Part shown: piece by piece, positions 1 to 64,000 of the stretch
How the letters are laid out: every line of letters starts with the position of its first letter
Numbering within the stretch: position 1 is the stretch's first letter
DNA from: Antedon mediterranea
Lineage: Eukaryota; Echinodermata; Crinoidea; Comatulida; Antedonidae
Reading direction: 5' to 3'
Assembly: GCF_964355755.1 (NCBI RefSeq)
Contig: NC_092679.1
Span: forward strand, 6,572,001-6,636,000
DNA: 64,000 nucleotides
The notes under the pieces: model-generated
Told to the model about the DNA's origin: nothing
The model's database searches: none
The model's input: only the letters and a program-made list of their open reading frames with translations
Made by a program: the position numbers and the translations under genes

Positions 1-560
1 TCCTTTTCGACCACAGCTAATACATCATCTACATACCTTCGCCAATAAGTGGGTCTGATGTTGTCATTTGCCCTGCTTATGGCCTCAGTCTCCAACCATT
101 CTAAAAACAGGTTCGCAACGATTGGGCTAATTGGACTTCCCATAGCTATGCCAGATTTTTGCCTGTATATGATGTTTCCAAAACTGAAGTATGCGGTGTT
201 CACGACCAGAGACAACAGTTCCATAACATCTTCTACTTTCAGTTTTGTACGGTTTTGTAGCGTTTGGTCAGCCCTCAAGCATTCATGTATTATTTCCAGT
301 GATTTTTCCGTAGGGGTCTTTGTAAACAAAGATACTACATCAAATGAAACAAAGGTATGGTTAGGTGACACATGAAGATCTTTTAGTTCGGTGGCTAGTT
401 CTTTTGAGTTGTTTATTGAGTGTGTGGCGTTGCCAACCATTGGTTTTAGAATATCTCTTAGAAATTTGGACACCTCATAGTAAATGGAGTCTATACCGTC
501 TACGATTGGCCTTGGCCAGTGTCGGCAAACCAAGCTGACACCACTACCTTGAGAAAGTGC
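1..560 (-). mobile_element. Penelope-like element reverse transcriptase fragment
   Basis: Read on the minus strand, about 1-500 is one open frame typical of Penelope-like reverse transcriptases. It has the RT motif FVSFDVVSLFTKTP, then GIAMGSPISPIVANLFLEW, then the catalytic box RYVDDVLAVV, in that order. Upstream, near 505-520, the expected GLPK-type motif is readable only in another frame (GLPTLAK), so there is a frameshift and the copy is probably dead. The element runs off the left edge. No endonuclease part is visible. Seen directly: the motifs and the frame. Known: Penelope-like elements carry this GSPxSPxxAN plus YVDD arrangement. Confidence 0.85.
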
Positions 561-1114
561 GATGCTAACGCACGAAACGTTGGTAAGTTTTAACGTTTAT
601 TTTTCACCTTCATGAAAAACGAAAATTTGATTTCAAAAACATTTTGGGAAGGAGATGAATTTTTTCAATTTTATACGATTAATTAGCAAGCTCGATACAA
701 ATATGATCATCATATGCCCTACAAAATTTATTTATTCAAATATGCAAGACTACAAATAGGTATGTACATTTTTATATATTTTTTTACCACAACAATACAA
801 TATGAAATGTTTGTAATTGTAATGTAATTAATATTTAGAGCCTTTTTTATAAGGCTGTGTGGACATTTTTGTTTAAAAAAGATATTCAAAATTTCATCAA
901 TTAACAATTTTTTTAAATACAATTTAAATTGTACTGTATTCAAATTATTTACACTATATAAAAATAAAGGTTGATTAAAAAATTTAAAATATTTTCCACC
1001 AGGGACTGATTTTCCACTACACATCTTTTAGTAACCATGGCAAGAATGGCTTTATTGTTTGGTGAGGTGTAAGAGCAGAAGATGGAATGGCATCCTGATT
1101 CCAGATGGCTTCAC
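561..1114. other. non-coding, AT-rich; 3' flank of profilin-like gene
   Basis: No gene is supported. Positions about 1037-1102 look like a decayed tandem copy of the last coding exon of the neighbouring profilin-like gene. The minus-strand open frame through 728-1024 is low-complexity and is not called. Confidence 0.5.
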
Positions 1115-2742
1115 TCAGGCTTTCAGAAGATCTGCAAATCTTTCTACAGCTAGGACTGCTTTATTGTTCATAACCGGTGAGGAGTAGGAGCAAATGATGC
1201 AACCAGTTGGAATTCTACAGATGATAAGTCCAGCATCACTGCTCTTGGCATACAGGCTATCAACAACAAATAAGAGGGTTTAGTGTTGTTCTATTTATGT
1301 ATTTACCACAATGAACAAGAAGGACTTCTTACTGCTACTGTATTGGCATTTGATCTTAACTTCAGCAATGTGCAACAATCCTATCAATATCATCTATTTC
1401 ATATAGGTTTATCAGAAGATCAAGAACTTGAGCACGGTCGCTCGATCAGGCCCATTTAAAATTGATCAGACTCATAAAGATGATCTTATCTTCTTTATTA
1501 TACACTTTACATAACTAAACTCCCACAAATAAGCTTTTCTTTTCTATTAAAAATATGACATGGTTAGTATTCCAGCACCGGAACTCAACTGCCCGTTGTA
1601 GCGAGATTTTAAACCTAAACAAAAACATCCCTCTAGGCAATGGTGGGTAAAGACGATGGTCAATACAATTTTTTTCATTTAAAACAAAAATTTACAAAAT
1701 TGATTGAGAATTTAACCTACTAAACCCACTAGAAGACCCCTAGCCGCAGAGTACCACACCATTAAGCCAGCCAACCAGTCGGAAAAATTGGTGTGAAACT
1801 TTGTATATGAGGTTATAAAAATGTGCATGCATGAGCGATTTTTAATTGACCATTCAATTGCGTTGATTCTGCTGGTATCCTAACCACTTTCTTAAAAATA
1901 TTTTTGCAGAAGTGAATCCAAAACAACACTGTACCTATTAAGTGTCTTATTGTAAATATAAAACTTAGTTTTATCACTTCTGCTGTTTATTGCTAGCTCT
2001 ATTGTATCACATTGTACTGCCTGCTGCCCAGAATTACACACATCTTGAAGGCTCTTCCATTCAGACTTAAAAAGAAATATATAAATGTTAAAATATATTG
2101 CAATATTTTAGTTAAAGCTTGGTTCCCACTGATAAACCTGAAATGTTGCTTGTGCATTGAATCTAAAGTGCAAACCAAGTTTAAACTGGTATATAAATTA
2201 TAAAATATTAATTGAAAAATATTGTACTGTAAATTGATTATTTATGTGATTAAAAAAATAAAGCCATTTCTGGCTATATTATTTAATTAAATTGACATAC
2301 TGTAGTTCTATGAGCATAGAGATATAATAAATATTAAATAAAATAATATTTAATAAAATCACCTTTTCAATGTTTTCTAGCTTTCCTTGTGAATACAGTT
2401 TACATCCTCGTTTGGACAGCAAACAAACTCCATCTACTAAACCAGTTTTAAGTAGATTTTCTATATATGAAAAAACCACAATTTATTTTATTACAATAAA
2501 GCTTACGTAAAGAAACGTCCTGTCTGCCCTTTACAATCATCACCTAGCCTATCCTATCTGCCTCCTCTCTGCTAGCCTACTACTAGTACTAGGCCTAGCT
2601 ACCTAAATGAATGACTCGAAAACAACTAGGCCTAGGCCTAGGCCTACTGTATAATTATGTTATTTCAAACTAAATAGATCACGCTATGTAAACAAATACC
2701 TGTGAGAAAAGATTCCCAAGAACTACATGCTTTTTCACTCAT
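1115..2742 (-). CDS. profilin-like protein (four coding exons)
   Basis: Exons on the minus strand are 2742-2700, 2460-2363, 2023-1935 and 1256-1115. All junctions are GT-AG and the phases join without a break, giving about 123 aa, close to the usual 125-140 aa of profilins. The N-terminus has the profilin-type helix (SWESFLTENLLKTGLVDGV). The C-terminal exon reads SLYAKSSDAGLIICRIPTG and ends VERFADLLKA, resembling the end of the divergent profilins 3 and 4 (SLYAK, GVVVVKT, then a final helix). Known: profilins bind actin monomers and poly-proline; the testis-type profilin 4 has lost much of this. Inferred: a profilin-4-like, possibly sperm- or cilia-associated protein. The start is the first ATG of exon 1. 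It lies head-to-head with the PPP1R36-like gene. Exon 3 is the least certain because its acceptor could shift by 3 nt. Confidence 0.62.
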
Positions 2743-3171
2743 TTAGCTCTTTTGAAGAGGTACGTGAAAACTACAAACTTAAAACTTTTGTTTTTAATAT
2801 TTTTGTTTTGAAATAAATCATTGGGCATGTGCTAAAAATAGAAACTAATTGAATGGCTTTAAATTCGTTCTGGGCCGCATATATTAATGTGTGTAGCGCA
2901 TGTGTACGTCGTACGTATAAAAATAATCAATTATTTCGTGCTATCGATTACGCTATTAAGCGCATTTCTTTTACTAAAAATTGTAGTAAATAGTAATATG
3001 TCAGTTAATACAGTTCAACTTTTTCATATTCTATTTCTATTAATTAAAGTATTCATCAGAGAGAGAGTTTATTGATATACCGCCCTCAGGAGGTTGCTAT
3101 GATAAATAGAGAAAGCGGAGTCAAATTTCAGTCACAATTTTGAACGGTATAGGCCTAGCCTAGGCCTAACT
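2743..3171. promoter_or_regulatory. divergent promoter region, profilin-like / PPP1R36-like
   Basis: The start codons of the minus-strand profilin-like gene and the plus-strand PPP1R36-like gene are 429 bp apart with nothing coding between them. The 5' UTRs and promoters of both must lie here or in unseen upstream exons. No TATA box stands out; AGGCCTA repeats occur at 3150-3170. Confidence 0.45.
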
Positions 3172-6100
3172 ATGGCAAAACAAGAGGTTGTAAGCGTAAG
3201 TTTTCAAATGCATTTATACAGAAAGTAAAAAAACTAATGTATATTATATATATGTCTATCTCATTGAATTGAATTACTTGTTTTACTACTAAAACTACAA
3301 TTTAAAGTTCGGTCGCATCCGCGATACGGCGAAAATAAAAATTAGAACGCCTCTTTTCAGAGAGACAGAGAGTCTCTCACTTATCAGATACACTGAAAGG
3401 CCAGTTTTTGAACATTTCCTAATATTAAATTAAAGATTTTTTCCTTTTTCCTCCCATTAGACTCCGTCTCCTAGCAAAGGCCATTGGTACTGGAAAGACG
3501 AAACACAGACGCTGGAATTCCAAGCAAAGTATGCTCATGATGTTTAGAAATCCAATTAATTTAACAATGGTTTCGTGGTGTAGTGGTTATCACGTCTGCT
3601 TTACACGCAGAAGGTCCCCGGTTCGAACCCGGGCGGAACCTACTTTTTTTTTATTATAATTAATAGAACTCAAAATCCAGTAAATTTATTTAATTCAATT
3701 TTAAACATTTTTCACAATTTTTGCTTTCTTTTTTTTATATGGAAAATAAACTTTTAAATTTAAGCAGTCCCAATTTTGTTAAAGGTTTTTTTTAAACAAT
3801 TGCGTATCATAACCATTTCATTTTTTAAGCATTTTCTTCATTCTCATCCCAGCATAACTCATATCAATGAAAAGGATAGAAAAAACAGGCGATCAAAAAA
3901 TATTACATTCGCTGATGCAGGAAAGAGAGACAGGTATTTTGATATATATTTTTTATGTTTCTTTTTTATCTAATTATTTAGTAATTATTATTTTCTATAT
4001 TAAAATAAATAGAAGAATACTTTATGATAATAAGCCCAAAATAAATGAAAAATGAAGTATAATAAAATCAGACTTTAAATAGACTATTTTGTAATTTTAA
4101 TTGGTTATTCACTTATGTAAAAAAAAAAAAATTATTTCACTTATAAAAAGATTTAAAAAAAGAAGTCAGAGTGAACTATTAGGTGACACTGAAATGGCAT
4201 TTAAAAAAAAACAATTAGAAAAAAAAAATCTTTAGGGGACAATATTATCTAATTACTCAAAATTATTTAACCAGGAAAAAACTAAATTGAATTGGAATGA
4301 AAACTTTTCCCTCAATTAATAATGCATTTTCTTTTGAATACATTAGAGCTACACCAGTCAAGATGGAGAAAGGTCAGGGAGCTGGGGGAAGAGGTCATCG
4401 GGGACTGACTAATAAATCAAATATGAAGGGAGCAACCAAGGAAACTACTGTGACGCTTGAAAGAATAAAAGGTAAAAGTTCATTTATTATTTATGTGTGT
4501 TTTGTATTTTTTGTATTCACGAAAACAACATGACCAAACTAATATTTTATACTGTACATACTTTTAATGTCGATGTTATGGTTTTTTTGGACTGTGTTTT
4601 GTGAATTCTAAAGGTGATGTGTCCTAAAGTAAATACTGTAAATAAAGAATATAATATCTAACTTTAAATTGTCCATTTTGTAGTTTAAAAAAACCAAAAG
4701 TTCACTTATAATTCACAATAAATGATACGTCATGCTAAAGCAATCAGAATTTTTAACATAAATTTTATTCTTTTGTTTCTAATAGATGTTACACTCGCAA
4801 GTTTAAATGAAGTGAATTTTTCAACTGAGCTTTTTGAAATGAGTTTATTAAGGTAAGAATACATTTTAAATCATTAAATAAACACAATTTAAAAATGTAC
4901 TATATTGTCTCTTACGATTGTTTTTTATTTTATGCGCAACCAACAGCAAGCAACTCGCAAATTGCAGGATGGAAAAACTATTTTATAATGTATCATCATG
5001 CTTATAAACTAAAGTCCTATTTGAGACTTAGGGATTGGAGTTGAAAGAGTTGTGAGTTACAACCATGACACTCAGGATTGAACCCTGGACCCTAAGATTG
5101 GAAGGAAAGCATGTTAACCACACTCCAATATTTAATATTAAAATTAAAAATCAATGATTGTGTACTGTATCTGAATGTTTCATACAAATTTGTCTTTTAG
5201 TCTTGAACAATTTGATGTGTTTTTACTTGGCCTTCTCAACTATTTTGCATCGTTCTTTGATAAGATTGCTCTTGAGAATAAACCAAAACCTATGACCACG
5301 TAAGTAAGCAAGACATTAGTTGGTGCAGTTTGTTGTTTAAAGAACCTAGTACATCTTCCCAGACGAGTAAGGGGTGACCCCGGTGTACTAGTACACACAC
5401 AGCCACTGGCACTCACAGCCATTCATCATAACTGGGTCCTCTGGAAGGCCAGTCATTGTCATTGAAGAGGTTACTGACCCAGTATAAATAAATAATAATA
5501 AAAGAAAAACGTTTTTCTATTTAAATTTAGTGAACCTAGCCAAAAGGAAAAGAAAGAAATGGCAAGCATAATTGGTAGGATGGATGCTACTCAGAAAGGC
5601 CTAGCACAGAGCTATTGTGTTCTTGTCTTAGGCCTAGGATTGCAATCTCACCATCACATGGCCTGTGGAGGGTAAGACATTTATATAACAAAATAATTTA
5701 GCAATGATAAATTGCTTTAATTTACTAATCAGAAAACATATCTAATAATTGAATCAAGCTATTAAACCTATAACAACTTTGATTGAATGTTTTAGCTTTT
5801 ACATCTTTTCAAATGTATTTATCACTTTTGTTTCTCAGAAGTCGAGTGTCATCAACTTACAGAGATAGATTAATGTATGAGTCATTGTATAAGTTTTGTG
5901 TCTATGTTGTTTGGATTGCATTTAGAAGGAGAGACTATGATGTTATTCATAAAGAAGTTGGAAGGTAAATTTCTCCAGTAAAAGAAAGACGAATGATTTT
6001 TCGTTTTGCGACAACAAGACTCTCCCTTAGCAGAAATGGTCCACAGGCCTGTCAAGAGTGTCAGCCCATAAAACACACAATTGTAATTTGATTATATTAA

Positions 6101-8504
6101 CTACCCATCAAATATAACCCAAGGGTACAATTAGGTCATTTACAACAAGGTCACCTGGACAGCTCATGAAAATTCCTACATGGTTTTCAGCAATTTCTGT
6201 AGTAAAGTGTCTGTCGCACTCCAGCTGGCCTCTCATGTGTGTCAAGATAAACAATCAGAACTGGTAAATTGTTTAAAACAGACCAAGATTTATTACCCGG
6301 ATTTTTTAAAAAACCCGGGTGAAATGGACTGATTCTGCTAAGGGAGAGAAATGCCTAATGCATGCTATGACGTTGCTTGCAGGGAAGGTGGGATGTGCTT
6401 CCACGCTCTGTTAAACTACAAATACATTTTGGTGTCAACGACACATCATTGCGTAGGTTCTACTGTAGGTCGCGGCAAACCGAAAGCCCTCTACTAATGC
6501 TGTGGTGGTTGCAACTGTGTCATTCTGCTTACAATGTTTTTATGGTATATTGTTACTTACAGATTACTTAGATCAGATGTGTTCAACCCAGCACTACGTG
6601 TTAAGAACGCACCAGCAGAGGATGATTTAGTCGATACTGAGAAAAAATATCAAACAGAAATTGACTATGAGAAATGGAAGAGTGACTTTCTTGCACCAGC
6701 ACAACATAGAAAAACGAAACCGTGAGTTTTGTATGGGTGTTTAGTTTGTAAACCCAGTATAACTGAAGTTAAAATTACACCTTCTTATGTTACAATGAGA
6801 AGTTGAATCAGAATATTAGTATTTTAGAAATCATCTGTTATTATTATATTATTTCAATTATACAGTACTTTTATTTTATAGAAAACGCCCTGCCATCACT
6901 TCAATTATTAAGTAAGTACCGCAACATTAGGGAGGTTTTGCAACCTTACGAATACGATAACGAAAACGGATACGTCATACATTTATGAAACTTTTGAGCT
7001 GATCCCCATTTCATATTCGTAAAGCGTATTCGTGTTGACGAATATCACCAGTCATATTCGTAACTACAAAACGAGTATAGTTTTTGATCTATTTGCACAT
7101 TTTGCATTTGAATCAGGAATGATTCATGATTATAATATAATTATAGATTTATTGAAAGTAATTTACTATTAATTTACTAAAACGCCAAATCAATTTTGAT
7201 AAATAGCAGTTTTTAAAGTCCTCACTCGCTTTGATGTTACGCTAGGCCTAGGCAGCCAAGCACCAAGCAACTTCGCTCAAATTTACCGCAGTCATATTTT
7301 GGACGTGCCTCAATATTTCGTTGCCATGCGAAACAGATTTTTTTATGGCTTACGAAAACGAATACGTGTGCGTGACGTATCCGTTTTCGTTATCGTATTC
7401 GTAAGATTGCGAAACCTCTCTATTATTTTTAAATTACTAAGACCACAAATACAGTACCTGTACTCTTGTAACAAAAGTTTTTCACTGGTAATAAAGTTGT
7501 TCTTTTTTTGTTTTAGCCAAAGATCACCAATGTTAGTGTCTGTGTTACCAACTCCAAAGGAAGAGTCAAATTGGTTGTTCAACACTCACAAACCAAATCA
7601 TTCAGGGTAATTACAAATTCATCACCTACCTGGCTTAGTGAGCTTAAATTTTAATTTTTCTTTTACTGTAAATTAAATAAGATCTGGATTTCCCTTTAGA
7701 AATATGAATATTCATGAAGACAAGATTGCATTTGGTACAAAACTCTCTAAAAGGTAAGTTACTATGTTATTGATTTTGACTGTACTTTGAATGTTTTGTA
7801 ATAGCGTCATGCATTTGTTTTGTTCTGCTGAGGCCAGATGTTCAATTGTTTGTAATTTTCTGTTGTATTTGTATTATAGAGTTGGTATATTGGGAGAACC
7901 ATTAAGTGGATTCAACCAAAACACACTTGCAGCAGTTGGATCAGAACATGACGAAGAGCGAGAGGACATCGAGTCTAGGAGAGGGTAACTTAGATGCTTT
8001 AATTAAATCTATCACATTGAGACTGATGTAGGCCTATGTCATTATGTTCTTGTATGAGTCAGAACTTATCTATAGGGTTAATCAAACCAGCATTTAAAAT
8101 TATTTTTTTTAATAGGTCAATTTTTGGAAGTGCTCTTTCCAAGAATAGTACACCAGCACCACATGGTAAATAACCTTTCACTTTAGCACTGTTATTTAGT
8201 TAGAGGCCGGTTCAGATAAGTTGTGTTGCTAGCGGTATTATAATCTTTCACAATTGAAGCTAAACCCTAAAACAGCTGTGAATACTGCCACTACAATAGT
8301 TCTGTGATAATCAACATGATGATTGAGGGAAATCATAACGATGAAGATGATATAACATACTGGCTTTTATCATTTGTTATTCAATTTGTTAATTAACATT
8401 AGAACATTAATTAAAATGTGTTTTTTTTAACAGGTCTTAGTAGGCAGCTGACAGATGTATCACATGCTGTGACTGATGTGTTTTCTGATATGGAAGATGA
8501 CTAA
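3172..8504 (+). CDS. PPP1R36: protein phosphatase 1 regulatory subunit 36-like
   Basis: Fifteen exons with matching phases: 3172-3195, 3461-3528, 3853-3933, 4347-4471, 4786-4852, 5201-5299, 5531-5671, 5839-5964, 6563-6721, 6882-6911, 7517-7606, 7700-7753, 7880-7984, 8116-8165 and 8434-8504, giving 429 aa (human PPP1R36 is of similar length). The N-terminal motif GHWYWKDETQTLEF and the later helical core (VFLLGLLNYFASFFDK; YRDRLMYESLYKFCVYVVW) fit this family. KNITF at residues 46-50 fits the RVxF-type PP1 docking motif. Known: PPP1R36 inhibits PP1 and is linked to spermatogenesis and autophagy. The acidic tail ends VFSDMEDD. Intron 2 contains a tRNA-Val gene; introns also hold a tRNA-like SINE fragment and a MITE. 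The family name is from memory of sequence character and no search was run. Confidence 0.8.
3569..3640 (+). tRNA. tRNA-Val (anticodon TAC)
   Basis: A 72-nt cloverleaf. The acceptor arms GGTTTCG and CGGAACC pair with one G-T. The A-box region is TGGTGTAGTGGTTATCA. The anticodon stem TCTGC/GCAGA encloses the loop TTTACAC, reading TAC for valine. The B box is GGTTCGAACCC, and a T run follows directly as a Pol III terminator. It sits inside intron 2 of the PPP1R36-like gene on the same strand. Confidence 0.95.
5020..5130 (-). repeat. tRNA-derived SINE-like fragment (possible)
   Basis: On the minus strand this stretch has a tRNA-like 5' part with GTGGTTAACATGCTTTCC and the B-box-like GGGTTCAATCCT. 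It lacks a cloverleaf, so it is better read as a SINE relic than a tRNA gene. It lies in intron 5 of the PPP1R36-like gene. Confidence 0.35.
5335..5500. repeat. dispersed repeat E, copy 1 (inverted relative to copy 2)
   Basis: Contains TTTAAAGAACCTAGTACATC, AGACGAGTAAGGGGTGACCC and GGTGTACTAGTACAC, ending near a TATAAATAAATAATAATAA run. The reverse complement of the same blocks in the same order is found at about 28545-28668, so this is an interspersed repeat family of unknown class. Confidence 0.6.
6929..7421. mobile_element. MITE family C, copy 1
   Basis: About 49-bp terminal inverted repeats, nearly identical. The left end begins AGGGAGGTTTTGCAACCTTA and continues through ACGATAACGAAAACGG; the right end is the complement, ending AAACCTCTCT. 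There is no coding capacity inside. It lies in intron 10 of the PPP1R36-like gene. A second copy is at 34492-34821. Confidence 0.8.
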
Positions 8505-9299
8505 AATTATATGTCCTAGTTGGCTGTCCATACTCATTAGTATGGGGAGTGTACAGCTTTCCTCCAATCAACAATGCTCACCTCACTTAGTTGCTGTCCA
8601 TACTAAACTTATGAGCGCAAGCAAAATTGATGTGTTTGGGTTTAGTTTAGCAGCTTCCAGAAGTCGGATTATTTTTGTTAATTTTTTAGCCTACTACGGT
8701 TTGTTTAATTCACCAGTTTAGATTTTGTGGGTCAAACATGACTGGTCCTAATTTGTGTTTTTGTTTTTGTTTTTGGATGGGTTGTAAAATGTACTTATAC
8801 TATTATTTATTATTTTTTTATAATTATGGGTTTTTTAATTTAATTTTGCATTGATTGATTTATAAAAAGGTAATTCAAAATTGTGTGAAAATAGCTACTG
8901 ATCTGATTTATACTAAGTAAATTAATATAAGTGTAGAATGGTTTAATATTAATATGTTGAAATTAATATTTTAAGAAAATAATATAAATGAAATTTTTAT
9001 ATAATATTGTATATAATTTTGGAGGAAATTGTTTGTTTAATATTAATCTGTATATATTACATTTAATTACTGTACAATAAATTATTTTCACACAAGAAAC
9101 TATTGTGATATTGTACATACGGATCCCGTACATACTTACGGATTACGTTTTCTTGCGTTCCCTATTTGAAAAGAAAATTACATCTGAATATTTTTGATAA
9201 GAAAAAAAAACTTAGTGTGATACTTTCTGTCGACAGTTACTTTAAAATATATTCTAAATTTTAAAGTTTAAAAATAAGTATTTAAAATAAAAAGGAAGT
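8505..9299. other. 3' flank / 3' UTR of PPP1R36-like gene
   Basis: AT-rich DNA without a gene. An AATAAA hexamer at 9076-9081 is a candidate polyadenylation signal for the PPP1R36-like transcript. Confidence 0.45.
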
Positions 9300-9371
9300 T
9301 TCCCGTGCCGGGAATCGAACCCGGGCCGCGTGGGTGAAAACCACGAATCCTAACCACTAGACCACACGGGA
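9300..9371 (-). tRNA. tRNA-Glu (anticodon TTC)
   Basis: On the minus strand the acceptor arms TCCCGTG/CACGGGA pair perfectly, with discriminator A at 9300. The A box is TGGTCTAGTGGTTAGGA. The anticodon stem CGTGG/CCACG encloses TTTTCAC, reading TTC for glutamate. The B box is GGTTCGATTCC. It is canonical for animal tRNA-Glu. Confidence 0.95.
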
Positions 9372-9514
9372 CTACTTGTTCGACATCGTGTTATATGCGT
9401 CACTGATCTAATCAATGATACGCTCAGGCAATGAGTAATTGTCTAGTTCGCTGATTGGTCAATTGTCTTTGTATTGACCCCATGGCAACGAAAAATGACA
9501 TATGTAAATTGCTG

Positions 9515-9544
9515 TTAAAGATCATGGAACATGGTATTTGATGT
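9515..9544 (+). repeat. terminal inverted repeat, left end of TTAA transposon
   Basis: TTAA then AGATCATGGAACATGG and on to GATGT. It is perfectly complementary to 12622-12651. Confidence 0.85.
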
Positions 9545-10263
9545 TTATGTAAAATAGTAGTATTATAGTTGTTCTCCTTGATGGATATTAAACAGACAAT
9601 AAATTAAAAGTTTTCAGGACATAATTAAAGTGTTTTCTGCTATTTCGCGCAACTGCTCTCAGTTCACGACTATTCGGGTTTTTTCGGCATTTTCCGGTAA
9701 CCTCTGATAGTGACGTCATAAGATGAAGAAACTTTTTCGCCCGCCTGAGCTGTACACTGTACAAACTAGGATGTCAACACGTATTGCGTATGATTTTGAC
9801 AGTTCTTCGTCAGAGGAATTAGAAGAGGAAACATTGATAGTGGAATGCAAAACTGAGGAGAATGAAGGAGAAACTATTTTGTTTAACAATCGAAATATTG
9901 AATGGAATGTCGATGAAATTAATTCGGCCGTACATGTACGAGCCCGATTGTAGTTCTGACGATTCTTCATCATCAGAAGATGGCGACGGTGACCTAGCTA
10001 GGCCTAGGCCTACCTACAATTCAAGCAGAGAATATTCAACTTCAAACCCAGTTATTAAATTGGTTAGTAGTACTATCTCTTTTATTAAAAATTAATGTAT
10101 AACTTTATTGTATAATTAACAATTCCCTAGTAGATAACTAAACTACGATATTCTTCCGTCATGCCAGTGTTTGTATTGTGGCTTAGTTAGGCCTACCCCT
10201 AGCCTAGATAGAGGCTAGGCCCTACTGTACTTTACTCCAATTCATGCGGCTAGCCCTCTCACC

Positions 10264-10325
10264 GGCGACGGTCGGCTATCGTCTATAAGCCTACGGCCGG
10301 CTATCGTCTATAAGCCTACGGCCTA
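10264..10325. repeat. 27-bp direct repeat (two copies)
   Basis: The block CGGCTATCGTCTATAAGCCT plus ACGGC occurs twice in a row inside the intron of the transposon gene. Confidence 0.8.
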
Positions 10326-10604
10326 GATTGAATTTTTTTAACAAAATAAAGATTAGGCTAAATTGAATCGTAGAAAGCAAAAATGTACATTACGGTATTA
10401 GACTGACCATTTTATTTAACAAATTTGCACTTTGTTGTTTGAAATAGGCCTAGGGTAGGCCTAGATAGATAGGCCCACCCCTAAGGCTAGCCAAGATGCA
10501 GATTTATTTTCCTATTTCACACACAATACATTAAATTAATCATTAATAATCACTAAAACTTTAAAAATATTTAATATAGCGCCCTATAAATTGTGACATC
10601 TCAG

Positions 10605-10636
10605 AATATTGTAGCGCTCTAGAGCGCTACAATATT
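10605..10636. repeat. 32-bp perfect palindrome
   Basis: Each arm is AATATTGTAGCGCTCT read toward the centre at 10620/10621. It lies in the intron of the P2X7-ballast-like pseudogene. Confidence 0.9.
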
Positions 10637-11433
10637 ATTATTACAAAATATTTTTGTTTTTATAATACAGGTGTGATTGTGGCCATTGCCAGATGCTACC
10701 CACGTATCGCGAATGTCGATGTTGCCAGGAAGTAGGCCCTATTATTTATTAATCATAGGCTGGAGGAAGGTCAGACAATTTACAATACGGAGAAGCCTAC
10801 ATATGCATCACTGAACATCCTGGATTCACTGCTGCCTGTTTGAATTTGCATGTGTTGGAAATTGCATGGCTGCATTACCGCCAACAGTATGACACACCTG
10901 TTGAAGCCTCAAAACATAAACGTCTGAGACATATTGCGTACCGGCAACTCGCCAGATGGTGTTGGGGGTTTTTGGGCCGAAACCTAAGGGTAGTCTTAGT
11001 AGTAGTATGGAAGATGATTTCCAGTTTGCTGGATTTTTGGATTGAGTAAACATTTAGCACCAACTTGTATTGAGATTACAATTAACCACATACAATTATT
11101 TACTGTACTTCATAAAGGAAAGTATTGTACACTGTATCTGATAGAAATAAAATGATCAAATAGAAATAAAATATACATTTCTCTGACACAATTTATTAAA
11201 AAATTATGCACACAAGTGATTATTTTGTTTATAAAACTGTTGGCTCTGGATTGTGGCGCTGTATCCACATAAACAAATGGCTTTGAATCTTTCACTAAAA
11301 AAACGAAATAATGATTTATAATAAAAAGCATGATGGAATGTATCTCATTTCTTGGAGTATGTATTATACTTCTTATTTGAAGTTGATCAGTGGACCTTTT
11401 GGCTGCTGATTTATTTACTGCATAATTTTTGCC

Positions 11434-12443
11434 TTAGTTGTTCACATTTGGAAATCTTGTGAAGTGGTTGGCAATAGCGGTCTCTTTGTCGGGGCGTTCA
11501 AATCCTGAACAGAGTTGGGGTGGCGCATCAACAACATCAACATCTTCTGCTGTCCCTTCAACAATGCTCATTACCTCCAAGATGAGGTCATCCACATACC
11601 CTGCGAAATAATAATACGGTACTGTAAGAACAAAATCATTTGTAAAAGTGCAATAAGATTATATAATTTATAATTTGACTTTTCTAAAGCAAATTTCAAA
11701 TGGTTCAATTTTTGTTCAAATCAATAGAGAATATAGTGCAATCTGTCATGCAACTTACAAATTATTGCAGTCAGCTTGTGCACAAGCTTTATTTTTATGA
11801 GGGCAGAACAACTCCCCACCTGAACTATTATGCTGGGGCTTTCAACACAGTACTACTAGCCTAGGCCCTTTGTGTTGCTGATTTTAAAACCGAATTAATC
11901 ACCTAGGCCTACTACTCTACTAGGCCTATACTAGAAAGAAGTACTACCTAGGCCTACCTTTTATTTAGTTAATCGACACAACAACTTCAGTTTTACTAAT
12001 TTTTTATTGCGTTTAAAAACACGATAATAATGCATTCGTATAACTGACTGTAACTAACCATTCCAAAGTTTGGGTCCGTAATTGAAAATGTAAACCTAGG
12101 CCTAGGCCTAAGACCATGTATTGTTGGTCTGGTCAATTTCCCCACGACGTTCTTCGCCGCCTTCGCGTTGGTCCGCCTCGCCTTCAGAATCGGTGAGATC
12201 GGGCTCTCATATAGGCCTACGGTTGAATTAAATAATTGCATTCAATAACACTTTCTTGCGTATCCATAACGTCGTCTCCTTCATCTTCATCAATTTCGAA
12301 TTCATAATGGATAGTTTCCTCTTCAAAATCAGACTCCGAACTGTCGAGATCGTACACTGAATACGTGTTGACATCTTGCCGATACAGTACAGTTTGTATA
12401 CAAGAGAGATGCGTCGCGACCAGCAGTGCAGCAGTGTGTTCAT
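11434..12443 (-). pseudogene. second transposon gene, minus strand, incomplete
   Basis: The 5' part lies near 12443-12240. In the frame after TAA it reads DEHTAALLVATHLSCIQTV and then VYDLDSSESDFEEET, resembling the leader of the plus-strand gene (AYDFDSSSSEELEEE); the nearest ATG is out of this frame. The 3' exon is 11600-11434, preceded by a clear acceptor (TTTCGCAG), reading YVDDLILEVMSIVEG and ending FTRFPNVNN then TAA. No exons were recognised between them. The tail could be the end of a Kolobok-type transposase, but this is a guess from context. Confidence 0.45.
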
Positions 12444-12621
12444 CTTATGACGTCACGATTTATCGCCTTGGATTTCCTGCTTCCAAATTCGACTTCGGAG
12501 ATATAAACTCCGATGTATGTAAATCATAAAAAATTCATAATTTACGCTTATAGAATTTATTTTATCAAAACGTACTAATAAAATCAACATATTCAGACCC
12601 AAATCAGCCAAAAAACGTTAT

Positions 12622-12651
12622 ACATCAAATACCATGTTCCATGATCTTTAA
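12622..12651 (-). repeat. terminal inverted repeat, right end of TTAA transposon
   Basis: Reverse complement of 9515-9544, ending in TTAA. Confidence 0.85.
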
Positions 12652-13562
12652 AAAAATGAATTGTTATAAACCTAATTTTATTTAGCAGAGGCCTAATTAA
12701 TAATTGAAAACGCAACCGGGCCTATAGATCCTTTTAATAGTATTCATAGGCCTAATGAAAATTACAATGCTTGCCATAAATAACAACACAGAAAAAAGAG
12801 CTATTTTACTGACTGTCTGTACTTCTATCTATCTTGCAGCGCCTTCGAAATAAAATAAGTTTTTGATTCAGATCATATTCATAAAATAATAATATATAGT
12901 CTCTAGCTATACATAAAATATTTTACGCAACATAAAAAAAACGTAACAAATTGTTCTTCAACCACAGTGTGACGTTGGGGGCGTTTCGAATTGTTTTGAG
13001 TATTTTTTTTGTGTGAAACAACGAATCGAGAGCGCGATGTTCAACTTGAAATTTACTTATTAAAACAACATTTCCAAAGCACTTGGTATGATTTTATAGG
13101 TAAGATTTTTTTAATGAAGTTTTGATGAAACTCCAAATTAATATAGTATTTGTAACGTTACTGGGCATACGTTTTAACTCTTAGTGTAAGCTAAGCCTTT
13201 TCGGTGTAGGCCTACTGGATTCTTTAATTTAAGAGGCGATGGGTACATGTCGGTTGTCGTAGAGAGTCTGCTTCAGCCATGGTCACTTCGCCCCAAATTT
13301 CTAAAGTTATCACCGCATAATATTACAGTACAGGAGGAACTGACTTCTCTATATAAATCCCCACATATTAGTATACATATAAAATTAGAACTTCATTATG
13401 TATAAAAATTAAAAACATGCGCTTGCTTGCGAATACCGGTCCGTAAAAGTGTGTGTTTTAGGTACACTACTGTATTTTTATTCCTCCATCCATACAATGC
13501 ATACTGGCAGTGGTACTCGAGATAGTATATTGAAATCTTTAGGTTAATTTTTTTCTTCAGGA
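12652..13562. other. 5' flank of MAP10, with probable untranslated first exon
   Basis: No coding sequence. A donor-like TATAG/GTAAGAT near 13100 and the acceptor TTTTCTTCAG just before the MAP10 start (13560) suggest a 5' UTR exon around 13000-13099 spliced to the first coding exon. Confidence 0.4.
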
Positions 13563-16500
13563 ATGGCTGAACTGGAAACCTTGTTTTCTCTTGAACTGGA
13601 TGTAGAGTTTGTTCGTGTGCAGGCATCTGGTGTTATCTGCAGAATACCAGCGGTAGCATTCCGGTTGATGGACTACCCAACATTACTTTTACATCACATG
13701 AGTCCAGTTAATGTTCAAAGAGTAAAAGACACGATCTCTGAAAATCAACCAGAAGGCCCAATGCCATCTCAGTTGAAAGAACTTAAAGACCACAGAGGAA
13801 ACTTTGTTTTCAAGAAAGGAAAATCTTGCTTATTTAAATCAAACATTGACAATTTGGTGGGACATTTAAGCAACACGCCTCTTTATGTCATGGTGCTTGA
13901 CATGTGGCCAACTGTACCAAAACTTGTCGGAAATTGTTCTGTCCCGCTACAGAATACCATACAGAAGATTAAAGCCGATGTGGAGAGGACTGGTATATCT
14001 GTTCCAACTGTTCATGGTGTCAAGGACATTTACAAAGTTTATAGCTTAATGGGAAGTGAAATTGGTTACGTCTCACTTGGATTTAAACTGTTAAGTCTCG
14101 GAGCCGGTTTAATATCACACATCCCTGAATCTTCAATCACCAAACCAGTTTCTTCTAAAACTACTGCAGATATTGCTGAAAAAACAGTGTTGCCAACTCC
14201 TAAGCAAAAAGAGAATATTGTACTGCAGAACTTAGAAGAGCTGTCTATTGTTGATGAACGTTCAAGAGAAAGAGAAACTGCAAAGGTAACCAGTAATTTA
14301 TTACGGTCATCTTCGACTCAAACCCGACGACGACTGGTGAAGCCTAGAGCACATACAGAACATAAACATTATGTACATGATGCGGAAAAACAACCTAAAG
14401 ATGACGATTTAGGTCTTTTCGTAAGCAATACTCTATGTCCACCGCCTCTTTTCTTTAATTCTAAATGCGAAGATTTACAAAAGAAAATTAATCAGACATC
14501 TAAAAAAAAAGATTCTAAACCAGAACCAGAAGAAAGTGAAGATTCATCTGTTGGTTTTGTAGAAACTCATTACATCTTTCCATCAGATATTAGTCAACAA
14601 TCAGTCAGAAAAGTTCACAGAAGAAATCGCTCTAAACCAGCAGTTATTGATTCAAAACCACAAACACAATCGGTTGGCGTTCAGAGTTCTCCAGATGTTA
14701 GAAGTATTACATCCAGTCTTATCAACCAGAACCTACCAATTTTAGCTGCCCTAATGAGGGAGCTTTCTGTTCTTCAAAGTAATCGTCCACTAGTAGTGCA
14801 GCCAAGTCATCCATCACATCACCAGAGTGTAAGAACACCGACTGTTCCTCTAAGAATGAATGATGAAATGGTAGGCGTGGAAAATGAGTCAGAAAAAGAA
14901 GATAGGTTGAAACATACTGATAAAGTGAAAGATGCGAGAAATAAACGACCTACTTCATCTAAGAAGAAGTCTAAATTAACATTTGGTATGACACACTCTC
15001 AGAAGCTCAGACTTCAAATGAACAACCCGGAGCAGCTTAAGACTCTAGAGAAAGAGGAATCAAGACAACAGAAGAACAATGGAAGGATGGGGTCCACTTA
15101 CAAAACCCTACTGACATCTCAGAAAGAGAAAGGGCACAGAAAAGGAAGAGATAGATTTGATGCATTTGCTCAAGGTAAGTCTAGTGTGTAAAGCTCTGTC
15201 TACATTATCAAATTTATGTGATAACAATACTTGGACATATCGCTACCATATTTGGGCACATCATACTTTTTTTGTCAAACTAGTTTGATAGTGTAGACAG
15301 AACTTTACTATACAGCAACCTGTTATTAGTTTTTTGCTAGGACTGACGACCAACCTAAGGTCAGGTCAATCAATGTGTCGTTGGTTATCGCCTGAACCTT
15401 CAAACCTGTATAGAGGTGAGGAGCGAGGATGTCCCAATATTCCCGCATCCGCACTGAATGAACATAGTTTAGTCGTCGATCGTCCGTAATTCCTTTTTGA
15501 CTATAATTTAATTTATGGCATATTATTTTGTAGAGAAAGACGAGTTGGAAAGCAACAAGGAAAATGAAACACTTTATGTTCAACCAAGACAGAGACCTGT
15601 ACCAGCACCTAGGCAATCAAAAGAAAGTTTGTCAAGCAAGAGTAATACAGAAAGAACATCTGAAGTAAAAGATGAAATTCAAAGTTATATGAGTGTTAGA
15701 GGTATTGATAAAAGTACTGATCAAGAAGAGTCAGTAAATGAAGAAAATAGTTGTCATAGCTCTAAAGGTAATTTTATTTCTGCATCAAAGAAAAGCTCAC
15801 TATACTGCTTGTTGGCTTATGTTTGTGTATGAAAATGTATAGAAATGCTTGGCTGTGCATCCCACCTTTAAAGACTTTCAGCTAGTCTAATGGTTATTTT
15901 AGAGCCTTGCACCCAGCCAAAGAAACCTCTGGGCACCCTGAAAATTAATAGTTTCCCCACCACTTGACTTCTCTAGCCACAACTCAGAACATTTCAATTT
16001 TGAGTTGTGTGTAAACTACTATGTTGCTGTTTTACATTTCTTTATTTTGTTTTTTAAAGATCAAAGTGAGGCAAGCAGTCGGATAATAGAGGTACATATA
16101 CCAAGTGTTTCAAATGACGAAATTTTTGACGATGAATCCAACATAACAAGTGACTTTACTGACCAATCAGAGGCTGGTGATATTACAGTTAATCATGTTT
16201 CCCCAAAGAAGACTGTACAGGTTCCTGGTTTCAGTGTAGAAACTGAGTCTCAACAAAACAATCCAGAAGGAAAGGATGAGGGAATGGATTTTGATAAAGA
16301 AAGAAAACCTTATGACGGTAAAGATAGGAAATTAGCCACAAACCAATCAGTGAGTGTTTATCCAGGCAAGCAGCAAATACGAAGAGTTGAAGTTTTGTCA
16401 AAAGACGATTTTAAAACAAAATCTGAAGAATTTGAAGAAGCTGAGGATGATGAAGGAGATGTTCTGGAAGGAGCACATTTTGAAGAGAATTATTCGACTG

Positions 16501-16982
16501 ATTTTGATGCTGTTGAAGATGACCAAGATAGAAAGAATGTTTTGGGATATGCTGAGTTTGAAGGAACGTATTCTTATGATTTTGAAGACCCAGATGCCGG
16601 ACCACTTGGAGTGGTTGATGATGATGATTACGGAATCGATAGTCTTGCCTCTCTCAGTACAACATCATCGTCGCCAGAAGAATCATCTGCAAGTCAAGTT
16701 AGTTTAAGGCAGCCGGTGCCACATGCCAGCAGACTACAGAAGGGAAGTTTAGCGATACCCAAACCAGTGCTTTCTTCAAAGTCTCCTCTGCCAAAGAAGA
16801 TTAAACAAAATGTTGATGTGTCGATGAACTTAGCAACCGGCGGATCTAGTTTGCAATCGGAATTCTTAACTGGAGATTCAGACATTTACCAGTCAACGAT
16901 AGGAACTGGTAGAACACGATCCAGTGACGATTATAATCGGTCAAATTCTGACGTACTTTCTGTTAGTAGCAAAGAATTCTAA
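13563..16982 (+). CDS. MAP10: microtubule-associated protein 10
   Basis: Three coding exons, 13563-15174, 15534-15767 and 16060-16982, phases joining exactly, give 922 aa (human MAP10 is about 905 aa). The N-terminal 180 residues carry the family signature: LFSLELDVEFVRVQ, PAVAFRLMDYPTLLLHH, FKKGKSCLFK, TPLYVMVLDMWP, LVGNCSVPL and EIGYVSLGFKLLSLG, matching human LFSLELLVDWVRLEA, AVAFRLLDFPTLLV and GRGKSCLF. The rest is disordered, basic then strongly acidic (residues about 700-850), and Ser-rich at the end. Known: MAP10 binds microtubules, is regulated through the cell cycle, and is needed for cytokinesis. The start ATG follows an acceptor AG directly. Intron 1 holds a MITE (15191-15307). Human MAP10 is a single-exon gene; here the tail is split. 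Confidence 0.88.
15191..15307. mobile_element. MITE family A, copy 1
   Basis: Ends are AAAGCTCTGTCTACATTATC and TTTGATAGTGTAGACAGAAC, inverted repeats of each other; the inside has CCATATTTGGGCA. Related copies are at 24284, 30754, 38663, 39943 and 52824. Confidence 0.8.
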
Positions 16983-17019
16983 TTGTTGTTTTTAAAGCCC
17001 TACATCTTTATTACCACTT

Positions 17020-17122
17020 AACGTAAAGCGCACCGCACGTAATTTAACCAATCACGATGCGACGAATCATACTAACTGTCAATTGTGATTGGTCAACTCA
17101 ATTGCGTTGTGCTTACGTCGTT
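17020..17122. mobile_element. MITE family B, copy 1
   Basis: An imperfect palindrome: AACGTAAAGCGCACCGCACG and TTAACCAATCAC on the left, TGTGATTGGTCAACT and GTTGTGCTTACGTCGTT on the right. Related copies are at 29433, 30371 and 32484. Confidence 0.7.
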
Positions 17123-18377
17123 GGCAATGACAAAAGTTTAGATAGCCAGACTTGTAGTGTAGGGTAGGCGTCAGTAGTTGGGCATGGTAAATTGGGCATC
17201 AATCTACCGCTAGCAATCAGACAAGCTTGAAGGTCTAGAGTTATGAACACTGGCTAGTCATCTGGTGGTTGTGGGCTCCCCTTGAGTATTCTCAAGTGTT
17301 CTAAGAAATCGATGTCAGAGTACGGCAGGCAGAGAGGCAAGATATCAACTGGTATAAACCAGTTATTATTCCATAGATGTAACAATTATATTGTACGCTT
17401 GTTGTACTTGCGCTATTAGACACTATTGACCTATTTGATTCATTTTCTAAAGAGCTTTCATTGACATTATATCATAGTTATTGTAGTGAACTATAATTGG
17501 ATGTACAGTACTAATTGTCAAAGGTAGGTAATAGTTACTTCTAATCACTGCCACTACACAAAGTGTACATACTTGACATTTTTAACCCCACTTAACTTCT
17601 TTTAATTTTTTTTAACTGTTCACCTTTATTTGAAATATGATCCGGGAATAAAAATTGGTACAGTATTAACTTTCATGGGACTATTTTGAGATTTATAATG
17701 CATTTTCTACTGAATAAAATGCAAAGGACCAATATTGACCGTTGAACGTTTTAAACAATAGAACAATTGGTACTTTTAATTACTGTAGTTGACCAGTACC
17801 GTACAGTTGACGCCGCCGATTTTTACGTCGTTTCACTTCGCCGCTTATTCAGCTGCGTACTATTTAATGTGAGTCTACGGCGTGTATTAGATTATTTGCG
17901 GTAATTCTGTCTCTTCTAGATCTTTCACAGCACCATCTTCAATTGTCATGAGAATTTCACTACACTCCATATTAATATGACTCAAAAAATAGGCCTATCA
18001 CTTGAATCGGATCGGATAGTATACTGTAATAAAAAAAAAAGCGCGAGGTCGTATGAACAATTTGAGAAATCCGATCTCATTTCTCGAGCAGCTCTGTGAT
18101 TGGTTGAGAAGTTTTCGCTTCGCAAAAAGTAGAAACAATTCGAACTAGTAAATTTCGCTGAAGCGAAAAATCAAAGGAACTAGAATTCGTCGAAGAAGAG
18201 AGTATGACAGACAGAAACTCGAATACGCATGCGCATAGCATGACGCTTTCGATTCGCGCGAACAAATTCGCCTAGTGGAAAATCGGCTGGTACGAACGCT
18301 AATCGCAGTATGTGAACATAAGTCTTGAATTATTCGTATACTTCTTACTATAGCTACTAGCCATTCTCATTCTCACT

Positions 18378-18413
18378 CTTGAGGACGATCAAAGCATTGA
18401 TCGAAACGTCGAG
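18378..18413 (+). ncRNA. hammerhead-ribozyme-like core of a Penelope-type element (degenerate)
   Basis: CTTGAGGACGATC, an 8-nt spacer, then GATCGAAACGTCGAG gives a stem-loop followed by GAAAC, the layout of the hammerhead motifs in Penelope-like elements. The conserved CUGANGA box is changed to UUGAGGA, so cleavage is doubtful. No reverse transcriptase is attached here. Confidence 0.35.
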
Positions 18414-18730
18414 AAACTCAACAGTTTTTTTCAGAACTAATATACGTGGTGTACCGCAAACTGTATGTCTACTAGCTACTCGACAGTTGTGAAATACAAA
18501 TATCATCCTCCTTACTATAGAAAACTAGATCCGATCTATCCTGACTTGAACCCGGAACCTTTCTCATATACACTCACTATACCAGATGTTTTATATTATT
18601 CAGTGCCGCCATGCGGTAATCGCTGTATATAATTATAATATCACTTCATGAACCGTGACTAGTCGTAACAAAAGTTCTTCAAAATAGATATATTGTACTT
18701 TTTAGTCACGCATAAGTCAATAAAAGGTTC

Positions 18731-18738
18731 TATAAAAG
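18731..18738 (+). promoter_or_regulatory. candidate TATA box of the HYR/PAN/SEA gene
   Basis: TATAAAAG lies 165 bp upstream of the start codon at 18903. Transcription start would be expected near 18760. Supported by sequence and position only. Confidence 0.4.
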
Positions 18739-18902
18739 TGTACGGAGCCTATTGTGCGGCTGTTGCATATTCTATTAACGCCGTGGAGTGTTAAAGCCAA
18801 GCAATAATTCGTTTCAATGATATACTGTATTGCATATTATCGTCGCTTAACCTTACAGGCTGATTGTTCGATGTACCGGTTCGTAGTATACTTATTGTAG
18901 AA

Positions 18903-21900
18903 ATGGCTGTCATAACAATTGCAATAGTCTTTTTCTATTCGTTTGCAGTCTGTCAAGGTAATTAATTCATTCGTTATTTTACATTTCCCGAGTAGGAAAA
19001 GGCGTTCACAAGTCAACCTTTAATTATGATGAACTATAGTTAATTAACTTAATTCTATTCTTAGTAAAGGTGTATCATCTTTAAAAAAAACTGTAAATGA
19101 GGTAATAGGCCTACCATACAGATTATTATAGTTCAAATAATATCTATGGGGACCATACTAGGCGTAGACCATAAGCAGATTGAAAATTGTTGTTGATTTA
19201 TCTTTGATGTTTTGACTTAGGCCTGAGACGAATGTCTGCTTAAGCCTACGTTACTGTTTTGCGAATGCAAATTAAATACTTTCATACTTGACTATATTCT
19301 GCCATTCTTATTCACATATAGGAGATCATTTACAGTCCATCTTGGTATGTCCAGAAGACGTGGAGACCCCGTTTGAAATCGAGGAAAACGGAACGTTTTA
19401 CGCTTCCGTTTCATGGGTTGAACCTTTAATAAATGTAACAGCAATCGGTACAAATCAATGGTCTTTAACAAGGATATATAACCCAGGTGATACATTCCCA
19501 CTTGGAGATACGGTGGTCGAGTACACTCTTTCAACTAATGCTGAATCGGCTGAGTGCAATTTTACCGTATCTGTTATTGGTAAGTAGGCCTACTTTGTCC
19601 CAAACTTTCCAATAGGCCTACCTTTGGAGTTGGTCATTCAATTGGCTCTCGGTAGGGCTGGATCCTGGGTTGCGCTTCCCTTTTGAATAACCCTAGATCC
19701 TCCTCTCAGTCTGAGGAAAAATGGCAATATTTTTCCTACTTTCTAGGATTTTTATCAGATAATCTATATTGTTTTGAACACTCTTGTAATAGGACCACAG
19801 TGCTCATTTTGCCATTTTTCCTCCAACTGCTCTCTGATAATATTGTAGCATTTTGTGTGTATGAGTCAATTACCCTCATTTACTGTCAATTCTCATTTAC
19901 AAGCCTACTGTATTCTACGAATGGTCACTCAATAATGTCATTGCTACATTATGTCAACAATTTGTTTTTAACTATGGGTTAGTGAAAATAACCTTAGTTA
20001 CAAAGGTGTTTTAAGTTAGTTAATAAAATCATTATATTTTAATAGTTTTTAGTACTGATGATGAAGATCTTTCTGAAAAATTAAGAAGTTGTTCATCTAA
20101 GAACTTTTCATTTACGAACTGCTTCTTTAATGTAAATGGGAAGGTCGACTGTTACGACCAAGATATATTTTACAATTATCTAGTATTTAAAAATAAATGT
20201 TAACTTTTTTGTTTAACCAGTTGTCAAGTACTTACTTGCTACGTTTCGGCTATTTTCAGTAGCATGTAAGTACTTGACAACTGGTTTAACAAAACAAGTT
20301 AACATTTATTTTTTAATATCCATTTGAAACCAGATGAAATTTTTTCAGAATTGTCTAGTAGTAATCGGGAAGTGTATATAACATAGTTGTTGGTAGATTG
20401 TATTATTCCATATAGTAAGCCACCAATACACCATACAAATGTTTTGATATAATGAAGAAATATAATAATGCCTTTAAAAGCTTTTATATATACAGCCCGT
20501 GGCATAGTTTACCTCATGAGCTATAGTTCTCACAATAAACAAACAAGTTATATATCCCCATTATTCGACATGAATAAAATGATGTACACAACATGGTAGG
20601 CCTACTCTGAATTTCTACAAGGTATCCCGTTTTTTTTAAAGCGATCCTTAAAAGATGTGGACATCTATAATTGTGATATTTCTCTATTTTTGGCTCAGAA
20701 GTATGCAAACATCTTCAACCTATTTGTTTGCATTGTAATTGTTTCTTTTAGCGCTGATGTACTGTATAACAGCGTGTTGTAATTCTCTTTAACGAGCAAA
20801 TTCAACGTAAGGTTTCGTTCTAAAAACAATATTGACAATAAAGAAATAATAATGGACATACCAACGTAGATTATACGTATTTAAGGTCTGCTCAGAATAA
20901 ATATAGCACAACAATATATAAGTTCAAATGTAGGTTACAGCTCAAAAAATCCTGAGACCTATTATATTTTAACAGAAAAAAGAAGAGCGAAACATATATA
21001 CATGAATACATTTTAACACAAATAGAGAAGAACAAAAAATATATACGTAATTACATTTTAACAGAAAAAGAGAAACTCAACCGCCAGTGATATAGGCCTA
21101 CTGTTCTTAAATTAAAAAGTAGTTTACAAATTCAAGGAAGGAATTCGAGAAGGAACATCCCCAATGAATGTATGCTTGAGGATAACCTGCCATTACCAAA
21201 GATTATAATAGCACTATGATCTTTGATTAGGACTACCATCCGACCATATGGCTGTCATCAGCTTTGTGGATTTATCACATCCTAAACAACCAACGCGGAC
21301 AATCTCTTACCGCAAACTTCGTAACATTGATCTAAATTGTTTTGTGGAAGATATAATGAATTCCCCGCTCGTCTGCGCACCGGAAGATAATGTCTCCGGT
21401 CTCGCTGACCAATACAATAATGTATTGCAGTACATCCTTGACCAACATGCTCCGTTAACAACTAAACTGGTCACCATTAGACCACGGGCACCATGGTACA
21501 CGAATGAACTCCGTGAAGCGAAGTGCGTCAAACGGAGATCAGAACGCAGAATGTTGAAATCTGGTTTGGATATCGACAAACAGAGGTACAAGTTGGAATG
21601 CAAAGCATATAAAGATATGCTAGATCTAGCAAAATGCAATTATCATCGCAATGAAATCGCTAATGCGGATGACAAGAACCTTTTCCGCATCATAAGTAAA
21701 CTGTACTCGGTCGATCCTTCTCCTGTTCTGCCAAAACACACATCTTCAATGGATCTCGCAAACCAGTTTGGCTGTTTCTTTAATGAAAAGATTCTGAAAA
21801 TTTGCAAGAAACTTAACTCCATAAACACTCCACTAATAACTGTCAACGTCGACGAGTCATGTAATAGTAGTTTCGCTGAATTTGAGCAAATATCAGAAGA

Positions 21901-24900
21901 TACGGTACGCAAAGTCATCGCTGAAAGCGCATCTAAGTCCAGTAGACTTGACCCAATTCCAACACGGTTACTAAAAAACTGCATTGACGCTCTACTACCG
22001 CATATCACTAAAATCGTCAACATGTCGCTGTCATCAGGTACTGTACCATCTGCATTTAAATTGTCCCTCGTTATGCCACTGTTGAAAAAGCAAAATCTCG
22101 ACTCCAACCTCCTACAAAATTATAGACCAATAGCAAATCTTCCCTTCCTTTTTAAAGTCTTGGAAAGAATTGCAACTGCTCAGATAAAAGCATATATGGA
22201 TGAACATTTCCTGTTTTCAAAAGTCCAATCAGCCTACCGCCGCTTCCACTCAACTGAAACCGCTTTATTACGTGTTACAAACGATCTACTACTTGCTTTA
22301 GACAAAGGTAATGAAGCGGTACTTATTCTACTCGACTACTCCGCAGCATTTGACACTATCAATCATGATTTATTATTTCAACGTCTTCATAAAAGATACG
22401 GCATAAGCGGAACCGCATTGAAATGGTTTATTTCATATTTTGAGAATCGTAGACAAGCAATCATTGTGGGTGATTCGATGTCTGATGAGTTCGCTCTACC
22501 CTGGGGTGTACCACAGGGATCCGTAAAAGGTCCACTCGATTTCATCTTATACACTGGACCACTCAGCAACATCATTGATTCCCACCCGGAAGTTCGTCAT
22601 ATGATCTATGCAGATGACACTCAACTATATTTAATCATGAAACCTACACATCACTCTGAATCTGTTAACAGCCTTGAATCATGCATTGCAGATGTTCGCT
22701 CATGGGCCATTCAAAATAAACTCATGCTCAACGACTCCAAGACTGAAATGATCCATTTTCATTCAAAGTTCCGTGAGGCATCATCATTTCCTTTGGTCCA
22801 TATCGGAGATACTAGTGTCTCTACCTCCAGCTCAGCCAGAAATCTAGGCGTCCAACTAGACAACAGCCTCGGTTTAAAAGAACACATTCGTAATGTTTGC
22901 CGTGGTGCTTCCTTTGGAATTTACCAGATCGGCCAGATTCGTAAGTACCTTGACAAAACATCAACTGAACGTCTTGTTCATGCTTTTGTTTCATCTCGTC
23001 TGGACTGTAATAACTCGCTTCTGTACGGCCTACCAACTTCTTATCTGTCTCCTCTTCAACGAATCCAAAATTCCGCCGCAAGACTTATCACTGGCACTAA
23101 ACGACATGAACATATTTCTCCCGTTTTACGTGACTTACACTGGTTGCCTGTTGATCAGCGCATTCGTTTTAAAATCCTGTTGCTGACATATAAGGCCATC
23201 AACGGATGTGCTCCAGCCTACATATGTGACATCATTACTCCGTCAACCAACTCTTCGCTTCGTTCATCCAGCAGACTTCTTCTAAAACCTGGACCCCGTT
23301 CCAGAACTCGGTTTTACGGTGATCGTGCTTTCGCTGTCGCAGCCCCAAAACTCTGGAACACTCTACCACTCGAAATACGCTCATCAAAATCTGTTTTCAC
23401 ATTTTAAACTAAACTCAAAACTCATCTCTTCAGAGAAGCATAATCGCACGCTACTACTTGCACTGATCTTGGAAAACACAGCGCTTTGAAACCTTTGTCT
23501 CTTGCGCTTTATAAATGTTATTTATTATTATTATTTATTATTATTATCATAATAATGATGATCTAAATACAGAATTATATTGGTCCAAAAAAGAAATTCG
23601 TTTCGTTGACGAGCTGAAACAATTATATACAATATAAAAAGTCATGAATAACAAATTACATTATGCCTTATATACTTTTAAACCACGATACCATCCTTTA
23701 TCATGACACAAGTCTACCGTAAATATATAGTTCATTAAATGTGTTTACAGATGATGAAGATCCAATACTTACAAACTGCCCAGGCAACCAAAAAATCGAC
23801 ATTATGGGAACTGAAACCTCAACTGAAGTCACCTGGACTGAACCATCGGCTACCGACAATTCAGGCAAGCTGACGGTTACTTCAACTCACGAATCAGGAG
23901 ATAGCTTTTATTCAGGAACGACAGACGTTTTTTATACGGCCGTCGATAGTGGTGGGAATTCTGTGCAATGCTCATTTCAAATCATAATATTGGGTAAGAC
24001 GTCATCATTATTTAAACCACATTTACCAAGAATTCATAAATTACCGTTTACTTTTAATAATGTATACTGCAAAAAGATTGATATTATCTCCGATAAGCTT
24101 GTTCCGTTTAAAGAAGATCGTGCCTGATTTCTATATATATATATATATATATTAAATTTATTGTTTTCTTTTTTCACAACAATTATGTTCAACAAACCTG
24201 TATACACTTGCAACAACTTGAAGCATGTTCCGAGTTTGTCAATAATTGTCAAAAATGTGGAGACCCTATCACTCTTCCTTATTAGGCTCTGTCTACACTA
24301 TAAAAGTATATGAACATGATGATGTTATATCACTACTATATTTAAGCATATTACTACAATATTTGGGCATATTACACATTTTAGTTTGATAGTGTAGAAA
24401 GAAAGTTATAGACCAATTGACAACCTGCAGAAAAGTTTGCAAAAGTCTATAATACTACAGTATAACAAACTGTAGTTTGCAGACTCGAACAAACTAAACA
24501 AAAGTTGGTATGCTGATGTATGTGTAGCGGTGTTCATTTATGTTTGGTTTTGAACGAATAAATACAATCATTTAAACTCCATCATGGTTTTTGATATCGA
24601 GGTGTCTATTCTTTAGTTTTTACACTTCCTAACATGTTAGTTAATTTCCATAATTTCTTCTTCACAAAGGTTATCCTCAAAATGTATACGCAAGGACCGA
24701 TAACGTCTACATAGTTGGTGAAGACGATAAAGTAATCACATCGAATGAGGTAGATTGTCTGATAGCTTGTATTGAAGAATCTGACTTTATCTGCCAATCA
24801 GTGGATTATAGAGATTCTCTTCAAGAATGTACGCTAAGCCGACAAGACATAGGGTTTGAAGGAATCACGATAGAAACAAATAGCAGTTTTGTCCACTGGA

Positions 24901-27900
24901 ACAGATTAATAGGTCAGTTTGTACCATAATATTCTTCCATTTCTGAACCAACAAATCTTTTTTAAGTTGTTCGGGTCACTTACCTTCACAAGAATCCCGT
25001 TAATATGTTCACTTTTGGTATTTGAATGTTATTAAAAATTATTCAAGCCTACATTGCTCAAAATATTTTACGTGCTTTCTCTTTTAAAAAACTTTTTAAA
25101 ATAAATATTTATTGACCATTTATTTGCATCAGTTTTCAAATTCCAGTATTTGTTAAAAACATATTGTCCCCCTTTTTAATGTTACATAATAGGTATCCAT
25201 TTTGACCAAAAACTGGATCGAAAAAAATATTTTCCAGACAAAATGTAATTTAAAGCAAAAAAATACCTAAATTGTCATTGTCCGACAATTGTTTTTGGTT
25301 GAAATTAACCGTTTCTTTTTATAAGTGAAATAATTATTTTTGTTGATTTTTTTTCTACAGAATTGAATAAATTGATTAAAACAGCAAATATAGTCTATTC
25401 AAAGTCTGATTTTTTCACCTTTATTTTTCATGTTTTTGGGGAACAAAAAACGCAATTATTATGTAATCTTTTATCTCATGCTTTATATCATTTTAACTCA
25501 TAATAATTGTAGCCCACTCTGTAGTCTTTTGAATCTTAAATGAATGAGTGAGTGAAAATGGACAGAAGTGTATTTGTTTTAATTAAAGAATCCATCATAT
25601 TATATCTTTGTCTATACAGATAACACTGATCCATCAGTTGAAGGCTGTCCACACGATTTGACTAGATCAACGAACGCTGGTGTTAACTATACGGCCGTAC
25701 GGTGGGAATTACCGGTGTTTAGGGATAGCTCTGAAATCGTATCTATAACAAGGACCCACAACTCGTCGGACATATTCTATATCGGTTCTACTGACATTAT
25801 CTACAAGGCTACTGATGCCTTCCAGAACAGTGCAACGTGCAAGTTTACCGTAACAATTGAAGGTAGAAAATAACATGTTAACAAATCAAATAAAGTGGAA
25901 TGCAGACTCTCCGATAAATAACCAACGAAATTAGCTAAGAAACAAATAATTTATGGACGGCAGTCTTTGCCCCTACGTCTGATGACATGAACCTAATACA
26001 CATTAGAGTTCGATTACACTAACTTCAATAACACTGTACTTTTTTATGACACTAGTTGTTGATGACATTATAACTGTTGATGACATTATAGCTGTTGATG
26101 ACATAATGGCTGTTGATGACACTAGCTGTTGATGAAACTAGCTGTTGATGACACTAGCTGTTGATGACACTAGCTTTCAATGACACTAGCTTTTGATGAC
26201 ACTAGCTTTCGATGACACTAGCTTTCGATGACATTGTAGCTGTTGATGACACTAGCTTTCGATGAAACTAGCTTTCAATGACACTAGCTTTCGATGACAC
26301 TAGTTCGATGACACTAGCTTTCGATGACACTAGCTTTCGATGACACTAGCTTTCGATGACACTAGCTTTCGATGAAACTAGCTTTCGATGACGCTAGCTT
26401 TCGATGACACTAGCTGTTGATGACACTAGCTTTCGATGACGCTAGCTGTTGATGACACTAGCTGTTGATGACACTAGCTTTCGATGACGCTAGCTTTCGA
26501 TAACACTAGCTTTTGATGACACTAGCTGTTGATGACACTATCTTTCGATGACACTAGGTTTTGTTAAACCTAAAAGTGCATTAATGTGTTTCTGCAAAAA
26601 GTTCTAAGTAGATCTTATCACTCATTCTTGCTATACCATGCGTGAACGCAACCATTTTTATACAGGCCTATTCTTTTCGTTTTTATCACTTTATCTTTGA
26701 TCTTTTTAACTCAATGCGCCGTGTTCCATTGTTGTTCTTAGGATAGCACAAACAGAATTATGATCTTGTTTTTTTACAGACACGGAAAACCCAGTTTTGT
26801 TCAATTGTCCCGAATCTATAAAATATGTGATTCCTGATCAAAACACGATGGAAGAAACTGACCAAATCACATGGGATCCGCCATCTTGTACAGACAATTC
26901 TTATACATATGACCTGACATCTACTAAAGAGCCAGGCTCGGTATTTACCAAAGGTGTTACCACAGTGACATATACATGTAGAGATGATGTTAATAATATC
27001 GGCACTTGTGAATTTACCGTGCTTGTGAAAACTATAGATGGTAAGTTGTGACGAAACAATTTTCGCTTTCCAAAGTTACGCTCTTTCAGTACCTTCTTCT
27101 CCTTCAATCTTAATTTTTCTGATTGCCTCCAATGCAATCGACAGATTGAGTATGCCTATTCGTATTATAGTTTGTAATAGCTAATAATTGTGGTGATCCG
27201 ATATAATTGAGAAAACTCGAATTTTTTACTGAAATTATTTTTTAGAACTTGCTCGGATAGACGTCCAAATAGAGTTAGCAAACGTAGCATTTTCCGATGC
27301 GTTATTGGACCGGCAGTCGGAGCAATTCAAAGCATTAGAGACCGACTTAATATACTTAGTAAGTATGTCTGTTTGTCCATGTTTTCATATTAGGCGAATA
27401 TACATCGAGCGTTTTGTGAATTATATTTAGAACGTGTTGTTGTTATGAACTATAAGATTCAGGGCAGAGACCACTTTCTATATTTAAGCCCGGTTTGTTC
27501 ACCATTATGATAAATAGTTACAGTTATACTGTCGGCCTAGTTTTTAAAAATACTGTTATTTCGTCTTCCAGATTTTAATTGCACTTCTTCTTCTTCTCCA
27601 CTTTTTATTATTAATATCTGGTTTTGCATGTTTGTTATTTTTATTTCTCTTTATCCACATAGATTACATGTCGTGGCTAGATGGAGCCAAATGTAATTTT
27701 TACACAGTATTCTGTATTGTTACGTGATATGTCTTTTGCCAAATAAAATGAAGCAGAGTTTTTTCACACCTAATATTCAGTAACTAACAATGAGTACCCC
27801 TTTCTCTTGATACTTGACATCACCTTTCATTTTATTTATGTAAACGATGAGTCAATTTACTTTAACAAAACTTCCAACTTTTGTTTGAAGAAGAAGTACT

Positions 27901-30900
27901 TGGAAACTACTCTTGTTTGTGTACTCCATTTTATAAACTTAGAAAAACATCAGCTAAGTAAACTGCAAATAACGTTCTGTTTAAGCGAGCTATTCGTTCC
28001 AATGAATACCAGTCACGGTGACTTAGGCCTATTATAACAAAACATCATGCCTGTCCACACACAACAATAACATCGGTAAAGCCACAATAATCAAACTATT
28101 ACCCTGTCTTTATGGTGGTCCTTTTTTATAGGAAAGTGTATTATCGAAGTTTACTAAAAGCAAACCTAGTTTTAACCTTTGTATTTATTATTGTCATTTG
28201 TAATTTACAAAGAAAATAAAAGACGTTGTCATTGTCAGCAAAATTACCAATTTGATGAGTTCCATTTGACCGAAACATGAGATTTATATTTATATACGTT
28301 CAATTTAAATTCTTATACAGTTCAATTTTCACATAAAATGCCTTTTTTGTATTAGATTAATGGCCTGTACGTAGATGAAGACAATTTTGAAGACAGTGTC
28401 GTTAATGATTTTAGGTATCGTAATGTTCAGATTTTACTTTTAGTGCTTTCCAATAACTAGACCTACTAAAATAAATGTTCTAATTCTAAGCATGTTGCCT
28501 AGGATTGTAACTATATGGTGACAATGAATTTACATACAATACTCATTTATTATTATTTATTTGTTATACTGGGTAGCCTCTTCAACCAAAGACCAGAGGG
28601 CCCAGTGTGAACTAGTACACCTGGGTAACCCCCTACTCGTCTCAAAAGATGTACTCGGTTCTTTAAAGTGCACATGAACCAGATGTGTACACTGGACCTA
28701 CGGTTTATAGTCCTTATCCAAGAAGACTCGTTCTACCACCAGAACCAGGGAACAAGGGATCTTCGAACACTTGCAGATGTTATGTACTTATTCTTCTACA
28801 TAAGCAAAGTCTTAACTTTTCAGAAAAGAAAACTTGTTTCAAACCCATTTCATTAAGTCCCGTCATTTAAAAATCACATTTCCACCTTACAGTTCTGGAA
28901 GTGTGATAGCAGACGTCACCTTGTTATATTTTAACGAGATAGACGAAGACCAACGGCGATATTATTTGGACATACTATTGACTCAAACAACAAACGGACA
29001 GTTAGGTGGTTTCAAGATTGGGAACATTTCAGTTGAAGATAATGGTAAGTTGCACCAGATAAAGTTAGAATTTGTATTGTAATTTTTACGTTTCATGAAA
29101 GTGGAATTGAATGAGAATCTAAATGAGCCATTTTTATTAACTTGGTTTGGTTTCTATTATCGGTGAATTTTTTAACCAATAAAGTGCGCATGATCAGTCA
29201 TTACCAAACCACCAGACTTCCAATCACATTGCAACAATTTGTCCATCAGGTCAAATGTTAAAATGATCGCATTTATCCGTTTATTATCGGTTAATTTTTC
29301 TCGAGTGGAATCGGTTAATCCCAGTTCCCACAGGCAGTTTATCGGTTTTAATTTTTGGTTGCGGAAACACGGCCTAAGTTACCGGTTTGACGCAACGCAA
29401 CCTTGGTTCCCATGAAGTGGACACATGACAAGAACGTAAGCGCAATGCCAGTTATTTGACCAATCGAGACTTGATAGATTGTCCGAACTTTCACTCTTGT
29501 TGGTCAACTAACTTACGTTGTTGCGTCTGAGTATTAGTTTTTTCATTGAGTTCGTATTAGATTAGAAGTGCAATGTTATGATTAAAAGAAGTGAATAAAA
29601 GTTTGTATAAATTGAATTAAATTGAAATTGTGTAAAGGAATTATTATTATTAGGTCTTCTAGTTGTATTACTTATTACTTCTTTCCAGAGTTTGTACCAT
29701 TAATATTGTGTCGAGTCTGTAATTGAACTAACCAAAGTCCGTTTAATATCCAATCTCTATGCTTGAATCAAAATAACAAACACGACAAACATCGTTAAAA
29801 TTCAAATGGAGGCCGTAAAATTTGAATGGTCGATCAAAGGGGGTTTACTATTTTGTTATTAAACGTTTAGTTTATCCCAATTAATCTGAGTAAAACTCAT
29901 CCTTTGGGGACACCTCTATTCAGGGGACACTGAAATGAACGAGGGAAATTATATGTTTCATCATTTCCGCCAACTGATTTTCAAGGGGTACTTTTGTACT
30001 TAATAGGGATTCTACCCCCCGTTCTACTGTATTAAAAAAACAAGTTGTTTGTTTGCAGGGGAATACGTTTTGGTGGATGCCTGCTACACCCTACCATGTC
30101 CAGAAGACATAGTGTGTCAGGCTGCTGGCTTACTTTGCACTGCACAATGTGATAACAACCCGGAATACTGCCTCAACGATGCAACCTGCGTCTCATCGGG
30201 TAATTTAATAGAGTGCAGGTATGCTTATTCAAACAGTACACCCAAATAAAGACCACCTTTAAGAGATATTTGCACTGGTGACAATTAGTAAAGTGCTAAG
30301 GCTTATAAGTGAGAAACAAAGTTCTTTACTTCTCGCAAAACCTTCACATTGAACCGCATTTAATTTTAGGTCTCACTAGCACGCAACGCAAGGACTTAAG
30401 TGCACCGCAAATAATTTGACCAATCACGAAGTGATGGATCGTTCTAATTGTCGCTTGTGATTGGTCAATTGACTTGCGTTGTGTCTGCGTTTTATCGACC
30501 CATGACTGGCACCAAGTATGCCTACTGTACGGTATGATCTAGCTACAATGATGTTTTTTTGTTTGTCTTTATAGTTGTACAAGTTCTGATTACTATGGCA
30601 TTAGATGTCAAATTGTTGATAAATGGAGTCGTAAGTATAATTATGACCCTTCCTTAAATAATTTGTGTTCATTCGTTGTAGTAGTTATCCCTTTACAAAA
30701 ATACATCAATAGACATAGATACACTTTACGGTCACATAATAAATATAAAATGTTAAGCTCTGTCAAATTTTATGTGATAAAAATGTGATGTTCCCATATA
30801 TGAATATGATGATGTCATCACTACCATATTTGGGCATATCACACATTTCTTGTCAAACTATAGTTTGATAGTGTAGACAGAACTTTAGACTCTGCTTGGC

Positions 30901-32052
30901 TTAATAGAATAGTATTCAATTTTCCTTCTTTTTGCAACTTTGTTTATTTTCTCTCAAAGATGCCGAAATAGCTGCCTTGACATTTGGATGTTTTTGGGCA
31001 GCGTTGCTGCTTGTCGTGCTAGTGTTGTTAATAATAAATAAATGTAACGAATATATACAGCAGCCAAAAAGGTAATTATTTCAATGAATTGCTTTCATTT
31101 AATAGACCACTTAATACCACATTATTATAAAGTATACTTGTAGGCCTAAGAACACTAAAAAAATAATATAAAAAATAATTCGTTTGAACGAATTGAATAA
31201 GCTATTTCGCCTAAAAAATGGGTTGTTACCTGTAATTCGTTGGAACGGGATTTTATATATATGTTAAATCGTTAAAACAAATTTTAGTTCCGTTTAAATT
31301 GACACCATTTTGACACTATTTTCGTTGAATTTGGTAATTCGTTTGAACGAATTTTAGTCCGTAATTACCTGCAGTGTCTATAAATAGGCTGGCCCGCCAC
31401 AAGATTTCTATCTTCGTGGGCACTGCCTACTTCCTTTTATTGATAACTGTTTACTTTTTAATCATCAATTTTTTCATTCATGACTAGTTATATATTTTAC
31501 TTGAATATAATATGTTTACCTAATTTTATTGAAGGAAGAAATAAATGTTAAGTTGAATCGAATTGAAAAATTCATTAGAACGAATTAATAACATCGTTTG
31601 TCCTAACTATAATATAATTTTACACTTATGTCAGGCACAGTTCGACTGATAGTGTAGTGGTTGAGAAATCCAATTACGAGAATAAGGCTTACGTCATAGA
31701 CCCATCTGCAGAAATACCAGATTCCATGGCAGTATTCGACATAGATGAAGATGATATCGATATAGGAGGGGAAGATAAAAACAATAGCGAAGATTTAGAC
31801 GAAGAGAAAAATACATACCATTACACTGGATCAGTAGACGACGAAAACAAAGATGAGGAGATTAGTATAATATTAGGCTCTACTGAAAAAGTCCCGTCGT
31901 TTTCAGGCTCGCTAGCCCATTCGTCATTGGGCTCGACTAATCGGATCCATTCGGCATCGGGTTCGACCAATCGGATTCACTCGGTGTCTGGGTCCAGTTT
32001 GCACCAGTCTCTATCAGGAGCTAGTACAAGCCGTGCGCCGTTGATCGCATAA
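18903..32052 (+). CDS. single-pass membrane protein: signal peptide, HYR x2, PAN, HYR x2, SEA, EGF, TM
   Basis: Thirteen exons, all phases consistent: 18903-18957, 19322-19579, 23751-23993, 24670-24912, 25620-25862, 26780-27040, 27246-27358, 28356-28414, 28893-29044, 30059-30218, 30575-30630, 30960-31071, 31635-32052; 790 aa. Residues 1-18 are a signal peptide. HYR (hyalin) repeats lie at about 19-104, 105-185, 267-347 and 348-434, with motifs such as CPGNQ, TATDxxxN-type ends (CSFQIIIL, CKFTVTIE). A PAN/Apple-like module at 186-266 reads CLIACIEESDFICQSVDYR. A SEA-like module at 435-542 includes GSVIADVTLLYF. An EGF-like module is completed across exons 10-11 (CLNDATCV, then CTSSDYYGIRC). 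One TM helix (FWAALLLVVLVLLII) precedes a 150-residue acidic then Ser-rich tail with two SGSTNRIHS-type repeats. Role unknown; adhesion or recognition at the cell surface is inference. Intron 2 carries a LINE. Confidence 0.85.
20046..20203 (+). other. candidate extra (alternative terminal) exon in intron 2 of the HYR gene
   Basis: After an acceptor at TTTTAATAG a frame compatible with the phase of exon 2 stays open for 52 codons. It reads STDDEDLSEKLRSCSSKN and contains TNCFFNVNGKVDCYDQD, then stops. It starts like the next HYR exon (DDEDP) and has four cysteines. No donor in the right phase is visible, so it would be a terminal exon or a relic cut by the adjacent palindrome. Confidence 0.3.
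20187..20316. repeat. long inverted repeat (snap-back palindrome)
   Basis: Arms of about 55 bp (AAATAAATGTTAAC, then AACCAGTTGTCAAGTACTTAC) flank a short loop containing CGTTTCGGCTATTTTCA. The right arm is nearly a perfect complement. Confidence 0.8.
21180..23560 (+). mobile_element. 5'-truncated non-LTR retrotransposon (LINE, CR1/L2-type)
   Basis: An open frame from about 21242 to 23407 encodes a reverse transcriptase. It starts inside the end of the endonuclease (SDHMAVISFVD) and holds LDYSAAFDTINHDLL, PWGVPQGSVKGPL, the catalytic YADDTQLY, and the C-terminal WNTLPLEIRSSKSV block. Most of the endonuclease and any ORF1 are missing, so it is a dead 5'-truncated copy. A TAA at 23405-23407 interrupts the expected end; in the same frame KLKTHLFREA follows before the next stop. 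The 3' end is a (TTATTA)n tail at about 23515-23560. It is inserted in sense orientation in intron 2 of the HYR gene. The long, nearly clean frame suggests recent insertion. Confidence 0.9.
24128..24155. repeat. (TA)n microsatellite
   Basis: An uninterrupted run of AT dinucleotides in intron 3 of the HYR gene. Confidence 0.9.
24284..24408. mobile_element. MITE family A, copy 2
   Basis: Ends are AGGCTCTGTCTACACTATAA and TTTGATAGTGTAGAAAGAAA; inside are ATGATGATGTTATATCACTA and ATATTTGGGCATATTAC. Confidence 0.75.
25185..25445. repeat. dispersed repeat F, copy 1
   Basis: Contains TTGACCAAAAACTGGATC, TTTAAAGCAAAAAAATACCT, CGACAATTGTTTTTGGTTG and TTTTTCATGTTTTTGGGGAAC. The same blocks in the same order and orientation are at 39515-39745. 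Class unknown. Confidence 0.65.
26050..26560. repeat. 16-bp minisatellite in intron 5 of the HYR gene
   Basis: About 500 bp of the unit TGACACTAGCTTTCGA and variants (TGACACTAGCTGTTGA, TGACGCTAGCTTTCGA). Units are contiguous with no spacers. Confidence 0.95.
28545..28668. repeat. dispersed repeat E, copy 2
   Basis: Reverse-complement relative of 5335-5500, with CTAGTACACCTGGGTAACCC, CCTACTCGTCT and AGATGTACTCGGTTCTTTAA. It lies in intron 8 of the HYR gene. Confidence 0.6.
29433..29527. mobile_element. MITE family B, copy 2
   Basis: Left part is AACGTAAGCGCAATGCC and TTTGACCAATCG; right part is TTGGTCAACTAACTTACGTT. Intron 9 of the HYR gene. Confidence 0.65.
30371..30495. mobile_element. MITE family B, copy 3
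   Basis: CTCACTAGCACGCAACGCAA, then AATTTGACCAATCAC; right side GTGATTGGTCAATTGACTTG and GTTGTGTCTGCGTT. Intron 10 of the HYR gene. Confidence 0.7.
30754..30887. mobile_element. MITE family A, copy 3
   Basis: AAGCTCTGTC start, ATGATGATGTCATCACTACC middle, TTTGATAGTGTAGACAGAAC end. Intron 11 of the HYR gene. Confidence 0.8.
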
Positions 32053-33521
32053 CACAAATGTTCTTTTTGTTATTTTTAATTTAATCGAATTCTAAGTATT
32101 ATTAGCATCGTTCAGTTTGCCAAATGACGATTTTTATTTAAAGAGTGCATTATGGTAAACATAGAACGAATATTATTTCGCCGTCTTTTTACGATTTTAC
32201 TATTCAAATGTTGTTTTTGGTTAATTTACCATTCAGATAGTGTTATTATTAGATTAATTAGGTAATACCCAGAAATGGAACGGTAGTGTAAAGAACTACG
32301 TTTTTGGAGGCCAGATTGATTATACATTTTGCTATGGGACGACGACAAATGTGACGTCATGTGGACACTTTTTTTAAAACAGTAATTAGACATGAGGTTT
32401 GTGTTGGGTTCCTATCCGAACGCAGGTGGTTTCACGTGATTTTGTGTGTGGTCATTCAATATGTAGATATATTTAGATTAGATTTTGTCAACACTGTAAG
32501 TAATTTGACCAATCGCAATCGATGGATTATCCGAACAGTCGTTTGTCATTGGTCAAATCTTGCGTTGCGCTCACATCTTGCTTTGCGCTCACATCTTGCT
32601 TTGCGTCCCTAGTGAGACGAATGTGAATACATAACTCTAATCGTAACACAATGAACAGTAATGTACACTACCGGTTGTAGTTAACGACAATACTGCAGCA
32701 GCTGAAGTATTCGACTTTTTGGCGGTCGAACTTCATAAACGTTGTTAAGCGGGCCTGAATGTCGAATGTAATTTTAATTACTTTGCAAGAAATATCTACC
32801 TCATACAGAAATTGCAGGAGGTCGTCAATAATGTACCCACAATCTTATCCGCACACAAAATAGTCATAGGCCTAACATAGCGCCTGAGATGACGGCGATG
32901 TGGGCCGCATTTTAGCAGTTTTTAGAAAATCAAAATACAAAGTAGAAATGAATACAAAACCACAGTAGTTTAGAGTAATTATTTGGGGTTTTAAGCTTGG
33001 CAACAGAAAACTAACACAACGGGAAGTCGTGTAATTTTGTTGGATTGTGTTTATAGCTAACACATAGACATGTTTTTTGTCCTTTTGGGCCGTTTGATTT
33101 GCAAAGACATTTTCTTATTATTGAATCTTAATCTTGAAAATTAATTAATTAATTTCTATAACATTTGTTTGATTAACGTAAGAGTTAATTAGTATGACAT
33201 TGTTTTACTGTTTTAATAATAAATGTAGGCCTATATTAAAGAGACTGAGAATGCGTACCTTGTATTGTAATGTTATGTGTAATTAATAGATAAATACGGT
33301 TGTCATTTATTTGTCTCCCATTATCATCATGTCATTACAAAGGTTAGATAATATATTTCTGACTTTTTCTGAGCATAAATGCTTGACTTTATCAAAATAA
33401 TATTTTATTTTATTATAATATTTACAAATCATAAAAGTAAAACGTACAGACACAGGAATAAGAATGATGAATATTCTGCGTCAGTAGTGAGCCCTCTTTA
33501 ATTTATGTAGGATTAAACAAA
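32053..33521. other. intergenic, HYR gene to WDR74
   Basis: 3' flank of the HYR gene, one MITE family B copy (32484-32616) and the WDR74 5' flank. No gene is seen. Confidence 0.5.
32484..32616. mobile_element. MITE family B, copy 4
   Basis: TTTGACCAATCGCAATCGAT on the left and GTCATTGGTCAAATCTTGCG on the right, followed by a 15-bp unit CTTGCTTTGCGCTCACAT-type repeat. Confidence 0.65.
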
Positions 33522-36500
33522 ATGGCAGCTTCCATGATAACGAACGTGTATGTCGGTTCTGGAACGGGTATTTTTAAAAGTATGCTTTTCACCGATTTTA
33601 ATCGTATTTATTTATGATGTTAAGTTTTTAATGAATTAGTTAATTATGGTATTTTGATCTAGACATAAATTAGACCCAAAATCCGGTCCATTTTGCTTTT
33701 AAAAAGAAGCTAGCTAGGCCTAGCTAGCTAGGCCTATTATATTATACGTAGGCTACTAAACTAGAAAAGTTAGTCTAGCCTAATAAAAGATAGCCAATTA
33801 ATTCTCCTTAATTATTCGGCCCTGACTGAATGCTGACAGCTTTAAACTGGGCTTATACGGTTCATCCCACTAGTTAGTTAGGGCCTAGACTAGGCCTATT
33901 ACAAGCAACTAGCTAGAAAATGTTTTTTTATCTTTTTTACTATCTATAATAGAGGTGGAAGTGGAGAAAAAAACGTCTACAAATTATTGTAATATAGAAA
34001 AATTAAACAAAGATGAAGAAATTACATGTATGTGCTGGGCCAACCAGCGTCAAACACAGGTAAGCCTACAATTATTTTATATACTGCTACTACTAATAGG
34101 CCTTGCCTAGGCCTAGTTTCTTTTAAGTTTTATAATTTATTTGACATTTTAAAATTTATATATACAGTAAAATATCACTATAATTGTCCTGAATTTATAT
34201 TCAACTTCTATTAATTCAGATCCATCTTGGTCTTCGAAACCAGACAGTGAAAACATTTGACACAGAAGAAAAATGTTTAAAGTCAAGTGAAGACTGTACA
34301 GGAGGACATGGACCTCTGAAAGGTATTGGTGTCCATGGCCACAACATAATAACATGCTGTGAATCTGGAGTAATGAAAGTGTGGGATAAGTTAAAACAGG
34401 AGACGGTAAGGTTATTATTTTCAACTGACAATGTTGAATTGAATGTTTTTTTATGTTGTCTACCTTGCGATTTTTAAAACGTACACAATAGAGGGAGGTT
34501 TTGCAATGCTACGAATACGATAACGAAAATGTCACATCACACACAGCGGCACTGTTTGAACTGTTGACCCACAGTATTTTTTTCTCTCCTGTTTTCAATT
34601 TGATTTTTCACTATTTGGTTTTATATGGTGGTTTATAGTGTTATTTATTGTTTTGTGTTCTCGGAGTTTACAATAGTCTTATAATGATCATCTCTTCGTT
34701 AGATCAAGATATTGCTTTATCAAGTAAGTCACAACGTTTTTTACTAGCTTGAACTACCTGCTGTCTTGCAAACTTAGTGCATACCTGGTGTGACGTATTC
34801 GTAGCGTTGCGAAACTTCCCTTATGAATGAATCAATCTTCAATCATTGTTAAACAATTTACACCCTGATTTTTACACTGTAGAATATTTGACATTCTGTT
34901 TTTTACATCTTAGAGAGCTGAAATAAATGTTGGTGAAAATGTTTATAAATTAAAACAGAATGCAGAGAAACCCCATATATTTGCAACAGGTGGAAAAGAG
35001 AATTGCCTAAAAATTTGGGACATAAACAATCTAGAGGAACCATTATTTAAGGCCAAAAATGTAAGTGCTATAGGTCAGGTAAAATATTTTATAATTAGAC
35101 AAATACATAAATTGATTTATTTATTAGTTTTGATTAGTAATTGATTTCCGTGATGAGCAAATTTTATTGTTCAGTGATAGAAAGTGCTTTAACCTTGTCT
35201 ATTGCTGTCTGGTTTGGTGGTGCCACAGAAGAAGACTTCCCGCATCATTGGAGAAGAGCAAGCCTCAGCTCACTCATTAGAAAAGCCCTCTCCATTGTGA
35301 GAGATGACTTACACCCTGGCAACAAGTTATTCTCATTAATGCAGAGTGGTCGACGCTATAATCTATAGATTTCAATTCTCGACAATAAAGAGAAAGAGTG
35401 GAAAACAAAAAGAAAGAGAATAAAGTATTGTATTGATTGATTGAAAAAATAGTAAACTAGAAAGCCACTCCGAGAGTGCATACCTCCGCCTACTGTAAAA
35501 TTCTCCTACATAAGATTCCTCCGGTAAAAAAAAAAATATATATATATATATTTGTGTGTGTCTTAATGCTGTTTGTGATTTAGGCTAATTTCACTACAAG
35601 CATGTGTATGCGAGTTTGGTGTAATGGTTATGTAACAAGCCTTTCAATTAACAATAGTTTCAGTTGACTAACAATAGAACAGCAACGCGAAAATCAAACG
35701 AGTGAATTTGAAAAGAAAATAGGTTTTTTAAACTACTGGCATAAAAAAACGTGCACATTAAATCAAATTATGTTTTAAAATTACAAATCACAAATTATAA
35801 CTCTTGCCTCTTGTACAAAAATGAAGTTTTTTGGACAACTAGTTCTCGAGAAAATGCAATTTCAGTATACTTGTTTACTTTAAGACTGTTGAAAAATTCT
35901 GTCCTATCTTTTAACACTAGCAGGTCTGAAAAGTATACTAAAAAGTGGTCCAGAATTTAATGGAATGGTCCTTGACCACATATCTATCTGTATATTCATT
36001 TTGGTAAAGATCTTGTAATTATTTTTTGAGTAATCCTGCTAACAAACAAACAAACAAACAAACACGCTACCGATTACATATACCTCCTTGGCGGAGGTAA
36101 AAAATAGTCCTAATATACCTACTTTTTCAACATTATAAGTATTGTTTGATTTTTTTTCTCAGGTAAAGAATGATTTTCTAGATTTACAAGTACCTATTTG
36201 GCTTACAGATGCGCAGTTCCTACCACAGTCTGCAAAGGTTCTCACGGCAACAGGACATCATCAGGTAATGTACATTTAGTAGGTTGTGATTCCATTAGGA
36301 GAACACCTTTGGAACCTAACAAAGTATCCCCTTAATATAAGACGGGACATCATCAGGTAATGTACATTTAGTATTTTGTGATTCCATTAGGAAGACACCT
36401 TTGGGACCTAACAAAGTATCCATTTAATATAAGACAGGACATCATCAGGTAATGTACATTTAGCAGGTTGTGATTCCATTAGGGGACACCTTTGGGACGT

Positions 36501-38295
36501 AACAAAGTTTCCCTTTAATGTAATTGTCCTCTGAATAGGTGTTGTTGTTGTTAAAACTTAAATAAAGAATTTTTTTTTACAGATTAGAATATATGATCCA
36601 GACTGTCAACGAAGACCTGTATTTGATATGAATTACGATGAATATCCAATTACTGCAGTAGAAGTTTCCTCTGATGGCTGGTTAGAACTATTTAAAACAT
36701 TCAAACCAATTCCTAAGAATTAGAAAGATCTGCATGCATAGTTTTATTGCATAGTAGCTCATTGTTTTTTGTTTTTTTTTTTTGGGGGGGGGGGGGGAGG
36801 GGAGTGTTACCCTATCAGCAAATAGTATAGTAGCTTGTTAAGTCAATGTGAAAATAGTGCCCCAGGAACATACACATGGCTCCTACGCTTATATACAAAA
36901 TAAACAGTTAATTACCGGCTGATTTCCAAAAAATGGACTTGCGTCTTTCTTCTCTGAAATTATTGTTTTATGAAGTAACTACATTTTCCATTAAATATTT
37001 GGTCAAATTGAATAAATATGTGACATTGAAGTGGCCTATTCAACAAAAACAATTTTGTTCAGGGGGGAAAGTATATCTTTAATGTGTATGTATAATTATT
37101 ATTTATTATTATTAATATCATATGTATAATTATTATTTTAGGTCTGTCTTTGCCGGTAATACGCATGGAAGGATGGCGCATATTGATCTTAGAAACAAAC
37201 AAATTTTGAAGGTATATCCAGGCTTCGCTGGCAGTATTCGATGCATTGGTATTCACTCTACAGAACCATTAGTAGCAACTTGTGGACTAGATAGGTTTCT
37301 ACGACTTCACAATATTCACACGGCTGAAGTCATTCACAAGGTAACTGCAGGGACAACTCCCTGGTAACTGCATAATCAATTATATTTTAAAATCCGAAAA
37401 AATGACATTAAAGATCAGGTACAGGCATAAATTTTAAATACAATATCTGGTTAATTGTACATAAATGTGTAACAAAAATCATGACAACATGAATTTCCCT
37501 TAAAATGGTCAAATACAAAATTTGGCAAAATTCGGCCATAAAAACTAGACAGACTTTTTTTCAGTGGTTTAATCTAATGTAATAACATGTCTGGTGAAAG
37601 TGAAAAAAAGATGGTGGATATACGGTGGATATGTTTGTTTACCACACTGTTTATTTTTCATAGTTTTTAAAAAAAATGCCTCCCTATTTACAATATTTGT
37701 GTACAAAAGAATAAAGATTTTACTGTGTAATTTTAACTATACCCCACTGATAAGAAAGTGCTTATTTTCAACAAGCTCGTGTAACACAAATAAAATCCCA
37801 AAAATTATGAAACATAGAGGAAACTATAGATCGATAATTATTGGAATGTATGATCAATAGAATTTTGTTGCCCGCACCTGACCTTTAAAGACATGCTTCA
37901 CTATTATCATCGAAACAATCTACATCTATAGTGATTTAGAGTTTATATTTTTTAATAGGTATATCTTAAATCCAAATTAAACTGTCTGTTAATGAAATGC
38001 ACAGAAGAATTTCAGGTAAGCTGTTTTCATATTGATGTCATTCATTGATTCAACATTTAATGTATTTGACGTCCTTGTGTGCAGAATATAGGTGTAATAT
38101 AAATTTGTTTTGTTTTAGGAGAACGAAAGCACTAAATCAAAAACAAACTCATCGATTGTTGAGAAGGAGAGTAAAGACGTTGACAGTGACGATGATGTTT
38201 GGGGGCAAATGGGAGATGTTGCAGAAGATTCACCAAAGAAAACAAAACGATCAAAAAATGTGAGAAAGAAAACTAAGAAGGCAAGAATAAAATGA
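33522..38295 (+). CDS. WDR74: WD repeat protein 74 (60S ribosome biogenesis factor)
   Basis: Nine exons with consistent phases: 33522-33579, 33953-34059, 34220-34405, 34914-35060, 36163-36264, 36583-36680, 37142-37340, 37959-38015 and 38119-38295; 376 aa (human 385). Diagnostic stretches match human WDR74: VGSGTGIFK, ATGGKENCLKIWDINNLEEP, FKAKNVKNDFLDLQVPIW, TGHHQIRIYDPDCQRRPV, GNTHGRMAHIDLR, GLDRFLRLHNI and VYLKSKLNCLLM. The C-terminus is Lys-rich (PKKTKRSKNVRKKTKKARIK), a likely nuclear/nucleolar signal. Known: WDR74 (yeast Nsa1) is a seven-bladed propeller acting with NVL in pre-60S maturation. The exon 6 donor is GTTAGA, a weak site. The exon 5 donor is tandemly triplicated. Convergent with the SLC46 gene. 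Confidence 0.95.
34492..34821. mobile_element. MITE family C, copy 2
   Basis: Ends AGGGAGGTTTTGCAATGCTA and CGTAGCGTTGCGAAACTTCC are inverted repeats and match copy 1 at 6929-7421. It lies in intron 3 of WDR74. Confidence 0.75.
35141..35400 (+). mobile_element. LINE 3'-end fragment (reverse transcriptase C-terminus)
   Basis: The frame at 35141-35368 reads FYCSVIESALTLSIAVWFGG, then RKALSIVRDDLHPGNKLFSL and SGRRYNL. That is the usual end of LINE reverse transcriptases, but the middle is missing. It lies in intron 4 of WDR74, in sense orientation. Confidence 0.7.
35455..36110. repeat. interspersed repeat remnant with GCGGAGGTA motifs
   Basis: Begins with GAGTGCATACCTCCGCCTAC and ends with TACCTCCTTGGCGGAGGTAA, preceded by a (CAAA)n run. 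These motifs typify ends of old interspersed repeats; no coding frame remains. Confidence 0.4.
36253..36530. repeat. 92-bp tandem triplication containing the WDR74 exon 5 splice donor
   Basis: The 20-mer GGACATCATCAGGTAATGTA starts at 36253, 36345 and 36437. The first is the exon 5 end plus the true donor (CATCAG/GTAATG, exon end 36264). The two downstream copies preserve the donor exactly. Confidence 0.95.
36769..36802. repeat. T-run followed by long G-run
   Basis: T(11-12) directly followed by about 14 G, then GAGGGGAG. Similar T/G tracts occur at 54007-54026 and 59588-59618. Confidence 0.8.
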
Positions 38296-39038
38296 ATAAA
38301 ATATTTTAATATTTGTTATTTTGTTCAATTTTATAAAATTGTTGTCATTAACAAGGGTTACCATGCATACAGAAGTCTACAAGAGGAAGAAACAAATTAA
38401 AACATTGAAATTTAAGCATTTATTCAAAATAATGCAATAAATTGTACAAACAGACTGTTAGTGATTTATTTTTTTTAACCTGTTTCCCCCTATCTTGTAA
38501 TGGTATCTTCCATCAATATTTACTGACCTTGGTATATTCTTTAGTATGATTAATGCATGGAGGAATCCTTCATCATTGATGTAACGCATAATAATATAAT
38601 ATTTATGCATTGTGTAATTTATCTACATAAACTTTTGACTGAATTCTCATCTTTGATCTCTGAAACTCTGTCTATACTATCAAACTAGTTTGACAAGAAA
38701 GTGTGATGTGGCCAAATACGGTAGTGATGTGACATCATCATGTCCATATATATATATATATGTTTTAGACAGAGTTTTAGGCCTGACAGATGTGTGTCAC
38801 AATACAGGTGTATGGTAGCCATGAAGGAATTAGTTTATTGGTCACTGTTGTTAATGACCGTATGCAAGTCGTTTAGTTCTTATAATATCCTCAGGACCCT
38901 GTGCCCAGCCAGCTTGAATCGCCATCCACTTTCATATCATCCAAAAAATTCATATCTCTTGCCTTCCATTCTAGACTACTCCGTCGTTCAGCTTATTTAT
39001 GCTAAGAATATTAGTATTAAACGCATTGTTTACACTGT
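38296..39038. other. convergent intergenic region, WDR74 / SLC46
   Basis: 3' flanks of both genes. Contains MITE family A copy 4. No gene is seen; the plus-strand frame at 38740-39066 overlaps the SLC46 last exon and has no recognisable domain. Confidence 0.5.
38663..38779. mobile_element. MITE family A, copy 4
   Basis: AAACTCTGTCTATACTATCA start, CAAACTAGTTTGACAAG, GTGACATCATCATGTCCATA, and a TTAGACAGAGTTTTA end with a (TA)n tract inside. Confidence 0.75.
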
Positions 39039-42000
39039 TCAACCTTCACATGATTTCAAATCATAAAGCTCCACCTCCTCATCAGAGTCGACATATGTTA
39101 ATAGATTATCTGTTTGTTCTCCTAAATATTAAAGTAAATTGTTATTAATATTAACTATGTTGTGGTGTCGTAGTTCAATCCTTGTTAGACATTGATCTTG
39201 TAACGCAGAGGCTTGAGGCCCCTGGTTTAGGAACTCTAAGTGGCCCTCCAACGCTGGAGGCCTTCGGATGTTTTTCGGATTTCTTTTTCAACATATTTCA
39301 AAGTTCAGCCAGTGAGTGCTCAAAAGCTGTTACACCACTGCCCATATGCTCAGCACATGTTCACTGGTACATTTCATACTTCTTTTTTTTTAGTACTCAC
39401 CATTTGAAATAACTTTTGGAAATAGTATCGTGTCTTCATAATCCCATTTGAAGTAACTGAAAATTGAAAAAGATAGTTCTGTAATAAAGATATTTGTCCC
39501 CTAAAACATTTTTTTTTTAATTTGCCATTTTAATGTCACACAATATTTATTCACTTGACCAAAAACTGGATCAAAAACAAAATTATTTACCTGAAAAAAT
39601 TGTTATTTAAAGCAAAAAATACTTAAATTGCCTGTCAGACAATGGTTTTTGGTTAAAATTAAACATATCTTTTGTCCTTTTATCAGTAAAATAATTTTTT
39701 TTTTATTTTATCAATCTTCATTTTTCATGTTTTTAGGGAACAATACATCTTTAAAATGTCATGGCCATGTTTTATGAAATCCCACTGTCATATTTAGTTC
39801 TTTCTTGTATACATGTGCCCTTTGTGTACACAAATACAACGGCTTAATGTCTCATTATTAATGTTATGCTAACCATCTTCTGGAGACGACAACATGAAAT
39901 ACAAGGTGTACTGCAAAAGTGTTTATTTGCCATGCAAATCCTAAAGCTATGTCTACACTATCAAACTGTATGTGACAAAACAATGTGATATACCCATATA
40001 TGGACATGATGATGTCAGATCACTACCATATATGGGCATATCACTACCATATTTGGGCAGATCACACTGGTTTGATAGTGTAGACAGAGCTTAATAATGT
40101 ACTTACATTACTATACACATGATAGTGCCAATTAATGCAGCTATGATAAGAAAAGAAAATCCAGGCATAAAGTCCAGTGTAGCAGGGTACATGTTGTTGA
40201 ATATGACAGACCCTATAAGATGACACATGGTCTCTAAAAGGGAACCAAATGCAAACATTGCTCCTGTACATGCAAGAGAAAAAAAAAGAGTCATTTTTTT
40301 GGGGGAGGGGAGGGTTTGTTCTTATACTATGTGGAGATTGGTTTTTTTTTTAAATTTTCACACCATCAAACAACAAATACAGTATTTAATTAAGGGTGGG
40401 AGACCCAGACTCTTACTATAGTATTCGTCGCTGTATTGGCCATAATCATGGAACTGACACGAACATTTAAACAGCTATATTATTTGAAATAAGGAGCCTG
40501 TGTGGCCGTATTCACCAATCACACTTAAGTGAGATAGTTTTAAATATTAAATATCTCACTTAATGTATTGTTTGAAGGTTTGCATGGCGAAATCAAATGT
40601 TGATTGTCAATATTTCACTTAACTCAATAAATATTTAAGTATTTTTGTTAAATTGTATTCACTATAGATAAGACATTTTAAAAATTTTAAGTGTTTTCCT
40701 TAGCCTACGTGTGAATGGTGAATACGGCCACTTGGGTGGGTAAGCCAGGATGTCAACTACCAAGCCACAGAACCCATATGGGCGGACCATCTACTTTGTT
40801 TATATACTGTAACTTACTCAGCATAAAAGTCAAATTAATTTATTTCGGTCAGTCTCTGTGGACAATTGATTTTCACGCTTTATTTTTAGAATATTGATTT
40901 AATTACCAATATATTTAAAAAATTGAAAACATAAAATATTAGATATCAGTGAAAGAATTTCACCTACAGCGAATCAACAATGAGGTGACCTTGATTTATC
41001 AATACATATTGTATGTAGCGTGGTGGGCTGTTCATTGAACTACAATACATAAACAGCATAAAGATCAACTAAGTTAATCTCATGTTGAGAGCAATAAAGG
41101 ATCGAACAATGCCTTACGGAATTTATGTGATGGATGATCAACTTACAACACAAGTTATTTTTCTCCTGTTACAATTTATAGTCATTATACAACGTTTAAA
41201 CAGTTTTAATTTTCAAGGTTCATTACTTTTTTAATCTGGATTCATGTTTACTTAATTTTTGATAGTTTTCAATGAAGCTATCAAATAATATGTTTCCTAC
41301 AGTAAGTCAGTGTCAATGTTGAATACAGCCACTGGATATCAACATAATACTTGACAGCATGGCTTAAATATAGTAAATTCGTATATATTTTTACCATTTC
41401 TGTTTGTAGTATTTTATTGTAAAAAAACATTTAAACAACATTAAAATTCAGAAATCCTGGTAACCCGGGAGAAAAAGTGAAACAGAAGCACGATGTTGGC
41501 TGGGAGAATATAATAAGTTTCTGGCTAAAGAATCTTTCACACCTGTTCCGATATGGTTCTTGTCCGGCACCGTCAAATCAAACCGAACATCAACATTTCG
41601 TTTTTACGTGGCTATGCGAATATCAACACGAAAACAAAACATTGACATTCAATTCGCTAGACTGGAACAGGTGTGAAGGTGTAAACCGGAGTTTTGGTAT
41701 GTAGGTATTTATACAAATATTCTGTTTTAAATGCCATTTCTTATTTTGGATCCTATTTAAAATTGTCATTAGTTTTCTTTCTTTCTTTCAAACCTATCCA
41801 ACTCCATCATTGTCATTGTAGTATTCTTTTACCTTGACTCAAATTGTATAGAATTCATTACCATGGAATATTCTACTAGGTAATTGTTTCATTTTGAATT
41901 GCAAATTCCGATTTGAATATAAAAGAGAAAGTTTCTATTGTGTTCTGTATTCAAACATGAAAACATAGATATTTTGACCTTGAATGAAATATATTAAACT

Positions 42001-45000
42001 CTACATGGTGTAGTAGTTGCCATACTTTAGATTTGGCTATTGGGAAAAGCTGACATAAAATCGAATTAATTTATATATTTATAATTTTGAATTTATTTCC
42101 ATGATTTATTTGTTTGCGAAAGGTGGTGATGGGGTGTGTTGAGAGAGGCCCCTTGGTATACCCCTTACCTGATGTGTTGGGGGAGGCCAATTGGTATTGT
42201 GTGGGAGACCCTTTGGTATACGACTTACCTGGGGTGTGCTGGGTGGGGGGACCCCTTGGTATACTCCTTACCTGGGCTGATCTGGGGCAGGCCCCTTGGT
42301 TTACCTCTTACCTGGGGTGTTTTGGGGGAGGCCTCTTGGTTTACCCTTACCTGGGGTGTGTTGGGAAGGCCCCTTGGTATACCCCTTACCTGGAATGTGT
42401 TGGGGGAGGCCCTTTGGTTTACCCCTTACCTGGGTGAGCTGGGACAAGCCCCTTGTTTTACCCCTTACCCATTTCATCGGGCTCCACCAGCTTTGACCTG
42501 AGTGATCCTAAAACGGCACCTGCAATTCCAGCCAAGCTGCTCACAACCGGCACTTAAAAAAAGAAACCAAACAAAGACATTTAGTTATAAGCTGTGTAGA
42601 ATAAAATATATACCCTATGCTGTGAATTAAGAGGATACTGTAGGTGTTATAATATAATAAAACATTTAGATAGACATCTGTTGCCTCATTCAAAGACTTT
42701 CACTATTATTTCTTAAAATTAAAAACACAAAACATGAAAAAGGTTTAATAAAATAAACTGAATTAAGCCATTTTTAAGCCTGTTTTAATCAATTAATTTT
42801 TTAAAAAGGCAAAAAAAAAACCTAAATTTTTTTCCGGTTTTGAAAAACTTCACTTACAGACAATTCCGATTTACAATTTTTTCTCCTTAAATTTAGTTTT
42901 TTCTGAAAGCTCCAATTCCAACATTTATGTTTAACCATAATATGTTTCAAATTGTGTCGGCATTATGTATTAATGTTAATCTAACATGCATACTGTAGTT
43001 GTTGACATTTCACTCGTTATATTTCCCAAGGGGAAGAACATAATACAAAAGAAATGAGTATTATATAAATAGGTTGCTAGATGTTTCAACAACCATATGT
43101 GTTATCTAATGCTGCTGTATTTAAAAGCAGATACAGAATATATTTTAAAAGAAATGGAGAACTCTAAAAAAAGTATGTGTAAAGAGTAAACATGAAATAA
43201 AAATGAAAACTGTTATTTTAATTACTACATAAATAATTCTGTCATTCGTGTACACCTAAATTTTATACAGTAGAACCACTGTTTGGGACACCCCTATACA
43301 AGAATGCTCCTATTAAGGGGACACTTTAGCAAAGGGCAATATATTATATGTTCATAATTACACCCTTATTAACACTTTATTATGTCCTGAAGGTGTTCCC
43401 TTATTAGGGGTTCAATTTTATTTTATTTTCACAATATAATAACATACAGGATAATAAATAGTAAGTAATCATGTGGAGTTCTATTACCAGTAAATGTTTG
43501 TCTTTTTATTAAATTCAGAACAGTTTGTTTTTCTTTCATATGTATTAATGTTTTAGTGTATTGTTTAACTGGACTGTTTAACTGGACCATTTTAAAGAAC
43601 AATAGCGCTTTACTACTGGACATTCAAAAGGTATAGCCCATCATAGCTGAATTGTATTTACCATAATGTACAAAGGGTACCATAACGTATAAGGGGTACC
43701 ATAATGGATTGGCCTCTTACCCAACATCATGACAAAGCGCATAATACCTGCCCTACAGTATTTACTATAATGTATAAGGGGTGCCATAATGGATAGGCCT
43801 CTTGCGCAGCATCATGACAGAGAGCTTCATACCTGCCCTATTTTTCATAATGTACAAGGAGTACTATAATGGATAGGCCTTCTTACCCAGCATCATGACA
43901 GCTGTTGACTTGGCCATCGCTATCATAATGTAACCAGACATGTTAGAAGCGAGGCCTACGATTGTCAAGTTAAAATCGTTATCTTGCGTCCTTTGACTCT
44001 TAAAATGGAAGAGTAATGGCATTGTTATCAATAGCGCTGCTGCCCTCGCGATGTTACGTAGAGCCATGTACACTGCGATTGTAAATGTAGACCAGCTCAG
44101 AGGAGTGTGTTTTGTATATAACACTGTCAGTTCCATGTCACCTAAAAAGTATTAAAAAGTTAACAAACCAAATAAAATTTGAATCTCTTAAAATTTATGT
44201 GATTATTAAATGTCAAAGATTCTACTGCAGTTACTTCAGTAACTACATTATATTTATGCAATAGTGTATGCTTTTAGTTGGTTAAAATGTAGAGGTTCAT
44301 GCAGTTATGTGTATGATTTATACTTAATTTTTTTTTTAAATTAATATAAAAAATCAATTAAAATAGTTAGAGAAAGTACTAATTACTGCAGGAAATAATA
44401 ATAATTTGATATGGTTCCTTATATAAAGTTGGTGTGTAAACAGTAAATGAATATAAACTACCTGCTCCCACTGCAATAAGCAACATTCAACAATAGTACA
44501 AGTAAGCCTACTCTATACAATATATATCTATACTATATTACAACCAGCACAATCATGGATAATCATTGTAGCATAATATATTAGCATTCTCATATGTTGA
44601 ATTTTAATAAATCCATGGTTGTGTTTTGGAATATGACCCAATTAGTACAACGTTACCTATTTAACACAGAGGTCATTCATTCATTCTTTTCCAATATTTA
44701 CTAATTCAATGGTGGAACAAGTGTGAATAATATCATACATAACGTGACAAAAGGATGATGGTTATGTTTACATTATTGACGAGGAAATTAGACAACAGGT
44801 GTACAGAATCAATAGAGCATGGAGAAAGAACAAAAAGTAAGTGCGAAATGACCAATACAGACCGGAAAGCGCCAGCATGTGTAGCATAGCTATGACTTGC
44901 AAAAGCAGTAACCATTTCCGTTTCTTGTTTTCTCGCTCCACGAAACAGACCGTGAAAGTCTTGCGCATATTTTCTAAAACACTGAATCCAAACCCAGACA

Positions 45001-45706
45001 TCCAACCTCTTCGTTTGGCCATTGCATCTTCTAATTTTGAGGATAATCTCTGTTTCGTTGAAAGTGATTCGGGCAAAATGGCCAAAACATATCCTACAGC
45101 GGTTAGATTTAATAAAAAACAACATGCGTACACTGCGGGTATGCTTATTTTTTGAGCGATTGACCCTGCTAATAATAATCCAATTGTTCCTCCTAAGAAC
45201 ACCATAGATTCTAACATACCAAACCGCTTTGTTCTGTTTGAACTATCAGTAATGTCTGTGATGTAGCTAACTAACGCTACCTGACATGTCCCCATGCCAC
45301 CGCATATTCCTAAAGCAAAACTGCTTATTAACATATATCGAATTGGTAAGTCGGTATAAAAGGAGTTTATCATGAAATTTATTGATGCAACACAAGCACC
45401 GATTAATGGAAATGCAATAATAGTTCTACGACCAAATTTATCACTTGCTGCTCCTAAAATAGTGCACATTATGGCTCCAGGAATGTTCATAGCTAAGTTG
45501 AGTTTGAGGATCCAATGTGACGTCTTGGATTGTACCTGGTTCTCCAGTTGTGGATAATTACCGAGTTCCTGACATATGCTGTCATCGTGTTCTTCTAGGC
45601 AGACCTTGCGTAGCAGAAGGAGTTGCGTCACTGGTATCTGCATCATAAGACTAGTGATGAAGAGAAAGAGAACTGGTTCTACGGTCACTTGTCTACAACA
45701 ACCCAT
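39039..45706 (-). CDS. SLC46-family MFS transporter (proton-coupled folate transporter-like)
   Basis: Six exons on the minus strand: 45706-44863, 44141-43887, 42552-42469, 40263-40107, 39456-39401 and 39121-39039; phases join exactly, 492 aa. The start is ATG at 45706; an in-frame TTG three codons upstream is not needed. The first exon holds the N-terminal half of an MFS fold with the loop 2-3 signature GAASDKFGRRT (residues about 85-95) and ALGICGGMGTCQVALVSYI. The C-terminal half includes SLAGIAGAVLGSLRSKLVEP, NNMYPATLDFMPGFSFL and an acidic cytoplasmic tail ending LYDLKSCEG. The SKLVEPDEMGAMFA stretch fits the SLC46 helix 10-11 region. Known members import folate (A1) or lysosomal/muropeptide-type substrates (A2, A3); the substrate here cannot be told. 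Two of its splice donors are embedded in tandem repeats. Confidence 0.88.
39515..39745. repeat. dispersed repeat F, copy 2
   Basis: Same-orientation relative of 25185-25445: TTGACCAAAAACTGGATC, TTTAAAGCAAAAAATACTTA, AGACAATGGTTTTTGGTT, TTTTTCATGTTTTTAGGGAA. It lies in the last-but-one intron of the SLC46 gene. Confidence 0.65.
39943..40093. mobile_element. MITE family A, copy 5
   Basis: The most complete copy: AAAGCTATGTCTACACTATC start, ATATGGACATGATGATGTCA middle, TTTGATAGTGTAGACAGAGC end. It lies right next to exon 4 of the SLC46 gene. Confidence 0.85.
40502..40731. mobile_element. MITE family D
   Basis: GTGGCCGTATTCACCA and its exact complement TGGTGAATACGGCCAC bound a 230-bp AT-rich element with no coding capacity. 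Intron of the SLC46 gene. Confidence 0.75.
42122..42480. repeat. minisatellite of splice-donor-like units next to SLC46 exon 3
   Basis: About 30-35-bp units on the plus strand of the form CCCCTTACCTGGGGTGTGTT plus GGGGGAGG. On the gene's strand each unit contains CAGGTAAGGGG, a near-perfect 5' splice site. Seven such units follow the true donor (ATGG/GTAAGG, exon end 42469). Confidence 0.95.
43690..43905. repeat. 80-85-bp tandem repeat containing the SLC46 exon 2 splice donor
   Basis: ATAATGGAT-AGGCCT-CTTACCCAGCATCATGACA type units begin at 43701, 43786 and 43866. The last is the true exon 2 end and donor (exon end 43887). The copy at 43701 keeps GGGTAAGAGG on the gene's strand; the middle copy has lost the GT. 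Confidence 0.9.
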
Positions 45707-47918
45707 TGTGTTCAAAGTGAATCAACGACGTACCGTTTCAGAGTTCCTTCAAGTGCAGTCCTTATGAAAGAAAATACAAGTTAATTTTTACTTTCTTGGG
45801 AAATTAAAATGTATCAAATAAAACATTCAGTACTATATTTTAAGATAACATTTCTCACTGAAACCAGTCTACCTCTCTCTAATATGAATAAGGGTAGGAC
45901 AGGGTGTCAGAATCACCTTGATTTCTCAGTGAGTATTAAAGGAAATGGTTGACCTTTTTACTTATAAGTGGTATATAAACAAAACCCTCATTATTCTGTA
46001 TGATGCTATTCATCAGGAATGTCTATTTATCCTGATACTTGAACTTTGGACAACACGATTTGTCTATTTAAATTTTATGTCTTCAAATGATGCGGGTGGG
46101 CTAAAGCTTATAAAGGTTAGTTTGTTTTTGTTGCTAACCTTTTTTAAACAACTGGCTATAAATTTTATAATAAAAAATAATAAAATACCAGCATATATAT
46201 AGAGTTATAAGCGATACATAGCATTAAAGTACTCGTTATGCCCAGAAATAAGAGATTTTAATTAAAAATATCATTCTAGATAATTTCATATTTTTTGTAT
46301 TGTATATATTTATTTCAAATATAAATTCAAAGGCAAATTACTGAAAAAATGTGACCCAAGACTACAAAATGGCTGTAAAGTCATCATATATAAAAATTGT
46401 GATTTTATTATAATCAGAAAAATAATTACATAAGCTTTAAAATGAGGGGTAGATTATTTAAATTGAGCGCCTAGAAGCAAAGTGGGTATCAGTGGCTGGA
46501 TCTCAATAGAGATACAAAAAAAAAAAGCGAAAAGCTAAATCAAAACGATGAAGTAAAACAGGCAGAAAAATTACCAGAGCTTTTGGGCAACATTAAAATA
46601 TATATATATATGTAACATTAATATTAGTGGTTTGAAAATGATTAAATATGAATTTAATAATTTGTTAGATGTAAAAATAGTTGGCCTACATTGTAACATG
46701 TCTTTATGAAATTGAATAAATTTTAAAAAAAACCTGAATGAAAAAATACATTTAGAAGAATTGAATAATATTATAATATTAATGAATAAAATAGATACCC
46801 ACATTTAAGTGTCACAGTACTCAACTCACGCTATATGATACTCTTATTTTTAACAGCATCGTCGTGTTTATGATAGCAACATAACACCACAAAATCAACC
46901 TGCACCAGACATTTTCGGAACAATTTAAAGTCCCAAATTCAGCGATAAAACACCCCTACCGGTTAAGTAACGTACTGTAAAAGTGTATAGAAAATAATTA
47001 TGCTGGTAATTTCGTTGTTACGCCCCCAATACAATAACACTCTGCATGCATATGGAAAAGTTTGTGTGCCCTTGATGGGCTGTTCGATTATTGTATGGGG
47101 ACACTCACAATATACTTATTATTATTTTTATTAAATTTATAACCGTAACTTATATAATTATTTATTTTATTTCAATAGAACATATTGTTAACATGTCTGT
47201 TTTATTTTCTTTATACAAATATATGTTTATAAGGTTATTTACAAAATCTTTTTTATACATTTTACCAATTGTTTTTTGTTTGAGACCGGAAGTTACGTCC
47301 TCGTGATGGTAAACATAGAAGGCGACGAAGCATGACACGAATACGATAACACCACCAAAATGCATTCCAACGATTTTGTAGTATTATTTTAAAGTTTACT
47401 TTTTTGTTTTTTAAATGTTTGAAAGTACAAATAATCGATCTGCAACCCCCTGCCTTAAATAGGTAAATTGTTTATGTTATTTAAAGTTGTATAAAGTTCT
47501 TCACACCGAGGTTAAAAAACAGTTATTGCTTGGTTATTCTAAGCCAGCAAACATATGTGGCTGTACTGAGATTTCAGGGCGAAAACCGCCTTTTGCCTGG
47601 CAGAAGTGAGTTAATGAACACTAGGCTAGGCATCTGCTACACCCTAAACTTGTTATTAATGTGTTATAATAATGTTGTGATTTTGTCGTTGATTTAATGC
47701 ACTAACATACCTTTGTAAGCTTTAATAATTGATTCATTTAAAAAAAAATTATTTAAAAAGATTAATTTTTTCCATGTGATGTACTTATTTCATTTCAAAT
47801 AATTGCACATATTAATAATAATAATGAATATTAATTATTATACATACTGTAATAAATGACTGATGCTATTCTATTCTGTAGTAGGTGAAGCCTCTACAAT
47901 CTGTTTAGTAAGTCAACA
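45707..47918. other. divergent intergenic region, SLC46 / stonin
   Basis: AT-rich. Promoters and 5' UTR exons of both genes are expected here. A small minus-strand frame is listed separately. Nothing else is seen. Confidence 0.45.
47162..47365 (-). CDS. possible small membrane-protein ORF, unrecognised
   Basis: 67 codons beginning MHFGGVIVFVSCFVAFYVYH, a single hydrophobic helix, then a polar KKDFVNN-type tail. No family was recognised and the second half is AT-driven. It may equally be chance. Confidence 0.18.
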   Translation of the reverse strand: MHFGGVIVFVSCFVAFYVYHHEDVTSGLKQKTIGKMYKKDFVNNLINIYLYKENKTDMLTICSIEIK

Positions 47919-50900
47919 ATGAGTGGAAACATAGCAAGGATGTTTAATCAAGAAGAAATTGCAAGTGGAGAACTTGCCTCTGGTATCACTGATACACAGG
48001 AAGAACAACCAGCCAACAGATTAAACAACAATGTGGAACTTGATGATACTAATAATGATATATCCCAAGTAGCTGAAGAGCCAGCGGATCCCTTTGTTCT
48101 TAAAGACTTAACCCCCGAATTAAAAGACCAACTTATAAATTCCCTAAAGAAAAATAACATAGTAAACGAAGATATCAATCTACGACCTGAAACCCCAATT
48201 AAAACAGCTAATAATACAATTGTGGCCAACCAAAATCAAGGTGCCGCATCATCAAATTTCACCGACAATCTTGTTGATTTAAAACCAACTCTACCAGACC
48301 GAAATCATATTACAGACGCCTTAGAGAGTAACCTTGAAATGTTTACTGCACTCGGAGGAATTGATCGTGCTTCGTCCGCGGATTCAGAGGCAACATCTCT
48401 TTCATCCAGACAGTCATCAAGAATCATGCGTTCGTTCTCCAATGATGATGATGCCTCAAGCCAATCATCATCTGTCAGGAGTCATCAGGTAATACAGTTG
48501 TCTGAACCCCTCCCTTGGGACCCCCAACAACTCCCCCACCTCCTGATAATAATAGTTGGATTTATAGGGCACATAAAGGCTATGCACTTCACATTGAAAT
48601 TAACAAATTTTTAATAAAATATAAAAAAAAAAGTTTGCCACAAATGGCAATATGATCTATTCAGGGGACTTTTTCATGTGAAACTGATATGTCCCCTCCA
48701 ATATATTGAAAATGATACATTAATAATTAAAGTGCTAATGTAATTGAGGAAGCTAGTTTTAATAGCTAATAAAAATAAAACAAAGCTAATTAATCTGTTT
48801 CGGGCAATCAATATTTGATTACTTCCTGAAGTAGTCATCAACTTTCGTCCGTGTTAAAGATTCAGAAAGTTAATAATTCCTTACATGATTGAAATTAAGC
48901 ATTACCAATTCTACACAATTAATTACCTTATTGCTAAATTAAATTGCCAATCAAAATTTGTTAATGAAAATGTGTTCATGCCATTGCCAGGACTAAAAAA
49001 AAACAAATAACTGTCAATCATAGAATAAAGTGTGTAGTTTTAGTTGGCTAAGTAGGCGATAATTTTTTTGTTTCGGGTAATCATGAAAAAGCCATCAGGA
49101 AGACCAGAGTTTCCTTAGTTGAACAATAGTTCTATTATTTTACTAAAGCTTTTATTTATGTTTCCAAATTATATATTTTGCTTATTTTGAGAATGTTTAT
49201 TTTACCCACAGAGACAAGGCAGTGGATCTAAGAACTGGGTCCAGTTTGATGATCCTCAGAGATCAAGCAGGTCTCATGTTCCTATACAATATACAGGTAA
49301 ATCAATGTTTGGTACTACAGTAACTTCAAATTGAATTTTTACTATTTTCTTGAGCGATACAGTTAAATATTTAATAACACTTTCTGTTCTGCTTTTTAAC
49401 TTTTGATTTGGTTCTAAAATAAACTGAACTGATATTAACTTGGGCCAGAATTATATAATTAATTATGTTACATACATTGCATTATAGGGCCTCTTCAGCT
49501 GTACTGCTGTTTTAGTACAGCTGTTATCTACCCTCAACAAACATAAAAACACAATAATAACATTTCAAGTTTCCCTTTTCCACATAATTGTACAAAAATG
49601 TAAAATAGTACAGTATGTGACATTATTGAGTACGTTACTTTGAACTTCTTATCATAATTTAATATGTACACAAGTAATTAAAATAGTTTTGTTTTTTTTT
49701 GTCAGATAATATTGAACTACATGTGGCATAATTGTTTCAACATTTATTGCTTACATTCAGTATGTAAATATATTTGACATTTGAAATTGTGAAATTAATA
49801 TTCGATCTACTATCAGTAGAATTTATTTAAAATAGCTAGTTTAAGGAAGCTAAGAATCAATATATGATGTCTATTATGTCTTTATCATATTTACAGGAAA
49901 TTCTTAAGTCTTTCCCAGGCATGGCATGGATCATATTACCTATCATTATTAGGAACAAAACAAGTTTAAGGAAAAATCCCAAATATGCTGAATCAATATT
50001 CAAGTCTTTTGTCATTCATTTTTTTTTTAAATTTATCGTACAGCCGAAACTAGGCTAGCCTCTCTCTTCCGATGTCGTCTTGTCAACGGATGTCCGGCCA
50101 AATTAGGATAACCGATATCTAGGGCGGCTACGGAAATTGTTGTCTTCTAGCTTTAGATAGAATTCAAATTAGTGAACAATACATTGTTTGTGTGCATTGT
50201 CAATGGTGTTTACTAAAGCTTAGACAATCACTATAACAATACATCATAGGCTACAAACAATATTTCGTATTCGTGGGCGACATTCAGAGAACAATGACCT
50301 ACGATCTACCTACATGTAGGCTACTAAAGGTTATGTGTAGATACGAAGCAGTAATTTCTTGCTGTACTGTATGATCTTTGCATGTATTGGGTCTTTGGTT
50401 GTATGGTTCTTAAATTCTCTAAAATTGAGAAATGGAATAAAGAAGCAACAATTGTTGCTGCATGCACAAGAATTCAAATGATGTGTGTATGTTTCCTAGC
50501 CATCGCAAATCTCAAGCTACCTGGTAAATCATGTAAAAATTAGACAAACCTAAATTGTAACTTTAGAAGTGACAAGCAAGACAATTTTCGAGCTAGAATG
50601 CTTGATGAAATCAATGCTTTTATGCATAACTACTGTATGGCAAATTTTATGCAATTACATCATTCATCCACCTGCAACATATATATTCAAAACAATTTTC
50701 AACTGGTGGTAATAAAATATCTGAATTATGTCTTCATTTGGGTTCCATTTTGATGTCTTCTCATTTTTGTGAATGGAGAAATAAATTCTATGATGCATGA
50801 CAGATAAAGAAGTTCTGGTCAATTGTTAATTCGTTACCGCTATTTAACACTTGATCTAATTGTTATCATTTAATTAAATCAATTTCATAGGTAAAAATTT

Positions 50901-53900
50901 CTAATTATTTTATGCAAACGTGACCTAGTGGCTTAATTAAATATCTTAGAATTCAATTGACAGAGGATAAAAATTTATTGAAGCATGCAATTTGATCAAT
51001 CTCAGTCAATCGTTTCGTGCCAGATGTTGACAGCATTGTCACACGTTTGTATTCAAAAATTGACCTTTGACCATTGATTTTATGGTTCATTGAACACTTG
51101 CCAGTCTGCTTGCGGAAAGTGTGAGGGCAGGTGTTAATATTTTGATAAGTTCAATACAGTATTCATTGGATATTCAATTCTGTACTGTTTATTAAATTAT
51201 GGTGAATTATATGAATTTCTTATTATTCCACTATATTGTAGTAACTAGCCCTGGGCTAGTTAAAATGCAGGCAAACTATATACCGATTTTATATGATAGA
51301 TAGAATGTTTTATTATACAACATGGAATATTTATACTGGTATCAGCAATTTATAGCCCAACTAGACGTTTGGCTAGCTATCAAACCTCAATTAGTATATG
51401 CAACCCCTTTAAACTTTGACAACACAATTATAACATTTTTTTTTTCATTGAATAATTATTTTTTTCTTTAGCAGCACCCTCTACTTTTTTATTTTCACCT
51501 AGGTATAGTTTTCTTTTAGCAAGACTATATCAATTTAATTAGTAGAGAATTAACACAAAAGCGCTTAAAAAAGATGGATATTAAACCAGGTTTTTTTATT
51601 GTGTTAACGTCTCTTTAATACCATACAGTACTACTTCTAATGCACACACCCACGCTTCTTTCGGCATCTTTAATTTCTAATGAATAAATAAATCACATAT
51701 TACAACAAAACAAATAAGACACAAAGGATTTATAATTATCAATTTTAATTAGAACAGCCAACAGATTCTGAAATCATCTATTTTAATGAAAATCTTTTTG
51801 AAAACATGTGACTGCTTTATTAAAATTCTAGATAAATATTAATATTTTTAATTAATTTTGAAAAAAATTTTGGAACTATAACAATAATTCTGACATATTG
51901 TGTAAATATACAATATAAGAAATTAATTGTAATTTATGTTGCTCGCTTTGAAAATAACGTATTGTTAAAGCACACACAGAAATGTAATCAGTTGTGAGTC
52001 ATATTATATGAGAAAGAAGAAAAAAAAGCTCTTTAATTTGCATCAGTTAATGCACCAGTAGATATTATTAAATGTGCAATACCAACACGAGACAGGCTGG
52101 TTGCTAACAGTTATTCATCTTCGTCGTCTGCTGCTTTTATTGAAGTCGTTAATTCAAAGGTGCTCTTATGGTAATAGAAAAGTGGGCAGGCTGATTCAGC
52201 GTTGACTTGACTCCATGCTGTTTTTCTCTTTCTTGGATACCAATACAGTTCTATTCTTTCCTACTATAAGTGTTATTCTCTGTGGAAGGAAATAGTATGT
52301 ATAAGAGGTTAGATAAAGGTACTGTAGTAGTATACTATTATTATTATGTTTTAATTTTAATTTAAAAAAAATCATAGTCTTTGTTTACTGAGCGGCTAGT
52401 GCTATCAAAGTGGTAATATTTGATGGGTGGAAAATATGTGTATGATCGTTCTATGGTTTTATTATTAGTATTATGGATCTGTATGGTAAACACATTTAGT
52501 TTTGTTTATATTCAATTATTTATTGGTAATTTCAATCCTACATATCTATAACAATAACATTAATAAAACAGTAATATTATTTACCAAGTTTCAATGATTT
52601 TACATTCTGATTTGAGCTGAAACTAATATAAAAGAAGTACACCATACACAGTGTCAGATTCTAAAGTCCCTTCTTGTCCATCGCATCAAATTTAATAATT
52701 AATAAATAAAATTTAGATAAATTAACCATATTAATTTTATTTATTTAGCTGAAATTTACAGTACACCAATGCATTCTTGCATCAAGAAATTCCATTTACA
52801 TATTTGACAATGGTCCTGTTTTTATCAAAGTTTATGTGACAACAAAATGTGATGTACCCATATATGGACATGATGATGTCATATCACTACCATATGTGTG
52901 TATATCACCATATCTTTTGGACACTCCACAGTTTTGTTGTCAAACTAGTTTGATAGCGTAGACAGAGCAATTACAAAAATCATTTTAAAACTTTATTCAC
53001 ATATAATTCACTTTTCCTTGAAGGCAGATAAGTGAATCTCTAATTGAAATCATTATAAGCCAATTTATTTTTCATTGTATTCCCAAGGTTAACAACATAT
53101 ATAGAATGCCACGAGCAGCAATGTGCTGGTACAGAACAATATTAATGTTTTTATTTAATTATCCTCTTAAAACGAATCATTCAAATGCACAGATGAATGT
53201 GCAACTTAGACAAAACCATTATTATATACATTTCAAACACTCAGTATACTCGGTACACTCAACTTGTTTGAAACTTTGACTTTCTCAAATTTTGTAACGC
53301 TTCGAAGCTTTGAAAACCAAGAAAGTTCAAAGGTTGTCAAAATGTTTCTACTAACTACCATATTTAACTATTCAGTAGGAGACCTACTAGATAGTAATTA
53401 AATTCACCTTTTAGGAATCCTGTCTCTGCCTAGTTGTATATGTTGTTTTTTTTGTTCATTTTAACAGTATTGTGTTTTTATGTATTATCTGCGGACAAAA
53501 TAAATAAAGACATTTTTTGGAAGCGTGCTTTGATAGAGCTGACAGTTTTTGCATAATTTGCATTTTTTACACTACTCTGTGCTATACAGTAAGTGAGGTT
53601 CCATTTCAGGACAATACATGACGTGTACAAATCTGTTCCGTTCTTTCATACTGTACAATTTCTAACTGTGATGAGAGGAACAGTCCATAACCGTCATGGT
53701 CTGTTGAATTACTATTTCCTTCATCTACCATCCCAAAATGAAAGCTTGTTTACCATCTTCAGCACATTATGCTACATTAATGTACTTGGGACATAGTACA
53801 TTAACATGATAATGCGATGCACCTGTTATTTGACATTAAGATTTAAGACACAGTTGTAAAATCCTTTGTTTACATAGGCGTTGAAACTGTATGATGGAAT

Positions 53901-56900
53901 TAACAGTCCAATTTAATGTATGCACATGTAATACCGTAAATCTTCTAATTGTAACCCTGGGTTATTATTCTTTGATTGTTTTTTACGGTGGGTTACTATT
54001 AGAAGGGGGTGGGGGGGGGGGTACTATTACTGAAATTAGGCACCTGAAAATAGTAACCCACCCCCAACTTTTCCGGTCAGCAACTCATAGCAAAATAATA
54101 AAAAATTACGAATAAACAAGTCTGGTTAAACTCTAAATTTATTTTATAAACTCAAAAAGACTTAATTCTCTTCCACCCCCAAGATCAACATGCTACTTAT
54201 TTTCAAAATATGGCTGCATCATAAGTTTTTGTGACTCTAATTTGGTTGCAGCTAAAAGTTGCCTAGCAGTTTATTTTGTGCTGCCTTTTAACCAGTTACC
54301 ACAAAATTGTCCTGTTTGTGCTCCCAAGAAATTGCAGTTAATTTATTCACACTATTTTTAAACTGGTTATTTTTATGCAGCAGAAACAGGACCATAGTCA
54401 CATAATGTAGTTACATTGGTAAATGTAGTTACATTGGTAATTATTTTTTAAAAGATTAATTCGATTTTAAAATTTTATTTTCATAGGATCTTCTATTCGT
54501 AGTAGTGATTTAACATCAGAGAAAAGTTGGGTGACAGATGACAGACAATCAGACTTTGGAGAAACACATGAAACCCATTCTCATGATTATATTCGTCTGA
54601 ATTCAACTAAATCACCAGTACCAGAGAACTGGGTGACATTTGAAGACAACTCACAACCGGTACCATCAAGACCAGCCAAACCGGAATCTCCTATTCCATC
54701 TGCGCGTGACTTAGGAGCCAAGACCCCCGACACTCCAACAGCTGTTCCTACTAATTGGGTTGCTTTTGAGGATGATGAGAAGCGATCAACAATTTTGCGA
54801 TCACCTATTCACCAATCATTGACAGGAAAATCTTCTGGGTCCCAAGCATCTAGAGAGTTGACACTGACTTCAACATCTGAAGAGGGAACTCCAACCAGAG
54901 TTTTACCAGAAAGGAATATTCCCTCTCGAGGAAATCCATTTGCAGAGGAACTCCAAAAACAAAAGGATAGTGCTTTCATTGAACATGCATTACAGAATCG
55001 ACCAACTTCTCCATACAATCCATTCATAGGAGGTGGAGGAGAAGTGACTTCACCATTAAGAAAAAATTGGCAAACCTTTGACGATACTCAACCAGTTAAA
55101 AATCCATTTAATGTTAAACAGACATCACAAGCACATATATCGCAACCATACCAAAGACAACTATCAAATCCAATTACACCAGATGTTCCATCTGGTGAAG
55201 TCGTACAGGACTATGCTCTTTCACAAAAGGCAACAGGATCAAAAGACAATTGGGAAAACTTCATCGCTTCACAAATGGGGAAGCCAAAGTTAAAGAAGGT
55301 TGGCAGTGACATCACCGCCGTCACAAACACTCATCAACCGTTTGACCAGAAGCCAACCATTCTCCAGCAATCCAGAGGGGCTTCTGTGTCATCAGCAACA
55401 AATAGACCAGTATCAACTTTAGAAGATCCATTAGGCGAAGAGTTTATAGATACGTACCCTATACCAGAGGTTGATTTTGAAGCAGGATGGAAGCTTATGC
55501 TACGACATCCTGGAAAGAAGAGGCTTGCAGGTGCCAGAACGTGGAAAACAGTCTTTGTAAAGATAACTGATGGAAATATAATCCAACTATTTGACAGTGA
55601 ATCATCTCGCGAGCCATTCAGTGAGATTCAATTACAATCCAATTATGAAATTAGTGATCCCACGTTACAAAGCTATGACGGAATGGGTAAAGTTCATAAA
55701 GTGTACCTTTTCTACATGTCTTATGTGGAGAAGAGGAAATACAGTGCTAATGCACCGTTTGAAAAAATGAAAAAAGCTGATGAGCTGTTAAAAATAGGAT
55801 CAACATCGGTTGATGACTTGAACTCGTTTGTGCGATGCGTTAATGATTCTCTTATGAGCTTAGAAGTTTCCCGAGAACGTGGCGTACAGTATCATAGCGA
55901 ATGCGTAATCCTCGATGTGATAGATCGTTTCCGTGCCTTAATAGGTACTGAAGGTGTTGTTGAAAAACAATCTACTTCTGTTAGTATATCTTGCATCGCG
56001 TTTGTGTCGGGAATGCCGGATTGCGCAATAGGATTAAATGACTTTCAGCGGAAGGATGTTGAGGTCACAGCGCGACAGGATATTATACCAAGCAAGACGG
56101 AGAGATGGTTAAAAATGGAGGCGGTTGAATTCCATCATTGCGTCGATAAGGAAGCATTTATTGACTCGCATTTGATTAAGTTTACGCCATTGGAAGCGTG
56201 TAAGTTTGAGTTAATGAGGTTTAAAGTTAAGTCACACTTAGAACAAACACTCCCTCTCATGGTAAGAGTGCAGCTTGGAGGTGAGGGACATCATTTGCAA
56301 TTGAGAGCTGATGTTATTGTTCGAGGTAAGTGTTGCAAATATAAATATTAATGAGATATTGTACATATTTAATTTTTGCAACGTTGGCTTTGACATTAAA
56401 GATAATTTAATTCAAAATATTTTTAATATTTTCTGTAAGAGTATCCTCGTATCAAAGTGTATGTAGTCGCCAGTCTACTACATAACTGTTTGTATCGTTT
56501 AATAGTTGATTTCCTCGCCCTCTCTTTAACAATGTACCAATAAATCCTTTCTCTTTTAACAAAGACATTCAATATTTAACAAAGTATAATTTTCTTTTTC
56601 GTAATTAGAACCCTAAGACACACTTCTATTAAGGAAGATTCATTTCACCATTTTATATCCGATTTCTTTGTAATATATACGTTTCAGTGTGTCATTTTAC
56701 AATTCTGTCTAAAATTTCACAAACTTGATCTAGATTCCTTTGTATATAGAAAGTGCACGTGTCTGATCTATTTCACTAGAAATTAAATTGAATGTTGTTT
56801 TGTAATATAAGTGTATAAGTTTAAATTGACTGTTAGTATTACAAACATTTTAATTTAGTGATCCACTTTATAAGTATATCCCATTCCCAACATGCAATGC

Positions 56901-58725
56901 TCTCTTCCTATTTATGTGTACATAAAAAAACTGTTTAGATTATTAAAGATCATAAAAAATAAAGATTTTTAAAATCAGACTTTTATTAGGCCATTTTGAA
57001 TGAATATTACAGTTTTTTAAGGTAAATATTTTTTTTGCAGATTTTTTAAGTGAATAATTAATGTGACCTTAAAATTCAATTCAACAAACAAATTAAACAA
57101 ATATTTATTCAGTGGGACAATATATCTTTAAAAGGCAAAACTGCTTTTTTTGCTTAAATGTTAAATGTGCTTTTCTTACAGGGAGTCACGAGAGAATGTC
57201 TTCTAGTCACTGTGTGTGCTGTGACATCGTAATACGAATGCCGATACCTCAGAGTTGGGTTCATATATTCCGAAAGAAGAAGAGGTTTGGACAAACTTCA
57301 GTGAAATCGGCAACAAAGAAATCCGGAAAGATAAAAAAAGGTTTTGGATTTTTAATATTCATAGTAGTTGTATCACATGATTGTGATGGTTGATTTATTT
57401 TGTCACGCCTTACCAAGCAATTTACTAACATTAGTAATATGGAGACAAAATGATATGGAATAATTCTCCAATTATTAATTTTTAAGGAAATATTTACTGT
57501 TAATACCCCGATACGTCACTGTGTTGCACTGCGGTCTAGTGAGAACCACTCTTTAGTGGCATGATAGAGAAGTAACAAATTTAAAATGTATTTTTTTTCA
57601 GGAAGCAATCACCCAAGTCTTTTAGAAACCTCAGTAGGAGTAGCCAAGTATGAACATGCTTTTGGTGCAATTGTTTGGAGAATTCCAAAACTTCCAGAGA
57701 AAAATCATTGTATGTACATTGTTCGTTTTTTTTCCATTCTGTATTATTATACAGTTTAAAGATGTATTAGGTAATAATTAATAAAATAAATAAATGTATG
57801 ATTGTAGAGCAGTGTGTTTTGGATGTTGCAGTTTGAATCCTACACTCGTCGCATTGCTTGTATCGTTGAACAAGACTCTCTACTTACGTTTGCCTCTCTC
57901 CACCCAGGTGTATAAATAGGTACCTGGTATACAGTAGGTCAAAAGCACAATTGTGTTGATTACTAGCTGCATTTATGCGAGTATGTATCCATATGTGTTT
58001 GATAAATAATGAATGGAGTAATAATGTGAAGCGTTTAGAGTGTTGTTTTAATTGTACATTAGAAATTAAAACACCACTTTATGCTAGACAATTCATTCAC
58101 TGAAAATGAAACATTAGGAGAAATTAGTTGAGGTAATGAGGTAGTTATATATATTGTACAATTTACGTATTATGTATTTTCGTACAGATCTAATTAATTA
58201 ATTAATTAGTTTACATTTTGTTTTGATGTTATGTATTAGTATTTAGAACTTTGTGGCTTATGTTATATGTAATTTTGTCTGTAAATTGGATGCACCATTA
58301 ACTGATAAATGTGTGCCACCGATATAAAGGTGATTCCTATGAATAAATAAAAATAAATAGAAGCATTGTGCAACAAGCTCTATATAAGAATGAGTATGTA
58401 TATTTTTAACAGGCTATTACTACAGTCAAGTCCTGTTTGTTTTGCAGATGGGAATTCCAATCACATTTTCATGTGCCATTTAACGATGGCAAACAGTCAG
58501 TACATACCGAAGACGTTCCAGCAGAAGGCTCACGTTGACTTTACCATGCCGCATTCCACGGCCTCAAAGACTATCATACGCTCTTTGTCAATAACCAATG
58601 AACGAGCACCAGAAAAACGTGTCCGCTACTCTGCACGTTACGAATACATGGTGAATATCGAGAACCATTATCTCGCATTAGGCGGCGAGACGGAGGATGA
58701 TCCTACAGGGTGTAGTTTGCAGTAG
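47919..58725 (+). CDS. STON2: stonin (clathrin/AP-2 endocytic adaptor)
   Basis: Six coding exons: 47919-48488, 49212-49296, 54487-56325, 57182-57340, 57602-57709 and 58448-58725; phases consistent, 1012 aa (human stonin 2 about 905). The N-terminal half is disordered and carries AP-2 ear-binding WxxF motifs (WVQF near 199, WVTF 267, WVAF 309, WQTF 413, WENF 474) and three EH-domain-binding NPF motifs (about 368, 396, 424). The stonin homology domain starts near residue 545 (VDFEAGWKLMLRHPGKKR), followed by a mu-homology domain from about 680 to the end (HSECVILDVIDRF; VCCDIVIRMPIPQSW; ARYEYMVNIE). Known: stonins sort synaptotagmin during synaptic-vesicle endocytosis. Vertebrates have two stonins; this is probably the single ancestral form. 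The exon 4 donor (AAAG/GTTTTG) is weak. Exon 2 is very short between introns of 0.7 and 5.2 kb. Confidence 0.93.
52824..52969. mobile_element. MITE family A, copy 6
   Basis: ATATATGGACATGATGATGT and CATATCACTACCATATG inside; right end TTTGATAGCGTAGACAGAGC. The left end is degraded. It lies in the large intron 2 of the stonin gene. Confidence 0.7.
53934..54085. repeat. inverted-repeat element with G-run
   Basis: GTAACCCTGGGTTATTATTC and GGGTTACTATTAGAAGGGGG on one side, then AAAATAGTAACCCACCCCCA on the other, with an interrupted run of about 17 G (54007-54026). Probably a degenerate MITE. Stonin intron 2. Confidence 0.4.
57800..58050 (+). repeat. tRNA-derived SINE (probable)
   Basis: B-box-like GTTTGAATCCTACACTCG, then CTCTCTCCACCCAGGTGTAT and AATAGGTACCTGG, ending in a short repeat-rich tail. 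This layout is common in invertebrate tRNA-derived SINEs. It lies in the last stonin intron. Confidence 0.45.
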
Positions 58726-61551
58726 GATATGATACAAGCCTACATAAATATAACGTTTTATAATATGTTGTTTTATAAGCACGACTTGCTATGCAAATTT
58801 TGTTGGATTCTAACGTTTTGTGCTTTTGATATAGTGGTGTTTTGAATCTAGTCTTTCTGTTCATTATTTTGTTTTTGTGTTTTTAATTTACTGTTCATTT
58901 TAATTCTGCTATAACCCACCTCGTCTAAACTGTTGCTGTCTGTAAAGTTAGGAAAAAATGGCAATATCAGCACCATGGTCATGTTACAAGAGTTGTTAAA
59001 AAACAATATAGATTATCTAATAAAACTCCTAGAAAGTAGGAAGCCTTTTACCAGTTTTCCCCCTGACTGTGTAAAAAAATTAAACCTTTTGGTTACAATT
59101 TTATCAATTTAATATACAATATTTGGAGAGTATGGTTTTGACTCACCGTTCATAATCTTCATACAGTACTGTATATTAAACTAATTTTAATCCCGCCATT
59201 AATTTTAACTCCACCATAAATTTTACAATTAGAAATTCACTTCTATTATTGCTTTTATTTCTAATATAACTGAAAGTATTTTAAACCGCACAAGCCCCAT
59301 TTTCCCACTGTGCGTTTTATGTCCAGGTGTTGTATTGTCTGTTACATTCTTTATATTCACTCGACTTTTGAAATTTAATGTTGGAATAATAATTAATTAC
59401 TATGTATGTTTAGCACCATTTAAACTGCACAAAAGTCTTACATTGGAGAGTTATACATTTTTGCAATGACCTACAGAATATGTTATAATATAGAGATATA
59501 CATTGCAAGTCGACGGACCTAATTTGTTTTGATTTTAGGTCTACGTAATGACCATAAGTGACAATACATACTGTACATGCAATTTTTATTTTTTTTTGGT
59601 GGGGGGGGGGGGGGGTGTTAAACAGTCGTCAAATGAGAGAGTTTGACAACTTTGATAAATTCAATCAAACTGGAGGGAAGAATTGATTGTGATGTGAAAC
59701 ACTAAAAAAATAAAACTTGGGAAATTGTAGTACATAATTATTATTTTTCACACAGTATGTATGGATTTATATATTATATATATTTTTACTAGCACTTACT
59801 CATCACTCTTATTTTATGCAATAATCATTATTACTTATTTTATTAACTGTAAATAGATATTAATCGTTTTCAATAAATGCTATGGTGGTTATTTGTACAG
59901 ATAGGTGCTAATTGGTACAAATTTATTCAGAGTAAAATATGTTGTAGGTTTTGAAAATATTATTATTAACTCAAATTTTAGGTATGCACTTCAATCCAAG
60001 AGTTTTAGAATGAAAAAAAGATTTTAATATTTGTTAACAATATCCGTGTAGTTTTGTTTCATTTGTAGAAGCACTGTACAGTACAGTATTTGATGCTGCA
60101 GTAAATTATTAGTTTACTGAAGTACAAGAATTAACTGAAAACTATTAATTGAAAGCTATGACAGTAAAAGCAAGAAAAATATAGATATTTAAAACACCTT
60201 ACCTGTGATATGTTTATGGTTAAACTTTATTACAGGTAAGATGGCCAATAAAACAACTGACCCCCAGGTAAAGTCCTGTTTTCAAATTAAATTTAATATC
60301 TTAAAAAATGCAAACAAATTTTAAAATGTCAGCTTGATCTTATTGTGCAATTGTCCATTTAAACTTTGAAATAATTTTTTTGTAGCGCAACCTTGATATA
60401 ATATAGCTAGTCTCCGCATTCCAGAAAAAGAAAATATTGTAGTTCATTATATTCCAGTTTTTACATACCTCTATGTGAACATGCTAGCTAATCTCCACAT
60501 TCCAGTGTGAACCAGGAGTGTATAGAAACTAGGAGGCAATTTAACTTTACGTATGTAACCTTTTGTTATATTCATGTATATTTTGAGAATTCTGTACAAT
60601 GTTTAGCAACATTTGAGAAGGCAAACCCTTTTCACACACCCCATCCCCACTTTTCTGATTGTTTATATTTGTGTTTTATTCAGTTATGTTTTGTTTTTGC
60701 ATAGAATTTAACATGCATTAATAAAAACTATAATTTAAAAATATTGTATTTAAATAAGAACCGGTGTATATTGTAATAAAACTATGGGAGTTCATTGAGT
60801 GAAGAGTTAGATGTTGATATGACCTATGACCTACTTATTTTTTTTAATTGTAGAACATTCATTCAACTTGATTATTAAGGAATTATTAATGACTGCATTT
60901 AAATTATAATTAACATTAAAATAAAAGTGTTATCAAATTTAATTGGCTCTGTTGTTTATGCTGTTTCTCTATTTCTTTAGGTCAGGTCACAAAATAGTAG
61001 ATCTTATAGTTTTGACTGAAACAAAGGTTGAATGTTTACTTTTTACTCTGTAAAAAAATATATCTACAGTACATACAGTTTCAAATACTTTAAACCTCTT
61101 TATTCCAAAATTGTGTACACATTATATATTTTGTAGGCTATATAAATCACAAATCTAAACTATACATTGTGGAAAAAACATCTACATACAGTTTCGAACA
61201 TGTTAAACCTCTTTATTCCAAAATTGTGTACAAATTATATTTTGTAGGCTATATAAATCACAAATCTACACTATACAATGTGGAAAAAAAATTCTGTGAG
61301 TAAAATAACTTGCGTAGAATTAGAAAGGCCTAAACAAAAATATGTTAGCTATTATATTTCATATTCATTGATCTCTTATTATTATATTGTACATCAATAG
61401 CCACTGTGAAGTAGGTATAATATAACATTGTGAATATAATTGTTTTAATTCATTTTCCAAAACTGTTCACAATGAATAGTTAAACTGTAGTTGTGACTTG
61501 TGTGCCATTCATACAGTATTGTGTTAATTCAGTCTCTACTATAAACGTATG
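58726..61551. other. convergent intergenic region, stonin / GLRX5
   Basis: 3' UTR and flank of stonin and of GLRX5. Contains a T/G tract (59588-59618) and a 113-bp tandem duplication (61071-61293). No gene is seen; open frames here lack any domain or splice support. Confidence 0.5.
61071..61293. repeat. 113-bp tandem duplication
   Basis: ACATACAGTTTC starts at 61071 and 61184; both copies contain TTAAACCTCTTTATTCCAAA and GTAGGCTATATAAATCACAA. Confidence 0.9.
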
Positions 61552-62334
61552 TTATTTCTTCTCGTCGGCTTCTTTATCTATTAATGCGGAGCGAATGCCA
61601 ATCTTCTGCAGTTCTTCTATTAACTCGCCATTTTGATGCATCTGTAGCATGATATCGCATCCTCCTAGAAATTCTCCGTCCATGTAAACTTGTGGTATTG
61701 TGGGCCACTCGGAATAATCCTTGATACCTTGACAAATAAAAAAGATTTTGCAAGTAAAATAACTTTTTAAATAATGTACTGTAGTATTCAGTAAGGTTTG
61801 TTAACATGCAATACTAATTGTATCTACATTTTACATTATTACTATTTTATAATATAAGATACAGTAATTAAAAAATCCAAAGAGGTTACAAAATGCATTC
61901 CAACATGACGACCCCCATCCTTCTCTCTCTGAATACCAGTACAAACAATGTGATGTCTGCTTTCTTAATTTTACTTAGGCCCAGGGTGGGGAGAGGTATT
62001 AATTTTACACATTCCTGCTAATATATATTATTAAGCTATAACAATACGTTTTGCCATTTATTGTGTTACCAATACCTTGTCGTAAATCGTCATCATCCAA
62101 AACATTATGACTTGCAAAGTTCACATTGTGCATTTTGAGGATCTGTACAACAGCATTGCTGAACCCACACATCGGCTGCTCTTGATCACCCTTCATAAAA
62201 ACGACGACTTTATTGTCTTTAACTAAAGATTCTATGTTTTCTTTAGAACCTGCGTTTGCAGAAAATAATCTAAATGCTGACAAACGTGGTAAAGTTTGTC
62301 TTAAAAGCGGTGATATACGATAAATTGAGTTCAT
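61552..62334 (-). CDS. GLRX5: mitochondrial monothiol glutaredoxin 5
   Basis: Two exons on the minus strand, 62334-62076 and 61727-61552, phase-matched, 144 aa (human 157). Residues 1 to about 28 are Arg-rich without acids ([19 protein letters not shown]), a mitochondrial presequence. The glutaredoxin fold includes [16 protein letters not shown] with the CGFS active-site cysteine at residue 56, then [20 protein letters not shown] with the TVP-like cis-proline and the GG of the glutathione site. Known: GLRX5 transfers [2Fe-2S] clusters from the ISCU scaffold and is needed for haem and Fe-S protein biogenesis. It shares a short divergent upstream region with the ankyrin gene. Confidence 0.96.
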
Positions 62335-62747
62335 TTTGTACCGTATATTTCTGAGTAGTACTTTCTAGGCCTAAGTTGTTTTTAATGTTTAACCTTTGAC
62401 ATGGATATAGGCCCTATGGTGATTGTTTTAGAAACATGTAGAAATGTATTTATAAATAATTTGTAATACTTATTTTATTAGATTAATATTCAAAACTAAT
62501 CAAGATATTATTTATTAGCTTTAGTATTTTATTCATAATTATCTGTTTAGTAAAAATGTGTTAAATGTTTTCTTTTTATCAAGGAAACGTCTGGCACTGA
62601 AGACTAGAGCCAACACGACACGTATGGATAGGCAAGACTAGAGCCAACACGACACTTGTCTTGTTTACCTTTTTTCGCCGGTCGTCTTCTTTATTTAGGC
62701 CTAGCCTGAAATTGTGTCACTTTACTGTGTGCTGTTTGAGGACAGAA
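62335..62747. promoter_or_regulatory. divergent promoter region, GLRX5 / ankyrin gene
   Basis: 413 bp between opposite start codons. Contains a direct repeat of AGACTAGAGCCAACACGACA at about 62601 and 62635. No TATA box is obvious. Confidence 0.4.
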
Positions 62748-64000
62748 ATGCAAGAAGCTGTAGAAACATTGCGTACAGCCGTGGCAAATGGAAGAACTGA
62801 TATAGTTAGATCGCTGATTCATGCTGCGAGCGAATGTGAGTCCGTTTGCTTTTGCTTTGTCGCCTGAGCTGAGACGAGGTGAAGAAGAAGGGGGCAATGG
62901 CAGTTTGCCCAGCATGGTCGATTCGTCCCACAAATATATTATTTTTTAGTATTGAATACAGTATTCAATGTAAAATTTTATTAATACACGTTTAAAGTAC
63001 GGAACTGTACGACGAAAAAACAATTGGTTTAAAATTTCATAAAGTTGTCTTTTCCTTTTATTTGTTTGATGAATTTCAAAGGCTGTCCTGTAGATTGTAG
63101 AAAAATATTTACTAGCTATTAATTTATTTCTATTTTTAGGTGAAGAAAAAGATGAAGGTGCTATCAAAGTATTAGATGTTTTAAATTCAAACTTTGTTGG
63201 TGAAGGAACTGTACTACACCAAGCTTGCAAGGTTTACAATCTGGATATTTTAAGGACTTTTAAATAAAGTTTGGAAAAAAAATTAAGTCTGTAGATATTA
63301 TCCTATTAGAAAATTTGTTCGTACATTTGTTCGTTTATACATTATCACTGCATTGTATTATGATTATCAACTACATTTAAAAACTTCATCTGGGTGGGTT
63401 TCATTTCTACTATATTATTTGTAATTACCTTCAGCAAAATTTATTTATTTTTCCTCCTTCCTACTATAGGATGGACAAGCTGATATTGTTCGTACTCTCT
63501 TAATGTTTGGAAGCGACCCAACAATTAAAGATGACCAAGATAGACTGGCCTTTGACCTCGTTGATACACCCAATGTCAGAGCAGCATTCAATGATGCATT
63601 TTTTCAGGCCGTTGGACAAAATAGGTGAAAAAGCTAACAGTTTTTGTCCTTTATTTAGAGTTAGTTATAAATATATTTTTAATCCATTCTATAGAATATT
63701 TAATATTATATAATAAATAATATAAAGTATTATTTTTTGTTTTGTAAATTTACATGTTTACTTTTATTCATTTATTCATTTCCTTATTTCGGATAGTACA
63801 TCCATATACAAATTATACAAAAACAAAAAAAGAAACAATTTCAGTAGGAATAAGCCAAATAGCAACCCTAACCCACAAAACCAACCTACAATATCCTAAA
63901 ATATCAATTTGCACCAACGCTAATGCGGGTTGTATTGTGGAAGTATGTTAACTATGGTTTAATCAGACTGTCATGAATTCCGTTCATGTTCTGTTTATGT
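62748..64000 (+). CDS. ankyrin-repeat protein, 5' part (runs off window)
   Basis: Exons 62748-62835, 63140-63231 and 63470-63624 are phase-matched and the last ends with a donor (CAAAATAG/GTGAAA), so the gene continues past 64000. About 112 residues are visible. Ankyrin helices are seen in VETLRTAVANGRTDIVRSLI, in GTVLHQACK, and in DGQADIVRTLLMFGSDPTI, spaced as ankyrin repeats, followed by FDLVDTPNVRAAFNDAFFQ. I cannot name the orthologue from this part. The start is the first ATG after an in-frame stop in the divergent promoter region. Confidence 0.72.

Follow-up and report, generated by a model that had tools for sequence, protein, structure and literature searches.

A crinoid cell-surface protein gene with a PAN exon within its HYR array and a SEA-EGF-transmembrane tail

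The forward strand between positions 18903 and 32052 of the window (the whole 64-kb stretch of Antedon mediterranea DNA analyzed here) raises the question of whether HYR, PAN, SEA and EGF modules and a transmembrane (TM) helix really belong to one protein and, if so, how unusual their combination is. The 13 exons and the continuous 790-residue frame of the preliminary description were recovered at the same positions, all with AG/GT borders, and the spliced frame comprises 790 codons plus a stop, without frameshift or internal stop and with 24 of 24 splice sites intact. Exon 1 (18903..18957) holds the start codon and the signal peptide, the latter seen as a hydrophobic N-terminal leader. The next five exons encode one ectodomain module apiece and have phase 1 on either side: HYR1 in exon 2 (19322..19579; 39.2 bits with the exon scored alone), HYR2 in exon 3 (23751..23993), a PAN_1 module with four cysteines in exon 4 (24670..24912), HYR3 in exon 5 (25620..25862) and HYR4 in exon 6 (26780..27040; 261 nt). 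Both the symmetrical phases of exons 2 to 6 and the shared length of 243 nt in exons 3, 4 and 5 were measured as first described, with HYR2, HYR3 and HYR4 assigned from the spliced frame, Pfam and a HYR profile built here. The SEA module is distributed over exon 7 (27246..27358; phase 1 to 0), exon 8 (28356..28414; 59 nt, phase 0 to 2), which has the same length and phases in a relative on contig C2 (see below), and exon 9 (28893..29044; phase 2 to 1), where the spliced frame contains the cleavage motif SSG|SVIADV. Exon 10 (30059..30218) encodes a Cys-rich stretch (residues about 549-572) that precedes the EGF module and, from Pfam and the alignment to the C2 gene, the first part of that module, which ends in exon 11 (30575..30630; Pfam on exons 10-11) together with a juxtamembrane stretch. 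The single TM helix (residues about 618-640, by hydrophobicity) lies in exon 12 (30960..31071), and exon 13 (31635..32052) provides the stop codon and an acidic, Ser-rich cytoplasmic tail, with 27 Asp/Glu and 27 Ser among the last 149 residues.

Pfam, run on the spliced protein with its curated cut-offs (21.7 bits for HYR PF02494, 21.4 for PAN_1 PF00024, 26.4 for SEA PF01390 and 21.5 for EGF PF00008), largely bears out the proposed order HYR-HYR-PAN-HYR-HYR-SEA-EGF-TM. Four HYR stretches score 179.6 bits in total; PAN_1 scores 29.7 bits, or 36.3 when exon 4 is taken by itself, and SEA 35.0 bits, or 39.9 for exons 7-9 joined. The EGF module is weaker, with 18.4 bits in the spliced protein, and passes its cut-off only when exons 10-11 are scored by themselves (23.6 bits). 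Taken singly, none of exons 7, 8 and 9 reached E = 1 when the genome was scanned for SEA in six frames; recognition of the domain only when they are joined supports the exon model. With the HYR profile, the window yielded no HYR exons beyond these four, and Pfam found neither GPS nor 7tm domains in the spliced protein, where the one TM helix is followed by the tail and the stop codon. Neither the whole protein nor the SEA module gave a meaningful match when searched against PDB sequences, and an AlphaFold model of the PAN exon, made without an alignment, was set aside at a pLDDT of 37.

The introns and surroundings of the gene have some features of their own. The large intron 2 contains a non-LTR retrotransposon reverse-transcriptase open reading frame (21227..23407, forward strand; RVT_1, 96.1 bits) that is not part of the protein, and intron 5 a minisatellite in which a 16-base unit is repeated about 30 times (26046-26561). 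Retention of intron 6 would stop the frame just past HYR4 (27041-27060) and leave a soluble HYR/PAN protein. Neighboring genes in the window encode a protein with a MAP10 N-terminal domain (13551-16982, forward strand; 54.8 bits), a major facilitator transporter (44771-45721, reverse strand), a protein with an adaptor medium-subunit (stonin-like) domain (54471-56348, forward strand) and a glutaredoxin (62008-62364, reverse strand).

The assembly, of 354 Mb in 18 contigs, gave no match to mitochondrial COX1, and its expansion of HYR is compatible with an echinoderm or hemichordate. To place the protein within this genome, we compared it by tblastn. Outside the HYR modules, the whole protein matched at its own locus only, and so did the segment from SEA to TM, apart from weak matches over the Cys-rich/EGF part. 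This is a genuine animal gene, present in a single copy and encoding a type I cell-surface membrane protein. Most of the HYR modules that match its own best belong to one long gene of the HYR-SEA-EGF-TM type on the same contig (L036, C10:11.86-11.89 Mb), while the two best relatives of the PAN module (E about 1e-4, 31-39% identity) both belong to other PAN genes. Among the matches listed from the HYR and PAN genome searches (at most 150 each), only this PAN module has a HYR exon closer than 70 kb.

The tail has a different relative. A gene at C2:6345000-6355000 (L040+L041, with L041 upstream) has one exon in which Reeler scores 22.2 bits (cut-off 21.0), then a Ser/Thr-rich stretch and a SEA domain (52.0 bits), and a TM helix beyond a Cys-rich/EGF-like stretch. 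From SEA to TM, the two proteins align with 27% identity over 202 residues, and the part of the alignment before the TM helix scores 173 against 31.7 +/- 5.7 for shuffled sequences. The six exon phases are identical in both genes (1-0, 0-2, 2-1, 1-2, 2-1, 1-2), as is the 59-nt length of the middle SEA exon. Among the SEA domains compared, that of the C2 gene is the nearest to ours (z score 12.6); five others, linked to HYR, gave 0.9 to 9.6. Judging from alignment and exon structure, the SEA-Cys-EGF-TM tail is homologous to that of the C2 gene, the closest relative found here, although the EGF of the latter is without its last cysteines and its head consists of Reeler and the Ser/Thr-rich stretch, with no HYR or PAN seen. 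The intron just before the GS motif would not by itself be diagnostic of this cassette, since the SEA of a serine-protease gene (L042) also seems, by eye, to have one. Our protein is distinctive in joining a HYR head to a tail that we otherwise encountered in a Reeler gene.

The SEA module was proposed to be of the type that often cleaves itself, and the loop between strands 2 and 3 indeed carries an intact GSVIA motif, with the G|S site inside SSGSVIADV. The same loop is the self-cleavage site in MUC1 and, by motif, in ADGRF1 and ADGRF5, with the sequences GSVVV or GSIVA, and the cleaved halves remain associated until they are pulled apart by force (PMC6954182). The motif alone is no proof of self-cleavage, because cleavage depends on folding strain; by analogy with these proteins, cleavage probably takes place as the ectodomain folds and would probably allow the head to be shed.

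Exon phases and lengths were also compared across the genome, as the equal lengths had been taken, together with the phases, as a pattern of exon shuffling. Of this claim, the phases stand and the lengths do not. With the best-scoring splice sites, 105 of the 131 distinct HYR modules in the loci examined are phase 1-1, and 243 nt is the commonest length among these phase 1-1 exons (37 of 105). HYR2 and HYR3 are therefore ordinary HYR exons, and their equal lengths carry little meaning. Of five PAN exons examined elsewhere, four are best called phase 1-1, but their lengths vary, so that coincidence is the simplest explanation for the 243 nt that the PAN exon shares with HYR2 and HYR3. Symmetrical phase-1 modules, on the other hand, fit the shuffling pattern and make it easy for PAN to enter between neighboring HYR exons.

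How unfamiliar the architecture is depends on its recurrence. In this genome, 16 of the 26 SEA matches have a HYR exon 1.4-4.6 kb upstream, a count in which some matches come from near-identical duplicates and two from one gene. Several of these HYR-SEA loci were read, as exon lists from open frames rather than as full gene models, and two types of continuation were seen. In L036 and L038 (C1:39.14 Mb), a HYR array and SEA continue into EGF modules, another SEA, this one bearing a GS motif, and one TM helix, an arrangement that resembles that of our gene. Unlike it, they contain a larger number of HYR modules and several copies each of SEA and EGF, no PAN was seen in them, and their SEA domains have no separate 59-nt middle exon, the GS motif being in the last SEA. 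In L031, L034 and L037, HYR modules and a SEA with a GSVIA motif, as in our gene, run on into GAIN-like exons, but GPS and 7tm_2 replace EGF and the one TM helix, and there is no PAN. On their predicted exons (in L031, Pfam gives SEA 36.9, GPS 58.9 and 7tm_2 56.1 bits), these three are adhesion GPCR genes of the form HYR-SEA-GPS-7TM. The adhesion GPCR set with HYR arrays, SEA, GPS and seven-helix domains is expanded in this genome (C1:6651500-6668000, L031+L048; C8:18634000-18650000, L034+L051; C1:39561000-39577900, L037+L049).

A full-text literature search turned up one described protein of similar plan. The sea urchin Ebr1_5 (egg bindin receptor 1-5, SPU_006534) is described as having seven HYR repeats, three of them under positive selection, one SEA and a TM segment, and is termed only a putative egg receptor (PMC5521101). 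Compared by this published description, it shares HYR repeats, a single SEA and the TM segment with our protein but has seven HYR, and PAN and EGF are unmentioned (PMC5521101). Membrane mucins with a SEA (MUC1 and the MUC3/12/13/17 group) have in it a GSVVV-like self-cleavage site beside the membrane, similar to the motif here. The order SEA-EGF-TM is that of the MUC3/12/13/17 group and is shared by our protein; however, membrane mucins have mucin tandem repeats, whereas the ectodomain of our protein is made of folded modules, with a HYR/PAN head and without a long Ser/Thr/Pro tandem-repeat stretch. In the open-access literature, we found no description of a protein uniting HYR, PAN and SEA or of HYR with SEA in adhesion GPCRs, and nothing relevant on hyalin, PAN and exon shuffling. 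The preliminary view that the combination is unfamiliar, and that no described receptor has it, therefore holds for the PAN part and not for the remainder: HYR-SEA-EGF-TM and HYR-SEA-GPS-7TM recur in this genome, and Ebr1_5 is HYR7-SEA-TM (PMC5521101). What is left as unusual is the single PAN exon that separates HYR2 from HYR3.

We regard the protein, with a fair degree of probability, as a type I glycoprotein with an adhesive, PAN-extended HYR head on a mucin-type self-cleaving tail, that is, a breakable and sheddable adhesion or recognition receptor. The head is taken to be adhesive because HYR and PAN modules elsewhere bind proteins or sugars. The PAN exon would have been inserted between two HYR exons via matching phase-1 introns. 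The SEA would cleave itself at G|S during folding, its halves being held together non-covalently, and force on the bound head would release it, which would make the receptor breakable. By analogy, the likeliest putative ligands would be a carbohydrate or glycoprotein on matrix, microbes or gametes. A more specific version, in which PAN within the HYR array gave a new specificity to a lineage-specific recognition receptor of the gamete or immune-cell surface whose head is released on binding, seems to us quite improbable.

Other explanations place the same modules in a different context. Gametes might carry the protein on their surface, where it would serve sperm-egg recognition as a HYR-SEA-TM protein of the egg bindin receptor (Ebr1_5) type that has gained a PAN; the seven HYR, one SEA and TM of Ebr1_5, with positive selection in three HYR, speak in favor of this (PMC5521101). 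Yet with HYR-SEA-TM so common in this genome, the module order is no specific mark of gametes, and Ebr1_5 itself is only a putative egg receptor (PMC5521101); we consider this identity unlikely. That the exons are the ectodomain of an adhesion GPCR is suggested by the several HYR-SEA loci that run into GPS and 7tm_2 (58.9 and 56.1 bits in L031), but here the frame runs from a single TM helix through a long tail to the stop codon at 32052, Pfam detects neither GPS nor 7tm in the protein, and the next downstream open frames are WD40-like, which leaves this reading with next to no probability.

The integrity of the gene can be questioned in two ways. If exons 1-6 encoded a secreted HYR/PAN protein and exons 7-13 a separate SEA-EGF-TM gene, the 205-nt intron 6 would be the boundary, and when it is retained the frame does end soon after exon 6 (GKL-stop), from which a soluble form could result. 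Against two adjoining genes, the donor and acceptor of intron 6 are good, the join is in phase 1 as in the other head modules, neither AATAAA nor ATTAAA is present in the intron, and no new leader is seen before exon 7. The single gene originally claimed is retained, and a split is very unlikely. A decayed or unexpressed gene, to which the retrotransposon inside intron 2 might point, is extremely unlikely given 790 codons free of frameshifts and stops, 24 intact splice sites and domains above their cut-offs.

An adhesion or recognition receptor with a breakable ectodomain thus remains our preferred account. The gene is a readable case of module shuffling, in which a PAN exon stands among HYR exons with matching phase-1 introns and both head and tail have recognizable relatives elsewhere in this genome. 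Most of the SEA domains detected here sit behind HYR arrays, in adhesion GPCRs and in single-pass receptors, and this abundance of HYR-SEA points to a family of cell-surface proteins, beside the sea urchin Ebr1_5.
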